Assembly: GCF_000949475.1 (NCBI RefSeq)
Contig: NZ_JRHC01000009.1
Span: 1-64,000 of the forward strand
Source: Draconibacterium sediminis
GTDB lineage: Bacteria; Bacteroidota; Bacteroidia; Bacteroidales; Prolixibacteraceae
Direction: 5' to 3'
Length of the DNA stretch: 64,000 bases
Shown here in pieces: positions 1 to 64,000 of this stretch. Numbering within the stretch: position 1 is the stretch's first letter; each line of letters opens with the position of its first letter. The translations under genes and the position numbers were made by a program. The notes below the pieces were generated by a model. That model searched no databases. It had not been told where the DNA came from and saw only the letters and a program-made list of their open reading frames with translations.

Positions 1-1
1 T

Positions 2-496
2 GTTTCCGATACGCTTTTCAATATTGTGGTTACCGGAAGTGTAAACCTTGTTTTCACGTTCGTGGCAATTTATACGGTTGACAAATTGGGCCGGAGGGCC
101 TTGATGATTATTGGTTCAGCCGGATTGGCCGGAATTTACGCTTTAATGGGGGCCGGGTATTATTTCCATGTTACAGGCTGGCCATTGTTACTTCTGGTGG
201 TTTTGGGAATTGCATGTTACGCTATGTCACTTGCACCGGTTACCTGGGTGGTGCTTTCGGAGATATTCCCAAACCGGATTCGTGGCGCAGCCATGTCGTT
301 TGCAACCGCAGCTTTGTGGATCGCAAGTTTCCTGTTAACCTACACATTCCCATTGCTAAATTCAGCATTTGGTGCCTCAGGTACATTTTGGTTATACGGA
401 CTTATTTGTGCTGCCGGACTGCTATTTATATACAAACGATTGCCTGAAACAAAAGGCAAATCATTAGAAGAAATTGAAAAGGAGATTTTAAACTAA
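2..496 (+). CDS. MFS sugar porter, C-terminal part (5' end outside window)
   Basis: This is the last 164 codons of a major facilitator superfamily transporter of the sugar porter type, which moves a mono- or disaccharide across the inner membrane, usually with protons. The open frame runs in from the window edge, so the start is missing; a GTG at 26 is internal, not a start. The sequence shows the sugar porter loop motif DKLGRRALMIIG after a membrane segment, several hydrophobic helices, and the classical C-terminal signature PETKGKSLEEIE. The DUF5107-TPR gene follows after 39 bases, so the two are probably co-transcribed. As the only transporter in this locus, it is the likely importer of a sugar released by the neighbouring enzymes. 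The substrate cannot be read from the sequence. Confidence 0.9.
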   Translation, partial: VSDTLFNIVVTGSVNLVFTFVAIYTVDKLGRRALMIIGSAGLAGIYALMGAGYYFHVTGWPLLLLVVLGIACYAMSLAPVTWVVLSEIFPNRIRGAAMSFATAALWIASFLLTYTFPLLNSAFGASGTFWLYGLICAAGLLFIYKRLPETKGKSLEEIEKEILN

Positions 497-535
497 CGAA
501 GATTGAGATTTGATTAATTGAGAAAGTAATAGAAG

Positions 536-3500
536 ATGGATCAAGTAAAAGCTTATAAAGAAAATCTGGTAATTCCCACTTATGAATTGGGAAAATCAGA
601 AATTAATCCCGTATTTTTTGAGAAAAGAGTTTACCAGGGATCATCGGGTAAAGTTTATCCGGTTCCGTTTATCGATAAGGTTTACGATAATAAAGTAGAT
701 CGGAATTACCAGGCTGCAACACTTGAAAACGAGTTTGTGAAACTGGTAATGTTGCCCGAAATTGGTGGACGAATATTTGAAGCACAAGATAAAGCCAATA
801 ATAATTACAACTTTTTCTACCAGCAAAAGGTGATTAAACCGGCTTTGGTTGGTTTAGCCGGTCCGTGGATTAGTGGAGGTGTGGAGTTTAACTGGCCGCA
901 GCACCATCGGCCAGGAACTTATTTACCTACAGATGTTTACATTGAAGAAGAAGCCGATGGAGCCAGAACAATCTGGATGTCGGAGTACGACCCGATGTAT
1001 CGCCTCAAAGGAATGCACGGAATTCGTATTCGCCCAAACAGTGCTTTGGTTGAATTGCGGGGACGCTTGTTTAACCGCACACCGTTAACACAAACATTTT
1101 TGTGGTGGGCAAACGTGGCTGTTGAGGTACACAAAGATTACCAAAGCTTTTTCCCACCCGATGTGCATTACGTTGCCGACCATGCCGTGCGTGCACAAAG
1201 TAGTTTCCCTTTTGCTGAAAACGATTACTACGGCATTCCTTACCACGAAAGACAGGGGAGAAACGATTTGCGTAATTACAACAATATTCCTGTGCCCACC
1301 AGTTACATGGTTTGCGACACTAAATATGATTTCTTCGGAGGATACGATTTTAAAGAAGGCGGAGGATTTATTCACGTAGCCAATCGTCATATTGCACCGG
1401 GTAAAAAACAATGGACGTGGGGAAATGAGGCATTTGGCCGCGCATGGGATCGTGAATTGACCGATGAAGGTGGACCTTATTTCGAACTGATGGCAGGTGT
1501 TTATACCGATAATCAGCCCGATTTTACTTACCTGCTTCCTTACGAGACAAAAACATTCTCGCAATTCTGGTGGAGCTATAAAAATCTTGGTCCGGTACAA
1601 AATGCCGACAAAGATTTAGCCATTCGCCTGGAAATTCTTCAAGGCAACAAATTGGATTTAGGTGTTGGAGCAAGTCGTAAATTCGATAACCTTAAGTTTA
1701 TACTGAAAATTGGTAATGATACAAAGGTGTTCGAAAAGCAGAGCATTTCTCCCGATAAGCCATGGAAAGATACAACAATGACCATTGAAGCGGGACAGGA
1801 AAATGCAATTTCGCTAATTGTTATCAATGAGAAAGGAGATGAATTAATTGCCTATCATCGTCGTGAAATTAGTAAGGAACGCAACCGCAAACTAGCATTC
1901 GAGCCAAAACAGCCCGAAGAAGTTACCAGCGCCAACGAGTTGGAATTAATTGGCGAACACCTGGAATTGTACCGTCATCCAACCCGTTATCCTGAACCCT
2001 ACTGGAAAGAGGCAATTAAGCGTGATCCCAAAAGCTACAAATCGTTTATTGCGTTGGGCCGTGTAAAACTGAAAAACGGAAAGTTTGCAGAAGCAGAAAG
2101 AAATTTCAGAACGGCAATCGATATCATGACCACCTATCATCCAAACCCGGCATCGGGCGAGGCACATTATTTCTGTGGTTTAAGTTGTTCGTTCCAGGGT
2201 AAAAAAGAAGAAGCTTATGCATTGTTCTACAAATCAACCTGGAACTTCGAGTGGCGCGCTGCTGCATATTATCAACTGGCAGCACTCGATTGTTTGAAAG
2301 CCGACTATGAAACCGCACTGGAACATCTTGAGGCTTCTCTGGATACTAATCGTCAGAACAACAAAGCATACATTTTAAAAGCTGTAATACTGAAAAATCG
2401 GGGTGATAAAAAAGCTGCAAAAACTGTATTGGCAGAATTGTTTAAAACAGATTCGCTCGATCAGTGGGCAAAATTTGAGATGGCAACCTTGTCAGGTAAC
2501 TTCGCTGAGTTTATCGAATCATCGAGAAACGATGCACAAACCATAATTGATATTGCTTTTGATTACGCTGAAGCCGGTTTTTACAAAGAAGCAATTCAGG
2601 TAATTGAGTTACATAACAACAATGAAATTCCGGAATGTGCTGTACCAAATCCAATGGCAAAGTCGATTATGACTGATTTCATTCTGGCCTGGTTGTACCA
2701 GTGCATTGGAGATAGCAAAAGAGCATCTCAAACTTTGGAAATGACAAAATCGGCTACGCCCGACTATGTATTCCCATCGCGAACTTTCGAGCAAATTGTA
2801 TTGGAATGGGCATTGCAGGCAGATAAAAAGAATACGGTGGCTGCCTTCGGTTTGGGGAACTATTTCTTCAACCTGAAACGCCACGATGATGCGATTAAAG
2901 CCTGGGAAATGGCAGCTGATGCAAACTGTACTTACGGTACGCTGTACCGAAACCTGGGAATTGCTTACTGGAATACTCTTGAAGAAGGCGAGAAAGCCCG
3001 TCAGTCATTTTTAACCGCAGTTGAACTGGCACCTGAAGATATGCGAATCCGCTATGAGTACGATCAGCTGCGCAAAAAACTGAACGACAATCCGAAAGAA
3101 AGGTTAGACAGTTTACTGCCGATTAGAGATAAAATTGTTACTCGAGATGATTTTTCAGTTGAACTGGCCGCTCTCTGCAATTTTGTTGGAGATTACGAAG
3201 GTGCGCTCGAGTTAATGGAGAACCGCAACTTCCATCCATGGGAGGGTGGCGAAGGACAGGTACTTCGTCAGTTTACACATGCCTGCTTAAAACTGGGACA
3301 ATTAGCCTTGTGCAATGGTGATGCTCAGGCGGCATTCGATTACTTCGAAAAATCAATGAATACGCCTGACAATCTGGGAGAGAAATACCATCCTCTTCAG
3401 GCAGTTGCACACATCAATTACTGGAAAGGAATGGCATTGAAAGCAATTGGAAAAACAGAGGAAGCCAGGGCTCATTTCCTTGAGAGTAAAAACGAAGCGG

Positions 3501-3871
3501 GTGACTTTATTGATATGGCAGTGAGTGCTTATTCCGAATTGTCGTACTACAAAGCATTGTCGCTAAACGAGTTGGGGGAAAAGGTTGAGGCTCAGGATTT
3601 ATTGGCCGATATTAAGAAATTTGGTGAAACCAAATTGAATGAAACAGCCAAGATTGACTATTTTGCAACTTCGTTGCCACTTTTACTGGTGTTCGAAGAT
3701 GATATTCAAAAGCGAAATACCATTGATGCAAAATACCTGATTGCTCTTGCTCATGTTGGTTTAGGATCGTTTGGCGATGCAATAGATAACCTGAAGGAAG
3801 TATTGCAGTTGAATTCAATGCATGTGGGCTCAAAAGATTTGCTGGAACAGGTTACCGCTGAAGTTGCGTAA
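536..3871 (+). CDS. DUF5107 domain protein with C-terminal TPR array
   Basis: The product is 1111 residues with no signal peptide, so it should be cytoplasmic. Residues about 20-350 match the DUF5107 type: a beta-rich region with the motif LPEIGGRIFEAQ near residue 75, then a Trp/His-rich stretch (GGVEFNWPQHHRPG) that could line a sugar pocket. The GGRI motif resembles aldose-1-epimerase folds, so a galactose-mutarotase-like supersandwich is possible (inference). From about residue 500 to the end there are repeated helical hairpins of TPR type, for example around 505 and 1080. It lies between the sugar porter and a GH2 gene, which suggests action on an imported sugar or oligosaccharide inside the cell. 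The biochemical activity of DUF5107 is not known to me; it may be an uncharacterised glycoside-active enzyme or an epimerase-like sensor. Confidence 0.85.
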   Translation: MDQVKAYKENLVIPTYELGKSEINPVFFEKRVYQGSSGKVYPVPFIDKVYDNKVDRNYQAATLENEFVKLVMLPEIGGRIFEAQDKANNNYNFFYQQKVIKPALVGLAGPWISGGVEFNWPQHHRPGTYLPTDVYIEEEADGARTIWMSEYDPMYRLKGMHGIRIRPNSALVELRGRLFNRTPLTQTFLWWANVAVEVHKDYQSFFPPDVHYVADHAVRAQSSFPFAENDYYGIPYHERQGRNDLRNYNNIPVPTSYMVCDTKYDFFGGYDFKEGGGFIHVANRHIAPGKKQWTWGNEAFGRAWDRELTDEGGPYFELMAGVYTDNQPDFTYLLPYETKTFSQFWWSYKNLGPVQNADKDLAIRLEILQGNKLDLGVGASRKFDNLKFILKIGNDTKVFEKQSISPDKPWKDTTMTIEAGQENAISLIVINEKGDELIAYHRREISKERNRKLAFEPKQPEEVTSANELELIGEHLELYRHPTRYPEPYWKEAIKRDPKSYKSFIALGRVKLKNGKFAEAERNFRTAIDIMTTYHPNPASGEAHYFCGLSCSFQGKKEEAYALFYKSTWNFEWRAAAYYQLAALDCLKADYETALEHLEASLDTNRQNNKAYILKAVILKNRGDKKAAKTVLAELFKTDSLDQWAKFEMATLSGNFAEFIESSRNDAQTIIDIAFDYAEAGFYKEAIQVIELHNNNEIPECAVPNPMAKSIMTDFILAWLYQCIGDSKRASQTLEMTKSATPDYVFPSRTFEQIVLEWALQADKKNTVAAFGLGNYFFNLKRHDDAIKAWEMAADANCTYGTLYRNLGIAYWNTLEEGEKARQSFLTAVELAPEDMRIRYEYDQLRKKLNDNPKERLDSLLPIRDKIVTRDDFSVELAALCNFVGDYEGALELMENRNFHPWEGGEGQVLRQFTHACLKLGQLALCNGDAQAAFDYFEKSMNTPDNLGEKYHPLQAVAHINYWKGMALKAIGKTEEARAHFLESKNEAGDFIDMAVSAYSELSYYKALSLNELGEKVEAQDLLADIKKFGETKLNETAKIDYFATSLPLLLVFEDDIQKRNTIDAKYLIALAHVGLGSFGDAIDNLKEVLQLNSMHVGSKDLLEQVTAEVA

Positions 3872-3891
3872 TAATTTAAATAGAATTTAAA

Positions 3892-6669
3892 ATGAAGTTG
3901 GGATATAGTTTTTTTATATTATTTGTAGTTCTGCTTTTTACAAGTTGCTCAAAACCTCAGGTGAAGGAAATTAGCCTGGAGGGAGAATGGGGTGTGGTCC
4001 TTGATTCTTTAAATGTGGGTATTCAAGAAGGCTGGGCTGAACAAGACCTGAAAGGAGAAACAATTCATCTACCCGGAACTTTGGATGATGCCGGCCTGGG
4101 AAAAGAAAATACCCAGGTGCCGATAATGGATAACAGCATATTATGGGGCTTAACCAGAAAACACCAATACATTGGAGCTGCCTGGTACCAAAAAGAGGTT
4201 GATATACCTGCCAGTTGGGACGGAAAGCATATTAATCTTGAATTGGAAAGAATCATTTGGGAATCAAAACTTTTTGTTGATGGAGTAATGATAGGAAAAG
4301 GAGAAAGCCTTGTTGCACCGCACCGATATGATTTAAGTGAGGTGCTTACTCCCGGGAAACATATTATTACGGTTCGTATTGATAATTCCAACAAATATCC
4401 TTTGATAAATGTACAAGGAAATCGTTATCCCGATCCTGTAAATCAGGATATGGCACATGCTTATACCAACCACACGCAAATTAAGTGGAACGGTATTTTG
4501 GGCGATATCATGCTAACTGCAGATGAACCCGGAAAGATTGAGAATTTACAGGTGTATTCCAATGTGGAAAAAGGAACAATTAAAGCTACTTTTAGTAAAC
4601 CAGCGGCTGCTGAATCAGTAGTTAACTATCAGATATTTAGTGCCGATGGAGATGTTATTGCAGAAGGTGCAGTTGAGGATGGAAAAGAGGAAATCACAAT
4701 CTCAACGCCCGATAAAATTGAACTTTGGGATGAATTTAATCCGAACCTGTACGAGTTCAAATTAACTTCGGGAAATACAAGTACAAGTGTTCGTTTTGGA
4801 TACAGCCAAATTGGAAAAGATGGAGAAGTATTGACTTTAAATGGAAAGAGAATCTTTCTTCGTGGGAATCTGGAGTGCTCTATTTTTCCGCTAACTGGTC
4901 ATCCGCCAACAGAGAAGGAAGAGTGGGCAAAGCTTATTGCTCAGGCAAAGGCTTATGGTTTAAATCATTTGCGTTTTCATTCCTATTGTCCGCCAAAGGC
5001 TGCTTTTGAAGCTGCTGACGAGGCAGGTTTTTATTGCCAGGTAGAATTGCCACATTGGAGTTTACGTTTTGGTGAGGATGAAAAAACAACCGAATTTCTA
5101 GTTTCAGAAGGAGAAAAAATCCTGAAAGAATACGGAAACCATCCATCGTTTGTGTTAATGGCCCTTGGAAATGAATTGCAGGGGAGTGTTGAACTATTAA
5201 ATTCTACCACGGCTGCCTTACGCGAAAAAGATAGTCGTCATTTATACATGACAACAACCTATTCGTTTCAACGACCGCTGGGTTTGGTGGCTCAGCCCGA
5301 AGATGATTTTTTTGTAACGCAATACACCAAAAAAGGATGGGTACGCGGACAAGGGATTTTTAATGCACAGTCACCAAATTTCGACGAAGATTATACTGCC
5401 ACCAGCCAACATGTACCGGTGCCACTAATTTCACATGAAATTGGCCAATATTCGGTTTATCCTGATATGACTGAGATTGAAAAATATACCGGCGTATTAA
5501 AACCTCTTAACTTTATGGCTGTTCGCAATAGTTTGGAAAAAAATGGTTTGCTTGATATGGCCGATAAATTTACTTATGCTTCAGGTAAACTTGCCGCTAT
5601 TCTTTACAAGGAAGAAATTGAAAGGGCTCTAAAAACCCCGGCATTCGACGGTTTTCAATTACTTCAACTACAGGATTTTCCAGGACAGGGAACAGCACTG
5701 GTGGGATTGCTTAATGCATTCTGGGAATCGAAAGGAGTTATCAGTGCCGAAGAGTTCAGGCAGTTTAATTCAGAACTGGTTCCGCTTATTCGTTTCGAAA
5801 AAGCGGTGTATGAAAACGGTGAAACATTCGCCGCTTCCATTGAAGTCGCCAACTTCTTCAAAGAAACGAAGGGGCAAACACTGGAGTGGGTAATTGCCAA
5901 TGAAACCGGAGAACAAGTAAAAGCTGGTAAAGTTGAAAGTGTTGATCTGAGCTTGGGGAACAATGCCAATTTGGGAACCATTGAATTCGAAGTTAAAGTT
6001 GCCAAAGCCGAAAAGCTAACAATCAGTCTGGCGCTAAATGGCACGGATTATAAAAATAGTTGGCCGATTTGGGTTTATCCTAAAAATGTTACGGTTAATT
6101 CAGAAAAAGTTGTTGTAACCGGGTCGTTTAGTGCTGCACAAAAAGCATTAAGTGAAGGAAAAACGGTTTTGTTAAATCCGGAATATAAAAAACTGGACGG
6201 AATAGCAGGTCGTTTTGTACCTGTATTCTGGAGTCCGGTACATTTCCCAAATCAACCCAGTACAATGGGCTTGTTAATGGATGAAAAACATGCGGCTTTT
6301 AACGATTTTCCAACCGATGACTATACCGACTGGCAATGGTGGGATTTGTGTCTCCAATCTAAGTCGATGATTGTTGATAGCTTGGATGTGACACCAATTG
6401 TTCGGGTGATCGATAATTTTGTGACGAATCATCATTTGGCGAACGTTTTTGAAACCAATGTTGGCGAAGGCAAATTAATCTTTTCATCAATCGATTTAAT
6501 GAATAATCTGGACAGTCGCCCCGTGGCAAGGCAGTTACGATCAAGTTTGATACAATACATGGAAAGTGAAGCGTTTAATCCTGCCGGCTCGGTTAAAATC
6601 GATGAGCTGAATTTTCTGAATAACGAGGCTGAGAAAGAGTTTAAGGCTTCTGATATATATGAAGATTAA
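3892..6669 (+). CDS. GH2-family glycoside hydrolase, lipoprotein
   Basis: This 925-residue protein has a lipoprotein signal with the lipobox ending at Cys19 (LFTSC), so it is membrane-anchored in the periplasm or at the surface. It has the GH2 layout: an N-terminal jelly-roll sugar-binding domain (about 25-215), an Ig-like domain (215-305), a TIM barrel (about 310-640), and an extra C-terminal beta region. Visible catalytic candidates are the Asn427-Glu428 pair in LMALGNELQG (acid/base) and Glu516 in SHEIGQYS (nucleophile). The signature RFHSYCPPKAAFEAAD lies just before the acid/base strand. A second GH2 gene at 17557 is a clear paralog, sharing RFHS-CPPKAAF, GNE and HE-GQ. Substrate specificity cannot be assigned; beta-galactosidase, beta-glucuronidase and beta-xylosidase are all possible for the family. 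It starts 20 bases after the DUF5107 gene. Confidence 0.85.
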   Translation: MKLGYSFFILFVVLLFTSCSKPQVKEISLEGEWGVVLDSLNVGIQEGWAEQDLKGETIHLPGTLDDAGLGKENTQVPIMDNSILWGLTRKHQYIGAAWYQKEVDIPASWDGKHINLELERIIWESKLFVDGVMIGKGESLVAPHRYDLSEVLTPGKHIITVRIDNSNKYPLINVQGNRYPDPVNQDMAHAYTNHTQIKWNGILGDIMLTADEPGKIENLQVYSNVEKGTIKATFSKPAAAESVVNYQIFSADGDVIAEGAVEDGKEEITISTPDKIELWDEFNPNLYEFKLTSGNTSTSVRFGYSQIGKDGEVLTLNGKRIFLRGNLECSIFPLTGHPPTEKEEWAKLIAQAKAYGLNHLRFHSYCPPKAAFEAADEAGFYCQVELPHWSLRFGEDEKTTEFLVSEGEKILKEYGNHPSFVLMALGNELQGSVELLNSTTAALREKDSRHLYMTTTYSFQRPLGLVAQPEDDFFVTQYTKKGWVRGQGIFNAQSPNFDEDYTATSQHVPVPLISHEIGQYSVYPDMTEIEKYTGVLKPLNFMAVRNSLEKNGLLDMADKFTYASGKLAAILYKEEIERALKTPAFDGFQLLQLQDFPGQGTALVGLLNAFWESKGVISAEEFRQFNSELVPLIRFEKAVYENGETFAASIEVANFFKETKGQTLEWVIANETGEQVKAGKVESVDLSLGNNANLGTIEFEVKVAKAEKLTISLALNGTDYKNSWPIWVYPKNVTVNSEKVVVTGSFSAAQKALSEGKTVLLNPEYKKLDGIAGRFVPVFWSPVHFPNQPSTMGLLMDEKHAAFNDFPTDDYTDWQWWDLCLQSKSMIVDSLDVTPIVRVIDNFVTNHHLANVFETNVGEGKLIFSSIDLMNNLDSRPVARQLRSSLIQYMESEAFNPAGSVKIDELNFLNNEAEKEFKASDIYED

Positions 6670-6698
6670 ATAAGGAAGTTATAAAAGGAGAACCTGTT

Positions 6699-8633
6699 AT
6701 GAAGATTGCAATAAATAACATGCTGGAAAGATACATTGTAGCCATCGCAGTGTTGTTGGGTGTCATTGGTATCGTTTCCACCAATGCACACGCACAGCAA
6801 AAACCAAATATTCTTTGGCTTACAATTGAAGATACATCGCCACAGTTTGTAGGATGTTACGGTAATAAAGACGCACGTACACCGGTGATTGATAAACTGG
6901 CCGAAGAAGGAGTTCGTTTTACGAATGCTTTTTCAACAGGTACTGTTTGTTCGCCCAGCCGAAGCGCCATTATAACAGGTGTTCATACTTTTAAAATGGG
7001 AACGGGACACCACAGAAGTAATTATCAGATTCCGGATTTCATTAAAGGTTTTCCATATTTCCTGCAACAACAGGGCTACTATGTAAGCAACAGTTACAAA
7101 ACCGATTATAATGTGGCTAACATGAAGCAGTTTACTGCTGAAGCCTGGAACGAAAGTTCAGGCAAGGCCGGTTGGTGGAACCGGAAGCCCGGTCAGCCAT
7201 TTTTCGCTGTTTTTAATTTCAACGATTCGCACCAGTCGCGAACCATGAGCAATTCGTACGAATGGTATGAGAAATATGTGTTGAGTAATCTTTCTCAGGA
7301 AGAAAAGATTTCTGAAGATGCATTTGAAATGCCGCCATTCTATAAGGATTCGCCAGAAATGCGAAAAGATTTTGCCCGCGTGTATAATTCGATAAAACTA
7401 ACGGATAAACGTATAGGCGAGTTGCTTGATAAACTTGACAAGGATAATTTACGCGACAGTACAATAATTTTCTTTTATGCCGATCATGGAGAAGGGATTC
7501 CACGTGCAAAAACAAATGGTATTAACCTTGGGTACCGGGTGCCATTTGTTATTTGGTTCCCTGAAATGTACAAGCATCTCTCTCCCTGGGGAACTGCCGG
7601 AGTGGTTACCGATGAATTGATTGATTTTAAAGACTTGGCTCCAACATTAGTAAGCTTAACCGGAGGTGAGGTTCCCGAATACATGACAGGTAGGGTATTA
7701 TTGGGCGAAAATCGTAGTCCTGAGGCAGATCACTTGATTTTATCAACCGATCGTGCCGACAATGGGCCGGACTTGGTTAGAACCATTACTAACGGGCGCT
7801 TTGTTTACTCCCGAAACTTTATGCCGTATATGCCTCAGATGCGCTATATCCGCTACCTGGAAATTGCAGATATAACAAAAGAGATGCGTAGCGACTTGAA
7901 AAAAGGCAACTTGGATGAGTTTCAGAAAAGCCTGTTTGATGAGCGCCCGGCAGAGTATCTTTTCGATATTGAAAGTGATATGTGGGAACGCCGCAACCTG
8001 GTGAACGACCCGGAATACAAATCGGTATTGAAGAAAATGCGCAAACAGTTGGATGACGAAATTTTATTGGCAAAAGATGCTCATTTTATGCCGGAATATG
8101 AATTAGGATTGATTTCTGAAACCGGGAATGCCTATGAATTTCGCTTGGATAAGAGTAATTATCCGTTTGAAAAGATTTATGCAGCAGCTTCTCTGTCGGG
8201 GAAACGGGGAGATGAAACAATCCGTCGGCAAAATAGCTTGTTGAAGAACGAAAATAAGTTTATTCGTTACTGGGCTATCGTTGGTCTGCGTTCTCAGAAG
8301 AAAGAATCGCTTTTGAAGTATAAAAAGGAAATTATTTCTGCCATGGATGACCCGTACCTGCCGGTTGCAGTAATGGCCTCATCTATTGCTTATCAATGTT
8401 TTGATAGTAAGGCCGCTGAGCAAAAATTAGTCAGTTTTGCTAAACACGATAATATGGATATAGCGCTTCTGGCTATTAACGAGATGCTATATTTTGACAA
8501 CAAAGAACCTTTTGTTGAAACGATCGAGAATGTATACAAACTTCCGGAGAGAAACTTTAATGTAAAGGGGGCATGTCTCGATTTTTTGGGTATACTCGGG
8601 AAAGTGCCTAATACTCCTGATTATGGGAGTTAA
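6699..8633 (+). CDS. Type I (S1) sulfatase, N-sulfoglucosamine sulfohydrolase-like
   Basis: The 644-residue protein has an N-terminal signal peptide ending near AHAQ. Formylglycine-dependent sulfatase hallmarks are visible: a metal-binding acidic residue in the LWLTIEDTSP strand, the maturation motif CSPSR with Cys84, and the second metal site in FYADHGEGIPR. The WLTIEDTSP opening and the overall pattern resemble the S1_8 / heparan N-sulfatase group, a group that also contains an ulvan-active sulfatase (established knowledge; the subfamily call is inference). Beyond the catalytic domain, residues about 500-640 form a helical HEAT-like extension, which is unusual for the family. The gene is 29 bases downstream of the GH2 gene. 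It should remove sulfate esters from oligosaccharides in the periplasm once Cys84 is converted to formylglycine. Confidence 0.9.
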   Translation: MKIAINNMLERYIVAIAVLLGVIGIVSTNAHAQQKPNILWLTIEDTSPQFVGCYGNKDARTPVIDKLAEEGVRFTNAFSTGTVCSPSRSAIITGVHTFKMGTGHHRSNYQIPDFIKGFPYFLQQQGYYVSNSYKTDYNVANMKQFTAEAWNESSGKAGWWNRKPGQPFFAVFNFNDSHQSRTMSNSYEWYEKYVLSNLSQEEKISEDAFEMPPFYKDSPEMRKDFARVYNSIKLTDKRIGELLDKLDKDNLRDSTIIFFYADHGEGIPRAKTNGINLGYRVPFVIWFPEMYKHLSPWGTAGVVTDELIDFKDLAPTLVSLTGGEVPEYMTGRVLLGENRSPEADHLILSTDRADNGPDLVRTITNGRFVYSRNFMPYMPQMRYIRYLEIADITKEMRSDLKKGNLDEFQKSLFDERPAEYLFDIESDMWERRNLVNDPEYKSVLKKMRKQLDDEILLAKDAHFMPEYELGLISETGNAYEFRLDKSNYPFEKIYAAASLSGKRGDETIRRQNSLLKNENKFIRYWAIVGLRSQKKESLLKYKKEIISAMDDPYLPVAVMASSIAYQCFDSKAAEQKLVSFAKHDNMDIALLAINEMLYFDNKEPFVETIENVYKLPERNFNVKGACLDFLGILGKVPNTPDYGS

Positions 8634-8673
8634 TACTTAGGTTATTTATCAGTTAAAATATAAATCACACGTC

Positions 8674-10074
8674 ATGAGAGTATTGGGTATTGTTTCTTAT
8701 TTGTTGCTGTTATGTTTACTTGTTAATGCGCAAGAAGAAAAGGCAACGATTATACAAAAACCGAACTTTGTTCTTATTGTGGCTGACGATTTAGGCTTTG
8801 CGGATGTAAGTTTTAATGGAAGCACTCAAATAAAAACACCGAATATCGACAGACTTGCAAGTACTGGAGTGCGGTTTACGCAAGGTTATGTCTCTTCAGC
8901 TGTTTGTAGTCCTTCGCGAGCAGGTTTGTTAACTGGCAGAAACCAGGTAGAATTTGGACACGATAATAATCTCGCTGGTATTCAGCCAGGTTTTGATCCC
9001 GATTTTAACGGTCTTCCCCTTACTGAAAAAACTATTGCCGATCGTTTAAGACCGTTAGGTTATGTTACGGGCTTAATTGGTAAGTGGCATTTGGGAGACC
9101 TGCCTCATTTTCACCCTTTAAAAAGAGGCTTCGATGAATTTTGGGGGTATACCGGAGGTGGTCATGATTATTTCGTTGCTAAACCAAATGGTAAAGGTTA
9201 CACCGGACCGATTCAATGCAATTTTAAAAAACCTCAGTCCATTACTTATATAACCGATGACAAAGGGGATGAATGTGTTGATTTTATAAAGCGTCATAAA
9301 AACAAACCTTTTTTTCTGTTTGCATCCTTTAATGCACCTCATGCTCCAATGCAGGCCACTGATGCCGATTTGAAATTATTCTCACATATTAAAAATGAAA
9401 AGCGAAGAAGCTATTGCGCTATGGTGCACCGCCTGGATATAAACATCGGACGCATAATGGAGACGCTTGAAAACGAAGGGCTGGTAGAAAATACATTGGT
9501 GGTGTTTTTAAGTGATAATGGTGGCCCGTGCGACCAGAACGCATCAAATAATGCACCATTTAACGGACAAAAAGGGATTCTGCTGGAAGGAGGAATTCAT
9601 GTTCCTTTTGTTATGAATTGGCCAGGTGCATTACCCACAGGTATGGTCTATGAAAAACCAGTTGTTTCGCTTGATATTGCACCTACTTTTTTAGAACTGG
9701 CTGGAGGCAAAATCACAAATGATGATAATTTTAGTGGAGTAAATCTTATTCCGTATTTAAATGGTGATATTGAAACGCTGCCGCATATTGATTTGAAATG
9801 GAAGTTCACAATAAGCCGGGCGATTCGTAAGGGGGATTGGAAATTGGTAAGTATCCCTGATCGGATTCCTTTGTTATATCATTTGCCATCTGATGTTTCT
9901 GAACAACACAATGTAGCCATGGAAAATTTTGACATTACCACTGACCTTCTAAAAGAATTAGGCAATTGGGATGTGAGTTTGCCATATCCCTTGTTTTTGG
10001 AAGGTGCACGTTGGAAAAGAGTGCAGCTGGATCTGTATGATAGAGAATATCAGCTTACCCAGCCTGGACAATAA
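8674..10074 (+). CDS. Type I (S1) sulfatase, arylsulfatase-like
   Basis: This 466-residue exported protein has a signal peptide ending about residue 20 (LLVNAQ). It carries the S1 sulfatase core: the metal-binding Asp pair in LIVADDLGFAD at about 38-39, the formylglycine motif CSPSR with Cys78 followed by AGLLTGR, the GKWHLG motif near residue 145, and the second metal site in VFLSDNGGP. These are the standard catalytic elements and none is missing. The length is normal for an arylsulfatase or galactose-type sulfatase of Bacteroidota polysaccharide loci. It sits 40 bases after the previous sulfatase and precedes an SGNH esterase, so it is part of the same desulfation and deacylation step. The exact sulfate position it attacks cannot be read from the sequence. 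Confidence 0.9.
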   Translation: MRVLGIVSYLLLLCLLVNAQEEKATIIQKPNFVLIVADDLGFADVSFNGSTQIKTPNIDRLASTGVRFTQGYVSSAVCSPSRAGLLTGRNQVEFGHDNNLAGIQPGFDPDFNGLPLTEKTIADRLRPLGYVTGLIGKWHLGDLPHFHPLKRGFDEFWGYTGGGHDYFVAKPNGKGYTGPIQCNFKKPQSITYITDDKGDECVDFIKRHKNKPFFLFASFNAPHAPMQATDADLKLFSHIKNEKRRSYCAMVHRLDINIGRIMETLENEGLVENTLVVFLSDNGGPCDQNASNNAPFNGQKGILLEGGIHVPFVMNWPGALPTGMVYEKPVVSLDIAPTFLELAGGKITNDDNFSGVNLIPYLNGDIETLPHIDLKWKFTISRAIRKGDWKLVSIPDRIPLLYHLPSDVSEQHNVAMENFDITTDLLKELGNWDVSLPYPLFLEGARWKRVQLDLYDREYQLTQPGQ

Positions 10075-10136
10075 TAATTAGGATTATAACTCAAACTCTA
10101 GGTTTCACATAGAACAACAAAATAAAAAAATATGCT

Positions 10137-10868
10137 ATGAAGTTAATTGTATTAATAACGCTCTTCTTTACATTTTCTACTACTTTGCAAAGTAACTCAG
10201 ACACAATAAATACAAAGATTGATGAAGATTACCTAGCAGAGTTTAAAAAGCAGATGCAACTTAAATGGCCGAATAACAAAACAATGAATGTTGTTTTTCA
10301 CGGACACAGTGTCCCATCTGGCTATTCCACAAGGGGAATCGTAAACACACTAGCAGCTTATCCTCATTTATTCTTAAAATTTTTAAAGGAGCAATACCCA
10401 ACTGCGGTTGTAAATTGCATTACTACTTCCATTGGAGGTGAACAGTCGGAGCAGGGGGCTAAACGTTTTAAGGATGATGTGCTTTGTATGAAACCCGACC
10501 TGCTTTTTATCGACTACGCATTAAATGATCGGGGAATTGGCCTTGAAAGAGCTGAAAAGGCCTGGAGATCGATGATTAATGATGCATTAAACGTAAATAT
10601 TAAGCTTGTACTTCTAACGCCTACACCTGATATAAAGGAAGATATCCTGGATGATAATACCACTTTGGCTGGATATGCCAATATGATAAAGAAATTGGGT
10701 GAAGAATTCGATATACCGGTAGTAGACGTGTATGCGCAATTTAAAAAGATGAGGCAAAATGGAGAAGACCTTACAAAATATATGGCTCAAAATAACCATC
10801 CTAATGAGTTGGGACATCAGGTGGCTGTGCAGGAAATTATCAAAAAACTTTTTAGCGAAATTCAATGA
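10137..10868 (+). CDS. SGNH/GDSL-family hydrolase, probable carbohydrate esterase
   Basis: The 243-residue exported protein has a short signal peptide (first 20 residues). SGNH blocks are visible: block I as FHGHSVPSGY, where Gly-His-Ser carries the nucleophile Ser; an Asn-bearing block in DYALNDRG; and the C-terminal Asp/His dyad in NNHPNELGHQ. Together these support an esterase, probably removing acetyl or other acyl groups from glycan chains (inference from family and neighbours). The nucleophile block reads GHSVPSG rather than the textbook GDSL, as in many carbohydrate-esterase SGNH members. Its stop codon overlaps the start of the next sulfatase gene by four bases (ATGA), so translation of the two is probably coupled. 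Confidence 0.8.
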   Translation: MKLIVLITLFFTFSTTLQSNSDTINTKIDEDYLAEFKKQMQLKWPNNKTMNVVFHGHSVPSGYSTRGIVNTLAAYPHLFLKFLKEQYPTAVVNCITTSIGGEQSEQGAKRFKDDVLCMKPDLLFIDYALNDRGIGLERAEKAWRSMINDALNVNIKLVLLTPTPDIKEDILDDNTTLAGYANMIKKLGEEFDIPVVDVYAQFKKMRQNGEDLTKYMAQNNHPNELGHQVAVQEIIKKLFSEIQ

Positions 10869-12388
10869 AGATAAAATTTCATTACCTGCTACTGTTTGTT
10901 TTCGGAGTTAGCCTTATTCAGTGTAAAAATTCCAAAACGCAGGAATTAAATGGAGCAAAGCCACCCAATATTGTATTGATTGTCACCGACGATCAGGGCT
11001 ATGCCGATTTAAGTGCCTATGTGCATGCATCTGATTTGTGCCAGACTCCAAATATGGATCGTATTGCCAAGGCCGGTGTATTGTTTGACCACTGCTATGT
11101 TTCCGGGCCCGTTTGCAGCCCTTCGCGTGCAGGAATTTATACTGGTAGATACCAGGAACGCTGGGATAAAAACATGGGCTGGGGACCTGGTTTGCCAAAC
11201 AATGTAAGCACTTTGGCCGAAATGCTCAAAGAAAATGGTTACACTACTGGTCGCGTGGGAAAAAGCGATTATGGAACGAATTATCATAACCCACATGCAC
11301 GCGAATTCCCGGTGCATCATGGTTACGAACGTTTTATTGGCTTTAGCGCACATGCCCACGACTTCTTTTTGTTAGACGAAGAAATTGAAAGGACAACACC
11401 TGATCCTTACGGCGAAAGTGCATCGTTGGGAAGGTTATGGCGTGATACTACAAAGGTAAGCTTTGAAGATACCTATTCAACCAATCTTTATACCGACGAA
11501 GCAATTCGTTTTATAGAATCGAATACCGATGGTCCTTTCTTTTTAGATCTGGCTTACAACGCTGTGCATGAATTGATTCATCAGGTGCCGGAAGAATATC
11601 GCGAAAAGTGGGACGCCCCAAAAATTCCGAATTACGATCCTTTGATGGGAACGTACAACGAGTATTACTACAAATACACCAAAGTGGGCGATATTAGTGA
11701 TGAAGGAAAACGAAAACTTTACCTGGCGAATTTGAATTGCCTTGACGACAATATTGGCCGACTACTGGATGTGTTGGAAGAAAAGGGATTAATGGAAAAT
11801 ACCCTGGTAATTTTGATCTCAGATAATGGGGGAGAGCCTTTAACGGGGGCAAATAATCTCCCTTTAAGCGGGTCGAAATATACCATGCACGAGGGGGGAA
11901 TTAGGGTACCTTTTATTATTTCTTGGCCAAAATCCTTACCACAGGGTAAACTATATCAGTACCGTGTTAGTGCCCTGGATATTGTGCCAACATGCTTGCA
12001 GGCAGCTGGTATTGCATCAAATGAATCAGATACATTTGACGGTAGCGGCCTGATTTATCCAATTTTAAACGATGAACCATCTGTAAAAGCTGAGGAACCG
12101 CTTTGTTTTAAGTTTGGCAAACAATGGGCGATTATCGATCAGGGGTGGAAACTGGTTTATGCCGAGGATTACAATCCTGGATGGAGACCAATTACATCAC
12201 AAATATTGTTGGGGGCAAATAGTGGTAAACTTGCCTTGTACAATTTGAATGAAGATATTGGCGAACGGAATAACCTGGTTGATGTTGAAGAGGAAAAAGC
12301 CCGGGAACTTCAGCATAAATTTGATAGTTGGCTGGAGAAAATGAAGGCAGAGCATCAGAATTATTCGTTTTGGTCTAAAGGAGACTAG
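10865..12388 (+). CDS. Type I (S1) sulfatase, lipoprotein
   Basis: This 507-residue sulfatase has a lipoprotein signal with Cys20 (SLIQC), so it is membrane-anchored, unlike its two exported neighbours. Catalytic elements include LIVTDDQGYAD (metal-binding Asp pair), CSPSR with Cys84 followed by AGIYTGRY, a GRVGKSDYG motif in the place usually held by GKWHLG, and LISDNGGE near residue 320. The substitution of the usual Lys-Trp-His by Lys-Ser-Asp suggests a distinct substrate pocket. Translation is likely coupled to the preceding SGNH esterase gene through the ATGA overlap. It belongs to the S1 family; I cannot assign a subfamily with confidence. Confidence 0.9.
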   Translation: MKIKFHYLLLFVFGVSLIQCKNSKTQELNGAKPPNIVLIVTDDQGYADLSAYVHASDLCQTPNMDRIAKAGVLFDHCYVSGPVCSPSRAGIYTGRYQERWDKNMGWGPGLPNNVSTLAEMLKENGYTTGRVGKSDYGTNYHNPHAREFPVHHGYERFIGFSAHAHDFFLLDEEIERTTPDPYGESASLGRLWRDTTKVSFEDTYSTNLYTDEAIRFIESNTDGPFFLDLAYNAVHELIHQVPEEYREKWDAPKIPNYDPLMGTYNEYYYKYTKVGDISDEGKRKLYLANLNCLDDNIGRLLDVLEEKGLMENTLVILISDNGGEPLTGANNLPLSGSKYTMHEGGIRVPFIISWPKSLPQGKLYQYRVSALDIVPTCLQAAGIASNESDTFDGSGLIYPILNDEPSVKAEEPLCFKFGKQWAIIDQGWKLVYAEDYNPGWRPITSQILLGANSGKLALYNLNEDIGERNNLVDVEEEKARELQHKFDSWLEKMKAEHQNYSFWSKGD

Positions 12389-12463
12389 TCCACAAGTATT
12401 GTGTTTATTCCGTGGAAGAGTTGAAGGAACGATAACAACAAAATATTGTAAAAGTGAATAGAG

Positions 12464-15400
12464 ATGAAGAGAAAGGCGGTTGTATTTTTATTGTTTGGGG
12501 TTATTGGTATTGCTGGAACAGTTTTTTTTACAGTAACTTCAAACAAAGCCATATCTAGTACTGAAACGACAGAAAGAAAAGCAGAATATAACAACGAAAA
12601 ACGACCAAGAGAAAGCCTTTCTGAAAAAGAAAAAGCTATTAATAAGGCTCATTTAGAGCGTCATTATGATTCAGGTGTCCCCTTAAAAAGTGCTTCCGGA
12701 ATTACTTCTTATGCAGATGGGAAAATACAAGGATACTGGGATAAAATGCGATTCTTATCTTCGGGGAAAACTGGCTACGGTTATCGAGTGGATGGTTCGG
12801 TGTACGATAAGGAACATGATGTAATTTATGCGATTTCTTATGCAGGGCACATTTGGAAAATTAACCGTGACGGGGATAATCCATCCCAAATCCAATGGGA
12901 ATTAATGAATCACAAGCAAAGTTTTAAAACTTCTTACATTGAAGGTTTAAACAAAAGCGATGGGGCATTTCGTATGATTCGTTCCTCAAAAACAGGAATG
13001 CAATACAGCGATGATGAAGGAAGAACATGGACGGCAGCGTCGGGGATTTCAGCTATGGAAGAAACCAGAGAAGCTGTCGTTGCCGATAAATTGGGAGCAA
13101 ACAGAATATTTAGTGTCGTAAAAACCAGTTCATCAAATTTGCAGGCCTGTATTTCATTAAATGACGGAGTAACTTACAGTCCCTTATCTACAAACTTTAA
13201 TCCTGCGGAATATAATGTTAAGATGTTCAAAGCATTAAACTCCGAATCCGTTTTTATTGCAGCCTTGTCCAATTCTGATTCATTATTAAGGATTTTCGAA
13301 TGTACACCCGCCGATTCCAGTTTCAATTTAATTGCCACTTCATCAACCACATTTTTTGGGTTGGACAGAATATTTGGTACCTTTTATAACGACAATTTTC
13401 ATTTTTACGTTGCCGCCAAAAATTCGCACATTTACTATTCATCAGACAAGGGAAATAACTGGGAACTAAAGAGCAGCACAAATAATAGCGATGGGGATAC
13501 GAATCCCCGCACGGTGCACCCCACAAAACCAAATATAATTTTCCAGGGCTATTTAGACGTTAACATGTCGGTGAATAGTGGAGCATCGTTTTCGAATTTT
13601 TCCCATTTATTTGGTTGGGATGTGCATCACATGAAAATGCATCAGAAAAAAGATGGAAGTTATTTTCATTTTATTGGATTGGATTTCGGATGCTATATAT
13701 CTGATGAACCTGAGAATAAGGACGAATATATCCAGCTTAACAATACTTCTCCAGCCCAAATGTGTTATGATGCCGATCATGGTCAAAATTATTACAGCTC
13801 ATTCTCCAGTACGCAAGACCGGGGGACGTTGGGATATGAAACCTACTCCAACAGATCATTTACTACCGATGTAAAAACAACAGATGGATTGCGTGTGACC
13901 ATCGGGAATAACGAAGAATCTGTTTGGACCTGGATGTACTACGGTTCAATTTTCAGGCAGGCAAACTTTGTGGTTCAGTCATCGGATTTGGCCCAAATTA
14001 ACTGGACGAGCAACTGGTGGGCAGCCCCCATGATTCCATCTCCGGATAAAAATGAAGATGCAATTTATGTGGCGGCAGGGCCTAAACTTTCTAAGTTTAC
14101 CTATAATTCGTCCGATAATTCTATCATTCAGACCAGCCATTATGTCGATTTTGGAGAGAAATCAGGGTCAGAAATAACAGGTTTTGGCTATTCTCCGATA
14201 AACACAAAAAGGTGGTATGTTTCGGTTAAAACAGGCGGTTTTTATTATTCAGTAAATGGCGGACAAACTTTTAGTCAATCGCAATACACCGGGCTTTTCC
14301 CACGTGCGAACGACCAGGGGTACAATTATGCTAAAAATCAGCATGTAATAAAAGCATCAAATATTGATGAGAAAACAGTGTACTGCGCCGGTGTAGGTAA
14401 CTTGTTCATGATTAGCACCGATGGTGGACAAACATTTACGAACCATAGCAACGGATTAAATATATACAGGATACGAGACTTTGATTTTTCTCCGGATGAG
14501 AAATTCATTTTTGCTGCTTGTGCATATGGTGGCATTTGGGTGTATTCCGTGGACGATGATAAGTGGTATGAAATGATCGATGAGGCGGTTCCGTATGTTG
14601 ACTTTACCGATGTTGAATATATGGTAAGAGAGAATACAGTAAACTTTGGAACATTCGGAAATGGTATACTAAAATTAAAACTCGATGTAAAGGTTCCTCC
14701 GGTGGCCTATCCCGATAGTTTGGTGGCAACGTTGGATGGGAACAATCGTGTAAAACTATCGTGGAAAGATAACTCGGACAATGAAATAGGTTTTATTATT
14801 CAACGTCTGGATAACGGAACGTTTTTAAAAATAGGTGATGTCTCACTTAACGTAACTTCCTATACGGACACTCAACTGACAGAACCGGGAGATTATACCT
14901 ACCGGGTTAAAGCCATAAATTCGACCGAATCATCATACTTCTCTAACTATTCTCAGGCTACAATATTGCAGGAAGGTAAAGTCTCAAAACAAAACTGGAC
15001 CCTGGTTAGTGTTGATAGTGAAGAAACCAGTGGATATGGTGCAGAGTTAGCTTTCGATGAGAATGAAAGCACCATGTGGCATACACAATGGAATGTGACT
15101 CCAAAGCCTGATTATCCGCATACCTTGGTGATTGATATGCACAACACGATTACATTGCAGGGGTTTGGGTATTTACCCCGCCAAGATAACCAGTGGAACG
15201 GAACAATTAAAGCTTACGAATTCTATGTTTCTACTGACAATTCAAATTGGGAAAAAGTAGCTTCGGGCAGTTGGGATCAAACAAAAAAGAACAAGGAGGT
15301 GTATTTCAGTTCACCGGTGGAGGCCAGGTATATTAAGCTGGTTGGGCTAAACGAAGTGAATGGTTTGGCTTTTGCTTCCTGTGCTGAACTATCGGTGTAT

Positions 15401-15970
15401 ACTCAGGTACTATCGAAACAATTACTTACTGCACCTCAATTTGTGCAGGGAGGCAGGTTATCAGATACTGAAATAGAATTAATCTGGCTGGATAAGTCGA
15501 GCGATGAAAGCGGTTTTGTTGTTGAACAATTAATCGACGGAAATTTTACTGAAATATACACCAGTGGTCCAAATGTAACGAGCTACAAGTTGCAAAACAC
15601 AACAATTAATACGGCTTACTCATTCCGCGTTTCAGCATTTAACTCAGAAGGATCATCCGAATACTCAAGATTATTAACGCTCGATAATATAGATGCTCCA
15701 GTTGGTGTAGATGATTTAACAATTCAGAATGATATGATTGTGGTGTACCCTAATCCTGTTAAACATCAATTGAACATCCGTATTGACGGCAACTTGAAAT
15801 TTGATCGCTGGCAAATATTCGATATGTCGGGCCGGGTGATCAAAAGTGGCAATATCACGGAGTACATAAGCCAGGAGCAGATAAATGTTCAGGAACTAAA
15901 AACAGGGCATTATCTGCTGCGTATGAGTGGTGTGAACGGCACGGTCTCAAAATCAATTATAAAAAAATAG
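12464..15970 (+). CDS. Asp-box beta-propeller protein with FN3, F5/8C and T9SS tail
   Basis: This is a 1168-residue secreted protein with an N-terminal hydrophobic segment (residues 4-22). A large propeller region (about 90-740) contains four Asp-box type repeats: YSDDEGRTW near 178, YSSDKGNNW near 324, YSVNGGQTF near 594 and ISTDGGQTF near 649. Such repeats occur in sialidases, VPS10 domains and GH74-like propellers. Then follow a fibronectin III domain (about 746-835), a discoidin/F5-8C carbohydrate-binding module (about 842-982), a second FN3 (about 986-1075), and a C-terminal type IX sorting domain starting with VVYPNPVKHQLN. The protein is therefore expected outside the cell or on its surface. 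The F5/8C module is closely similar to that of the next gene. Whether the propeller is catalytic is unknown; I see no decisive catalytic set. Confidence 0.8.
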   Translation: MKRKAVVFLLFGVIGIAGTVFFTVTSNKAISSTETTERKAEYNNEKRPRESLSEKEKAINKAHLERHYDSGVPLKSASGITSYADGKIQGYWDKMRFLSSGKTGYGYRVDGSVYDKEHDVIYAISYAGHIWKINRDGDNPSQIQWELMNHKQSFKTSYIEGLNKSDGAFRMIRSSKTGMQYSDDEGRTWTAASGISAMEETREAVVADKLGANRIFSVVKTSSSNLQACISLNDGVTYSPLSTNFNPAEYNVKMFKALNSESVFIAALSNSDSLLRIFECTPADSSFNLIATSSTTFFGLDRIFGTFYNDNFHFYVAAKNSHIYYSSDKGNNWELKSSTNNSDGDTNPRTVHPTKPNIIFQGYLDVNMSVNSGASFSNFSHLFGWDVHHMKMHQKKDGSYFHFIGLDFGCYISDEPENKDEYIQLNNTSPAQMCYDADHGQNYYSSFSSTQDRGTLGYETYSNRSFTTDVKTTDGLRVTIGNNEESVWTWMYYGSIFRQANFVVQSSDLAQINWTSNWWAAPMIPSPDKNEDAIYVAAGPKLSKFTYNSSDNSIIQTSHYVDFGEKSGSEITGFGYSPINTKRWYVSVKTGGFYYSVNGGQTFSQSQYTGLFPRANDQGYNYAKNQHVIKASNIDEKTVYCAGVGNLFMISTDGGQTFTNHSNGLNIYRIRDFDFSPDEKFIFAACAYGGIWVYSVDDDKWYEMIDEAVPYVDFTDVEYMVRENTVNFGTFGNGILKLKLDVKVPPVAYPDSLVATLDGNNRVKLSWKDNSDNEIGFIIQRLDNGTFLKIGDVSLNVTSYTDTQLTEPGDYTYRVKAINSTESSYFSNYSQATILQEGKVSKQNWTLVSVDSEETSGYGAELAFDENESTMWHTQWNVTPKPDYPHTLVIDMHNTITLQGFGYLPRQDNQWNGTIKAYEFYVSTDNSNWEKVASGSWDQTKKNKEVYFSSPVEARYIKLVGLNEVNGLAFASCAELSVYTQVLSKQLLTAPQFVQGGRLSDTEIELIWLDKSSDESGFVVEQLIDGNFTEIYTSGPNVTSYKLQNTTINTAYSFRVSAFNSEGSSEYSRLLTLDNIDAPVGVDDLTIQNDMIVVYPNPVKHQLNIRIDGNLKFDRWQIFDMSGRVIKSGNITEYISQEQINVQELKTGHYLLRMSGVNGTVSKSIIKK

Positions 15971-15971
15971 C

Positions 15972-17540
15972 ATGAAGTTTTTAGCGTTGTCATTTACTAT
16001 CTTTTTATTTACTGTAAGTGCTTATTCGCAATTTATTGATGAGGCAACTCCTGCAGATGTAAAACCAACACTTTCATCGGTACCCGATAGTTGGGTGCTT
16101 GATTTTAGCGATGAGTTTGATGGTACGCAAGTAAATGCCAATAAATGGAGAATCGATAACAGTACCAAATCCCGTGCAGCCCGCCCCAAAATTGGAATCG
16201 ACGATTGGCGATGGAAACCAGAGAACGTCTCTGTTGCCAATGGGAACCTAATTCTGAAAGTGTATAAAACAGCAGCAGGTTCCATGACAAATGGATCGAT
16301 AAACAGTTACACCAAGTACGAAACTCAATATGGGTATTTTGAAGCCCGAATTAAGATTGGTGAAGCCAACAAAGGGACACACACTGCATTTTGGTTACAA
16401 GGACCAAATATGGGTAATGTAGATGGCACGGCAAATGATGGAGCCGAAATTGATATCTTCGAATCAGCATGGACTGGTGAATTCACAAAATCGGTGGTAC
16501 ATATTGATGGATATGGAGCTGATCACCAGGCAAACACTAAACAATACAGCACTCCCGGCATCCATGATGGATTTCATACCTGGGGTTTTTATTGGACGGA
16601 ACATGAGATGGAGATATATTATGATGGTGTATTTAAAGTTCGGTATTCTGATCCGAAATGGGTGGCACAGGCTCCCGAATTTTTGTGGTTGTCAAACGGA
16701 GCCAGCTTCGGGTTGGAAGGCGATCAGTATTTTGTTGACCATCCGATTGGTTATCTTACCGAAACGCAGGTTGATTATATTCGAGTATGGAAACCCGACG
16801 GCAGCCAATCAGCTAACGATTCGCTATTAAGCAAAGAAAACTGGTCGCTCATATACACCGATAGCGAAGACAACTATAGCAGTAATTTGGCAACTTACGC
16901 TTTCGATGACAATCCTTATACCTTTTGGCACACAGAATGGAAAAACAACCAACCTCCCTTTCCTCACGAAATTCAAATCGATTTAGGAGATACAGCCGTA
17001 TTTTCAGCCTTTGTTTATACGCCTCGTCAAGATAATAACCTCAATGGGAATATTAATAATTATGAGTTTTATGCTTCAAATGTTCCCGGATGCTGGGGCG
17101 ATCCATTAAAATCAGGCTCTTTCACAACAACTGGAAGCACTGTACGTGTAGTACTTGACGAACCTGCAGAGTGCAGATATATTCGGTTGGTGGCCTTGTC
17201 TGAGATAAATGGATTGCATTTCACCAATGTTGCAGAATTATCTTTAGTTGGAGATTATATCAACGAAATTCAGGTTGGAGTTAATAATACAATAAAAGAA
17301 TTGGTAGCCGCGGTTTATCCGAATCCTTTTACAGGTGAAATCAACCTGAAATTGAATAATAAGCATAATCTGGCTGGCTGGAGGATTTATACAATTGGTG
17401 GACAGATTATGAAGCAAGGCGAGATACCTGATTTAGAAAATAGAGTAAAAATAAATACACAAAGTTTAACACCGGGAGTATATCTTCTTGAGTTAAATAA
17501 TGCTTTGGGGCGCGAACTAAAGTTAGTGGTCAAAAAATAA
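15972..17540 (+). CDS. GH16 endo-glycanase with F5/8C module and T9SS tail
   Basis: This 522-residue secreted enzyme has a signal peptide (1-20), a GH16 jelly-roll domain (about 40-277), a discoidin-type carbohydrate-binding module (about 285-430) and a type IX sorting tail (from about 445, AAVYPNPFTGEINLKL). The catalytic signature AEIDIFES gives Glu159 as nucleophile, Asp161 as helper and Glu164 as acid/base, in the beta-bulge form of the family. The WRWKPENVSV segment around residue 80 is typical of GH16 enzymes acting on marine galactans and beta-glucans. It should cut beta-1,3 or beta-1,4 chains endo-wise outside the cell; the substrate (agar-, porphyran- or laminarin-like, or another) cannot be decided here. 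It starts one base after the preceding stop, so the pair is translated together. Confidence 0.9.
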   Translation: MKFLALSFTIFLFTVSAYSQFIDEATPADVKPTLSSVPDSWVLDFSDEFDGTQVNANKWRIDNSTKSRAARPKIGIDDWRWKPENVSVANGNLILKVYKTAAGSMTNGSINSYTKYETQYGYFEARIKIGEANKGTHTAFWLQGPNMGNVDGTANDGAEIDIFESAWTGEFTKSVVHIDGYGADHQANTKQYSTPGIHDGFHTWGFYWTEHEMEIYYDGVFKVRYSDPKWVAQAPEFLWLSNGASFGLEGDQYFVDHPIGYLTETQVDYIRVWKPDGSQSANDSLLSKENWSLIYTDSEDNYSSNLATYAFDDNPYTFWHTEWKNNQPPFPHEIQIDLGDTAVFSAFVYTPRQDNNLNGNINNYEFYASNVPGCWGDPLKSGSFTTTGSTVRVVLDEPAECRYIRLVALSEINGLHFTNVAELSLVGDYINEIQVGVNNTIKELVAAVYPNPFTGEINLKLNNKHNLAGWRIYTIGGQIMKQGEIPDLENRVKINTQSLTPGVYLLELNNALGRELKLVVKK

Positions 17541-17556
17541 TTTGTTAAGAATATAT

Positions 17557-20445
17557 ATGAAAATTGTAACCATGAGAAAGGATAAATTAGCAATTCATTT
17601 AAAGGCATCAATCTATGTAGTCATTTTTGCAGGAATGTTAATGAGTTGTGCCAATAGAAAGCGTGTTGAAATCGATTTGTCTGGCGATTGGAAATTTCAA
17701 ATTGATCGTATGGATCAGGGATTTAACGAAAAATGGTACAAACAGGAGCTTTCGGACACCATCATTCTGCCTGGATCAATGCCCGAGCAGAACAAGGGAA
17801 TTCCCGTTGGGTACAATACCAAATTTACCGGTAATATATGGAGGGAGTATCCTGCCAGTAAATACTGGTACGATGATGAAAATTACAAACCTTATTTAAG
17901 CGACGATAAATTTCGCTTTCCTTTCTGGCTGGTGTCCGATTATCATTATGTTGGTGCAGCATGGTATCAGAAAAAAGTTACAATTCCCAAAGATTGGAAT
18001 GGAAAAAAAGTGGAACTGTATCTGGAGCGTCCGCACTGGGAAACTAAAGTATGGGTAAACGATACTTATGTGGGTGTAAATAATGCACTGGGTGTTCCGC
18101 ATATTTACGATTTAAGCGAATACTTAAATCCAGGCGACAATGCAATTACCATTTGTATTGACAACCGTGTGAAAGATGTAAATGTGGGTATTGATGCGCA
18201 CAGTATTAGCGATAATACACAAAGCAACTGGAATGGAATTATAGGAGATATCAAGCTGCTTCAAAAAGATATGCTGTTCATTTCTAATGTGCAGATTTTC
18301 CCTGACCTGGAGAATAAAATGGCACGTTTGGAAATTGAAATAGGCAACGATACAGAAAGCCCAATGTACGGCGAAATTAAGGTTTCTGCATCAAGTATTT
18401 ATACAGAAGAAGTACACAGCGTTGATGCTGTAAGTACGACTTTCAATTCAGATGCCGGTACTAAAATAATCGAATTGGAATACCCCATGGGAGAAGATGT
18501 TCGTTTGTGGGATGAGTTTCATCCAAATATGTATCAACTTAAAGTGGAACTAACATCAAATGAGCTTGGTGATGTTTGGACCGGCAATTTTGGTATGCGC
18601 GAATTCCGAAATGTGGGTAAGAGTCTAGAGAATAATGGCCGCCCGGTTTATTTACGAGGTACTTTAGATTGCGCCGTATTCCCAAAAACAGGTTATCCTC
18701 CAACAGATAGGAAATCTTGGGAGCGAATATTAAATGTATGCAAAGCGCATGGTCTTAATCATATTCGTTTTCACTCATGGTGTCCGCCAAAAGCAGCTTT
18801 CGATGCTGCCGACAAATTAGGATTTTATTACCAGGTGGAGGCTTCGGCATGGGCAGTTAATTTAGGAGACAGCACAGCGTTAGATCAATGGATTTATGAC
18901 GAAAGCGAGCGAATGGTATCAGAATATGGCAATCACCCGTCTTTCTGCTTAATGCCATACGGAAATGAGCCGCATGGTAAAAATCACAAAGCCTATCTAA
19001 TTGACTTTGTAAAATACTGGAAGGCCAAAGGCGATAAGCGAAGAATTTATACCACAGGAGCCGGTTGGCCGCTTATTCCTGAAAACGATTTTCATAATAC
19101 GCACCGTGGAACGCGTATTCAGGGCTGGAACCAAAACCTGGAGAGTGTAATTAACAAAGAGGCACCTCGCAGCGACTACGATTTTGAAAAAACAGTGGCA
19201 AATTTGAAAGCACCAATGATTGCTCACGAAACAGGGCAGTGGTGCGTGTATCCGAATTTCAAAGAGATGGAAAAGTACGATGGCGTAATGAAAGCCACCA
19301 ACTTCGAAATCTTTCAAAAAAGTTTGGAGGCACATGGCATGTTGCATTTAACCGACGATTTTGTAAAAGCTTCGGGCATGTTGCAGGTATTGTGCTACAA
19401 AGCCGATATTGAAGCTGCGTTACGAACCAAAGGTTTTAGCGGATTTCAACTGTTGGATTTGAGCGATTTCTCAGGTCAGGGCACTGCCATTGTCGGTATT
19501 CTGGATGCCTTTTACGAAGAGAAGGGGTATGTTACACCCGCTGAGTTCAGACAATTTTGTGATGTAACTGTTCCCTTGGCACGCTTCAAAAAAATGATAT
19601 TTACGAGCGATGAAAAAGTGGCTTGCGATATAGAAATTGCGCATTATGGCGAAAAGGAACTGAAAGGAGTTGAACCAGCATGGAAAATAGTTGATGCGGA
19701 TGGAAATACAGTAAAAGAAGGAACTCTCGATAAAACCGATATAAGTTTCGGACACAATATTCAGTTGGGTTCAATAAGCGAAACCATTGAAATCTCGGAA
19801 GCTTCGGAATTTCAATTGCAGGTTGATGTAGCCGGCTTTGTGAATACATGGGATATCTGGATTTATCCGGCTGAGCTACCAAAAGTAGAAAGTGATGTAA
19901 TGGTGGTTTCAACTTTAAATCAAAAAGCATTAGCAACCTTGGAGAATGGAGGAAAAGTGTTGTTAACAGTTAAAAAAGGCAGCATTAAAGAAGGTAAAGG
20001 TGGCGAAGTGGCCGTTGGTTTCTCAAGCATATTCTGGAATACAGCTTGGACGAATTATCAGAAACCGCATACCCTGGGTATATTGTGTAATCCTGAACAT
20101 CCGGCATTGGCTGATTTCCCAACCGAATACTATTCTAACTGGCAATGGTGGGATGCCATGAGCCATTCAAATGCCTTCAATATTGAAGGATTTGAAAATA
20201 CAACTGAACCCATTGTTCGTATCATAGACGATTGGGTAACCAATAAACCATTGGCCTTGATTTTTGAAGCCAAGGTAGGCAATGGAAAATTGATAATGAC
20301 GGGTGTTGATCTTCAATCCGATTTGGATAACCGCCCTGAAGCAAGGCAAATGCTGTATAGCTTTAAGAAATACATGAGTGGTGAATATTTTAATCCGACA
20401 ACAGAAATAGGTGTAGCCGAAATAGAAGGTTTATTTCAGAAGTAA
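17557..20445 (+). CDS. GH2-family glycoside hydrolase, lipoprotein (paralog of 3892-6669)
   Basis: I start this gene at the ATG at 17557; a TTG at 17542 is in frame and an ATG at 17572 is also possible. Either ATG leaves a lipoprotein signal ending in GMLMSC. The protein is about 962 residues, with a sugar-binding jelly roll, Ig-like domain and TIM barrel as in GH2. It shares RFHSWCPPKAAFDAAD, LMPYGNEPHG (Asn-Glu acid/base) and MIAHETGQW (nucleophile Glu) with the first GH2 protein of the cluster, as well as the C-terminal NWQWWD and VGNGKLI patches. It has about 40 extra residues near the N-terminus. It closes block A, followed by 447 bases without a gene. The substrate is unknown; the duplication suggests two related linkages. 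Confidence 0.85.
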   Translation: MKIVTMRKDKLAIHLKASIYVVIFAGMLMSCANRKRVEIDLSGDWKFQIDRMDQGFNEKWYKQELSDTIILPGSMPEQNKGIPVGYNTKFTGNIWREYPASKYWYDDENYKPYLSDDKFRFPFWLVSDYHYVGAAWYQKKVTIPKDWNGKKVELYLERPHWETKVWVNDTYVGVNNALGVPHIYDLSEYLNPGDNAITICIDNRVKDVNVGIDAHSISDNTQSNWNGIIGDIKLLQKDMLFISNVQIFPDLENKMARLEIEIGNDTESPMYGEIKVSASSIYTEEVHSVDAVSTTFNSDAGTKIIELEYPMGEDVRLWDEFHPNMYQLKVELTSNELGDVWTGNFGMREFRNVGKSLENNGRPVYLRGTLDCAVFPKTGYPPTDRKSWERILNVCKAHGLNHIRFHSWCPPKAAFDAADKLGFYYQVEASAWAVNLGDSTALDQWIYDESERMVSEYGNHPSFCLMPYGNEPHGKNHKAYLIDFVKYWKAKGDKRRIYTTGAGWPLIPENDFHNTHRGTRIQGWNQNLESVINKEAPRSDYDFEKTVANLKAPMIAHETGQWCVYPNFKEMEKYDGVMKATNFEIFQKSLEAHGMLHLTDDFVKASGMLQVLCYKADIEAALRTKGFSGFQLLDLSDFSGQGTAIVGILDAFYEEKGYVTPAEFRQFCDVTVPLARFKKMIFTSDEKVACDIEIAHYGEKELKGVEPAWKIVDADGNTVKEGTLDKTDISFGHNIQLGSISETIEISEASEFQLQVDVAGFVNTWDIWIYPAELPKVESDVMVVSTLNQKALATLENGGKVLLTVKKGSIKEGKGGEVAVGFSSIFWNTAWTNYQKPHTLGILCNPEHPALADFPTEYYSNWQWWDAMSHSNAFNIEGFENTTEPIVRIIDDWVTNKPLALIFEAKVGNGKLIMTGVDLQSDLDNRPEARQMLYSFKKYMSGEYFNPTTEIGVAEIEGLFQK

Positions 20446-20892
20446 TTATTATCCATTTGTTTAAAAATTTAGAACTCCATTCAATTCGTATGAATTTGAG
20501 ACTCAATTTTTGACAAGAAAGGTAATGAAAAGATTAACTGAAATGCTCACCAATATTGGTTTTAGGCAGGCTAAATTGTATAAAATACTTGTGATATAGT
20601 GGATTCTCATATTTGTAAAGGTAGGTTTTCAGTGAGATTGCGATCCCGCTATGTCGAATTTAATAATAATTGGTAATCACTTGAATAAACTATATTCTCT
20701 TTAAAATATGACAGGTTGTTTTTTGGGTAATTCAACCTCCTTTTAATTGAACAAATACTTCACTTTGCAACATCTGTTCAATGTTGACCATTAAGTTCAG
20801 AAAACTGGCTTTGGTTTTAAATTTATTCTTGCGCTATTCCTTTAGGTTTGTTGACACTTAAATGTAAAAATAAAACTAAAGAATCTATTCAT
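20446..20892 (+). other. Intergenic region between blocks A and B
   Basis: This 447-base stretch has no convincing gene. I see no strong terminator after the GH2 gene. Its right half (20747-20850) carries the regulatory module described separately. The left 300 bases are AT-rich and show nothing I can name. Confidence 0.6.
20747..20850 (+). promoter_or_regulatory. Candidate operator-promoter of block B, copy 1 of shared module
   Basis: TTGAACA at 20747, then TTCA cores at 20759, 20777 and 20796 (18-19 bases apart), then AACTG, and a consensus Bacteroidota -7 box TAGGTTTG at 20843-20850. The same elements occur ungapped at 36267-36370, with the -7-like box at exactly the same distance (96 bases from TTGAACA). 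Spaced direct repeats are what an AraC-type dimer binds. The regulator encoded at 32162-36229 is the obvious candidate (inference). Confidence 0.55.
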
Positions 20893-22314
20893 ATGAAACT
20901 TAGAACTGTTATGCTATTGGCAGTGGTCTGTTTTACCTTGTCAGGGTTTGGGCAGGAAAAGAAACCTAATGTAGTCGTGTTTTTAGTAGACGATTTAAGA
21001 ACAGAACTCGGTTGTTACGGTAGCACTCATGTTAAAAGCCCAAACATCGATGCGCTGGCAAAAGACGGTGTGTTATTCGATAAAGCCTATTGTCAGGAAG
21101 CAATTTGTGCACCATCGCGGATGAGTATATTAACTGGTTTGCACCCACAAAATATTGGTATTTATTCCTTATTTACTCCACTGCGCAAAAAGCACAAAGA
21201 TATGGTTACCCTGCCGCAGTTCTTCAAAGCCAATGGGTACACCACGGTTAGCATAGGTAAAGTTTATCATCATACATTCGACGATAAAGAAAGTTGGAGT
21301 ATTCATATTCCAAAAGAATCCAACGCTTATGTGCTCCCTGAAAATATTGCTTTACAGAACAGTGGTAGTGGTAAAGGATCGGCTTTTGAATGTGCTGATG
21401 TTACCGATGACGCCTACAAGGATGGAAGAACAGCAAATCATGCCATTGAAACACTTCAAAAAATAAAAGATGAAAAGTTTGTAATGTTTGTTGGTTTAAG
21501 CAAACCACACTTGCCTTTTAATGCACCAAAAAAATATTGGGACATGTACAAAGAAGGTGATTTTACAATTCCCGTCAAAAAAGCTCCCGAAGGGATGAGT
21601 TCGCTGGCATTAACTAAATGGGGAGAGTTGCGTGGATACCATGGTATTCCGAAAGAAGGTTTATTGGATGATGAGCTAAGCCTTAAATTAATGCACGGTT
21701 ACTACGCTTGTGTAAGCTATATCGATGCACAAATGGGCAAAGTAATGCAAGCTTTAGAAGACCTTGATTTACGCGAAAATACCATGGTGGTTTTAATGAG
21801 CGACCATGGCTGGAAATTAGGAGAATACGGTGCCTGGTGCAAACATACCAATTTTGAATTAGACGTTCATGTGCCAATGATTATTAGCCGGGAGACCTCG
21901 CATAAAAACCGACAAACCAATGTACGAAGCCAGGCACTTGTTGAGAATATTGACATTTTTCCAACAATTGCCGAAGCATGTGAATTAGAAGTGCATCCTG
22001 TCGACGGGAAAAGCATTTTGAAATTGGTTGATAATCCCGAAATGGAGTGGGATAAAGCAGCTTATAGCATCTATCCACGTGGCGAAAAATACATGGGCTG
22101 CACTGTAACGGACGGCGAGTGGCGCTACACCGAATGGCGAAATATGGATGAGCACAACACGCATTCGGTTGAGTTGTATCCGTGCCAAACTGATTTCAAT
22201 AAAGTGGGTGAAAATCTGGCTGGAGGTGAAAAGTACAAAGGTATTCAGATAAAAATGAAAAAGTTACTGGACGAAAATTTCTCACCTGAGCGTATTTCGT
22301 TTTATACTAACTAA
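20893..22314 (+). CDS. Type I (S1_7-like) sulfatase, iduronate-2-sulfatase family
   Basis: I start at the ATG at 20893, because an upstream in-frame start at 20848 lies inside the promoter box and would spoil the signal peptide. The 473-residue product has a signal ending in GFGQ. The S1 signature is clear: [17 protein letters not shown] (metal-binding Asp pair), CAPSR with Cys72 in [21 protein letters not shown], and [18 protein letters not shown]. The DDLR-ELGCYG start, CAPSR and the WKLGE-GxWCKHT block are typical of iduronate-2-sulfatases (S1_7), a group that includes an ulvan-active enzyme (established knowledge). It opens block B and precedes the heparinase-fold lyase by 15 bases. Confidence 0.9.
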
Positions 22315-22329
22315 GGGAAATAATAAATA

Positions 22330-25300
22330 ATGAAACAATTTATATTTAAAGCAAAACTACTTGTTTTTTTATTGATGTTTGGAACAGCTTATGCTCAGTC
22401 GTTGCAACACCCTGTTATCTGGGCAACTAACAACGATAAAGCTGAAATACAGGCTAAAGTAGAAAATTACAACTGGGCCAACAGTATAATTACAAAAGCC
22501 AAAGCGGCAATTGATGATAAAGTTAATACACATATTTCAAACCCGACGGCAATATTAGGCACAATTCCGGTGTGCGAAACCCGCGATGATTTGTCAGAAT
22601 CTGCTGCCAGTGCTAATAATGCAAAACATGCACAGGTACTTAATTATGCATCATATGCGGCCATGGTTTATTATGTGACAAGTGAAGAGAAATATGCGCA
22701 GTTTGCTGCCGATATTCTTTGGTATTACATAGAAGAACTGGCGCCGCGAACACCCGAAACTACTGCTTTAAGCGGAAGCCATTTTTACGATCCAAGGGCC
22801 GGTTACCTGCAGTTTGCCATGGCCTACGATTTAATGGTTAGTTATTTAAAGCAAACCGGCACTAAAGTGTATCGAAAATCAACTGGAAGCAGAGTTGCTT
22901 TTGATAACGTAAAGGCACAAAAAGCCGTTCACAACATTGCAATGAATGCTTTACAAGAGCATGCCGGTGCTGATACCCGGATTGGACAACGAGTAAGCAA
23001 TCATCCTATTTTAAGAGCACCCGGAGTTTTGTTCAACATTCTTTGTGTGGAAGATGATAACGAACGCGAGCGAATGTTCGAAGTATTCTGGAATACAGGA
23101 ACAAAGAATCAAAACTCGTTTACAAAAACAATTTTACCAATGTTTGGCGATCAAGGTATTTGGCCCGAAGCGGTGAGTTACAGTTTTATGCCAAACATTA
23201 CATTGGTGCTTGATGTGGTCGACCGCCTAAAGCCCGAAATGAATTTGATGGCGGATAAAATGCACATCCTGGATGGTAATTTCCTTTTTGATAATCTGAG
23301 GTATCCCAACAGACGTTTTGTGCGCTATGGCGATTCGCACCGCGACAACGACGGAACCGGGGCACTTTATCGCTACACCCTTGATTTAGCTGCAAGAAGA
23401 GGTTTTGCAGCATATGAACAAAAAGCCACGGTTGCCTTGCGCCAAGGCTACGATGCAGAAGGTGGGTACGATCCGGCAGTTCCGGTTACAACTTTTGATA
23501 ATGTAAAAGCTTTTGAACAATTGTTTTTGGGAATAGATATTCCTGAAACCATTGACGGAGAAATTGATTTTCAGAAACCGACTGTAGTAATAGAACATGC
23601 AGGTGTTGCCCTTCAGCGGAATTATGTTGAGGTAAATAATATCGATTATGGGCTTTGCGGAATAATTGGAGGGGCTCATTATGTGCACTCGCATTGCACA
23701 GGTATTACAATGGAACTTTATGGAGCCGATTATATTATGGCAGCTAATGGTGGTTTGCCAAACTCATTGGCCGAAAGAAAAGAAGATGTTCATACTGGTT
23801 ACTTTTGGCGCCACGCAGGAAACAATACCGTAATTGTAAACGGAACATCGCATGGTATTCAGCAAGGTTCGTGGAAATCCAATTCCGATTTGTGGATGAA
23901 TACCACTGTAAACGAAGCTGCCGAACCAAAACATCTCGAAGACCCGGTTAATCCGAATTTCAGCTTTGCCACCCAGTTTTTAGATGACGAAGTAAACAAT
24001 TGCGAACAGCAACGTACACTAAGTACCATTCGAACCAGCGAAACAAGTGGTTATTATTTTGATCTATTCCGTTCAAAATCTACTGTAAATAATAATTTTC
24101 ACGATTATGTATACCATAATATTGGCGACGAAACACATATTTTCAATAGTAATGGCGACGAATTAAGTGTATCGGCAACCGCAAGGTATCAGACCGATAT
24201 TGGCGACACCTACAAGTCTCCGGGATGGCGCTTTTTTGAAGAAACAAAAGTTACAGCACCGCTTGACGAGGCAACCAATATTCGCTTCGATTTAAATGAA
24301 ACGAACACCTACATGAACATGTTTGTACCTGCTGATGTAGTGCGTGAATACACAAAAGCAGTAGGACCTGCCACACGCGAAGCAAAAGGAGGTTACGAGG
24401 ATAGAAAGACACAAATACTGGCTGTGCGTCAAAATGGTGAGGCCTGGAATAAACCTTACGTTCATATCTTTGAACCATCAAAATCAACCATTACAAGTGT
24501 AAAATCGGTTGAGCATTTGTACCGGGGCGAGGTGATTGTTGGTGCAAAAGTTACCAGTCAGATTGATAATAAAACAATAGTTGATTACGTGATTTGTCAG
24601 GAAGATGAAAACCAAACGTTTACGCTGCCGGAGATGGGATTGACTTTTAACGGGCGTTTTGCCGTGGTAAGAACCGAACAGGATTTGGGAAAGGCACAGA
24701 CAACGTTGTACATTGGCGAGGGTACTAAACTAACTTTCGGCAACCATATGCTGGAAGCAGATGCTGATAAAAAGGGAAACCTTGTTGTTGAAGGGGAAGT
24801 AGATTTAAGCCGGGTGCTTGGTTTTAAAAACCTTTCGAATAATACCGTGGTTGAGAGAGGCAGTAGCCTATCGGTTGAAGCTGTGGTTGGGAGCGACTTC
24901 ACGGAAGTAACCTTGTTTGTAAACGGAGCGAATGCGGGAACTATAACACAGGCTCCGTATATATGGGAGTCGAATGCCCTCTTAGCTAACCTTACAGAGC
25001 CATCATATATTTTAAAACTGGTAGCCAAAGATGTAAATAATGAGGTTGCAGAGAGCTCAATTTCCATTTTAACTCCCGGACAGTGGGCACGTACAACCGA
25101 TTTTCACCCACATTCGGTGCCAGGAGTAATTCAGTTTGAAGACTATGATTATGGCGGAGCAGGTGTGTCGTATTACGACCGATCGCCCATTGATGAGTCG
25201 AAATACAAGTATTGGGAAGGTGATAACGTGGATTTAAATAGTTCAAAAGAGAGGATAAGTTACATTCAGGGACAAGAGTGGTTAGAGTACACCATAAATG

Positions 25301-25827
25301 TTGAAAGCACTGGCTACTACGATTTTTTTGTTAATCATCAAACTCGGCGTACACCCGAATTTGAAGCCCTTACCGTTTCTTTGCCCGATGAAAATAAGGT
25401 TTTGTTTAGCAAGAAAATACTTACATACACGGGTACGGGTGCATTTGCTACCGATTTGCTAGGCAATGTTTACCTGGAAAAGGGGACACATGTAATCCGG
25501 TTTTACATGGATAGTTATGGCTTCGATTTGGATTATTTTGAACTAAAACTCACACAACCAACCGGTAATAAGCAGATTCAGGCGGAAGCAGATCGGTTGA
25601 AAATTTACCCCAATCCGGCACACGATACCGTAAATATTGCCATGGATGGATTTCGAACCGCCGATATCACCATTTACAATATGGCCGGGCAACTTATGTT
25701 TAACACACAAACAAGCGAATCAGTCATTCAACTGTCTCGTAGCTTCAATTATAAACGTGGACTATATGTGGTTAGGGTGTTGGATGAAAACAAACAGGCA
25801 CACTTTGGAAAACTAATATTTAGGTAG
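22330..25827 (+). CDS. Heparinase II/III-fold polysaccharide lyase, multidomain, T9SS-secreted
   Basis: This 1165-residue protein has a signal peptide (1-22, ending AYAQ). Residues about 25-390 form an (alpha/alpha) toroid of the alginate-lyase/heparinase type; about 410-800 form the heparinase II/III-like beta domain with the typical AHYVHSHCTGITMELYG segment near residue 450, which holds the His residues usual for this clan. Next come an Ig-like domain (about 830-915, FTEVTLFVNGANAG), a CBM6-like domain (about 927-1078, beginning VIQFEDYDYGGAGVSYYD) and a type IX sorting tail (from 1087, LKIYPNPAHDTVNIAM). It should cleave uronic-acid-containing chains by beta-elimination outside the cell. 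The exact family (PL12, PL17, PL21-like or unassigned) and substrate are not clear. Confidence 0.85.
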   Translation: MKQFIFKAKLLVFLLMFGTAYAQSLQHPVIWATNNDKAEIQAKVENYNWANSIITKAKAAIDDKVNTHISNPTAILGTIPVCETRDDLSESAASANNAKHAQVLNYASYAAMVYYVTSEEKYAQFAADILWYYIEELAPRTPETTALSGSHFYDPRAGYLQFAMAYDLMVSYLKQTGTKVYRKSTGSRVAFDNVKAQKAVHNIAMNALQEHAGADTRIGQRVSNHPILRAPGVLFNILCVEDDNERERMFEVFWNTGTKNQNSFTKTILPMFGDQGIWPEAVSYSFMPNITLVLDVVDRLKPEMNLMADKMHILDGNFLFDNLRYPNRRFVRYGDSHRDNDGTGALYRYTLDLAARRGFAAYEQKATVALRQGYDAEGGYDPAVPVTTFDNVKAFEQLFLGIDIPETIDGEIDFQKPTVVIEHAGVALQRNYVEVNNIDYGLCGIIGGAHYVHSHCTGITMELYGADYIMAANGGLPNSLAERKEDVHTGYFWRHAGNNTVIVNGTSHGIQQGSWKSNSDLWMNTTVNEAAEPKHLEDPVNPNFSFATQFLDDEVNNCEQQRTLSTIRTSETSGYYFDLFRSKSTVNNNFHDYVYHNIGDETHIFNSNGDELSVSATARYQTDIGDTYKSPGWRFFEETKVTAPLDEATNIRFDLNETNTYMNMFVPADVVREYTKAVGPATREAKGGYEDRKTQILAVRQNGEAWNKPYVHIFEPSKSTITSVKSVEHLYRGEVIVGAKVTSQIDNKTIVDYVICQEDENQTFTLPEMGLTFNGRFAVVRTEQDLGKAQTTLYIGEGTKLTFGNHMLEADADKKGNLVVEGEVDLSRVLGFKNLSNNTVVERGSSLSVEAVVGSDFTEVTLFVNGANAGTITQAPYIWESNALLANLTEPSYILKLVAKDVNNEVAESSISILTPGQWARTTDFHPHSVPGVIQFEDYDYGGAGVSYYDRSPIDESKYKYWEGDNVDLNSSKERISYIQGQEWLEYTINVESTGYYDFFVNHQTRRTPEFEALTVSLPDENKVLFSKKILTYTGTGAFATDLLGNVYLEKGTHVIRFYMDSYGFDLDYFELKLTQPTGNKQIQAEADRLKIYPNPAHDTVNIAMDGFRTADITIYNMAGQLMFNTQTSESVIQLSRSFNYKRGLYVVRVLDENKQAHFGKLIFR

Positions 25828-25845
25828 TAAAACAGTAATATTTAT

Positions 25846-28320
25846 ATGAAATACTTATTGTCAACACTTTTTGTGCTTTTTTGCACTTCAGTTGTTTTTA
25901 GTCAAACAGAACAGAAGGAGGTAAATTACTTTGCCAACAATGCTTTTGGTAATCCGATAGTAGGCAAATTGGGAGAACATTATAATGGAGTAACTTATAT
26001 CGCCTATCAAGGAGAAAAGGAAGACCCGTACGTTGCTGCGTACGACCATAAAAAGGAGATGTGGATAGGACCCTATAAAGCCGGGACAAGTTTACTGGGT
26101 AAAACATCCGGTAAAAAAATCGATAACCACGGAAAACCAACTTTGGTTGTAGATGGAGAAGGGTATATCCATGTTGTTTTTGGAGGACATGGAGGTTCAA
26201 AAGAGTTTGGCGAGAATTCTCTTGGAAATTACAATTGCGGAAAACAAATCCATGTTAAAACAAAAAAGCCCATGGATATATCGAGTTGGGAAGAGGTGGA
26301 TAACCTTACACCCTTTGCAACTTATAGCCAGTTTCTGAAAATGGACAATGGAGATATCTACTTGTTTTATCGGCATGGGGCACATCGTAGTGATTGGGTT
26401 TATCAGGTATCGAAAGACAATTGCCGCACGTTTTCTCCCAAAGTTTCCATTGTTAAAGCAAAGCCGACATCCGCAACAGAGGAGTGTTCTGATGTCTGGG
26501 ACTCCTGGTATCTTGATATTCAGCATGGCAATGGCAACGACATTATCGTTTCGTACAATTACCACGTTTGCAAAAACATGCGCCCTCACGATAGTGAACG
26601 TCATAATTGTTACTATATGAAGTTCGATACCGATAAAAATGAGTGGTACAATGTAAAAGGTGAATCATTAAAGCTTCCTGTAACCAAAGAGTATGCCGAT
26701 ACAATGACTCTGGTTGCAAACACCGGGGATAAATGGAATCATATCGGGCGAGCCTGTATAAATAAAAATGGTTTTCCCCATGTTGGCTTTTATGAAGGCG
26801 AAGATGATGGTTCGCTTAATGGCGGACCCAAACAGCTTAAACTTTATCAATGGACAGGTAATGAGTGGATTGGGGGCAGAACAAACCTGCCGGAAGAAGC
26901 CCGAGGAGAAATGAACGTAAAATCACCTGATTCAGTAAGTTGTTTACTTGGTAATGATAAGGGTGAGTTTGGTGAGGTAGCCTGGTGGAATAGTAGCAAT
27001 GGCAACACAGCGTTTACAAAAGAAGCTGTTTTGCTAAAGGAAGAAGGTGGTCGGTTCACCTTGTCCAATTTTATTCGAAATGCACATCCGGATGCAAAAA
27101 TTGTTGCAACACAAAAAATAGAAGGTACTGATTATTCGAGAATTTTTCTTTTAGCTGATAAGGGGCCGATAATGCGAAAGAAAGCTGAAGCTGACTTAAT
27201 TTGTGTAAGTGAAAATCAGGAGTTTGATATCGAATCAGTCTTGAAAAAATCAGAAAAGCAATATGCTGTACTTCTGGGATCAGCTTATGCTGAAAATAAA
27301 ATACCACGAGCAACTGATGGCCATGATGAGATTGAATGGGCACAACGAAAAATGGATTGGACTCAGGGATTTTTCCCCGGTTGTTGCTGGAAACTATATG
27401 AATATACTAACGATGCCAAATGGAAAAAGGCAGCCGATTATTTTCAAAACCTGTTTATTGACGGGAAAGATGTAAACACTACCCACGACCTGGGGTTTAT
27501 GTTCTACTGCTCTTTTGGCGAGGGATATGAATTAACAAAAGACGAAACGTATAAACAGGTGGTAATTGATGCTTCTGAAGCTTTAATTACCCGGTACGAT
27601 TCAACGGTAGGTTGCATAAAAAGCTGGGACTTTGGAAAAGAAAGGTGGACATTTCCGGTTATTATTGATAACATGTTAAACCTTGAAATGTTATTTGAGG
27701 CTTCGCTTTTAACCGGCGACGAAAAATATAAAAACGTTGCTATAAACCATGCGAATACTACATTGAAAAATCATTTCAGAGACGATTACAGCACCTGGCA
27801 CGTGGTAGATTACAACCCTGAAGATGGAACGGTATTTAAGAAATTAACACATCAGGGCTATTCGGACGAAAGCAGCTGGGCCAGAGGACAAGGCTGGGCA
27901 CTTTACGGTTATACCATGTGCTACCGTTATACAAAAAATCCGGTATACCTGGAGCAGGCAAAACATGTAGCAGAATTTGTTTCCGCAAATTTACCTGTCG
28001 ATTATGTGCCGTTTTGGGATTTTAATGTAAGCGATGCTGAAATTATGTACAAAGATGCTTCTGCCGGGTCACTTTATGCTTCTGCCTTTATCGAATTGTA
28101 TGAATACACCAACAACGAAGCGTATAAAACTTTGGCAATAAATATTTTAAAATCGTTGAGCTCCGAGAAATACTTCTCAGAATATGGCGAAAACTGTGGT
28201 TTTTTGTTGAAGCATAGTGTTGGTAATTTCCCAAAAGTCAGCGAGATAGATGTTCCGATTAATTATGCCGATTATTATTGCCTGGAAGCTTTGTTACGAT
28301 TGAAAAAACTAAATAATTAA
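25846..28320 (+). CDS. Fusion: BNR_4 propeller lyase (ulvan-lyase-like) + GH88 unsaturated uronyl hydrolase
   Basis: This 824-residue exported protein (signal 1-19) joins two enzymes. Residues about 21-430 are a BNR_4-type seven-bladed propeller with His95 (DNHGKP), His115 (GGHGG), Tyr160 (ATYSQF), Arg176 (FYRHG) and Tyr222. The His-His spacing of 20 and Tyr-Arg spacing of 16 match what I remember of the ulvan lyase active sites of PL24/PL25. Residues about 440-824 are a GH88 (alpha/alpha)6 hydrolase with catalytic Asp548 (THDLGFM) and Asp608 (IIDNMLN) and the substrate motif SSWARGQGWALYGY. GH88 removes the unsaturated uronyl group that the lyase creates, so one chain would do two consecutive steps. 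There is no T9SS tail, so it is probably periplasmic. Gene spacing to its neighbours is 18 and 13 bases. Confidence 0.85.
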   Translation: MKYLLSTLFVLFCTSVVFSQTEQKEVNYFANNAFGNPIVGKLGEHYNGVTYIAYQGEKEDPYVAAYDHKKEMWIGPYKAGTSLLGKTSGKKIDNHGKPTLVVDGEGYIHVVFGGHGGSKEFGENSLGNYNCGKQIHVKTKKPMDISSWEEVDNLTPFATYSQFLKMDNGDIYLFYRHGAHRSDWVYQVSKDNCRTFSPKVSIVKAKPTSATEECSDVWDSWYLDIQHGNGNDIIVSYNYHVCKNMRPHDSERHNCYYMKFDTDKNEWYNVKGESLKLPVTKEYADTMTLVANTGDKWNHIGRACINKNGFPHVGFYEGEDDGSLNGGPKQLKLYQWTGNEWIGGRTNLPEEARGEMNVKSPDSVSCLLGNDKGEFGEVAWWNSSNGNTAFTKEAVLLKEEGGRFTLSNFIRNAHPDAKIVATQKIEGTDYSRIFLLADKGPIMRKKAEADLICVSENQEFDIESVLKKSEKQYAVLLGSAYAENKIPRATDGHDEIEWAQRKMDWTQGFFPGCCWKLYEYTNDAKWKKAADYFQNLFIDGKDVNTTHDLGFMFYCSFGEGYELTKDETYKQVVIDASEALITRYDSTVGCIKSWDFGKERWTFPVIIDNMLNLEMLFEASLLTGDEKYKNVAINHANTTLKNHFRDDYSTWHVVDYNPEDGTVFKKLTHQGYSDESSWARGQGWALYGYTMCYRYTKNPVYLEQAKHVAEFVSANLPVDYVPFWDFNVSDAEIMYKDASAGSLYASAFIELYEYTNNEAYKTLAINILKSLSSEKYFSEYGENCGFLLKHSVGNFPKVSEIDVPINYADYYCLEALLRLKKLNN

Positions 28321-28333
28321 AGCAAAAAATCTC

Positions 28334-30544
28334 ATGGTTAAAGTTATTGTTCTTGGAGGATTGCTGCTCGTTTGTTTGGTTTTACAAGCGCAAACCGAGG
28401 CGCCATCGTGGGTAGAATATGCCGATAAAAAAGAAAGTAACAGGTTGGACGAAGCTACTTTAAGCGATTATTCCTATTCGGGGTATCATTTCTCCGAAAA
28501 AGAAATTCCCGATGTTTCGGGCTGGACCAGGTTTGATGTTACAAACTACGGAGCGTCTCCGGATGATGAACATTATGACGATGATGGTATTCGGGCAGCC
28601 ATTAATGCCGCAATTGCCAGTAATCAACCCGCTGTGGTTTTTTTTCCAGCCGGAAAATTCCTGGTAGCTGATGCCGCTAATGCCGATAAGCCGTTTGTAA
28701 TAAATGCCAGCAACATTGTATTAAAAGGAGCTGGCTCCGGCGACGGTGGTACCGAAATTTACACTGATAAAACCCTTGATAATCCTTCTGATGCAGCGAT
28801 ATATCCCTGGCGTTTTCATTTTAAAGCCGATAACAATGCGATTGATGAGAAAATCACTTCAATTAATAAACGAATTAACAGGGGCGATTTTACAATTGAA
28901 GTTCAGGATGCAAGTGGATTAAGCGTAGGGCAGATTGTAAACCTTTATCACGGTGGAGTTGCCAATCTCGAAGCAAATATGCCCGGGTTAAGCTATAAGG
29001 CAGAGTGGATAAGAATAATAAATAACGGTATCAGGACTCATGAAAAACATATTATTGAATCTATCGAAGGCAATAAGGTAAAGTTTAAAAATCCTGTTCA
29101 ATACAATATAACAGCCGATGTTTCGGGGGCTGAGCTACGAAAATATTATACAATTGAAGAGGTAGGTGTAGAAGACATTTTATTTACCAGCGGCTGGGCA
29201 AATAGTGCAGAGGTTTATGCGCATCATGCCAGCGATTATGTAGATTATGCCTACCGGGCTCTGGCGTTTGAAAATGTGAAAAACGGCTGGATTCGTAATT
29301 GTCAAATCAAAGATTGGAACGAAAGCCTGATGATTGAGAAAAGTATCGGGGTAACAGTTAAAAACATTTTAATCTCGGGAAAGCAAGGCCATACTTCCTA
29401 TTTTGCACGATACTCTTATGGGGTTTTATTCGAAGATTGTAGAGACATCGTACCTGTAGGATTTAAAAATGCAGGAGGACAGGGGCACGGACCCGGAATG
29501 CGCTGGTCAACCGTAAATACCGTATTTCTTAACTGTGAAATGCCGAAACACCAATCAATTGATTGTCATGGTTATCACCCCTACAGTAATTTGTTGGATA
29601 ATGTTTCAGGGGGCTCTTTTTATAATAATGGAGGTGCCGAAATTGCGTATCCCAACAGTGGCCCTTATATGACCTTTTGGAATTTTCTCCACGATGCACA
29701 TTACAGCAATTGGACATTTGATTTTTGGGACACGGTAAATCGAAAAAACAATACTTATGTGAATCCTCTTTTTGTTGGTTTCCGTGTAGTGGAAAAGCCG
29801 GTTACCTTAAAAAATACAGGTTTGAATGAGTTAAATGGTGAACAAGCCTATCCAAAGTCATTATTCGAGGCACAACTGCAACTTCGGCTGTACGGAGGCT
29901 ATATGTCGGCTTCTTCCTCAAAAGAAGAATTTTTACCTGTAAATGCGAATGATGACAAGGCTGCAACAAACTGGACTTCAGAAAATGCCGGGGCAGGCGA
30001 ATGGCTGATGCTCGACCTGGGCAAAGCGGAAAGTGTAAATGAACTTACAGTAGATGAAACTACAGCAGGCATTGATGAGTGGAAGCTGGAGGCCTGGGGT
30101 GAAGGCGAATGGCAAATCCTAAAAACAGGATCGGAAATCGGAGCCAATAAAGTGATTTCTTTTGAACGAGTGGACACCCGCAAGTTACGATTGGTTGTTG
30201 TAAGCATGAAAAACGGGCTGGAAAGTAATCCCGTTTCAATAAACGAATTTAAGGTTTCAGGAGATTCTTACTATGTTGGAATTGTTAATCAACCAACAAT
30301 TAATAATGAATTTATAAGTGTTTACCCAAATCCAAGTAATGCGCTGGTTAATATTGACATCAATTTTGAAGGCAATAAACACATTGCAATCTACAATTCT
30401 GTTGGAAAGCTGATTTGGCAAAAAGTTACCGTACAAAAAAGTATTCAGCTTTCAAAAGGCGTTGAATTAAATAGAGGATTTTATATTATCAGGATTATAG
30501 GTAATGGTAATCACATGTTTACGGGGAAAATGATTATTCAATAG
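28334..30544 (+). CDS. Right-handed beta-helix (pectate-lyase-superfamily) protein with F5/8C and T9SS tail
   Basis: This 736-residue secreted protein has a signal peptide ending LVLQAQ. Residues about 60-500 begin with the pectate-lyase-3 type motif FDVTNYGASPDD, followed by DDGIRAAINAA and VVFFPAGKFLV, then beta-helix rungs rich in Asn, Gly and His, including GGQGHGPGMRW and SIDCHGYHPYS. A discoidin-like module lies at about 530-640 and a type IX sorting tail begins near 660 (SVYPNPSNALVNI). Such helices act as polysaccharide lyases or hydrolases, or as sugar-binding proteins. The position at the end of a lyase operon fits an outer chain-cutting role, but I cannot point to a catalytic set. 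Confidence 0.75.
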   Translation: MVKVIVLGGLLLVCLVLQAQTEAPSWVEYADKKESNRLDEATLSDYSYSGYHFSEKEIPDVSGWTRFDVTNYGASPDDEHYDDDGIRAAINAAIASNQPAVVFFPAGKFLVADAANADKPFVINASNIVLKGAGSGDGGTEIYTDKTLDNPSDAAIYPWRFHFKADNNAIDEKITSINKRINRGDFTIEVQDASGLSVGQIVNLYHGGVANLEANMPGLSYKAEWIRIINNGIRTHEKHIIESIEGNKVKFKNPVQYNITADVSGAELRKYYTIEEVGVEDILFTSGWANSAEVYAHHASDYVDYAYRALAFENVKNGWIRNCQIKDWNESLMIEKSIGVTVKNILISGKQGHTSYFARYSYGVLFEDCRDIVPVGFKNAGGQGHGPGMRWSTVNTVFLNCEMPKHQSIDCHGYHPYSNLLDNVSGGSFYNNGGAEIAYPNSGPYMTFWNFLHDAHYSNWTFDFWDTVNRKNNTYVNPLFVGFRVVEKPVTLKNTGLNELNGEQAYPKSLFEAQLQLRLYGGYMSASSSKEEFLPVNANDDKAATNWTSENAGAGEWLMLDLGKAESVNELTVDETTAGIDEWKLEAWGEGEWQILKTGSEIGANKVISFERVDTRKLRLVVVSMKNGLESNPVSINEFKVSGDSYYVGIVNQPTINNEFISVYPNPSNALVNIDINFEGNKHIAIYNSVGKLIWQKVTVQKSIQLSKGVELNRGFYIIRIIGNGNHMFTGKMIIQ

Positions 30545-30577
30545 AAAAATCACTAGCGAGCACTTAAATTCCGCAGG

Positions 30578-30895
30578 CTAATTGTTTTCTAAAAGCATAC
30601 CTGCTTTGTACATACCTTTTAAAACAGGGTGCATTTCTTTTCCTAAAGCGGTTAAACTATATTCTACCCTGGGAGGAACTTCTGGAAATACGGTTCGAAG
30701 AATCAGACCATCTTCCTCCAATTCTTTAAGTTGTTTAGTTAGCATTCGCTCACTAATATCCGTGAGTAGCTTCATTAGCTCACTATACCGTTTATCTCCT
30801 TGATATAGATGCAGAATAATGGTTCCTTTTCGTTTTCCTTTAATCGTGTTGATAAAAGTATCTATTGGGCAATAACTTTTTTTCATTTTTTTCAA
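30578..30895 (-). CDS. HxlR-family transcriptional regulator
   Basis: The 105-residue protein is a small winged-helix regulator of the HxlR type. It shows the opening Cys-Pro motif (KSYCPIDTFINTIKGKRKG), the recognition region YSELMKLLTDISERMLTKQLKELEEDG, and the wing VPPRVEYSLTALGKE. HxlR proteins sense aldehydes, quinones or thiol stress, often through the N-terminal Cys, and usually control an adjacent divergent oxidoreductase gene (established knowledge). Here the AcuI/YhdH-type reductase starts 125 bases away on the other strand, which fits that pattern. The pair looks inserted between the end of block B and the regulator gene and is not itself part of polysaccharide breakdown. Confidence 0.9.
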   Translation of the reverse strand: MKKMKKSYCPIDTFINTIKGKRKGTIILHLYQGDKRYSELMKLLTDISERMLTKQLKELEEDGLILRTVFPEVPPRVEYSLTALGKEMHPVLKGMYKAGMLLENN

Positions 30896-31020
30896 CCTCC
30901 CGATGTACCGTAAATAGTTAAATCAGTAATAAATGTTCGTTTTCCTACTTTTTGTACGTTCTTGTGAAAGAATATATTTCTGTTGATATTTGCCTAAAAT
31001 TAAACAAAAAACAAGCAAAA

Positions 31021-32022
31021 ATGACAAATAATAAATCAACATTCAGGGCTTTTAGGATAGAAGAAGAAAATGGAATATACAAGGGGGTTATAAAAGACAT
31101 GCCATTTGAAATCCTGGATAATAATGAAATACTTGTAAAGGTTCATTATAGTTCTTTGAATTATAAAGATGCATTGTCGGCAACCGGTAATAAGGGAGTT
31201 ACCCGAAATTATCCCCACACTCCAGGAATTGATGCTGTTGGAGTGGTAGTCGACTCACGTAGTGACAAATGGAATAAAGGAGAAGAAGTAATTGTTACCA
31301 GTTATGATTTGGGAATGAATACTGATGGCGGATTTGCAGAATATATTAAAGTTCCTTCGGATTGGGCAGTTAAATTTCCCGCCAATATGACACAAAAGGA
31401 AGCAATGATATTTGGTACTGCAGGCTTAACGGCAGGGATGTCGATACTGCGTTTAACAAAGTTGGTAAAGCCTGAAGACGGAAAGATAGTTGTTTCGGGT
31501 GCTACCGGTGGAGTAGGTGCATTAAGTGTTGCAATTTTAGCCAAACTGGGTTATTCCGTTACAGCGATCACGGGTAAGGAGTTTGAACGAGATTATTTGT
31601 TGAAGCTTGGGGCAAACGAGATCTTATTACGCGATGATATTTTAAACTTTGATAAAAAACCATTATTGAAACCTTTATTTGCCGGAGCAGTGGATACTGT
31701 TGGTGGAGAAATCCTCGAAAATATTATTAAGGCAACAAAGTCAATGGGTGCAATAACTTGCTGTGGAAATGTAGCTTCTCCAAAACTCGAACTAACCGTA
31801 TTCCCGTTTATTCTGCGTGGTATAACATTAATTGGTATCGATTCGCAGAACTATCCAATGAAGTTTAGATCGAAAGTATGGGAAATGTTAGCCAACGAAT
31901 GGAAACCGAAACAACTTCTTGAGGCTTATATTGAAATAGAGATTGAGGAGTTACAGGAAAAAATAGACTTAATGCTTCAAGGAAAGTTGAAAGGAAGAAC
32001 AATCTTGAAAATATTGGATTAA
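31021..32022 (+). CDS. YhdH/YhfP-family quinone oxidoreductase (AcuI-like acrylyl-CoA reductase)
   Basis: I choose the ATG at 31021, because the in-frame extension to 30952 lies in the divergent promoter region and matches nothing in the family. The 333-residue product is a zinc-free medium-chain dehydrogenase/reductase: SSLNYKDALSATGNKGVTRNYPHTPGIDAVG is the N-terminal signature (seen in shorter pieces around residues 46-76), and VVSGATGGVGALSVAILAKLGY holds the NADPH-binding Gly motif. The family includes AcuI, which reduces acryloyl-CoA during breakdown of the algal osmolyte DMSP (established knowledge). HxlR control suggests a detoxification role. The substrate is not provable from sequence. 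Confidence 0.88.
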   Translation: MTNNKSTFRAFRIEEENGIYKGVIKDMPFEILDNNEILVKVHYSSLNYKDALSATGNKGVTRNYPHTPGIDAVGVVVDSRSDKWNKGEEVIVTSYDLGMNTDGGFAEYIKVPSDWAVKFPANMTQKEAMIFGTAGLTAGMSILRLTKLVKPEDGKIVVSGATGGVGALSVAILAKLGYSVTAITGKEFERDYLLKLGANEILLRDDILNFDKKPLLKPLFAGAVDTVGGEILENIIKATKSMGAITCCGNVASPKLELTVFPFILRGITLIGIDSQNYPMKFRSKVWEMLANEWKPKQLLEAYIEIEIEELQEKIDLMLQGKLKGRTILKILD

Positions 32023-32097
32023 AGTATTGTTTGTCAATATTATAGATTTTGTATTGGCTTGATGTTTTATTGTGTATTAGGGTAAATTCTCATAAAT

Positions 32098-32121
32098 ACG
32101 AGCCTGAAGATTCCGGCTCGT
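32098..32121. terminator. Hairpin between convergent acuI-like and regulator genes
   Basis: A perfect 7-base-pair stem (ACGAGCC at 32098-32104 with GGCTCGT at 32115-32121) and a 10-base loop lie in the 139-base gap between two convergent genes. There is no strong T-run on either side, so termination activity is uncertain. Confidence 0.4.
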
Positions 32122-32161
32122 TGCCCAGTGCTTCCTTTTATTACTTTGTATCAATAAAAAA

Positions 32162-35100
32162 TTATTTCTTCAACTTCGAATAATACTCTTTAGGTGTTTG
32201 TCCATATTTCTTTTTAAACGAACGGATAAAATACGAGGTGGAGTTGAAGCCCACATAGGTTCCAATTTCATCAATGTTGTATTTGCCGCTTTTCATCAGT
32301 TTTACAGCATTGTTTAAACGTACATCGCGAATAAATTCGGATGGGCTTAAATTTGTTGCAGTCTTAATTTTTCGGTGCAGAGAGCTTCTACTCACGCCTA
32401 GTTTGGTTGAAAGGCTGTCGATATCGAACAAGGTATTTTGTAGGTTGTTTTCTACAATTCGCTCCGCCTTTTGCTCGAAAGTTTCGCTAACAGTTGAATC
32501 ATGAGATGTCTGCCCCTGGTCGTCAAATTTTTTCTTCAAGTTTTCGCGGTTGCTTAAAATATTTTCGATACGAGCAATTAGTAATTTTTCGTCGACCGGC
32601 TTGGTAAGAAAAGCATCAGCACCTTTATGCATACTATCAATCTGATACTTATTTTCGGTTAGTGCAGTTAATAAAATAATTGGAATATGATTGGTTTTCT
32701 GGTTACTTTTAATCCTGTCAGTAAGCTCAATGCCATCAATCCCCGGCATCATAATATCAGAAACAATAATATCCGGTAAAACCTCGGTGGCAATTTCTAA
32801 GGCTTGCTGACCGTTTTTGGCGGTAAGTACTTTATAATTATTAGCAAGCACATTTTTCAGGTAAACGCGTAATTCGTCATTATCTTCAGCAAAAAGTAAA
32901 ACTTTTTTATCTACGGAAGTAACTATAGCATTCTCTTCTATATCTGAATCAATATCCTTTGTAAGGTGCGATTGAATAATAATGTTTTCCTTTTCATATT
33001 CCGGGCTATCTTGAACTGGAAGGTTTATTGTAAATGTTGTTCCATTTCCTTGCTCCGACGTAACCATAATGTTCCCATTGTGTAAACGGATATATTCCTG
33101 ACAAATATGTAAGCCAATTCCTGTGCCTGTTTCATCACTTTCTTTGTCAACAAAAAAGCGGTCGAAAATAGTAGGTATGTTTTTATCACTAATACCTCTT
33201 CCGTTATCTTTTATTTTAATTTCAAGGGAATCTCCCAAGAACTGATTCCCGGTATAATTTACATTAGAGTAGTTGTTTTCGTTTAGTTCTTTTTGTTCTA
33301 TCGAAAGTATTACCTGTCCTTTTTCAGGCGAATATTTTAAGGCATTCGAAATGATGTTATACACTACCTTTTCAATTTTTTCAGAATCAATTGATAGTTT
33401 AAACGATTTAAATGGAGAAGAGAATATGTAGTTTATTTCTTTCTCCTTAATCTGAAATTCAAAATGTTGAACTATGTTTTGACAAATGCTTACAACATCT
33501 TCTTCTTGAATGTTTAACTTTACTTTGTCCAGTTCGATTAATCTGAAATCGAGAATTTGATTGGTTAAACGTAAAAGTCGTTCAGCATTTCGTTTCATTA
33601 TGTTTAAATGCTCCTGCACACCTTTTTCGTTTTCAAAACGGCTTATTAAGCTGTTTAACGGCGAGAGAATAAGTGTGAGAGGAGTACGGAATTCATGCGA
33701 AATATTGGTGAAGAACTTGGTTTTTTCTAAAAATAAATTCTCTTCCGCTTCGTGTTTATAGCGCTCAGCCATCATTTCCTTCCTCATTTTTACTCTATAA
33801 GCCAATTCTCTGGTGATAAGTAAAAAAATAACTCCAATAAAAATGGTATATAAAATATAGGCGTACCATGAGAGCCAAAAAGGAGGATGGATTATAATTT
33901 CTATTTCTTTTGTTTGTTGGCTCCATATTCCATCATTATTTGAACCAATTATTTCGAGCGTATATTTTCCCGGAGGTACTTTTGCCAGCGAAACATCATG
34001 ACCCTGGCTAATTTCAATCCAATCGTCGATATAATTTTTAATTCGGTACTTGAATAGGTTCTTCGATGATTTTATAAAGTTATTAGCAACAAAACCAAAA
34101 ACCAGTGTATTCTGATTGTGTTTTAGTTCCAGCTTATTGATACTGGCAAAGTGTTTAGCGTTTACTTTTATCGTGTTTTCGCTGTTTATAGGTTGATGGT
34201 TTATCAATAGTTTCGACAGAAATATTTCAGGAACCACTGGGTTTTCTTTCACAATCTGTGGATCGATTATATTAAAACCATTTGCCCCACCAAAAAATAT
34301 TTTACCTGTAGAATTTATAAAGGCTGCATTGGGATTGTACTGGTTTCCAATTATCCCATCTTGCAAAGAATAACTCTTCAGCTTGTTGGTCTTGGTGATG
34401 TATTGAAAGATTCCTTCGTTGGACGATACCCACATATCGCCATTCAGGTCTTTTATTATGCTAAAAATATCGGCATTTTCTATTCTATTGTTTTGTTTAA
34501 GTTTATAAAACGAGTCGCTTTTAGGGTCGTAAATATCAATTCCGCCACCGGCAGTGCCAATCCATATATTTCCTGCATTATCTTCAGCTACCGTATAAAC
34601 CATATTACGGCTTATGCTGTTGTTGTTGTCATTGTAGAAAAAACGTTCAAAATTATCTGATTCTTTACGTTTTAAACTTAGGCCGTTATTGGTACAAATC
34701 CATAAATCGCCCCTTGAATCCATAAATGTTTTTCGTACACGGTTAGAACTTATCGATCCTATTTTCGAATCGTTTTCATGGTACTCTGTTGTCTTATTAG
34801 TATTAAAATCATAAAACAATAGACCATTTCCTGCACCACCAAGCCACAAACCATTATCGGTAGCGGTTATGGAAGTATTGGTCAGATTCAGACTGACATC
34901 ACTTTTTATTTCAGAAAGTTGCTGATTAGCATACTTCCACAGTCCTTCGTTAAAAGTACCAATCCATATAGTGTTGTTTTTATCAGCTACTAACGATTCA
35001 ATACGCTTGAATGGAATTTTTTTAGGATTGAAATTTTTTGTAACGAATAATTTTGTTTCTATATCATATTCAAATAAACCAAGGTTTTCGCTTCCAATTA

Positions 35101-36229
35101 AAATATTGCCATCTGCTTTTTCTGCAAAAGACGAAATAACGTTTCTTGGTGTAGGTGATCCTTCCTTCAGCCTTTTTATATGTTCAAATCGGTAGTTGTA
35201 AGGATTGTAATAGGCCAGACCCCCGGTCCATGTACCAACCCATGTGCCGCCATTTTTATCAACATAAAAATCGAAAATAATATTTAATGGAAGTTTATTG
35301 TGTTGTGTTGGTCTTATGGTAAGGTTTCCGTCTCTACTTATAACCTGAATGCCATCAAAAGTAGCCACCCAAATATCGCCATTAGGTTGTTCAATTATTT
35401 TGTGTAGCCGGTTATTAGGTAAGGCAAATTCTCCTTTAAGATTTTTGTTATATTCTTTTAATAGTTTTCCATCTTCATCAACAACAGCAATTCCATTATT
35501 TCTTGATCCCAGCCAATATCCGGACTTAGTTGTGCAAATATCTAAAATGTCGTTCGATGAGTTGAGTGTAGGGGATTCGTAAAGTATGCGAATATTATTT
35601 AAGGTATTATCGGTTACAAGTAATTTGCCAAATTTTGTTCCAATTAAAATATTCCCGGCATTATCCGTTGCTAAACACATCGCAGGCCTTAAGATGTTAA
35701 TATTGAGGTCAACCTGCTGCAGATTCTTTTCTTCGATGTTAAAACGATAAAGCCCATTGTTGATTATTAATAGGTAGCCCGATTCAGAATATTGAAGAAT
35801 TTGCCTAACATGGTGTTTTGACTGAAATAAATCAGCCTGCTTTAAATTCATTCGAACAAAAGCATTTTCCTTTTCATTAAAATAACAGATACCATTGTCA
35901 GTGCATATCCAAAGGGTGTTGTTCCAGTCTTTATAAAGCCGGGTAATAACATTAGATGGAGGAGTGTCTTCTTTTGTTGGATCGTAGCTATATTTTACTA
36001 TTTCTAAACTATTGTAATAGTATAAACCATTGTAACAGCCAAACCAAATAAAACCATTTTTATCTTCAACGATGCTGCTTATCTGGTCGAATGCAAAACC
36101 AGCATCGGGCGAAATTTGCTCGAAAATGTACTCCTTGCTATTCGATAGAACAAGATTGTAAGTTAAAAGGGAAATGACTAAAGCAACAATATATTTCACA
36201 CTTATTATTTTTTGGATAAAACTAATCAT
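32162..36229 (-). CDS. Hybrid two-component system regulator (HTCS) with AraC output
   Basis: The 1355-residue protein combines sensor, kinase and DNA-binding output in one chain, as in Bacteroidota polysaccharide loci. An N-terminal membrane/signal segment is followed by about 14 propeller (Reg_prop) repeats of the DKNGxIWxGT type up to about residue 690. A Y_Y_Y domain follows (about 700-775), then a transmembrane helix (about 786-808) and a HisKA domain with the phospho-acceptor His845 in NISHEFRTPLTL. The ATPase domain (DNGRGISDKNIPTIFDRFF) is next, then a receiver with Asp1158 in IVSDIMMPGIDG, and a C-terminal AraC HTH ending in FKKKYGQTPKEYY. It should sense an oligosaccharide in the periplasm and activate the surrounding blocks. 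Candidate targets are the shared modules at 20747 and 36267. Confidence 0.95.
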   Translation of the reverse strand: MISFIQKIISVKYIVALVISLLTYNLVLSNSKEYIFEQISPDAGFAFDQISSIVEDKNGFIWFGCYNGLYYYNSLEIVKYSYDPTKEDTPPSNVITRLYKDWNNTLWICTDNGICYFNEKENAFVRMNLKQADLFQSKHHVRQILQYSESGYLLIINNGLYRFNIEEKNLQQVDLNINILRPAMCLATDNAGNILIGTKFGKLLVTDNTLNNIRILYESPTLNSSNDILDICTTKSGYWLGSRNNGIAVVDEDGKLLKEYNKNLKGEFALPNNRLHKIIEQPNGDIWVATFDGIQVISRDGNLTIRPTQHNKLPLNIIFDFYVDKNGGTWVGTWTGGLAYYNPYNYRFEHIKRLKEGSPTPRNVISSFAEKADGNILIGSENLGLFEYDIETKLFVTKNFNPKKIPFKRIESLVADKNNTIWIGTFNEGLWKYANQQLSEIKSDVSLNLTNTSITATDNGLWLGGAGNGLLFYDFNTNKTTEYHENDSKIGSISSNRVRKTFMDSRGDLWICTNNGLSLKRKESDNFERFFYNDNNNSISRNMVYTVAEDNAGNIWIGTAGGGIDIYDPKSDSFYKLKQNNRIENADIFSIIKDLNGDMWVSSNEGIFQYITKTNKLKSYSLQDGIIGNQYNPNAAFINSTGKIFFGGANGFNIIDPQIVKENPVVPEIFLSKLLINHQPINSENTIKVNAKHFASINKLELKHNQNTLVFGFVANNFIKSSKNLFKYRIKNYIDDWIEISQGHDVSLAKVPPGKYTLEIIGSNNDGIWSQQTKEIEIIIHPPFWLSWYAYILYTIFIGVIFLLITRELAYRVKMRKEMMAERYKHEAEENLFLEKTKFFTNISHEFRTPLTLILSPLNSLISRFENEKGVQEHLNIMKRNAERLLRLTNQILDFRLIELDKVKLNIQEEDVVSICQNIVQHFEFQIKEKEINYIFSSPFKSFKLSIDSEKIEKVVYNIISNALKYSPEKGQVILSIEQKELNENNYSNVNYTGNQFLGDSLEIKIKDNGRGISDKNIPTIFDRFFVDKESDETGTGIGLHICQEYIRLHNGNIMVTSEQGNGTTFTINLPVQDSPEYEKENIIIQSHLTKDIDSDIEENAIVTSVDKKVLLFAEDNDELRVYLKNVLANNYKVLTAKNGQQALEIATEVLPDIIVSDIMMPGIDGIELTDRIKSNQKTNHIPIILLTALTENKYQIDSMHKGADAFLTKPVDEKLLIARIENILSNRENLKKKFDDQGQTSHDSTVSETFEQKAERIVENNLQNTLFDIDSLSTKLGVSRSSLHRKIKTATNLSPSEFIRDVRLNNAVKLMKSGKYNIDEIGTYVGFNSTSYFIRSFKKKYGQTPKEYYSKLKK

Positions 36230-36266
36230 TATTGCTCCTGCAAGTTAATAAATCGTAACGAAATAG

Positions 36267-36370
36267 TTGAACAATTAGTTCAGGATGATATATCCGTTCA
36301 ATACTGAATCAAAAGTTCACTTAACTGCATTCTATGTTAAATTATTTGATGCTACAAAAAGCGATGTTTG
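36267..36370 (+). promoter_or_regulatory. Candidate operator-promoter, copy 2 of shared module
   Basis: TTGAACA at 36267, TTCA cores at 36279, 36297 and 36316, AACTG near 36323, TTAAATT, and a -7-like box GATGTTTG at 36363-36370. It aligns without gaps to 20747-20850 in front of block B. It lies in the divergent gap between the regulator gene and the GH88-like lipoprotein gene, oriented towards the latter, and could also control the regulator itself. Confidence 0.55.
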
Positions 36371-36407
36371 ATTTCAATAAAATAAATCAGACAACCTTGA
36401 TCTCAGT

Positions 36408-37508
36408 ATGAAAAACATCGTTTATGCCTTTTTTCTAACTCTATTGTTTCTTTTAGGCTGCAACAACACTGAAAAAGGAAATTTATCAATTCTTCCGAAT
36501 GCTTTAAAGTCAACCGAAAACCGTGTTTTCGACTCTTATTTCAATTATGTTGAAAATATAAGTTCTGCTGATATCCCTCTCAATAAATGCATTCAAAGGA
36601 ACAAGCTTTGCGAGGATCTCGATTTTATCAAGAAAGTAGTAGACAATCCTGATTTATTGTATTTTCCAGCTACATTATGGCAACTGAACATTCTTCGGAG
36701 GAAAAAGGGCTGGGAACAACAGGTACCAGATTTTACAAAAGAAATTCAAAAAGCATTTTCGAATAATATTATAATCAACGGCGAACATATTCAAAGTATT
36801 TTTCTGTCTGCATACGAATATAATCCAACGATGGAATTGCTCGATGTAATTGTTAATGGCCTTTCGAATCATATTTCCCGTATCGAAAGAGATAAGATTA
36901 ATATAGACAAGGAAGTAGCTACTATAAATAATCTGGATTTATTGATGGAAAACAAAATAATGTTTTTCGCAACTAAAAAAACAGGAGATCCTGTTTTTCA
37001 GAACTTTGCAATAGAAAATACTTCGTTTTTTTACGAAGAAGCTTTTAAAAATGATTTACGCATTATGTCCGTGATGTCAAATGGCATTTCTGAAGGTAAC
37101 TTAAAACTACTACGTACTGAAGATTTTTATAAAATGGCACTTGGAATTCGTGGTTTTTACGAATTATACAAAGAAACAGGAATAGAAGATTATTTGAAGC
37201 TTTGTGAAGATATTGCCATGGTGTTTAATTCAATTTTTAATAGTAGCGAAGTAGATATTAAAATAGTGGATAATATAAATTTATTGTCTCAAAGCCTGGT
37301 AATTTTGGCCTTGTATGATTTATCAAAATCTCTTGATAATTCTTTTCTGGAGACTTCTGAGGAAATCTATCAAAACGTTTTAATGAAGCTGGAATCACTT
37401 TATCCCGATATAGAAGTACTGAACAGTGAGGATGGTATGCCGAACGAATCGTTCAGATTGTTTTATTATTTATTGGAATACGAGATAAGAAAGCAAAATG
37501 AATCATGA
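36408..37508 (+). CDS. Lipoprotein with GH88-like fold, probably catalytically inactive
   Basis: The 366-residue protein has a lipoprotein signal (Cys18 in FLLGC). It is all-helical by appearance. By eye it aligns with the GH88 half of the fusion at 25846: DLLMENKIMFFATKKTGD here corresponds without gaps to DNMLNLEMLFEASLLTGD there, followed by FQNFAIEN versus YKNVAINH and YKETGIEDYLKLCEDIA versus YRYTKNPVYLEQAKHVA. Asp177 would match the GH88 catalytic Asp608. The other catalytic Asp is replaced by Ile128 (after His127), and the SSWARGQGW substrate motif is lost. So it looks like a diverged GH88 pseudoenzyme. It stands divergent to the regulator gene behind a copy of the shared promoter, which suggests a ligand-binding role for unsaturated uronides (inference). 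No closer family is recognised. Confidence 0.6.
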   Translation: MKNIVYAFFLTLLFLLGCNNTEKGNLSILPNALKSTENRVFDSYFNYVENISSADIPLNKCIQRNKLCEDLDFIKKVVDNPDLLYFPATLWQLNILRRKKGWEQQVPDFTKEIQKAFSNNIIINGEHIQSIFLSAYEYNPTMELLDVIVNGLSNHISRIERDKINIDKEVATINNLDLLMENKIMFFATKKTGDPVFQNFAIENTSFFYEEAFKNDLRIMSVMSNGISEGNLKLLRTEDFYKMALGIRGFYELYKETGIEDYLKLCEDIAMVFNSIFNSSEVDIKIVDNINLLSQSLVILALYDLSKSLDNSFLETSEEIYQNVLMKLESLYPDIEVLNSEDGMPNESFRLFYYLLEYEIRKQNES

Positions 37509-37844
37509 AATAGAATTACAATAGTTTTTCTCAAAGGGATTTTAGCTTGGGAGTTTAGTTAGTTAGTTAGTTTAGATTTGATTTATGGGGTGTAGTTCCT
37601 GCACCTCATATTTCTTCTAAAAAGAAACGACGAAAAACAATTTTTACAATAATTCGAAACAATTGCAATAAGGAATGGAATAAAGACGAAAAGAATTGAA
37701 ACAATATTGTTAGTAATTGCACGATATTGAAAAAAAAAGCTTACACCATTCACTAGTTTTGAAGTTGGAGTAGTGTGCTATTTGTAGGCCAAATTTCAAA
37801 CTAAGATTATTCTTGTAAAAGTGTTTTTTAGTAATAAAACAGTG
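37509..37844 (+). other. Intergenic region before block C
   Basis: This 336-base stretch has no gene. It holds a short TTAG tetranucleotide run at about 37554-37574, a hairpin (separate entry), and two similar AT-rich motifs, AATTCGAAACAAT at 37651 and AATTGAAACAAT at 37694, which could be operator half-sites. The shared module of block B is not recognisable here. Confidence 0.45.
37585..37609 (+). terminator. Possible terminator hairpin after the GH88-like lipoprotein gene
   Basis: ATGGGGTG at 37585-37592 pairs with CACCTCAT at 37602-37609 (8 pairs, one G-T) across a 9-base loop, followed by a T-rich stretch. It lies 77 bases after the stop codon. Confidence 0.4.
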
Positions 37845-40800
37845 ATGAAAATAATAATGAACCAATATACTATGAACAAAGTATCAATGAAAGTCACAAT
37901 TTTACTTTTTGTATTGCTTCTTATAACTCCTTCTTTTGGGATGGCGGCAATAAATGGTAAAGAGAAAAAGGCAAAAACAAAAAAACCGAACATTATCTTT
38001 ATCCTCACCGATGACCAGCGTTATAATGCGCTGGGGTATGCCGGAAATAAACTAGCCACAACACCGGAAATGGATAAACTGGCCGAAAGTGGTGTTTATT
38101 TTAAAAACTCGGTAGTTACAACACCCATTTGTTCGGCAAGCCGGGCAAGTATTTTCTCCGGTTTACATGAACGCACCCATAAATACACCTTTCAAACTGG
38201 AGATATACGTGCTGAATACATGGAAGTTGCTTATCCGAAATTGCTTAAAGAAGCAGGATATTATACCGGTTTTTTTGGGAAATACGGCGTGAAATATTCC
38301 AAAAAAGAGAAACATTTTGATGTTTTTGAAGATTATGATCGCAATAACCGCTACAAAGATTACAGAGGATATTACTACAAAACTTTAGGCAACGACACGG
38401 TGCACCTAACCCGTTACACCGGGCAAAAAGCATTAGACTTTTTAGATGATGTTCCGGCAAACAAACCATTTTCATTATCGCTATGTTTTAGTGCTCCGCA
38501 TGCACACGATGGGGCGCCATTACAATATTTTTGGCAAGAGGAGCCTGGCAAACTCTACCAAAATATGGATATGCCAGAGCCCGAGTTAGCTGATGATAAA
38601 TATTTTTATGCATTACCCAAAATTGTTCGCGATGGATTTAACCGTTTACGCTGGACCTGGAGGAATGATACACCGGAAAAATACCAGCACAGTACAAAAG
38701 GATACTACCGAATGATTTATGGTGTTGATCTTGAGATTGCAAAAATTAGGAAAAAGCTGGAAGAAAAAGGATTAGCTGAAAACACTGTTATTATTTTGTT
38801 GGGAGACAACGGCTTTTTCCTGGGGGAACGCCAGATCTCAGGAAAATGGCTGATGTATGACAATTCAATTCGTACTCCGCTTATTATCTACGATCCACGC
38901 GTAAATAAACACCGCGATATTGAGGATATGGCATTGAACATTGACGTTCCTGCCACCATTCTGGATTTGGCGGGGGTTGATATTCCCGAAACCTACCAGG
39001 GAAAAAGTTTAGTGCCTGTTATTAACGGAAAAGAAAAATCGATTGGAAGAGATACAGTTCTGATTGAACATCTTTGGGAATTTGAAAATATTCCACCAAG
39101 CGAAGGAATAAGAACTAACGAGTGGAAATATTTGCGCTATGTAAACGACAAGTCGCTGGAAGAGTTGTACAACTTGAAGGACGATCCAAAGGAAACGAAT
39201 AACCTTGCCGCCAATCCAGAGTACAAAGACGTTTTGTTGGAACTGCGTGCCAAAAACGATGAGCTTGGGCAACGATATGCCGACCCGTTTTCTGGAATTC
39301 CCACCGGATTAACAGTGGAATACATTCGTAAACCTGAAAATGTAAAAATAAATGATAGCAAACCGGAATTTAGTTGGATTGTTCCAAAAGAGGCTGTTTT
39401 GCAAAAGGCCTACCAGGTGCTCGTTTCATCAAGCAGAGAATTAGCAGAAAAGAATATTGGTGATGTTTGGAACAGCGGTCAGGTTCGAAGCAATAAATCA
39501 TCGGATGTTGAACTGGAAGGAGAACGATTGAACCCAAACACCTCTTACTTTTGGAAAGTGCGTATTTTTGACAAAGACAACCGTATTTCTGAATATTCCG
39601 AAATTCAGGAGTTCAAAACCGGTTCGTTTGAGGGTGATATTACTTCGCAGAATTTTTTTCAGGTAGAAAAAATAAAGCCTGTTGACTCGAAACAATTGGC
39701 CGATGGCACGTATTTTATAGATTTTGGGAAGCATGCTTTTGGAACAATAGAACTAAACTACATGCCGAAAAAAGCAGAAACCCTTACCGTTCGCTTGGGT
39801 GAAAAATTATTGGATGGCAGAATAGACCAAAATCCGGGCGGAACAATCCGTTATGCCGAGGTACAGTTGGAAGTGAGGCCAGAAAAAAGTTCATATTTAG
39901 TTGAATTGGTTCCCGACAAACGTAATACAAACGAATTGGCAGTTACAATGCCCGATTCGTTTCCTGTTATCTTGCCGTTCCGGTATGCCGAAATTGTGGG
40001 AGCAGGAAAGAACTTTGAGCCCGGTATGGCAACTCAGTTAGCCTACTTTAATTATTTCGATTATAACACAAGTGCATTTAGTAGTTCTGATACCATTTTA
40101 AACCAGGTATGGAACATGTGCAAGTATTCGATGAAAGCAACCACTTTTGCCGGATATTATGTGGATGGCGACCGCGAACGGATTCCTTATGAAGCTGATG
40201 CTTATTTAAATCAGTTGAGCCACTATTCAGTTGATAATGAATATGCAATTGCCCGAAAAACAATTGAGTTCTTTTTTGAAAGTAAACCCACCTGGCCAAC
40301 CGAGTGGCAAATGCATGTAGCCATGATGATGTACCAGGATTATATGTATACCGGAAACACCGAGCTGATTGAAAAATATTACGAACGATTGAAAATTAAA
40401 ACCTTGATGGTGTTGGAGGTTGAGGATGGTTTTATCAGCACCGAATCACCCAATCATAATGTGGAATTGATTAAACAACTCGGTTTTAGGGATACAACCA
40501 ATCGTTTACGCGACATTGTTGACTGGCCTCCAAAAGCAGATAATTTTGGCGGCAAAGGACCAATTCCTGGCGAGCGCGACGGATATGTGTTTAAACGCAT
40601 TAACACGGTTGTAAATGGTTTTTATTACCATAACATGAAAATAATGGCAGAATTTGCCAAACTTCTTGATAAACCAAGCGAGGCATTGGATTTTGAATTT
40701 AGGGCGGCGCGTGTTAAAAAAGCAATTAATGAACAACTTTTTGACCAAGACAGAGGGGTTTATGTTGATGGTGTGGGGACTGAGCACGCATCCTTGCACG

Positions 40801-41420
40801 CCAATATGATTTTATTGGCTTTTGATGTGGTTCCCGATTCACATAAGCAAAGTGTGGTTGACTATGTAAAAACAAGAGGAATGGCTTGCAGCGTTTATGG
40901 TGCACAGTATTTAATGGAAGCACTATATAAAGCCGGTGAAGCCGACTATGCCCTCGACTTAATGACGGCCACACACGACCGTAGCTGGTATAACATGATA
41001 AAAATTGGCGCCACCATTACCTTGGAAGCCTGGGATATGAAATATAAAAGCAATGCCGATTGGAATCATGCCTGGGGTGCAGCACCTGCCAATATTATCC
41101 CTCGTGGAATGTGGGGGATTCAACCTGATACTCCGGGATTCGGAGTGGTTGAAATCAAACCACAAATGGGCAAGTTGAAAAACAGTAGCATAAAAGTTCC
41201 AACAATAAAAGGAGAAATAAAGGCCGATTACAATAAAATGAATGCCCGAATGAGTACATACAGCATTGAATTGCCGGCTAATATGATTGGCGAGTTTTCT
41301 GTTAAACTCTCCTCTGAAGATGTGGTAACGTTGAATGGAAAAACGGTTAATCCTGTTTTTGGGTCCATCCGTTTAAATCCCGGCGTTAACAATATTGCCA
41401 TTCAAGTGAATTCATTTTAA
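37845..41420 (+). CDS. Fusion: S1 sulfatase (CSASR type) + GH78 alpha-L-rhamnosidase
   Basis: I start at the ATG at 37845; ATGs at 37857 and 37872 and a GTG at 37821 are in-frame alternatives. The product of about 1191 residues has an N-terminal signal, then an S1 sulfatase (about 45-480) with [15 protein letters not shown], the maturation motif CSASR at Cys96, and [13 protein letters not shown]. From about residue 490 it continues into a GH78 rhamnosidase: a fibronectin-like N-domain ([16 protein letters not shown]), a beta domain, and an (alpha/alpha)6 catalytic domain with [16 protein letters not shown] and a C-terminal domain. A sulfatase-GH78 fusion of this kind is known from the ulvan locus of Formosa agariphila (S1_25-GH78; from memory). 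It would remove sulfate from, and then cleave, terminal sulfated rhamnose. It opens block C. Confidence 0.9.
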
Positions 41421-41449
41421 AACATAAACATTAGATTAAGACCAATAAA

Positions 41450-42571
41450 ATGAGATTATTGATAAAGAAAAGTATTTGTGTTCTATTAGTAAGTATTCTG
41501 TTTGGTGCGTGTTATGCAGGCCCAAAAAGTAAAGAGTGGAACGATAAACAGGCGATGGTAAAGGCCATGGAATGGCAGGAACAACATCCGATATTTGCAC
41601 TTGCGCCAACCGATTGGACAAACGGAGTTTATTACAAAGGAGTAAGTGAAGCTTTTCGGGCAACCAACGACCAACGGTATTTGGCAGCCTTAAAAACAAT
41701 GGGGTATCGTAATGATTGGAAACCTTTGCACCGAACACATCATGCAGATGACATTTCAATTTCGTATTCTTACTTATTTATAAGTACCACACGTCGCAAT
41801 CTGGTTGACCTTAAACCAACAAAAGACTGGCTGGATAAGCATTTAATGGAAGCCAACGAGTGGAATGGCATTGGAGGCGAAAGCAAAATGCCTACCCTTT
41901 GGTGGTGGTGCGATGCTTTGTTTATGGCACCTCCGGTAATTGCTTATTACGCTGAACTTACAGGTGAAAAAAAGTACCTGGATGCCATGCACAAATACTA
42001 CAAAGAAACATATGACTTATTGTTCGACCAGGAAGAAAAATTGTTTGCCCGCGACCTTCGCTACGTATGGAAAGGTAACGAAAAGGATATAAAGGAGGAG
42101 AACGGTCAAAAAGTGTTTTGGTCGCGCGGAAATGGTTGGGTAATTGGTGGTTTGGCATTAATTCTTGAACATTTGCCTGCCGATTACGAACACCGCTCTT
42201 ATTACGAAGATTTATTGAAAACTATGGCAGCCCGTTTGAAAGAAATTCAACACGAAGATGGTTTGTGGCGTACCAGTTTATTGTCACCCGAATCATACAA
42301 TCATGGCGAAGTTAGTGGTAGTGGGCTGTACACCTTCGCTATAGCCTGGGGCATAAACAATGGTTTGCTGGATAAGAACGAATACGAACCAGTTGTTATA
42401 AAAGCGTGGGAAGCTTTGCGTACCTGTCAGAACGATGAAGGTATGGTAGGTTGGGTGCAAAACATTGGAGATTCGCCAAAACCTGCCGATGCCGGCAGTT
42501 GGCAAAACTACGGAACCGGGGCATTTTTGCTCGCGGGGAGCGAAATGTTGAAACTTCAGGATAACAAATAA
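41450..42571 (+). CDS. GH105 unsaturated uronyl hydrolase
   Basis: This 373-residue exported protein has a signal peptide (1-23) with a Cys at LFGACYAG, so it could be a lipoprotein. It is an (alpha/alpha)6-barrel hydrolase of GH105. The two conserved acidic sites are visible as [12 protein letters not shown] (Asp100/101) and [12 protein letters not shown] (Asp155), and the substrate-binding [12 protein letters not shown] block is intact. GH105 enzymes hydrate and release the 4,5-unsaturated uronic acid left by lyases; ulvan loci carry such members (established knowledge). The gene follows the sulfatase-GH78 fusion by 29 bases and precedes GH43, so it belongs to the exo-trimming set of block C. 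Confidence 0.92.
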
Positions 42572-42633
42572 CCAGATATTTAAGAATGAGTCCCGAGTTT
42601 AAGGACTCATTCGTTTACCTACAATCTAGTCCA

Positions 42634-43971
42634 ATGAACAAGCTTTTTATTCTACTCCTGTTTTTTACAACTCCAATTTTATTATTTGCTACCAATCCTA
42701 TCATTCCCAACAAAGGAGCAAACGACCCGCACATTCGTATCATAGATGGAAAAGCCTACTTGTCAGCAAGCCATGATAAATCATCCGATAACAAAAGATT
42801 TACAATGGAAGACTGGTGGCTGTGGTCATCGGACGATTTGGTAAATTGGAAACTGGAGTATACTCTTAAACCCGAAGAAACATACATTGGTAAACCGTTT
42901 GACCAATGCTGGGCAACCGATATTGTAAAACGAAATGGAAAATTCTACTGGTATTTCTCTGAAGGCAATAAACAAACGGGGGTGATGGTTGGGGATTCGC
43001 CGATCGGGCCATGGAAAGATCCGCTTGGTAAACCTTTACTAACTTCAGATATGACACCAACCCATGAATATGATATGGGCATCGTTCAGGATGAAGCAGG
43101 AGAGTATTATATTGTTTTTGGGGTGTGGGATTACTACATCGCCAAATTGAATGAAGATATGATTTCATTGGCGGAGAATCCTAGGAAAATAGAAATAAAT
43201 AATCCACGTGGCCCATACAATTTAGATGGCAAAAACCACGAGAAACCAACCGATGATAAACCTTTTATTCATTTTTATAATGGGAATTTTTACTTGTCGT
43301 GGGGATGTTTTTATGCCATTGCAGATAACGTTTATGGCCCATATAATTACAAGGGCTCAATAATCGAGAAGGGGAGTTTTGCACCTGGTTATGATGCGCC
43401 AACCTGGCCTACCGGTTTTCGTCAAGGTCGGCATGGTTCTTTTTTTCAGTGGCATAACCAATGGTACTTCGCCTATTGCGATATTAGCCAAACCGGCAAC
43501 CGCTATTTCCGCGATACTTTTATCAGTTACGTTCATTACAAAGAAAATGGCGAAATGGCTCTAATTAGGATTGATGGAATTGGGGTTGGTGAGTACGACG
43601 CTAATCAAACCATTCAGGCCGAAGATTATTTTAAAGCTTTTGGAATTCATAAAAAGGAAACAGAAACGAATGGTTTTGTAATTGACAATATCAGCAATAA
43701 CGATTTTTTGACCTTTCAAAATATAAAGGGATTGCAAGGGAAAAAGAAAATTGAGTTTTCAGCAATTCCTAACGAGGAGGTAACTATTCAGATTTATCAG
43801 AATTCACCAGAGGGTAAGCTGCTGGCAAGTTGTGAAATAGCACCGGCAGACACGACAAAAAAGAATTTTGTTTGCGATTTGCCCGCAATGTCGGATACTG
43901 AAACCTTGTGTTTTGTTTTTGTCGGAAAAGACAAACAGCTGATGCAATTCGGTTCATTTTCATTCAAATAA
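42634..43971 (+). CDS. GH43-family glycosidase with C-terminal CBM6-like domain
   Basis: The ATG at 42634 gives a clean signal peptide (LFILLLFFTTPILLFATN); the longer frame from 42586 adds 16 residues that do not fit. The protein is 446 residues. The N-terminal five-bladed propeller shows NKGANDPHIRI, with Asp31 as the likely general base, WATDIVKRNGKFYWYFS in blade 2, and EYDMGIVQDEAGEYYIVFG. Residues about 325-446 resemble a CBM6-type module (TIQAEDYFKAFGIHKKETETN). GH43 members with this layout are beta-xylosidases or arabinofuranosidases. In an ulvan-type locus a beta-xylosidase is the natural expectation (inference). Confidence 0.85.
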   Translation: MNKLFILLLFFTTPILLFATNPIIPNKGANDPHIRIIDGKAYLSASHDKSSDNKRFTMEDWWLWSSDDLVNWKLEYTLKPEETYIGKPFDQCWATDIVKRNGKFYWYFSEGNKQTGVMVGDSPIGPWKDPLGKPLLTSDMTPTHEYDMGIVQDEAGEYYIVFGVWDYYIAKLNEDMISLAENPRKIEINNPRGPYNLDGKNHEKPTDDKPFIHFYNGNFYLSWGCFYAIADNVYGPYNYKGSIIEKGSFAPGYDAPTWPTGFRQGRHGSFFQWHNQWYFAYCDISQTGNRYFRDTFISYVHYKENGEMALIRIDGIGVGEYDANQTIQAEDYFKAFGIHKKETETNGFVIDNISNNDFLTFQNIKGLQGKKKIEFSAIPNEEVTIQIYQNSPEGKLLASCEIAPADTTKKNFVCDLPAMSDTETLCFVFVGKDKQLMQFGSFSFK

Positions 43972-43994
43972 TTAATAACCAGTAATCAGTTAAC

Positions 43995-45380
43995 ATGAAC
44001 AGTAAATTTATTCAAAGCATAAAAGTTCTGCTATTTTTTGTTTTTGCACTCATTTTAATGAATTGTACCGGAAAGAATAGTGAAAACGCATCTAAGGAGG
44101 AATTGAAAATTATAGAAGATATCATAATCGACTCTGTATGGGTAGCCAACAAAGTTTCGTTTGCATTGCAAACCGTTGGCGATAAACAGTTTGTTGCCTA
44201 TTACGATAAAAACCGAATGATGACAGTTGCTTCAAGAGAGCTTGGCAGCAATAAATGGCAAAAAACAACCTTGCCCAATAAACTGCACTGGGATTCGCAT
44301 AATTACGTGGCAATGGCTGTTGACAGAAAAGGATACATTCATGTGTCTGGAAATATGCATGTAAACCCGCTGGTTTATTTCCGCAGCGAAAAACCTTACG
44401 ATATAAGCACGATGCTTGAACTGAATGAAATGACAGGAATGAACGAGCAACGGGTAACCTATCCAAAGTTCTTTTTCAACAATGAGGGCGATTTACTTTA
44501 TTCATACCGCTCAGGTTCGTGCGGAAACGGGAACATTTTGGTGAAACGATTTCTACCCGAAAAAAAGGAGTGGGAAGTATACCTGAAAGAGCCATTATTT
44601 GAAGGTGTTGAAGCCGATGATGACCGTGCGGCTTATCACCAGTTTGTGAAAGATTCGGAGGGTAATTTTCATTTTTTATGGATTTGGCGATGGACTCCGG
44701 ATGTTGAAACGAGCCACCAAATTTGTTATGCCACTACGCCCGATTTAATAAACTGGAAAAATGCGGCAGGCGAATCAGTTTCTTTGCCTCACCAGCCCGA
44801 TGATGAAAAACTGATAGTTGACCCGACGCCATCAAAAGGAGGAATGAGCAACGCACGTTACCGGATTATTTTAACACCTGATGAAAAACCTTTGGTCGGC
44901 TATATAAAATACGATGAAGAAGGATTGACACAGTTTTTCCTGGCTAATTTTACGAATGGGATATGGGTGTCGAGACAAATTAGCAACTGGGATTTTCGGT
45001 GGAAATTTGTTGAAGGTGGCGACCAAATGACAATGGGTGGTGTTTTCAATTTTATTGGTTTTTCGGAAGATGGATTGCTGGGCGTGGATTGGAAAACTGA
45101 AACCGGGAAATCGGGACGATATGTAATCAATCCTGAAACGCTTGAGGTGGTGAATGCCAATACAAAATTTAAACCCCAATATCCTGAAAATCTATATGAC
45201 AGAATTACCGGGCATCCTGAAATGTCGGTAAATATTCAAAACGACAGGAGCTTCAATGCGAATGATAACACGTGCTACGTTTTAAAATGGGAAAGCATGG
45301 GCAAAAGCCATGGCCGACATGCTCCTGAAGTTATTCCTGATGGGCCGATAAGTCCCCTGGTTCTGGTGGCATACAACTAA
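43995..45380 (+). CDS. BNR_4 propeller polysaccharide lyase, PL25 ulvan-lyase-like, lipoprotein
   Basis: This 461-residue lipoprotein (Cys24 in LILMNC) is a BNR_4 seven-bladed propeller. Candidate active-site residues are His102 (WDSHNY), His122 (SGNMH), Tyr156 (VTYPKF), Arg172 (YSYRSG) and Tyr214 (AAYHQF). As I recall it, the PL25 enzyme PLSV_3936 uses His123, His143, Tyr188, Arg204 and Tyr246. The offsets between these positions agree (20, then 16, then 42), with a single 11-residue shift between the second His and first Tyr. That is strong support for an ulvan-lyase-type active site. It should cleave between sulfated rhamnose and uronic acid by beta-elimination, anchored to the membrane. 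The fusion at 25846 is a more distant relative. Confidence 0.85.
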   Translation: MNSKFIQSIKVLLFFVFALILMNCTGKNSENASKEELKIIEDIIIDSVWVANKVSFALQTVGDKQFVAYYDKNRMMTVASRELGSNKWQKTTLPNKLHWDSHNYVAMAVDRKGYIHVSGNMHVNPLVYFRSEKPYDISTMLELNEMTGMNEQRVTYPKFFFNNEGDLLYSYRSGSCGNGNILVKRFLPEKKEWEVYLKEPLFEGVEADDDRAAYHQFVKDSEGNFHFLWIWRWTPDVETSHQICYATTPDLINWKNAAGESVSLPHQPDDEKLIVDPTPSKGGMSNARYRIILTPDEKPLVGYIKYDEEGLTQFFLANFTNGIWVSRQISNWDFRWKFVEGGDQMTMGGVFNFIGFSEDGLLGVDWKTETGKSGRYVINPETLEVVNANTKFKPQYPENLYDRITGHPEMSVNIQNDRSFNANDNTCYVLKWESMGKSHGRHAPEVIPDGPISPLVLVAYN

Positions 45381-45408
45381 AAAGTGTAAAAATACTAAAC
45401 CAAAAATA

Positions 45409-47631
45409 ATGAAAATCATAGTTACTCTTGTCCTTGTTATTGTTCTTGCCAGTTGTACCACAATGCTAGAAAAGGATTTCCAAAATCCTCCGGTTCAATA
45501 TAAACCCATGCCTTTCTGGCATATTAACGGGGAGTTAACCACCAAAGGAATCAGGCAACAAATGAAAGATGCCAAAGAAGCCGGTTTTTCGGGAGTGAGT
45601 TTGTTACCGCTTGCTGAAAAAAGCCCAACGAAACCGGGTACCACTCCCAAATTTTTGTCGGAAGAATATTTTGACCGTTACCAGGATCTATTGGACGTTG
45701 CTGAAGAATTGGGTATGGAGATTATCCTTTATGATGACAATGATTTCCCGAGTGGTATGGCCGGAGGAAAAATGGAGGAATTGTATCCGGAACATACCAT
45801 GAAACGACTGGATAAAATTGAGTATTTAGTTAAAGGCCACGAGATTATTGTCGATACCATTTCCTGCATAAAAATAATGGCTGCGGTGGCAATGAATACT
45901 GAAACCCAACAGAGAGTTGAAATAAGTAAACATGTAAAAGATAATATTCTTGTATGGGTAGTTCCTGAGGGCGAATGGAAAATCCAGCTGTTTCCGTTAG
46001 TGAAAGACAGTTTTCATAAAAAATACCTCTGTATGGATTTTATGGATACCACAGCTGTTCGTCACATGATTAACGAAACCTACGAAAAATATGCCGAGCG
46101 TTTCGAAAGTTATTTTGGCAACACAATAAAAGTAACTTTTTTCGACGATGTTGGTTTTTGGCGTCATCCACGAAACTGGACAGCCGGTTTCAATAAAAAG
46201 TTTAAAGAAATTAATGGTTTTGATCCGCGGCCATTTTATCCGGCACTTTGGGAAAATATTGGGCCTGAAACGGAAGCCATTCGCAATGCATTTTTTAAAA
46301 CAAGGGCAGAGTTGCTGGCAGAAGGATTTCCGAAGTTAGTAGCACAATGGAATGAAAAACACGGTTTGAAAAGTACGGGGCACCCGCCAGGCAATTACGA
46401 CCCAACGCCTATTGACATGAATGCCGATATTTTTAAGTATTATCGCTATACGCAAATTCCACTTACCGATGCTATAATCAGTTATCAGTTTGGGCAAAAC
46501 GGGCATAAGCTCATTAGTTCGGCTGCCGATTATTACGATAGGCCTGTTGTTTCAACAGAAATTTACGGAGCCTACAAAGAAGCTACATTTGATTCGCTGA
46601 TGATGTATCGCTCAGTTATGGATTTATTTGCCAGAGGAGCGAATATGGTCATTCCGCATGGCATGTGGTATAATCCCGAACAAGTTTACATCTCGCCTTT
46701 AGTGTCGCCGTATAGTGATAAAATTGCTCCGGCTTTGCCTGCATATTCAAATTTTGTTGGCCGTTCGTGTATGCTATTGCAAGGTGGTAAACGAGTGTCC
46801 GAAATCGGCGTAATGTATCCGTTTGAGGAGTTAGCAGGCCATTTTGTTTTTGATAATCCCGATGGAATCCGACAAGGATTTTATGTGTCGAAAGAAACAG
46901 ATTACCAGTTAATAAGTGGGATTCTTTCAAACGACATACGCCGCGATTTTACTTTTGTGCATCCCGAGTTTTTGCTCAATGAAAAGTATTTGGTAGAAGA
47001 TGGAAAAATTATCCTGAACAATGCTGAAAATTACCAGGAATATAAAGTTATGTTTTTAACCGGATGTAAAACTATTTCATACAAAACACTGGAAAAACTG
47101 AAAGCTTTTTATGAAAGTGGGGGTACCATTATTTCAACAACTCAGCTACCATTTAAATCTTCGGAAATGGGACATGATCAGCTCGTAATCGATTTGGTTG
47201 GTGATATTTTTGAAGTAAATCCTTTACAAGTCGATACCACTCAAATAATTTCAAGTAGAAATCAGAACGGTGGCTTAGCTGTGCATATTCCTATCCCTGG
47301 CAAGGAAAATATTCAGAAGGTACTTGGTGAAAGAATGACAGCCGATGTAAGTTTCTCGCCCAACCCGGATTTAAAAACTGATTTTGGCAAATTCAATTAC
47401 ATCCATAAAATAAAGGACGGCAAACATATTTACTTTTTTACGAATTCAAGTGACAAAGAAATTGACATAGACGTGGTTGTGCGGGGCAAGCATAAATTAA
47501 GAAATTGGAATCCACATACGGGAGAGATTACCAGACTTGAAAGCTCCTTTAAAAGTGACTCACACCTAAATTATACAAGGTGTAATTTGAAATTGGGGGC
47601 AGTAAGTTCTGTTTTCTTTGTTGAAGAATAA
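45409..47631 (+). CDS. GH106-like glycosyl hydrolase (probable alpha-L-rhamnosidase), lipoprotein
   Basis: This 740-residue lipoprotein (Cys16 in IVLASC) begins with a TIM-barrel of the Glyco_hydro_106 type: FWHINGELTTKGIRQQM, AKEAGFSGVSLLPLAEK and MEIILYDDNDFPSGMAGG. Further barrel strands include VTFFDDVGFW and PVVSTEIYGAY, with acidic residues placed as in retaining or inverting barrels. A glutamine-amidotransferase-like domain (about 490-620) and a small C-terminal beta domain follow. It is shorter than typical GH106 enzymes of about 1100 residues. In this locus an alpha-L-rhamnosidase is plausible, but the subfamily is uncharacterised to me. It lies 28 bases after the PL25-like lyase. 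Confidence 0.7.
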   Translation: MKIIVTLVLVIVLASCTTMLEKDFQNPPVQYKPMPFWHINGELTTKGIRQQMKDAKEAGFSGVSLLPLAEKSPTKPGTTPKFLSEEYFDRYQDLLDVAEELGMEIILYDDNDFPSGMAGGKMEELYPEHTMKRLDKIEYLVKGHEIIVDTISCIKIMAAVAMNTETQQRVEISKHVKDNILVWVVPEGEWKIQLFPLVKDSFHKKYLCMDFMDTTAVRHMINETYEKYAERFESYFGNTIKVTFFDDVGFWRHPRNWTAGFNKKFKEINGFDPRPFYPALWENIGPETEAIRNAFFKTRAELLAEGFPKLVAQWNEKHGLKSTGHPPGNYDPTPIDMNADIFKYYRYTQIPLTDAIISYQFGQNGHKLISSAADYYDRPVVSTEIYGAYKEATFDSLMMYRSVMDLFARGANMVIPHGMWYNPEQVYISPLVSPYSDKIAPALPAYSNFVGRSCMLLQGGKRVSEIGVMYPFEELAGHFVFDNPDGIRQGFYVSKETDYQLISGILSNDIRRDFTFVHPEFLLNEKYLVEDGKIILNNAENYQEYKVMFLTGCKTISYKTLEKLKAFYESGGTIISTTQLPFKSSEMGHDQLVIDLVGDIFEVNPLQVDTTQIISSRNQNGGLAVHIPIPGKENIQKVLGERMTADVSFSPNPDLKTDFGKFNYIHKIKDGKHIYFFTNSSDKEIDIDVVVRGKHKLRNWNPHTGEITRLESSFKSDSHLNYTRCNLKLGAVSSVFFVEE

Positions 47632-47652
47632 GTATTGATAGACACGATTTTT

Positions 47653-48468
47653 ATGAACGAGAAGATCACTAAAGTTTTCGATCTGTCAGGCAAAGTTGCA
47701 CTGGTTACTGGTGGTGCCCATGGAATAGGAATGGCTATTGGAAAAGTGTTGGCTGATGCCGGAGCAAAATTATGTATTAACGGAACTTCACACGAAAGAC
47801 TGGAGAAATCGAAAAATGAATTCGCAAAAACCGGAATTGATGTTTATACAACGGCCTTTGATGTATCAAATGAACAGGAAGTGAATGAAGCCATTTCCCG
47901 AATTGAAGCTGAGATTGGGCCGGTTGATATTCTTGTAAACAACGCTGGAATTATTAAACGTGCTCCTATTCTTGAGATGCCTTTGTCGGATTTTAAACAG
48001 GTTATAGATATTGATCTGATAGGACCACTTATTGTTTCAAAGCGAGTTGTACCTGAGATGATAAACAAACGTGCTGGTAAGATCATCAATATTTGTTCTC
48101 TTATGAGTAATTACGGTCGCATATCCGTAGCAGCTTATGCTTCGGCAAAAGGTGGACTCAAGCTTCTAACCCAAAATATGACTTGTGAATGGGCTAAATA
48201 CAATATTCAGATTAATGGTATTGCTCCTGGTTACATTGCTACATCGCAAACAGCTCCGATAAGGGAAGAGAGTCATCCATTCAACGATCTTGTGTTGGCC
48301 CGTACTCCCGCCGGTCGATGGGGAGAACCAGAAGATATAGGAAATGCTGCCCTTTTTCTTTCATCAAGAGCCAGTGATTTTGTTAACGGTCATATTTTAT
48401 ATGTCGATGGCGGCATTCTGGCTAATTTTGGATATGTACAAGGTGAGAATGTAGTAGCAGACGAATAA
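47653..48468 (+). CDS. kduD: SDR-family dehydrogenase, KduD-like (2-deoxy-D-gluconate/DKII dehydrogenase)
   Basis: I start at the ATG at 47653; an upstream TTG at 47635 is less likely. The 272-residue cytoplasmic protein is a short-chain dehydrogenase: VTGGAHGIGMAIG (NAD(P)-binding), NNAGI, and the catalytic Ser-Tyr-Lys set in ICSLMSNYGRISVAAYASAKGG (read in parts: Ser before LMSNYG, YASAK). The C-terminal TPAGRWGEPEDIGNAALFLSS and GHILYVDGG match KduD and gluconate 5-dehydrogenase. KduD converts 5-keto-4-deoxyuronate-derived DKII to KDG, the fate of unsaturated uronates released by GH88 and GH105. Its place at the end of block C supports that role. No kduI is in the window. Confidence 0.8.
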   Translation: MNEKITKVFDLSGKVALVTGGAHGIGMAIGKVLADAGAKLCINGTSHERLEKSKNEFAKTGIDVYTTAFDVSNEQEVNEAISRIEAEIGPVDILVNNAGIIKRAPILEMPLSDFKQVIDIDLIGPLIVSKRVVPEMINKRAGKIINICSLMSNYGRISVAAYASAKGGLKLLTQNMTCEWAKYNIQINGIAPGYIATSQTAPIREESHPFNDLVLARTPAGRWGEPEDIGNAALFLSSRASDFVNGHILYVDGGILANFGYVQGENVVADE

Positions 48469-48770
48469 TCAGCCTATTGATAAATCAGAGTGAGAAATTG
48501 AAATCCTAATAATAAAACAGATTTTGCTGATTTTTCTGGATGTGCTGAGAATTGTGACCTTGCAGGATTTGATGGTAATCTCTCGGTAGTTCTGGATATA
48601 AAGACTGGCGTATAAACAATACTATAACACAAAATTATCAGTGCTAACCAAAAGAAGAAGGCCATAATGACGTATTTGCGGTAAACATTTTCTGGCAGCG
48701 CTGAAATGGGGCAACAAAAAAGCACCCAACCGGAAGGATGGATGCTTTTGTTCTCCACAAATCAAACACG
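48469..48770. other. Gap between the polysaccharide locus and accessory region
   Basis: This 302-base stretch has no convincing gene; the open frames on the minus strand lack family features. Its right part holds the terminator of the DUF6261 gene. This is the point where the catabolic locus ends and accessory genes begin. Confidence 0.5.
48716..48751 (-). terminator. Rho-independent terminator of the DUF6261 gene
   Basis: On the minus strand AGCATCC pairs with GGGTGCT (one G-T pair), followed by a run of T. It starts about 20 bases after the stop of the DUF6261 gene, which is a standard layout. Confidence 0.65.
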
Positions 48771-49532
48771 TTATACTTCTTCGCCCGAAGTTGGAGGAAT
48801 CGGTTCCGCTTCTTCAGGCTCACTGTCGGTACGTCCCTGGCGCGCAGCCAGCTCATTTTCGTAATCGTTTATCTGGTTGTTTGTTAATTGAATAAAATTT
48901 TCAATTTCAGGTGTGGCCATTTCCAGTTCAACCAGTGCATTAATTCTTGATACAATTTTTTCGTAAGCTGTATCAACAGCCTCGCGCAACAATTTGTATT
49001 CTTCGTTATCCTGGTCTACTGATTCCTGACGACGTTGTTCCGTTAGGTCTTGCACCGTAAGGTTTTCAGTTTTTAGTGCAGTAACCCAGTTGTTAATACC
49101 TACAGTCATGCAATAGCCGCCATAATCGCGGCTCTCCATGGCCTGAATAAGATTGGTAAGTACAGCCGACTCGCCTTTCAAAGGCATTGTGCGTACGTTA
49201 CCATGTAAATCGAAAAGCGCTTTTAGCTTTTCGGCAGCCTCAACTTCGGCCTCGTCGGGGCCCATAATTGTAGCGCGCAAACGCATAAAAATAGCACTCC
49301 AGTATCGATCGCGTTTTACATCGGCGCCATTAATTAGCGGAGTAAAATCGCTACTGTTGTTCTTTTTGTACACCGTATCCATTTCCGCGAACGCGGCATT
49401 GAATTCGGGCATTTTGCTCTCGATGTTTAACGTAGCCGGTGTGGCCTTGTTAATACGTGTTATAAATTCAGTTATAAACTGATAATGGTCGTAATTACGG
49501 AAACGACTAAAAACCACTCTTAAAATTTTCAT
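48771..49532 (-). CDS. DUF6261-family protein
   Basis: The 253-residue protein has no signal peptide and is mostly helical, with a likely coiled stretch around residues 165-230 (LLREAVDTAYEKIVSRINALVEL in parts) and an acidic Pro-rich tail (SEPEEAEPIPPTSGEEV). It matches my memory of DUF6261, a family found in Bacteroidota, often in several copies, with no known function. The start MKILRVVFSRFRNYDHYQF is typical for the family. It has its own terminator. Upstream, on the same strand, is an array of 42-bp tandem repeats that may belong with it. I do not assign a function. Confidence 0.75.
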   Translation of the reverse strand: MKILRVVFSRFRNYDHYQFITEFITRINKATPATLNIESKMPEFNAAFAEMDTVYKKNNSSDFTPLINGADVKRDRYWSAIFMRLRATIMGPDEAEVEAAEKLKALFDLHGNVRTMPLKGESAVLTNLIQAMESRDYGGYCMTVGINNWVTALKTENLTVQDLTEQRRQESVDQDNEEYKLLREAVDTAYEKIVSRINALVELEMATPEIENFIQLTNNQINDYENELAARQGRTDSEPEEAEPIPPTSGEEV

Positions 49533-49804
49533 AATGAATTTGTGAGGTGTTTTAAAATGTTTGATGATTTTTAAAATATGTAGTTGAATTTGTGGATTTT
49601 GTATGCTTTTGGTATTAATTATTGAATAAAATTAAACGATATGTTAATCCATGTCAAGGGCTGATAATATGTTTTACAGCAAACTTTTGTTTAAAATGTG
49701 CGCTGCTAAGTTTTTTAAAATTCGTTTATTGCGTCGTCGCCGGTGTAATGATACATCAAAACGCAACGGTTTAGTTGCCCGGATGACTAACACCCGTGCA
49801 AAAT

Positions 49805-50056
49805 GTATTTTGTACCACCAGCTGTGTGCTGAGCACAAGGAAAAATACGTTTTGTACCCATTTCGTTTGTCTGGCGGCGTGCGGAAATGCGTTTGAAACC
49901 CACTTCCGTCACCTGGCGGCGCAAAAAAACGCGTTCGGAACCAACTTCTGTTACCTGAGGACGAAAAAAAACGCGTTTGAAACCACTTTCTGTTATCTGG
50001 GGGCGTAAAAAAACGCGTTTGAAACCAACTTCTGTCACCTGTGGGAGCTTTAAAAT
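49805..50056. repeat. Six tandem repeats of 42 bp
   Basis: A GCGTTTGAAACC-like core recurs at 49805, 49847, 49889, 49931, 49973 and 50015, exactly 42 bases apart. Units at 49889-50015 are well conserved (core, then CAACTTCTGTTACCTG-like, then a C/A-rich run); those at 49805 and 49847 have decayed. On the minus strand each unit would code a 14-residue motif of the TEVGFKRVFLRPQ type in an 83-codon frame (49787-50038). There are no spacers, so it is not a CRISPR array. Confidence 0.9.
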
Positions 50057-50303
50057 CAGATAGTTAAGGGTGTTTGCATTTTGGGCAATTAGCTGAAAGC
50101 CGCCGGCAGCAAGGCACAGGGGCTAAAGACGAAATAAACCACATGCGAGGATACGTTCGCTTACTAAACCAGTGTTGTTTTAATTCTTTATTATGCTAAC
50201 TTTAAACTCCGAATAAAAACCATAGCCGTTGAATACGTACCCTGAAATTACCATAAAAAGCAAGAATTATAGATTAAGTGTGTTTTACATACCATATGGG
50301 GTG

Positions 50304-50371
50304 TATAACAACTCTTTTTATAGCGATATCTGGAAAATAACATTACCTGGTGATGTTATATAGTAGTTATA
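50304..50371. repeat. Inverted repeat resembling an integron attC end
   Basis: TATAACAACT at 50304-50313 and AGTAGTTATA at 50362-50371 form a 10-base inverted repeat with one mismatch. The right end reads GTTATAGGC (50366-50374), like an integron core site, 15 bases before the HEPN gene start. Confidence 0.4.
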
Positions 50372-50388
50372 GGCAAGGTTAAAATGAG

Positions 50389-51663
50389 ATGAAAAAATCA
50401 AATCTATATCCACAAATAATTATCCTTAAGGGAAATGGAACATTCTCTTCGAAAGAGAGAAAATTCAAATCTCATTTTGAAATTGTGCATTATCCACAAC
50501 ATACTACAATAACTACAAAAATACGAGTTAGAAGAAAAAATTATTTTGAAAATAAAAACATATCGAACATTTGGGAATTAAATGGTTTAATTGATGGAAA
50601 TCTAACCATTCATGCTAAAAATCTTCTGCTCACAAATTTGTCCGATAATATTCTTACACTTTCATCATTTAAAGACCTGACAATCTATAAAACTCAGACA
50701 AATAATTTAACATCAGCTGAATTTCCTCTTGTTGGACTTTACAAAGGAGATTTTGAGACTAGTTTGGATGGTTGGGATATTCAATGTTTTGGAGACAAAG
50801 AAAAAGTTAAAATAATTCAGAACCAGAGTAAAAATTGGAATATCCAATTGGAAGGACTCAGCTTAAAACTAATAAAGCAGAAAAGCTCAAAAGAAGAATT
50901 TCTTTCAAAAGCAAATGATATTACTTCCTTACTTTCACTTGCGCTTGGTAATGACATAGTATTCAATAGACAGAAATATTATCGGGACAATGAATTAATT
51001 ATCGAAGATTGGAGAAGAAAAGTTGACGACCACTTTGGAGTTGAAGCTTGCGTTCCAGATTTCAGATTAGCCAATTTTATAGTAAAAACTTTGCACAATT
51101 ATGAAAAGTGGAATGACAAAAAAAGAAAGATTTTTTATGCAACAGTTACTGGAATTAATTCATCTAGCAGAGGTTTCCTGGAGGACAGGATTTTAAGAAT
51201 TTGTATTGCATGGGAAGGATTAGCCGGAAGTTGGTCTAAAAACAAGAAAAAGCCGAATTCAGAATTAAAACCATTAAAAGATTTGTTAATTGAAACTGTG
51301 GATGGATGTAGTCTGCCAAAAAACATTGATAAGAACTTTATTAAAACGAGAGTCTCAGATTCCTTAGATTGGGAAAAATCATCCGACTTTTTAACTAAAT
51401 TTTCGAACCAATATTTATTGGACGCTGAAAAACTGAAATTGGATTTTAAATCATTAGTAAAAGTCCGAAATGACATTGCTCATTCAGGTCTTTTCAAGAA
51501 AAAATATACGACAGATTTTCTAACTGATTTGATATATAATCACAAACTTGGATTACAAATAATTCTCTTGAAAGAATTAGAGTATGATGGATTAGTAGTA
51601 ACCAGTGAAAATAAATGGACAACTTATACAAAAATGGAAGAATTAATAAAACCCAGCCTATAA
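50389..51663 (+). CDS. HEPN-domain protein, ApeA-like (candidate defence or RNA-cleaving protein)
   Basis: The 424-residue cytoplasmic protein has a beta-rich N-terminal half (about 1-200) of the kind seen before ApeA/Apea-type HEPN domains, and a helical C-terminal half (about 210-410). The segment FKSLVKVRNDIAHSG near residue 363 contains R-N-D-I-A-H, the Rx4H motif that forms the active site of HEPN ribonucleases. HEPN proteins act in phage defence, toxin-antitoxin systems and RNA processing (established knowledge); a single-gene defence role is inference. The gene is bounded by GTTATAGGC just upstream and CCTATAAC overlapping its stop codon, a layout like a mobile gene cassette. No integron integrase is visible. 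Confidence 0.7.
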   Translation: MKKSNLYPQIIILKGNGTFSSKERKFKSHFEIVHYPQHTTITTKIRVRRKNYFENKNISNIWELNGLIDGNLTIHAKNLLLTNLSDNILTLSSFKDLTIYKTQTNNLTSAEFPLVGLYKGDFETSLDGWDIQCFGDKEKVKIIQNQSKNWNIQLEGLSLKLIKQKSSKEEFLSKANDITSLLSLALGNDIVFNRQKYYRDNELIIEDWRRKVDDHFGVEACVPDFRLANFIVKTLHNYEKWNDKKRKIFYATVTGINSSSRGFLEDRILRICIAWEGLAGSWSKNKKKPNSELKPLKDLLIETVDGCSLPKNIDKNFIKTRVSDSLDWEKSSDFLTKFSNQYLLDAEKLKLDFKSLVKVRNDIAHSGLFKKKYTTDFLTDLIYNHKLGLQIILLKELEYDGLVVTSENKWTTYTKMEELIKPSL

Positions 51664-52517
51664 CAAGGTAAATATTGCAGGGCGGGGTTTGGTGGTGTGC
51701 CAACTGCGGATTCTCGTTTCTTAGTTCCGTGTCCCTCTACTCGTGCCGATCTGTGATCGGTGTGCATTTCGGCAGAATTGAACCCGTTCTTTTCTGCCTG
51801 TCCCCCAATAATCGAAGACCGTAGGAATGGATTGGTCGATTTTAGTATCAATTCCACTGTTTTATTAAGTAAGATCCGGATTTCAGTAGAGAAACGAACT
51901 GTAATCTGATAGTCGAACTAATCCCTATAGCGGAGTGTATCTGGATAAATGAGTTTTGCCAGTCATCCGCTTTTGAAAATCATACAATAAACGCGTTGTG
52001 GATTATAATAAAGGATAAATCACTCATGTAATTGGATATTTATCTGATATGCATGGTATTTATTGCATAAATGTATGAGATAGCATTCAAATGTATGTTA
52101 ATATAGTCTATATGAATGATTAATCATACAGTGATTGGAGTAGTTCAGTTTCTATCAAGTACACTCTACAAAAACATACATAGCCCCTTGACAAGAATCC
52201 ATCCGGATCAATGGCATACGCCAAACTTTATATTTCCAGAATTCTAAATGAAATCTCAAATAGACACCTTCTTATAATTGATACTCTTCTCATCCAACGA
52301 GTCCGTTGGTAAAAACCCCATTTTTATCCAATCATTTCCAGGAAGATTATTGGAATTTTTATCGGTTTAATTTATTCACTGTTATTGCGTATGGAACACT
52401 ATTCTAATGTTATTCTTGAGCTCGAACAACGTTATTGAAATCGTGTTTGCAGCCGGATGCGTGCCATGTTTAATCTGGTAGCTTTCAATAAGACAAGTGT
52501 AGACAAGAGAATATAAA
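51664..52517. other. Gap between HEPN gene and hipBA
   Basis: About 850 bases with no supported gene. It contains a 6-base palindrome pair CCGATC-TGT-GATCGG near 51749, AT-rich DNA around 52040-52140, and the first copy of a 53-bp direct repeat at 52178-52230. The base composition shifts here, suggesting old junctions of mobile DNA; no further features are seen. Confidence 0.5.
52178..52230 (+). repeat. 53-bp direct repeat, copy 1
   Basis: The sequence beginning ACATAGCCCCTTGACAAGAA recurs at 57002-57054 with only three differences. Copy 1 lies 340 bases upstream of hipB, copy 2 just upstream of ardC. Confidence 0.9.
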
Positions 52518-52570
52518 AATGTTGATTATTATCTGCAAAATACGTATGTTTGTAGAAAATAATCAACATT
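52518..52570 (+). promoter_or_regulatory. hipBA operator-promoter
   Basis: A perfect 13-base inverted repeat (AATGTTGATTATT at 52518-52530 and AATAATCAACATT at 52558-52570) encloses a consensus promoter: TTG at 52522-52524 inside the left arm, 20 bases, then TATGTTTG at 52545-52552. The right arm touches the hipB start codon, so the leader is only about ten bases. HipB binding would block the promoter, the usual autoregulation. Confidence 0.8.
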
Positions 52571-52858
52571 ATGAGGCCGAAGAAAAATATTATTTTCCCC
52601 AAACACCTGCAAATTTTGGAACGTTTGGGAGAAAATATTAAACTGGCACGAAAAAGGAGAAAACTAACAACGGTTCAGGTAGCAGAGCGTGCAGATATCG
52701 ACAGGACAACGTTGTATCAGATAGAGAAAGGGAATCCTAAAGTATCTATGGGGGCTTATTTTAACGTCCTGAGAGTTTTAGGCCTGCAGGACGATTTCCT
52801 AAAACTGGCTGCCGATGATACCCTGGGCAGAAAGTTACAGGATTTGGATTTGTTGTAG
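52571..52858 (+). CDS. hipB: HipB-like XRE-family antitoxin
   Basis: The 95-residue protein is a Cro/C1-type helix-turn-helix regulator: LGENIKLARKRRKLTTVQVAERADIDRTTLYQIEKGNPKVSMGAY is the HTH (about residues 17-62, visible in parts such as TVQVAERADIDRTTL). It is followed 43 bases later by a hipA gene in the same direction, so this is a HipBA pair in which HipB binds and inhibits HipA and represses the operon. The operator-promoter directly upstream, with 13-base arms, supports autoregulation. Its length fits HipB antitoxins. It is part of the accessory cargo of the mobilizable element. Confidence 0.88.
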   Translation: MRPKKNIIFPKHLQILERLGENIKLARKRRKLTTVQVAERADIDRTTLYQIEKGNPKVSMGAYFNVLRVLGLQDDFLKLAADDTLGRKLQDLDLL

Positions 52859-52901
52859 AATCACGGTTACACATAAAGAGGTAACCATCGATATAAGAAA
52901 T

Positions 52902-54152
52902 ATGGCAACAGGTAAAACAGACATATATGTGTATGCTCACTGGAAGGGGCTTTCGGATCCTCAGTTGATTGGAATTCTCTCCGGGCATGCTGCAAAAGGA
53001 AGAAAAGCATTCAGCTTTGAATATGATACTTCCTGGCTGAATTCATCAGAGCACTACTTGCTGGATCCGGATATACAGTTTTACAGCGGCCCTCAATTTC
53101 CCAATAGCAAGGAAAATTTTGGTTTGTTTCTGGACAGTATGCCCGATACATGGGGGAGAACACTAATGAAACGACGGGCAGCGCAGAAAGCTGCGGAAAA
53201 AGGGGAAAGGGCAAAAACGTTGTATGAAGTAGATTATTTGCTGGGAGTACTGGATGAAAGCCGTATGGGAGCTTTGCGCTTTAAGTTAGATCCGGATGGA
53301 CCATTTCTCGATGAGAATAGAGAGTCTCCTACGCCTCCATGGTCATCCGTTGCAGAATTGCAGGAAGCTGCAAGTAATATTGAAAACGAAACAGACAACG
53401 ATAGTGTTAAAAAATGGTTGGCTATCCTGATTGCTCCGGGATCTTCACTGGGTGGGGCCAGACCCAAGGCCAACATATTGCACAAAGACAATAATCTCTG
53501 GATTGCAAAGTTTCCAGCCAAAAATGATATGGTGGATAAAGCAGCCTGGGAATACCTGGCCTGGAAACTGGCATTAAAAGCTGGGATCAACATGTCAGAG
53601 TGTAGGATCAATAAAGTTGCAGGTAAGTATAACACCTTTTTTACCAAACGTTTTGATCGGGAAAAAGAACAACGTATTCATTTTGCATCTGCAATGACCA
53701 TGACTGGAAATAATGAAGATACGATCAGGGATAATCCGGCCAGTTATCTGGAATTGGCTGAATTTGTTCAAACCCATGGCGCGCAGGTTAATGACAATTT
53801 GGAGCAATTGTGGAGAAGGATTGTTTTTAATATAGCCATTTCCAACACTGATGACCATTTACGGAACCACGGCTTTATTTTAACTGATAAAGGGTGGATA
53901 TTATCACCGGCGTATGATATAAATCCATCGATTGATAAAGACGGTTTGGCTTTAAATATTGATATGGATAACAATGATTTGGATTACAATCTTGCAAAAA
54001 GTGTTGGTGAATTCTTTCGTTTAGATAATGCAAAAATGGATCAGATCATAGAAGAAATCATTACTCAGGTAAAGAATTGGCGTAAAATGGCAAAGAATAT
54101 TGGGATCCCGAATAACGAGCAGGAGTTGATGGCCAAAGCATTTCGTGTATAA
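52902..54152 (+). CDS. hipA: HipA-like Ser/Thr kinase toxin
   Basis: I start at the ATG at 52902; a longer frame from 52815 would overlap hipB and begins with unrelated residues. The product is 416 residues. It has the HipA N-terminal subdomain (about 1-110, IYVYAHWKGLSDPQLIG, FGLFLDSMPDTWGR) and the kinase core with the Gly-rich loop SSLGGARPKAN, the Lys in LWIAKFPAKND, the catalytic loop SNTDDHLRNHGF near 313 and the metal-binding YDINPS near 338. HipA kinases phosphorylate targets such as glutamyl-tRNA synthetase and induce growth arrest (established for E. coli HipA). All kinase motifs are intact, so it should be active unless bound by HipB. Confidence 0.9.
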   Translation: MATGKTDIYVYAHWKGLSDPQLIGILSGHAAKGRKAFSFEYDTSWLNSSEHYLLDPDIQFYSGPQFPNSKENFGLFLDSMPDTWGRTLMKRRAAQKAAEKGERAKTLYEVDYLLGVLDESRMGALRFKLDPDGPFLDENRESPTPPWSSVAELQEAASNIENETDNDSVKKWLAILIAPGSSLGGARPKANILHKDNNLWIAKFPAKNDMVDKAAWEYLAWKLALKAGINMSECRINKVAGKYNTFFTKRFDREKEQRIHFASAMTMTGNNEDTIRDNPASYLELAEFVQTHGAQVNDNLEQLWRRIVFNIAISNTDDHLRNHGFILTDKGWILSPAYDINPSIDKDGLALNIDMDNNDLDYNLAKSVGEFFRLDNAKMDQIIEEIITQVKNWRKMAKNIGIPNNEQELMAKAFRV

Positions 54153-54453
54153 TTTATCTTTGATATTTTTTGTTGGTATTCTCCAGTGCCCCGGCCCATT
54201 CCCCTGACGGGCTTCAACGCTCCCTAAACCCGTTCGCCCACTCCCGGGAAACGTTCGCTGGTTTTGCCCTTACAGAAAAAAGCGCCTACAGGCATCACAC
54301 TCAAAAGCGCCATCCTTTCGTTTCACTACTGTCCTGCACTTTCCTTTTGCCCGCCCACCTAAGCGATTTAAGGGTTGTTAATTCTTAAAAGGTTGAAAAC
54401 AAAAGAAGACGCCCAAAGATCGCCAGCCTCCGCTAAAGCCCAAGCCCGTTAAA

Positions 54454-54534
54454 CCGCAAGGCTAAATAAATGTCCCGTTTTATCTGTTGAAAAGCTAAAT
54501 CCGGAATTTTAACAGTTACGGGACAGCCTTGCCG
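54454..54534. repeat. Large imperfect inverted repeat
   Basis: Nested arms pair in order: CAAGGCT (54457) with AGCCTTG (54525), GTCCCGT (54472) with ACGGGAC (54518), and CTGTTgAAAA (54484) with TTTTAACAG (54507). Together they could form an 80-base cruciform or RNA hairpin with small bulges. No gene lies across it. Confidence 0.75.
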
Positions 54535-54916
54535 TTTATCCACGGCTGGCAGTCCCCGGGCTTTCTTCTCTTTTTTTTCTTTTTTTCTCTTCTTTTGGGG
54601 ATTATTTTATTTTACCAAATAAAATTAAAACAGCCTGTTTTTTAGGTGAATTTAGCTTGTTCCGAATGGCTTCTGTTCGAAAGCATTCAACTACGTATAA
54701 ATTTAATGTTATCGAGGAAATATATTTAACCAAATAAAACGCTCACTGAAAAACAAAACGAAAAACAGACAAAAACAAAAGGGCTAAACAAAAAGTTGGT
54801 TAGCCTCAATCCGGTTGATTTGAATTTTGAAAGGGAAACAGTCAAGCCTGTTTCTCTTTCTTCTTTCAAGCCCGAAGTCCTTGCTATAGCTGGTGGGGGA
54901 GGGGTTGGCAAGATGT

Positions 54917-55001
54917 GATTTTGTTTCACAAAATCGCTTGTGCCTGTCCGGCAGGGACTTTTAATCTGGCGATTAAAAGCTGGATTAATTCTTCGAATTA
55001 A
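54917..55001 (+). other. Candidate origin of transfer (oriT) with three hairpins
   Basis: Three perfect inverted repeats follow one another: GATTTTGT/ACAAAATC (54917-54935), CTTTTAATC/GATTAAAAG (54958-54979) and TTAATTC/GAATTAA (54985-55001). They end 27 bases before mobC. Relaxase substrates usually have such repeats beside the nick site and next to the mob genes, so this is the best candidate oriT (inference). Confidence 0.55.
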
Positions 55002-55028
55002 GGTCTTTACAATTAAAATTTATAAGCC

Positions 55029-55406
55029 ATGTCACGCTACCGAAACCCGAGAGATAAAAAAACAGAAGCAGTTCGTGTTCGCTTCACTCCCATGGAAAAG
55101 AAATTACTCCGCGGCCGTTGTAAAAAAGAGGGCTATAAAAACCTGAGCAATTTTTTTCGGGCAAAGGCTATGCGTCATCGTGAGATTAAAAAGATTGAGG
55201 TCTCCCCTGAATTTACCACCCTGATTAAAAGCCTGGATTTTAACCTGAATAAAATAGGTGTGAATTTAAACCAGGTGGCAAAACAGATTAATACGAAAAA
55301 GAACGATGAGCTCACATCTGCCGACCGCCATACACTTGACAGGGTGCAACAAGAACTGAAAAAGTGTTTTTCCTCCCTTCAAAAATACATGGACCTGATC
55401 CGATAA
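55029..55406 (+). CDS. mobC: MobC-like mobilization accessory protein
   Basis: The 125-residue basic protein has a ribbon-helix-helix-like N-terminal part (VRVRFTPMEKKLLRGRCKKEGY) and the MobC signature in the C-terminal half (FNLNKIGVNLNQVAKQINT). MobC proteins help the relaxase open oriT DNA (established knowledge). It lies 22 bases before the relaxase gene in the same direction and directly after a hairpin-rich non-coding region, the common order oriT-mobC-mobA in Bacteroidota mobilizable elements. The start ATG at 55029 fits the family length; a longer overlapping frame at 54940 is in another phase and is not a gene. Confidence 0.88.
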   Translation: MSRYRNPRDKKTEAVRVRFTPMEKKLLRGRCKKEGYKNLSNFFRAKAMRHREIKKIEVSPEFTTLIKSLDFNLNKIGVNLNQVAKQINTKKNDELTSADRHTLDRVQQELKKCFSSLQKYMDLIR

Positions 55407-55428
55407 ATTCCTAATCAAGTATTAGACT

Positions 55429-56355
55429 ATGGTAATTGTGATGCATAAGAGTGCATATACCGAAAATGTAATGATGTATAACGAAAAGAAGGTAAACGAA
55501 GGAGTTGCCATGTTTTTTCATTTTAAAAATACCAGGTCGGTCAATCCGTTTAACTACGACGAACATCACCGCCTGAAGATCTTGCTGGATATTGAAGATG
55601 AAAATCCCCGGGCATGGAATAAGTGTTTTCATGTTTCGTTTAATCCATCAACCGAAGATTATAAAATTCTGGACGATGCTACCATCAAACTGGAAATTGA
55701 AAATATGATGGAACACATGGGCTATGGTCATCAGCCTTATTTTGTGTACCGCCACGAAGATCTGGAACGTGTTCACTTTCATGTGGTATCAACGCGGATT
55801 GATTGTGTAACACATCAAAAGATCAAGGATAATTTTGAGCGGCTGAAGATGCAACGTTTTTTACATCAGTTGGAAGAGAAATATAATCTGCCGTTGAAAG
55901 ATAAGCCACAGGAGATTAACTTTCGTTTCTCAGCCCGCAGCAGAAATATCAAACAGAACCTGGAGAATCTTTTCACACATTTGAATGGATTGGATGAACT
56001 CTCCACTAAAGATTTGTACGATCAGGCCTTGCTGACTTTTAAAGTTGAAGTTCAGAAATCGGGGAGAGGCCACATCGCTGTGGTTCTGGGCGATGATGGT
56101 AAACCGGCGCGCTATCCTATTCGCTTATCGAATTTTAAAAATAAACCGAAGTTTTATTCCAAAGAAAACAAGTTGGCAGAACATGAAACGGTTGAAAGAA
56201 AACAAAAAATCGATAAGTCTCAGGATATTGATTTAACCAAGGTTGGGGTTATTGCAAGGGATCTGAATCGGTTGGTGGAGCAGAGTAAGCAATCAAATAA
56301 GTCTACAAAACCAAAGATAAAGAATAGAAAAAAGGGGAGGCAGAAAAGATTTTAA
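55429..56355 (+). CDS. mobA: MobA-type relaxase/mobilization nuclease
   Basis: The 308-residue protein is a relaxase of the MobA/VirD2-like fold. The N-terminal segment AYTENVMMYNEKKVNEGVA carries the Tyr candidates and family signature, and the metal-binding triad is visible in YRHEDLERVHFHVVSTRID (His-x-His at about residues 114-116, plus an upstream His). The C-terminal third is basic and Lys-rich. It should nick oriT, stay covalently bound to the 5' end and guide the strand into a conjugative pore supplied by another element, since no type IV secretion genes are present here. It defines the island as mobilizable rather than self-transmissible. Confidence 0.92.
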   Translation: MVIVMHKSAYTENVMMYNEKKVNEGVAMFFHFKNTRSVNPFNYDEHHRLKILLDIEDENPRAWNKCFHVSFNPSTEDYKILDDATIKLEIENMMEHMGYGHQPYFVYRHEDLERVHFHVVSTRIDCVTHQKIKDNFERLKMQRFLHQLEEKYNLPLKDKPQEINFRFSARSRNIKQNLENLFTHLNGLDELSTKDLYDQALLTFKVEVQKSGRGHIAVVLGDDGKPARYPIRLSNFKNKPKFYSKENKLAEHETVERKQKIDKSQDIDLTKVGVIARDLNRLVEQSKQSNKSTKPKIKNRKKGRQKRF

Positions 56356-56366
56356 ACCTTAAATGT

Positions 56367-56795
56367 TCACCGACTTAGATAAGCTAGTTTTAATTCAATC
56401 TGAGTTTTTCTGTTCTGAGGAACTTTCAGCCAGTGCAATGCTGGTTCTAGTGCAGAAAATACCTGGTATTTTGAAGAATGTTTATAACTTCTAACGTACT
56501 GTACGGCCTTGTTGAGCAGTGATTCGGAGGCCAGAATGGCAAATTTCTTCAATCCCGTATGATCAATATTGTCGAATACAAAGTGACTTAGATCTTCAAT
56601 TTCTGCGAAGTTCAACTGTGTGTTTGCGTTTCGAATATCAATTAAGATGGAATATTCCTTTCGAAAAAATGGATTGCTTTTTAAATCGGTAATTACTCTT
56701 TCAACACTTTGCTGATCGAGTAAATTATTGTGGGAAACAATTATCAGTCTTAAACTTTCTATGATATGCAAATTTTCACTTGAAGATAACATCAC
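56367..56795 (-). CDS. Hypothetical protein, STAS/SpoIIAA-like fold
   Basis: The 142-residue cytoplasmic protein alternates beta strands and helices in the pattern of SpoIIAA/STAS-like small proteins: SLRLIIVSHN, EYSILIDIRNANTQLNFAEIEDL (in parts) and KFAILASESL. Similar short proteins occur in Bacteroidota genomes without known function. It is convergent with mobA, with 11 bases between the stops, and divergent from ardC across a hairpin-rich gap. Nothing around it reveals its role, and I do not assign one beyond the fold. Confidence 0.55.
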   Translation of the reverse strand: MMLSSSENLHIIESLRLIIVSHNNLLDQQSVERVITDLKSNPFFRKEYSILIDIRNANTQLNFAEIEDLSHFVFDNIDHTGLKKFAILASESLLNKAVQYVRSYKHSSKYQVFSALEPALHWLKVPQNRKTQIELKLAYLSR

Positions 56796-56903
56796 ATCTT
56801 AATTGGTAATACAGGCATTAAAGTAAGCTAATTTTTTAAAATGAATTACTGTCGCCAGGAATAATGAGTAGGATATTGCCATAAATCCTGTCAAAGTTAC
56901 TTC

Positions 56904-56954
56904 GCCGCCCGGAAAAGTCAAGGGCGGCTGGTATTGCCCATTTTTTGCCAGCCG
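56904..56954 (+). promoter_or_regulatory. Mutually exclusive hairpins (possible attenuator)
   Basis: GCCGCCC (56904-56910) pairs with GGGCGGC (56922-56928), while the overlapping CGGCTGG (56925-56931) pairs with CCAGCCG (56948-56954). Only one of the two stems can form at a time, as in attenuators. It lies 150 bases upstream of ardC. Confidence 0.4.
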
Positions 56955-57001
56955 TCCTTCGGAGCTGTTCAGTTTTTATTTAGAATACTCCATAAAAACT
57001 G

Positions 57002-57054
57002 ACATAGCCCCTTGACAAGAATCCATCCGGCTCAATGGCATGCGCCAAAATTTA
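57002..57054 (+). repeat. 53-bp direct repeat, copy 2
   Basis: This is the second copy of the repeat at 52178-52230, 50 of 53 bases identical. It ends 48 bases before the ardC start. Confidence 0.9.
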
Positions 57055-57102
57055 ATGGCGTGCCAGTAGCCGAAATAAACCCGCAGGGCAGCGGTGGATT
57101 CA

Positions 57103-58023
57103 ATGAGTAAATTTGATATTTATGAAACAGTTACTAATTTGATTGTTGAACGCCTGGAAGCAGGTGTAATTCCTTGGCATATGCCTTGGAAAACCGCAAG
57201 TGCTATTCCTCGTAACCTGGTATCTAAAAAGCCTTACCGGGGATTCAATTTCTGGTACTTGCTTAGCTTTGGTTTCGAAAGGCCTTATTTCCTTACTTTC
57301 AAACAAGTTCAGGACCTTGGTGGAAAGATCAAAAAGGGATCTTCATCATTTATGATTGTATTCTGGAAAATGGTGGAATACGAAAAAGATGATGAAACCA
57401 AGGAAATTCCAATGCTTCGTTATTATCGGGTATTTCATATTGATGATATAGAAGGTATTGATCCTGATAAAATTCCTGAGAACACTGCTCACGATCATGA
57501 TTTCGATCCAATTGCTTCCTGTGAGCAGCTTATCCAGTTTTGGTCTGATTCTCCAGTAATAAAGCTTGATCAGAAAAGAGCCTGTTATATTCCTTCATTA
57601 GATGAGGTCCACATGCCTGGAGCAAGAACTTTCTTTCAGGATGAAGAATTCTACTCTACGATTTTTCATGAATTGTGTCACTCTACAGGTCATCGTAAAC
57701 GGTTAAATCGTCACGAAAGGTTTTCTAACCTTAATTTTGCAAGTAAAGATTACTCGCAAGAGGAACTTGTAGCCGAAATGGGAGCTGCATACCTTTGCGG
57801 TATATGTGGCATTGAAAATGCTACCATCGATAATAGTGCAGCTTATATTCAAGGATGGTTAAAGAAGCTAAAAAGCGATAAGAAGTTTATTGTTCTGGCT
57901 TCCGGATTAGCTCAAAAAGCTGTTGATTATATTCTGGATCATCAGGATTCGAATCCTAAACCAGTTACTAGTAGATCCAAAAGGGAGAAAGGTAAATCGG
58001 CTTCTTTTTCAATGAATTTCTGA
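57103..58023 (+). CDS. ArdC-family antirestriction protein with zincin-like domain
   Basis: I take the ATG at 57103 as start; a GTG nine bases earlier is in frame. The 306-residue protein has the ArdC N-terminal ssDNA-binding domain (about 1-130, beginning YETVTNLIVERLEAGVIPWHMPWK in parts) with the family motifs NLVSKKPYRGFN and GSSSFMIVFWK. A metallopeptidase-like domain follows, with FHELCHSTGH near residue 188 (HExxH) and a distal Glu in EELVAEMGAAYLC. ArdC proteins protect incoming conjugated DNA from restriction (established for ArdC of pSA). It therefore supports establishment of the mobilizable element in a new host. Its stop overlaps the convergent higA end by 15 bases. Confidence 0.9.
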   Translation: MSKFDIYETVTNLIVERLEAGVIPWHMPWKTASAIPRNLVSKKPYRGFNFWYLLSFGFERPYFLTFKQVQDLGGKIKKGSSSFMIVFWKMVEYEKDDETKEIPMLRYYRVFHIDDIEGIDPDKIPENTAHDHDFDPIASCEQLIQFWSDSPVIKLDQKRACYIPSLDEVHMPGARTFFQDEEFYSTIFHELCHSTGHRKRLNRHERFSNLNFASKDYSQEELVAEMGAAYLCGICGIENATIDNSAAYIQGWLKKLKSDKKFIVLASGLAQKAVDYILDHQDSNPKPVTSRSKREKGKSASFSMNF

Positions 58024-58473
58024 TCGTATGGCTAATGAAGCCCCCAAATCCTTTTTAGTATTCATTAAGCTGGCATCACGAAATTGCCTGTTAATCTCGT
58101 TTTTCAGTTTGTATGGACGATTAAAGGCTTCCTGTGAAATCTGAAAATATTCAGATAGTTTGCGTATTGTTTCTTTTGACAAGCCTTTCTGGTAATTCAG
58201 AATCTTTGAAACTGTTCCTTTCGACAACCCCAGGAGTTTTGCCAATCCAACTGCTCTAAGGCTGTTCTCTTCCATTAATGACTTAATAAGTTGTACAGGG
58301 TCAAGATCATTAAAGGTCCTGTGTTCCGAATCCCACTTCTCAATGAGAAGCGTTAACAACTCAATTTCATCATCAAGGGTAGGAGAGGCCTTTGAAAGAA
58401 GATTCTCAAGGATATTACAATAGTTGTTGTACTGTTCTTCAGTTTTTATTACTGTATATTTTAAAGCTTCCAT
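58009..58473 (-). CDS. higA: HigA-like antitoxin, XRE-family
   Basis: The 154-residue protein has an N-terminal helical HigA-type region (about 1-60, NILENLLSKASPTLDDEIELL in parts) and an HTH with AVGLAKLLGLSKGTVSKIL near residues 75-95. It is the second gene after higB on the minus strand, 10 bases apart, the typical toxin-first order of higBA loci. HigA neutralises HigB and represses the operon. Its C-terminal end overlaps ardC by 15 bases in convergent orientation. Confidence 0.88.
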   Translation of the reverse strand: MEALKYTVIKTEEQYNNYCNILENLLSKASPTLDDEIELLTLLIEKWDSEHRTFNDLDPVQLIKSLMEENSLRAVGLAKLLGLSKGTVSKILNYQKGLSKETIRKLSEYFQISQEAFNRPYKLKNEINRQFRDASLMNTKKDLGASLAIRSEIH

Positions 58474-58483
58474 GTCTCTTTGA

Positions 58484-58816
58484 TTAATAGATATCTACAA
58501 AATACTGTTCTTCATTATTACAGAGCTTTGTGTAGAAAGCATGCGTTCCAATCCATTTTACAAACAGATGTACCTTCTGCTTCCCAAAATAATACTGGCA
58601 AATAATCCGGTATTTGTTACCACCAATCTTAAAAACAACTCTGTTTGATCCTTTCCCCAAAATATCAGCAGAATTAAACGTTCTGATAATATCCCGGGGA
58701 CTTTTCCAGTCAGCTCTTTTTACAATCGATAGCCAGGTTTCAAATGCCTTTCTACTTTGGACATTATCACGGACATAGTTTTCGATTGACCGTACTTTTA
58801 TTAAATGAACTTTCAT
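58484..58816 (-). CDS. higB: HigB-like mRNA interferase toxin
   Basis: I start at the ATG at 58816 (MKVHLIKVRSI), which fits the family; an in-frame ATG at 58831 adds five residues. The 110-residue protein is a RelE-superfamily HigB toxin: AFETWLSIVKRADWKSPRDI, then GSNRVVFKIGGNKYRIICQY and HLFVKWIGTHAFYTKL, the last block carrying the family His and Tyr residues. Such toxins cleave ribosome-bound mRNA. It forms a stabilising toxin-antitoxin pair with the downstream higA, keeping the mobilizable element in the cell. Confidence 0.9.
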   Translation of the reverse strand: MKVHLIKVRSIENYVRDNVQSRKAFETWLSIVKRADWKSPRDIIRTFNSADILGKGSNRVVFKIGGNKYRIICQYYFGKQKVHLFVKWIGTHAFYTKLCNNEEQYFVDIY

Positions 58817-58845
58817 TGTTGTACTTGGCAAAGTTAGTAAAAGTT

Positions 58846-58866
58846 ACACAAAGGGAAACTCTGTGT
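58846..58866 (-). promoter_or_regulatory. Inverted repeat upstream of higB, possible operator
   Basis: ACACAAAG (58846-58853) and CTCTGTGT (58859-58866) form an 8-base inverted repeat with one G-T pair, 30 bases upstream of the higB start and just after the integrase gene. It may be the HigA operator or a weak terminator of the integrase transcript. Confidence 0.35.
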
Positions 58867-58884
58867 TGTTTTAAATTTATTAAA

Positions 58885-60135
58885 CTATTTGGATTTCTTT
58901 TTTTGAGACTTCTTTCCAGATAGCTTTTTTTCAAGAATGGCCATATCATCGCTTATTTTCTTCTCAACCACCTTTGCATAAATTTGGGTTGTTTTTAAAT
59001 CGGTATGTCCCAGCATTTTGCTGACGGATTCGATAGGTACGCCATTCGTAAGGGTTACTGTGGTAGCGAAGGTATGTCTGGCCACATGAAATGTTAGATT
59101 TTTATCGATTTCACAAACATCTGCAATTTCTTTAAGGTAGCTGTTTAGCTTTTGATTTGAAATATTTGGAAATATTGTTCCTTTATTGACAGAGCGTGGA
59201 TGGTCTTTGTACTTGTCGATTAAGACCTGGGCCTGGGATAATAACGGTATTCGCACCGGTGTGGTCGTTTTTTCTCTCTGGGTAATTATCCAGGTCATTC
59301 TGTTAATGCCTATCCTTATGTTATTGGGTTTAAGATTCATAACATCGATGTAGGATAGTCCTGTATAACACGCAAATACAAATAGATCTTTAACATACTG
59401 AAGACGTTCAATCTTGAATTGTTTCTTTTTTATTGTATCCAGTTCCAATTGAGTTAAAAATTCCCGTTCAACACGTTTAAATGACAGGCGATAGGCTACA
59501 AATGGATCTTTGTCAAGCCATCCAAGTCTTACGGCGAGATTGGTCATTTTGCGCAATCTTTCAATGTGTTTCATTACTGTATTGTTTCCCATTGGTAAAT
59601 GATGATCCTCAGGCTGGTATTTTCGCAGGAAATGTTCGAAATCAGTAATGAACTTGTAATTTAATTCTACCAGAAAGATATCATTGCGTTTGAATTTCTG
59701 CTTCAAAAATTTCTCGATATACTTTTCGGTAGTTTTGTAATTTTTTAATGTTCCCCACCTAAGGTTCGAATCCATTCCGGTGTTGTGATAATCAACGAGT
59801 CCTTTTAAGGTTTCTCCTGAATCTTCAACTCCCAAAAATTTGTTTTTAATTGCTTCAGGACTTACTACTTCTTTGTTGATGACAAGTTCCTGATAGCACT
59901 CAGTAAGCTGAGACCTGATCTGTTCTAAATAAGAGTTAAGCTTACTAATTTCCGGGGACTTGCCTTTTGCCATTCCTCGGCCATTATTCCAGTTATCGAC
60001 ATGAATTCTTTTCTTAATTGAGATTTCAGCCCGTTCTCGATTTACTGTTACACGGGCATAAATAGGAGCTTTGTCGTCTTTAATCCGATGCTTGCGGATC
60101 ACAAATTGAATTCCAAAAGTGTTAATCTTCTTCAT
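58885..60135 (-). CDS. Tyrosine-type site-specific integrase, IntDOT-like
   Basis: The 416-residue protein has an N-terminal arm-binding domain (VIRKHRIKDDKAPIYARVTVNRERAEIS in parts), a SAM-like core-binding domain (about 110-220) and a tyrosine recombinase catalytic domain. Visible catalytic residues are HVARHTFATT near 350 (His-x-x-Arg), LGHTDLKTTQIYAKV with the His and the nucleophile Tyr near 385. In place of the first catalytic Arg (TGLR) it reads TGLSYIDV near 255, the same Ser substitution known in IntDOT of CTnDOT (from memory). It would integrate and excise the element. The gene sits at the right end of the island, facing tRNA-Pro, with arm-type repeats in between. Confidence 0.93.
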   Translation of the reverse strand: MKKINTFGIQFVIRKHRIKDDKAPIYARVTVNRERAEISIKKRIHVDNWNNGRGMAKGKSPEISKLNSYLEQIRSQLTECYQELVINKEVVSPEAIKNKFLGVEDSGETLKGLVDYHNTGMDSNLRWGTLKNYKTTEKYIEKFLKQKFKRNDIFLVELNYKFITDFEHFLRKYQPEDHHLPMGNNTVMKHIERLRKMTNLAVRLGWLDKDPFVAYRLSFKRVEREFLTQLELDTIKKKQFKIERLQYVKDLFVFACYTGLSYIDVMNLKPNNIRIGINRMTWIITQREKTTTPVRIPLLSQAQVLIDKYKDHPRSVNKGTIFPNISNQKLNSYLKEIADVCEIDKNLTFHVARHTFATTVTLTNGVPIESVSKMLGHTDLKTTQIYAKVVEKKISDDMAILEKKLSGKKSQKKKSK

Positions 60136-60156
60136 AATTTTTAATGTTGTTTAGTT

Positions 60157-60313
60157 CTGGTTCACTTTTGGTTCACCAGAAAATGTTAAAACTGGTTCCA
60201 AACTGAACTAAACGGTACCAAAAACTTCGATTGTAATCTTTTGAATAATAGGTGATTATGTGTTTCTGGTGAACCAAATCTAAAAAATATTTTGGTTCAC
60301 CGTATTGTTCACA
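60157..60313. other. Candidate att region with arm-type repeats
   Basis: Copies of GGTTCAC lie at 60159, 60170 and 60294, and inverted (GTGAACC) at 60269. TTTGGTTCACCAGAAA at 60167-60182 and its exact reverse complement at 60263-60278 form a 16-base inverted repeat. This cluster between integrase and tRNA-Pro looks like the arm-type integrase sites of an attachment region. Confidence 0.6.
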
Positions 60314-60344
60314 TAAACAATGGTTTTAGATGGTGTATTTTGAC

Positions 60345-60388
60345 ATCGTAAAAACAAAAAAGCCTGCAAATCATCTGATTTACAGGCT
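60345..60388 (-). terminator. Terminator after the tRNA genes
   Basis: AGCCTGCAAATCA (60361-60373) pairs with TGATTTACAGGCT (60376-60388), with one mismatch, and on the minus strand is followed by a long T-rich run. It lies 28 bases beyond the 3' end of tRNA-Pro. Confidence 0.8.
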
Positions 60389-60415
60389 TTTGGTGGATTC
60401 TGATTTTCCACTTCG

Positions 60416-60490
60416 TCGGGATACCAGGATTCGAACCTGGGACCCCCTGCTCCCAAAGCAGGTGCGCTAACCGGACTGCGCTACATCCCG
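60416..60490 (-). tRNA. tRNA-Pro (anticodon TGG)
   Basis: The minus strand folds as a tRNA with acceptor stem CGGGATG/TATCCCG, anticodon loop CTTTGGGA with TGG, and the T-loop GGTTCGAATCC. Length is 75 bases without an encoded CCA. Its 3' end faces the integrase gene, the usual place for element integration, but I found no repeat of the tRNA end at the other side. Confidence 0.95.
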
Positions 60491-60501
60491 AATTTATTTA
60501 T

Positions 60502-60591
<90 letters not shown>

Positions 60592-60990
60592 AAAAAAGAT
60601 GATTAAAGTTGCTAAATCTCCCTCGCCTCTCAGCGTTGGTATTTAAAACTTAATCTGTTTTTAAAAAGAACGTCGTTGCTTTGTTAAAGCGTGTGCAAAA
60701 GTAGAAATTGTTTTTACACTGGCAAAGAAAAATGAAAAAAAATGGCAAAAAAAATCGAATTCTTTTTTCGCGGTATAAACGAATGGCGATAGGGGATTGA
60801 GCCGTTTAAACTTGATTTTTTTGTACGTCTTTTTATGTGATTAAAAACCAGAGAGTTTCATTAGGTGGTTTTGGGAAGTTCATAGGTGTCTTATAAAAAT
60901 GAAGTTTTTTGTTTAATATTTTGTTTTTATAGATTAAACAAAATAGTTTTTAGTCTGTTTATTAACTCGTAGAAACTAGAAACAGAAATT
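60592..60990. other. Gap between tRNA genes and folE
   Basis: This 399-base AT-rich gap holds the tRNA promoter (60696-60726, minus strand) and presumably a folE promoter that I cannot pin down; a near-consensus TATTTTG lies near 60919. No gene is seen. Confidence 0.55.
60696..60726 (-). promoter_or_regulatory. Promoter of the tRNA-Ser/tRNA-Pro unit
   Basis: On the minus strand TTTG (complement of 60723-60726), 19 bases, then TACTTTTG (complement of 60696-60703) gives a perfect Bacteroidota housekeeping promoter about 105 bases upstream of tRNA-Ser. Confidence 0.7.
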
Positions 60991-61704
60991 ATGAGTTACA
61001 GAGAAGAAATAATATTTACCAATACCGGAGCTGGAAGGAATGGTAAAACAAACGGACATGATAATCATGAGACCATAGGCGATAATCACATTGCGACTTC
61101 AATTGATACTCCAATGCGCGATGATGCTTTTGAGCTGAGCGACGAAAGGAAAATGGAAATTATTGAAGAGAAGTTTCGTGATATAATGGAAACAATGGGG
61201 CTCGATTTGAATGATGATAGTTTGAGTGGAACGCCACATCGTGTTGCCAAAATGTTTGTGAAGGAGATATTCAACGGACTAAATCCAGCCAATAAACCAA
61301 AAATCTCTGTATTCGAAAATAAATTCAAATACGGCGAAATGTTGGTGGAAAAGAACATCAATATGAATTCCACTTGCGAGCATCATTTTCTACCGATTGT
61401 AGGAAAAGCTCACGTGGCTTACATTTCATCGGGCGAAGTGATCGGATTAAGTAAAATTAACCGTATAGTCGATTATTTTGCACGCCGTCCGCAGGTGCAG
61501 GAGCGTTTAACGGTGCAAATTGCAAACGAGCTAAAAACAATACTTAAAACCGATGATGTGGCTGTTGTGATCGATGCCAAACACATGTGTGTATCGTCGC
61601 GCGGAATTCAGGACGAAAGCAGCAGTACGGTTACTGTCGAATATTCGGGTAAGTTTAAAGACAAAAACGTTCGCGAAGAGTTTCTGAAGTATGTAGAACT
61701 TTAA
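60991..61704 (+). CDS. folE: GTP cyclohydrolase I
   Basis: The 237-residue protein is a type I GTP cyclohydrolase, which makes dihydroneopterin triphosphate from GTP for folate (and queuosine) synthesis. Motifs are complete: SGTPHRVAKMFVKEIFNGL, the Zn/active-site STCEHHFLPIVGKAHVAYI near residue 128, GLSKINRIVDYFARRPQVQERLT (in parts), and KHMCVSSRGIQDESS with the second Zn Cys near 197. The first about 50 residues form a variable, low-conservation extension. It is convergent with the next gene, their ends overlapping by four bases. It marks the return to core chromosome after the tRNA genes. Confidence 0.96.
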   Translation: MSYREEIIFTNTGAGRNGKTNGHDNHETIGDNHIATSIDTPMRDDAFELSDERKMEIIEEKFRDIMETMGLDLNDDSLSGTPHRVAKMFVKEIFNGLNPANKPKISVFENKFKYGEMLVEKNINMNSTCEHHFLPIVGKAHVAYISSGEVIGLSKINRIVDYFARRPQVQERLTVQIANELKTILKTDDVAVVIDAKHMCVSSRGIQDESSSTVTVEYSGKFKDKNVREEFLKYVEL

Positions 61705-62948
61705 GCCTTATCTTTTATATCGAAAGCCATCAGCACCTGACCATGGCGCTGGTATAAAACACCGTTTTTAATTACCGGGTGCGAGAAATGTTCCTTTGTT
61801 CCCCGGGTAATTTTAAAATCGCTGATCGGATTCATTTTACCGGTTTCATCGAAACCAACTAATGACAATGTTCCGGTTTGACCATAATAGTAGAGCAGAT
61901 CATCGGCCGAAATAACTGCGCCCCAACCCAACTTTAGCGAGTCGCTAAGTTCGCCACTTGTTGCATCAATGCTTCTGAAAAACTTTTTCGAGGTGGCGCT
62001 ACCGTATAAATGATCGTCAATTTTTACAATGCCGCCCATATAACTGTCGAAGCCTGTATTGCGCCACACTTCTTTAATGGCTGTTCCGTCTTCGGAGAGT
62101 TGAAGTTTTACCCCGCAATTTCCGTCTCCGGCGGCGTAGTATAGGTAACCTGAGTCGTATATTACACAATTGCTGTGTGTATCGCCCATGCCCGGCTGAC
62201 GTTTGTCGAGCGGAACATTATCCTGCGCATGTGTCCATAACAGTTCACCTGTCTCAGTGTCAAATCCCATCATATTATAAGCAGAGAATGTAACAAAAAT
62301 ATGACGTGTTGGAAGTTCGATAAGCGTTCCCGGATTGTAGCCCGATCGTTCGCTATGTCCGGCATTGCTCCAAAGTATTTCTCCTGTAAAACGATTTAAA
62401 CCAACCACATTATATTCTTTTCCACCGGGTGTCCAGAACACTTTGTCGCCATCAATTACAGGCGCTTCCGAGTGCCCAAAACGCGGATAGATACCTTCAA
62501 AATCTTCTACAAATCGTTTTTCCCAGACCAACTCTCCATTCGTGCGTTTCAGGCAAAACAAATTTCCCATTCCCGAACCCACATAAATTAAATCGTCGAC
62601 AACAGTTGGTTGCGAGCGCGATCCCGGGTAGCTGGTAACCCATTCTTTTCCGAGTGATACTTCCCATTTTTTCTGCCCGTTTAAATCGATACAGAACAAA
62701 ATGGCAGTGCTGTCGAGTGCTCCGGTTATAAAAATCTCATTATCGGTTATTGTGGGCGTGCCATATCCATCTCCAATACCTTCAATATACCAAAGTTCGG
62801 CAGGTCCTTCTTGGGGCCATTCTTTTAAAAGGTTTTGCTCGTTAAAAATCCCTTTGCGGTTTTCGCCGCGCCACTGGTAAATTTCGGTTTTGTTTGAACT
62901 ACATGAAAAAACAATAAGGCAGATGAAAAGCAGGAACAAATTCTTCAT
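61701..62948 (-). CDS. PQQ-like beta-propeller lipoprotein
   Basis: The 415-residue protein has a lipoprotein signal with Cys16 (IVFSC) and about seven PQQ/BamB-like propeller repeats, for example LFCIDLNGQKKWEVSLG, LFCLKRTNGELVWEKRF, VVGLNRFTGEILWSN and MGFDTETGELLWTHA. The start YQWRGENRKGIFNEQNL is typical of the outer-membrane PQQ-repeat family seen in Bacteroidota and Planctomycetota. No catalytic role can be assigned; these proteins are often scaffolds or unknown sugar-related factors. The 3' end overlaps folE by four bases on the other strand. Confidence 0.85.
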   Translation of the reverse strand: MKNLFLLFICLIVFSCSSNKTEIYQWRGENRKGIFNEQNLLKEWPQEGPAELWYIEGIGDGYGTPTITDNEIFITGALDSTAILFCIDLNGQKKWEVSLGKEWVTSYPGSRSQPTVVDDLIYVGSGMGNLFCLKRTNGELVWEKRFVEDFEGIYPRFGHSEAPVIDGDKVFWTPGGKEYNVVGLNRFTGEILWSNAGHSERSGYNPGTLIELPTRHIFVTFSAYNMMGFDTETGELLWTHAQDNVPLDKRQPGMGDTHSNCVIYDSGYLYYAAGDGNCGVKLQLSEDGTAIKEVWRNTGFDSYMGGIVKIDDHLYGSATSKKFFRSIDATSGELSDSLKLGWGAVISADDLLYYYGQTGTLSLVGFDETGKMNPISDFKITRGTKEHFSHPVIKNGVLYQRHGQVLMAFDIKDKA

Positions 62949-63020
62949 AACAGTTATTTCGGTTTTTTAGAAATAAAAGTAGGAGTAAGTGCCAAATAAT
63001 TACAGTTTTAAGACGAAATT

Positions 63021-63500
63021 TTAGGCTTTACCTTCAAAATACTTTTTCTGCATTGTGACAACTGATTTGTGAAAATCAGGAAATCTTTCCCAAAGGTCTT
63101 TATCACAGCCTTTTAGCTGCTTGCACTGAATGCACGAGTCGAACTGTTTATCTTTGGCACACGCACGAACCGTACAATTAGTAAGAACAACTCCGGCAGG
63201 TTTACCGGAATTTTTACACCCGAAACAAAATATCTTATCGGCCTCAAATGCAATTCCGTAATGTTCTTCTATTTTCCATTGTTCGTAAGCTTTTTTCTTT
63301 AGTTCCACATCATTTTTTTCTGATGCCTCCAGAAACTGACAATCGGCAGGGCAGGTATAGCCACAATAATTTAGTTTCTTCGGATCGGGAAGTTCATCCT
63401 GAGGAAAAGTAAAGGCTGAAAGTTTTCCTGAAAGCAAAATTGCACAGCCTGTAAAAGAACTGTTTCTGATAAACTGCCGACGGTTGGATGGATTAGTCAT
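63021..63500 (-). CDS. DUF3795-family Cys-rich protein with Tat-like signal
   Basis: The 159-residue protein starts with a twin-arginine-type signal (NRRQFIRNSSFTGCAILLSG) and a short hydrophobic stretch. The rest contains repeated Cys motifs: NYCGYTCPADCQFL, IFCFGCKNSGKP, NCTVRACAKDKQ and SCIQCKQLKGCDKDLW, as in DUF3795 proteins, thought to bind zinc or an iron-sulfur cluster. A Tat signal on this family fits export of a folded, cofactor-bearing protein. Function is unknown. It lies between the PQQ lipoprotein gene and dusB on the same strand. Confidence 0.8.
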   Translation of the reverse strand: MTNPSNRRQFIRNSSFTGCAILLSGKLSAFTFPQDELPDPKKLNYCGYTCPADCQFLEASEKNDVELKKKAYEQWKIEEHYGIAFEADKIFCFGCKNSGKPAGVVLTNCTVRACAKDKQFDSCIQCKQLKGCDKDLWERFPDFHKSVVTMQKKYFEGKA

Positions 63501-63573
63501 AACTACTGATTTTGGTTTACTAAGTTATGACAACTTATCAAAGGAACACCCTTACTAAGGAGGATATTTTTGG

Positions 63574-63595
63574 CTGAAATGATCCGGTATTTCAG
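63574..63595 (-). terminator. Hairpin downstream of dusB
   Basis: CTGAAAT (63574-63580) pairs perfectly with ATTTCAG (63589-63595) across an 8-base loop, 10 bases after the dusB stop. There is no strong T-run, so it may be a weak terminator only. Confidence 0.35.
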
Positions 63596-63604
63596 ATTGA
63601 GTAA

Positions 63605-64000
63605 TTATTTGAAATAAGCATATACCTCGTCATAACCTTTCATTTCCATCACATCGGCACGCATTTTTGCCGCACCCGGAAATGAATTGAGGTAGATTTT
63701 ATAGAAGCGTTTCAGAATATTGAAATTTTTGTCGGGGCTCCAGGTTTGTTCAAAAAGCCGGGTGTGTTCCAACAGTTTGGCAATGCGGTCTTCCATCGAA
63801 ATTTCTTCTTTTTCAGGATTGAAAAACCAGGGATTGTGGAAAATTCCACGACCGATCATTACTCCGTTTACGCCGGTTTGGTTAACGCGTTCAAGTCCCT
63901 GTTGGTACGACATCACATCGCCGTTTCCATGAACCGGAATATGTGGTTTTAAGCTATTTTTCAGTTGAACCGCTTTGGCAATTTCTTCCCAGCTGGCATC
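63605..64000 (-). CDS. dusB: tRNA-dihydrouridine synthase, C-terminal part (5' end outside window)
   Basis: The last 131 codons of a tRNA-dihydrouridine synthase are present; the open frame runs out of the window on the right without a start. It shows the FMN-barrel end motifs IPVHGNGDVMSYQQGLERV and GVNGVMIGRGIFHNPWFF, followed by the C-terminal helical RNA-binding domain (HTRLFEQTW, FYKIYLNSFPGAAKMRADVM in parts). The enzyme reduces uridines in tRNA D-loops using FMN and NADPH. The assignment to DusB rather than another Dus type is from the general pattern. Confidence 0.88.
   Translation of the reverse strand, partial: DASWEEIAKAVQLKNSLKPHIPVHGNGDVMSYQQGLERVNQTGVNGVMIGRGIFHNPWFFNPEKEEISMEDRIAKLLEHTRLFEQTWSPDKNFNILKRFYKIYLNSFPGAAKMRADVMEMKGYDEVYAYFK

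Follow-up and report, generated by a model that had tools for sequence, protein, structure and literature searches.

Can a lyase and the hydrolase that acts on its product be carried by a single polypeptide in the breakdown of ulvan, a polysaccharide of green algae, and how would such a protein have arisen? This question is raised by a gene located at positions 25846–28320 (+ strand) of the window, the 64,000-nucleotide stretch of Draconibacterium sediminis DNA (contig NZ_JRHC01000009.1) analyzed here. In the literature examined, the lyase that cuts ulvan and the hydrolase that acts on unsaturated uronyl ends are two distinct proteins. Judging from the sequence, we consider it likely, with a probability of roughly 0.8, that the product of this gene is a natural fusion with two activities on ulvan, a lyase followed by a GH88 hydrolase, born by a deletion between neighboring genes.

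Organization of the fused gene

The open reading frame starts with ATG and comprises 824 codons with no internal stops, within a run of co-directional genes of which the preceding one ends at 25827 and the following one starts at 28334. The putative signal peptide (residues ~1–20, 25846–25905, + strand) is of the Sec type as judged by eye (VVFS-Q), with no lipobox seen. It is followed by a PL25 ulvan lyase domain, a β-propeller (residues ~23–453, 25912–27204, +), identified by phmmer, modeling, fold matching, and conservation; by the end of the lyase tail with the fusion junction (27205–27222, +), placed by alignment to the unfused homologs in genome G622; and by a GH88 unsaturated uronyl hydrolase domain (residues ~460–824, 27223–28317, +), identified by phmmer, Pfam, modeling, and fold matching. 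The proposal of a preliminary description that one polypeptide joins a lyase to a GH88 is confirmed by this uninterrupted frame, in which the catalytic residues of both domains are intact. The T9SS sorting tail is absent from the fusion protein, unlike the PL40-type lyase encoded next door. The mutual placement of the domains is ill-defined in the full-length model, in which the GH88 half is poor because rows containing only GH88 were misaligned and were left out.

The PL25 lyase half

Residues 22–445 match 5UAM with an E value of 1e-126 (phmmer), fold alignments yield 43–45% identity to 5UAM/5UAS, and the model of this half is a β-propeller that superposes on 5UAS. The earlier identification of a BNR_4 propeller of the ulvan-lyase type is thus borne out, and the structure prediction and superposition suggested at that time lead to a PL25 structure. 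From the original PL24/PL25 assignment only PL25 is retained, since no close sequence similarity to PL24 was found and the likeness to that family is limited to the fold.

The catalytic residues His95, Tyr160, and Arg176, invariant in 44/44 PL25 rows, correspond to His123, Tyr188, and Arg204 of PLSV_3936 (PMC13193363). In the same source, the SH2L_Ulv3 equivalents of His95 and Tyr160 are located 2.6 and 3.0 Å from the substrate, with the 5UAS ligand superposed, and the residue roles given there assign substrate binding to Asn36, Asn94, Lys97, His115, and Tyr222. Three of the four active-site residues listed in the preliminary description are therefore catalytic, whereas the remaining one, His115, is classed as substrate-binding. 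The zinc ligands His180, His240, Cys242, and His248 are also present, as indicated by conservation among the 44 PL25 rows and by the roles given in PMC13193363; the fourth, numbered 247 in SH2L_Ulv3 (PMC13193363), was assigned here by conservation to His248, position 247 being Pro and position 248 His in 44/44. Model confidence is moderate in the blocks containing His95 (79) and His115 (74). Taken together, sequence and model support the placement of the lyase half in family PL25, with ulvan cleavage as its predicted activity.

The GH88 half

The best solved relative of the C-terminal half is 3WIW (E 2e-91, phmmer), with Streptococcus and Bacillus enzymes as the next matches (E 3e-52 to 2e-51). 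In the phmmer alignment, Asp548 and Asp608 correspond to Asp115 and Asp175 of S. agalactiae UGL. Mutants D115N and D175N of the Streptococcus enzyme are named in PDB titles, and we take these two aspartates to be its catalytic pair, and hence Asp548 and Asp608 to be the pair here. When folded alone, with an alignment of 4 rows (three relatives), the GH88 domain gave a pTM of 0.83 and a mean pLDDT of 76, and its best fold match was again 3WIW, with a TM score of 0.80. The reading of this half as a complete GH88 with both aspartates is upheld by these comparisons. Members of the GH88 family remove an unsaturated uronyl residue by hydration, and hydrolysis of unsaturated uronyl ends is the activity predicted, with support from sequence and model, for this half.

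The surrounding ulvan locus

On the upstream side, the fused gene is preceded by a sulfatase (20848–22314, +; Pfam) and, directly adjacent, by a PL40-type ulvan lyase (22330–25827, +), representing a second lyase family, with a CBM6-like C-terminal region and a T9SS tail (phmmer match to Uly1040, 9vtk, E 2e-79, and to CBM6 proteins; Por_Secre_tail). The gene that follows (28334–30544, +; Pfam) encodes a pectate-lyase-like/DUF4955 protein with an F5/8 domain and a T9SS tail, scoring 236 bits against the NCBIfam BT_3328 hyaluronan endo-lyase family, far under the cut-off of 1100. Further downstream are a fusion of sulfatase and GH78, the domain types that also make up Formosa P36 (37821–41420, +; Pfam), an ulvan-type GH105 unsaturated rhamnoglycuronyl hydrolase (41450–42571, +; phmmer match to 4ce7, E 2e-148), a GH43 with CBM6 (42586–43971, +; Pfam), and a GH106 α-L-rhamnosidase (45409–47631, +; Pfam). 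A second BNR_4 protein (43995–45380) is BT3686-like and also resembles BACINT_00347 (5mum, E 1e-43) and, weakly, a fungal rhamnose-glucuronate lyase (7esl, E 9e-16); presumably it is a GH145. The locus also includes a hybrid two-component regulator (Pfam) and a 366-residue protein with no Pfam match (36408–37508). With an ulvan lyase, GH105 and GH88, sulfatases, and rhamnosidases, it has the composition of an ulvan utilization locus. The window has 35 ORFs of at least 150 residues, and a Pfam scan of 32 of them revealed no SusC/SusD; the window begins at contig base 1, and the locus may therefore be cut. Genes of a mobile-element type (HipA, relaxase, ArdC-like, and phage-type integrase, 52815–60135) adjoin it.

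Unfused relatives and probable origin of the fusion

The closest comparison is provided by G622, where a 458-residue PL25, 72% identical, is followed 43 nt on by a GH88 gene whose product is 80% identical to the window domain over 289 residues and 72% over a further 79, with a run of N between the two segments. G1058 carries a PL25 (63%) with a single gene between it and a GH88 (77%). Both of these unfused GH88s start with their own lipoprotein-like signals, and in a tree of 31 GH88 rows the window domain groups with them at 97/100, the next group, three GH88s from the window's own family, joining at 88/94. In the alignment, the unfused G622 lyase ends opposite Glu459, and Phe460 is matched to the mature part of the G622 GH88, although the 459/460 junction may shift by some residues because the lyase tail is short and divergent. 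Relative to G622, the window lacks a segment that measures 112 nt there and comprises the lyase stop, the gap, the GH88 signal, and the first mature codons. On this alignment, the most likely origin is a short deletion between two neighboring genes, with loss of the stop codon of the lyase, the intervening gap, and the lipoprotein-like signal of the GH88. Since G622 is not the ancestor, we infer the direction, fusion rather than fission. The idea that Cys453 might be left over from the GH88 lipobox was abandoned because the G622 lyase tail could be aligned through residue 459.

Pairs of this kind are found elsewhere. On a Catenovulum adriaticum plasmid, PL25 and GH88 are side by side, 200 nt apart, with the GH88 only 33% identical, and in Echinicola sp. 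20G a glucuronyl hydrolase, known here by name only, is CDS 433 and a PL25 is CDS 434 (PMC9182395). Among the six nearest unfused PL25s (62–73%), a close GH88 is adjacent or one gene away in two; no such GH88 was seen beside the second PL25 of G622 or the PL25s of G984, Persicobacter, and L059 in the stretches examined. The pairing of PL25 with a neighboring GH88 thus recurs, yet it is not constant. A contig of the verrucomicrobium Pelagicoccus mobilis (L109/L110) carries two full PL25 genes, one more distant PL25-like gene, and two GH88-like genes.

Occurrence of the fusion

Of 46 distinct PL25 ORFs collected, one cut at a contig end (L080) was left out of the fusion count, and among the remaining 45 only that of the window carries a GH88. 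Searches with the lyase half, whose genome counts include the window's own genome where present in the set, gave a strong match in 1/140 genomes of the window's family, the other 22 of the 23 at E ≤ 0.001 having E values of 6e-10 or weaker. The corresponding counts were 2/395 at E < 1e-40 and 11/395 at 0.001 in the class, 3/393 in the order, 17/397 in the family of Nonlabens, 1/3 in a small set, and 5/159, 2/198, and 4/149 in further sets overlapping the earlier ones. The whole protein matched in 101/140 genomes of the family, with both halves covered by the window alone among the matches listed. With the same query, the fusion was absent from five genomes reached through loci, and it was likewise absent from 18 loci found by two strict patterns in genome contigs. 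No relative was found in viral contigs, and of 216 matching plasmid records one reaches at least 80% coverage of the query, split over two genes. The architecture search for BNR_4 with GH88 that had been proposed at the outset thus returns the window protein as the only fusion among the genomes, contigs, and plasmids searched, in one genome only.

Other additions to PL25 were observed. The protein encoded at 1402–3540 of L102 (713 residues) is a fusion of PL25 with a DUF1961 domain; in Persicobacter (L111) the gene directly after PL25 encodes a separate DUF1961 protein, so the L102 protein is apparently the same kind of neighbor fusion. In L059, a PL25 (5116–7185) is extended by ~250 residues with a T9SS sorting tail at the end, perhaps being an extracellular version of the lyase, and is followed by a gene resembling window 22330–25827 at 30% identity.

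No description of a PL25–GH88 fusion was found in the article texts searched, and neither PL25 nor GH88 appears in the available part of PMC12325347. PMC13193363 mentions a BNR_4 protein with two domains from Draconibacterium sediminis, WP_045033608.1, whose BNR_4 part is 64% identical to SH2L_Ulv3 and whose second domain is unnamed in the text available. The catalytic residues of SH2L_Ulv3 are numbered 95, 160, and 176, as in the window protein, and therefore WP_045033608.1 may be the window protein or its ortholog. The initial impression that no such enzyme had been described thus agrees with the literature searched, but a two-domain protein from this species is already in print. As read from the sequences, the novelty would lie in the way two known families are combined, which is rationalized by unfused neighboring homologs.

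Proposed function and alternative explanations

A lyase leaves the unsaturated uronyl end that GH88 and GH105 enzymes require (PMC8511951), and in this respect the two-step logic suggested earlier holds, with the activity itself predicted. The PL25 propeller would cut ulvan, or oligosaccharides derived from it, by β-elimination at the Rha3S-(1,4)-uronate linkage, with Tyr160 and His95 as the acid-base pair and Arg176 as the neutralizing residue, and the newly formed non-reducing end would carry a 4,5-unsaturated uronyl residue. The GH88 half, through Asp548 and Asp608, would then take off this residue, and the resulting Rha3S-ended oligosaccharide would be passed to later enzymes of the locus. 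A periplasmic location, judged by eye, is favored by the Sec-type signal, the lack of a visible lipobox, and the absence of a sorting tail; in the periplasm, the fusion would act on oligosaccharides that the adjacent PL40 lyase, with its T9SS tail, sets free. The complete picture, in which one deletion-born periplasmic chain performs the first two steps on imported ulvan oligosaccharides at an obligate 1:1 ratio of lyase to hydrolase, is tentative, and we place it slightly below even odds.

Several points count against the bifunctional reading. The nearest solved GH88, 3WIW, is titled heparin-specific; the locus already has a dedicated ulvan GH105 (the 4ce7-like enzyme, E 2e-148); and the pairing with PL25 is not general, GH88 being absent beside 4/6 of the nearest unfused PL25s. 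The same points would fit a protein in which both domains are active on different substrates, PL25 on ulvan and GH88 on another unsaturated end, derived from glucuronan, heparosan, or side chains, with the fusion providing co-delivery. Such a division of labor seems unlikely, as the two closest GH88s (77–80%) lie near PL25 genes and group with that of the window apart from the other GH88s examined, and as the ulvan locus of Pseudoalteromonas marina has both GH88 and GH105, each proposed for ulvan ends (PMC13050008).

An in-frame ATG at Met443, 17 residues ahead of the GH88 domain, is preceded within a few nucleotides by G-rich sequence, and translation beginning there could yield a free GH88 in the cytoplasm; by such internal initiation, or by proteolysis, the GH88 half might also be made alone, the fusion being incidental. 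However, Met443 sits in the lyase tail and is also there in the unfused Persicobacter lyase, and is not followed by any hydrophobic signal, while a lipoprotein-like signal opens each of the two unfused GH88s in G622 and G1058, making this explanation quite improbable. We give still less credence to an assembly or sequencing artifact that joined two genes, even though, of the genomes searched, a single one contained the fusion. The junction shows no step in GC content, and a missed stop codon is ruled out by the clean junction in comparison with G622, as the gap and the GH88 signal are absent as well. The two-domain BNR_4 protein of Draconibacterium sediminis (PMC13193363) also argues against an artifact, though it is independent only if it comes from another strain, and its second domain is unnamed in the available text.

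If the bifunctional reading is correct, the natural fusion and its close unfused relatives would allow a direct test of whether physical coupling speeds ulvan breakdown. The protein would also be a single-chain tool able to remove the 235 nm signal that its own lyase step creates, and it points to a possible periplasmic, rather than extracellular, site of action for at least one ulvan lyase.

Comparison with known systems

The lyase half shares its fold, catalytic residues, and zinc site with the PL25 lyases PLSV_3936 (5UAM) and SH2L_Ulv3 (PMC13193363). The nine characterized PL25s in Table 1 of that source end at residues 444–499, the size of a lyase alone, whereas the window protein adds a GH88. 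The fold and Asp pair of the latter are common with 3WIW, which differs in being a single-domain chain of 402 residues titled heparin-specific. The pairs in G622, G1058, the Catenovulum adriaticum plasmid, and Echinicola sp. 20G place the two enzymes in one locus, as in the window, but as two polypeptides rather than one. A consecutive-step fusion is already known in an ulvan locus: P36 of Formosa agariphila (S1_25 sulfatase and GH78) has been described as the first multimodular enzyme in ulvan degradation, with domains acting in two consecutive steps (PMC8511951), as proposed here for the window fusion. The protein at 37821–41420 is likened to P36 by its domain types, irrespective of domain order and sulfatase subfamily, and the locus may therefore have two consecutive-step fusions. 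While P36 covers later steps, desulfation and rhamnose removal (PMC8511951), the window fusion would cover earlier ones and, by this analogy, would be a second multimodular consecutive-step enzyme of ulvan degradation.
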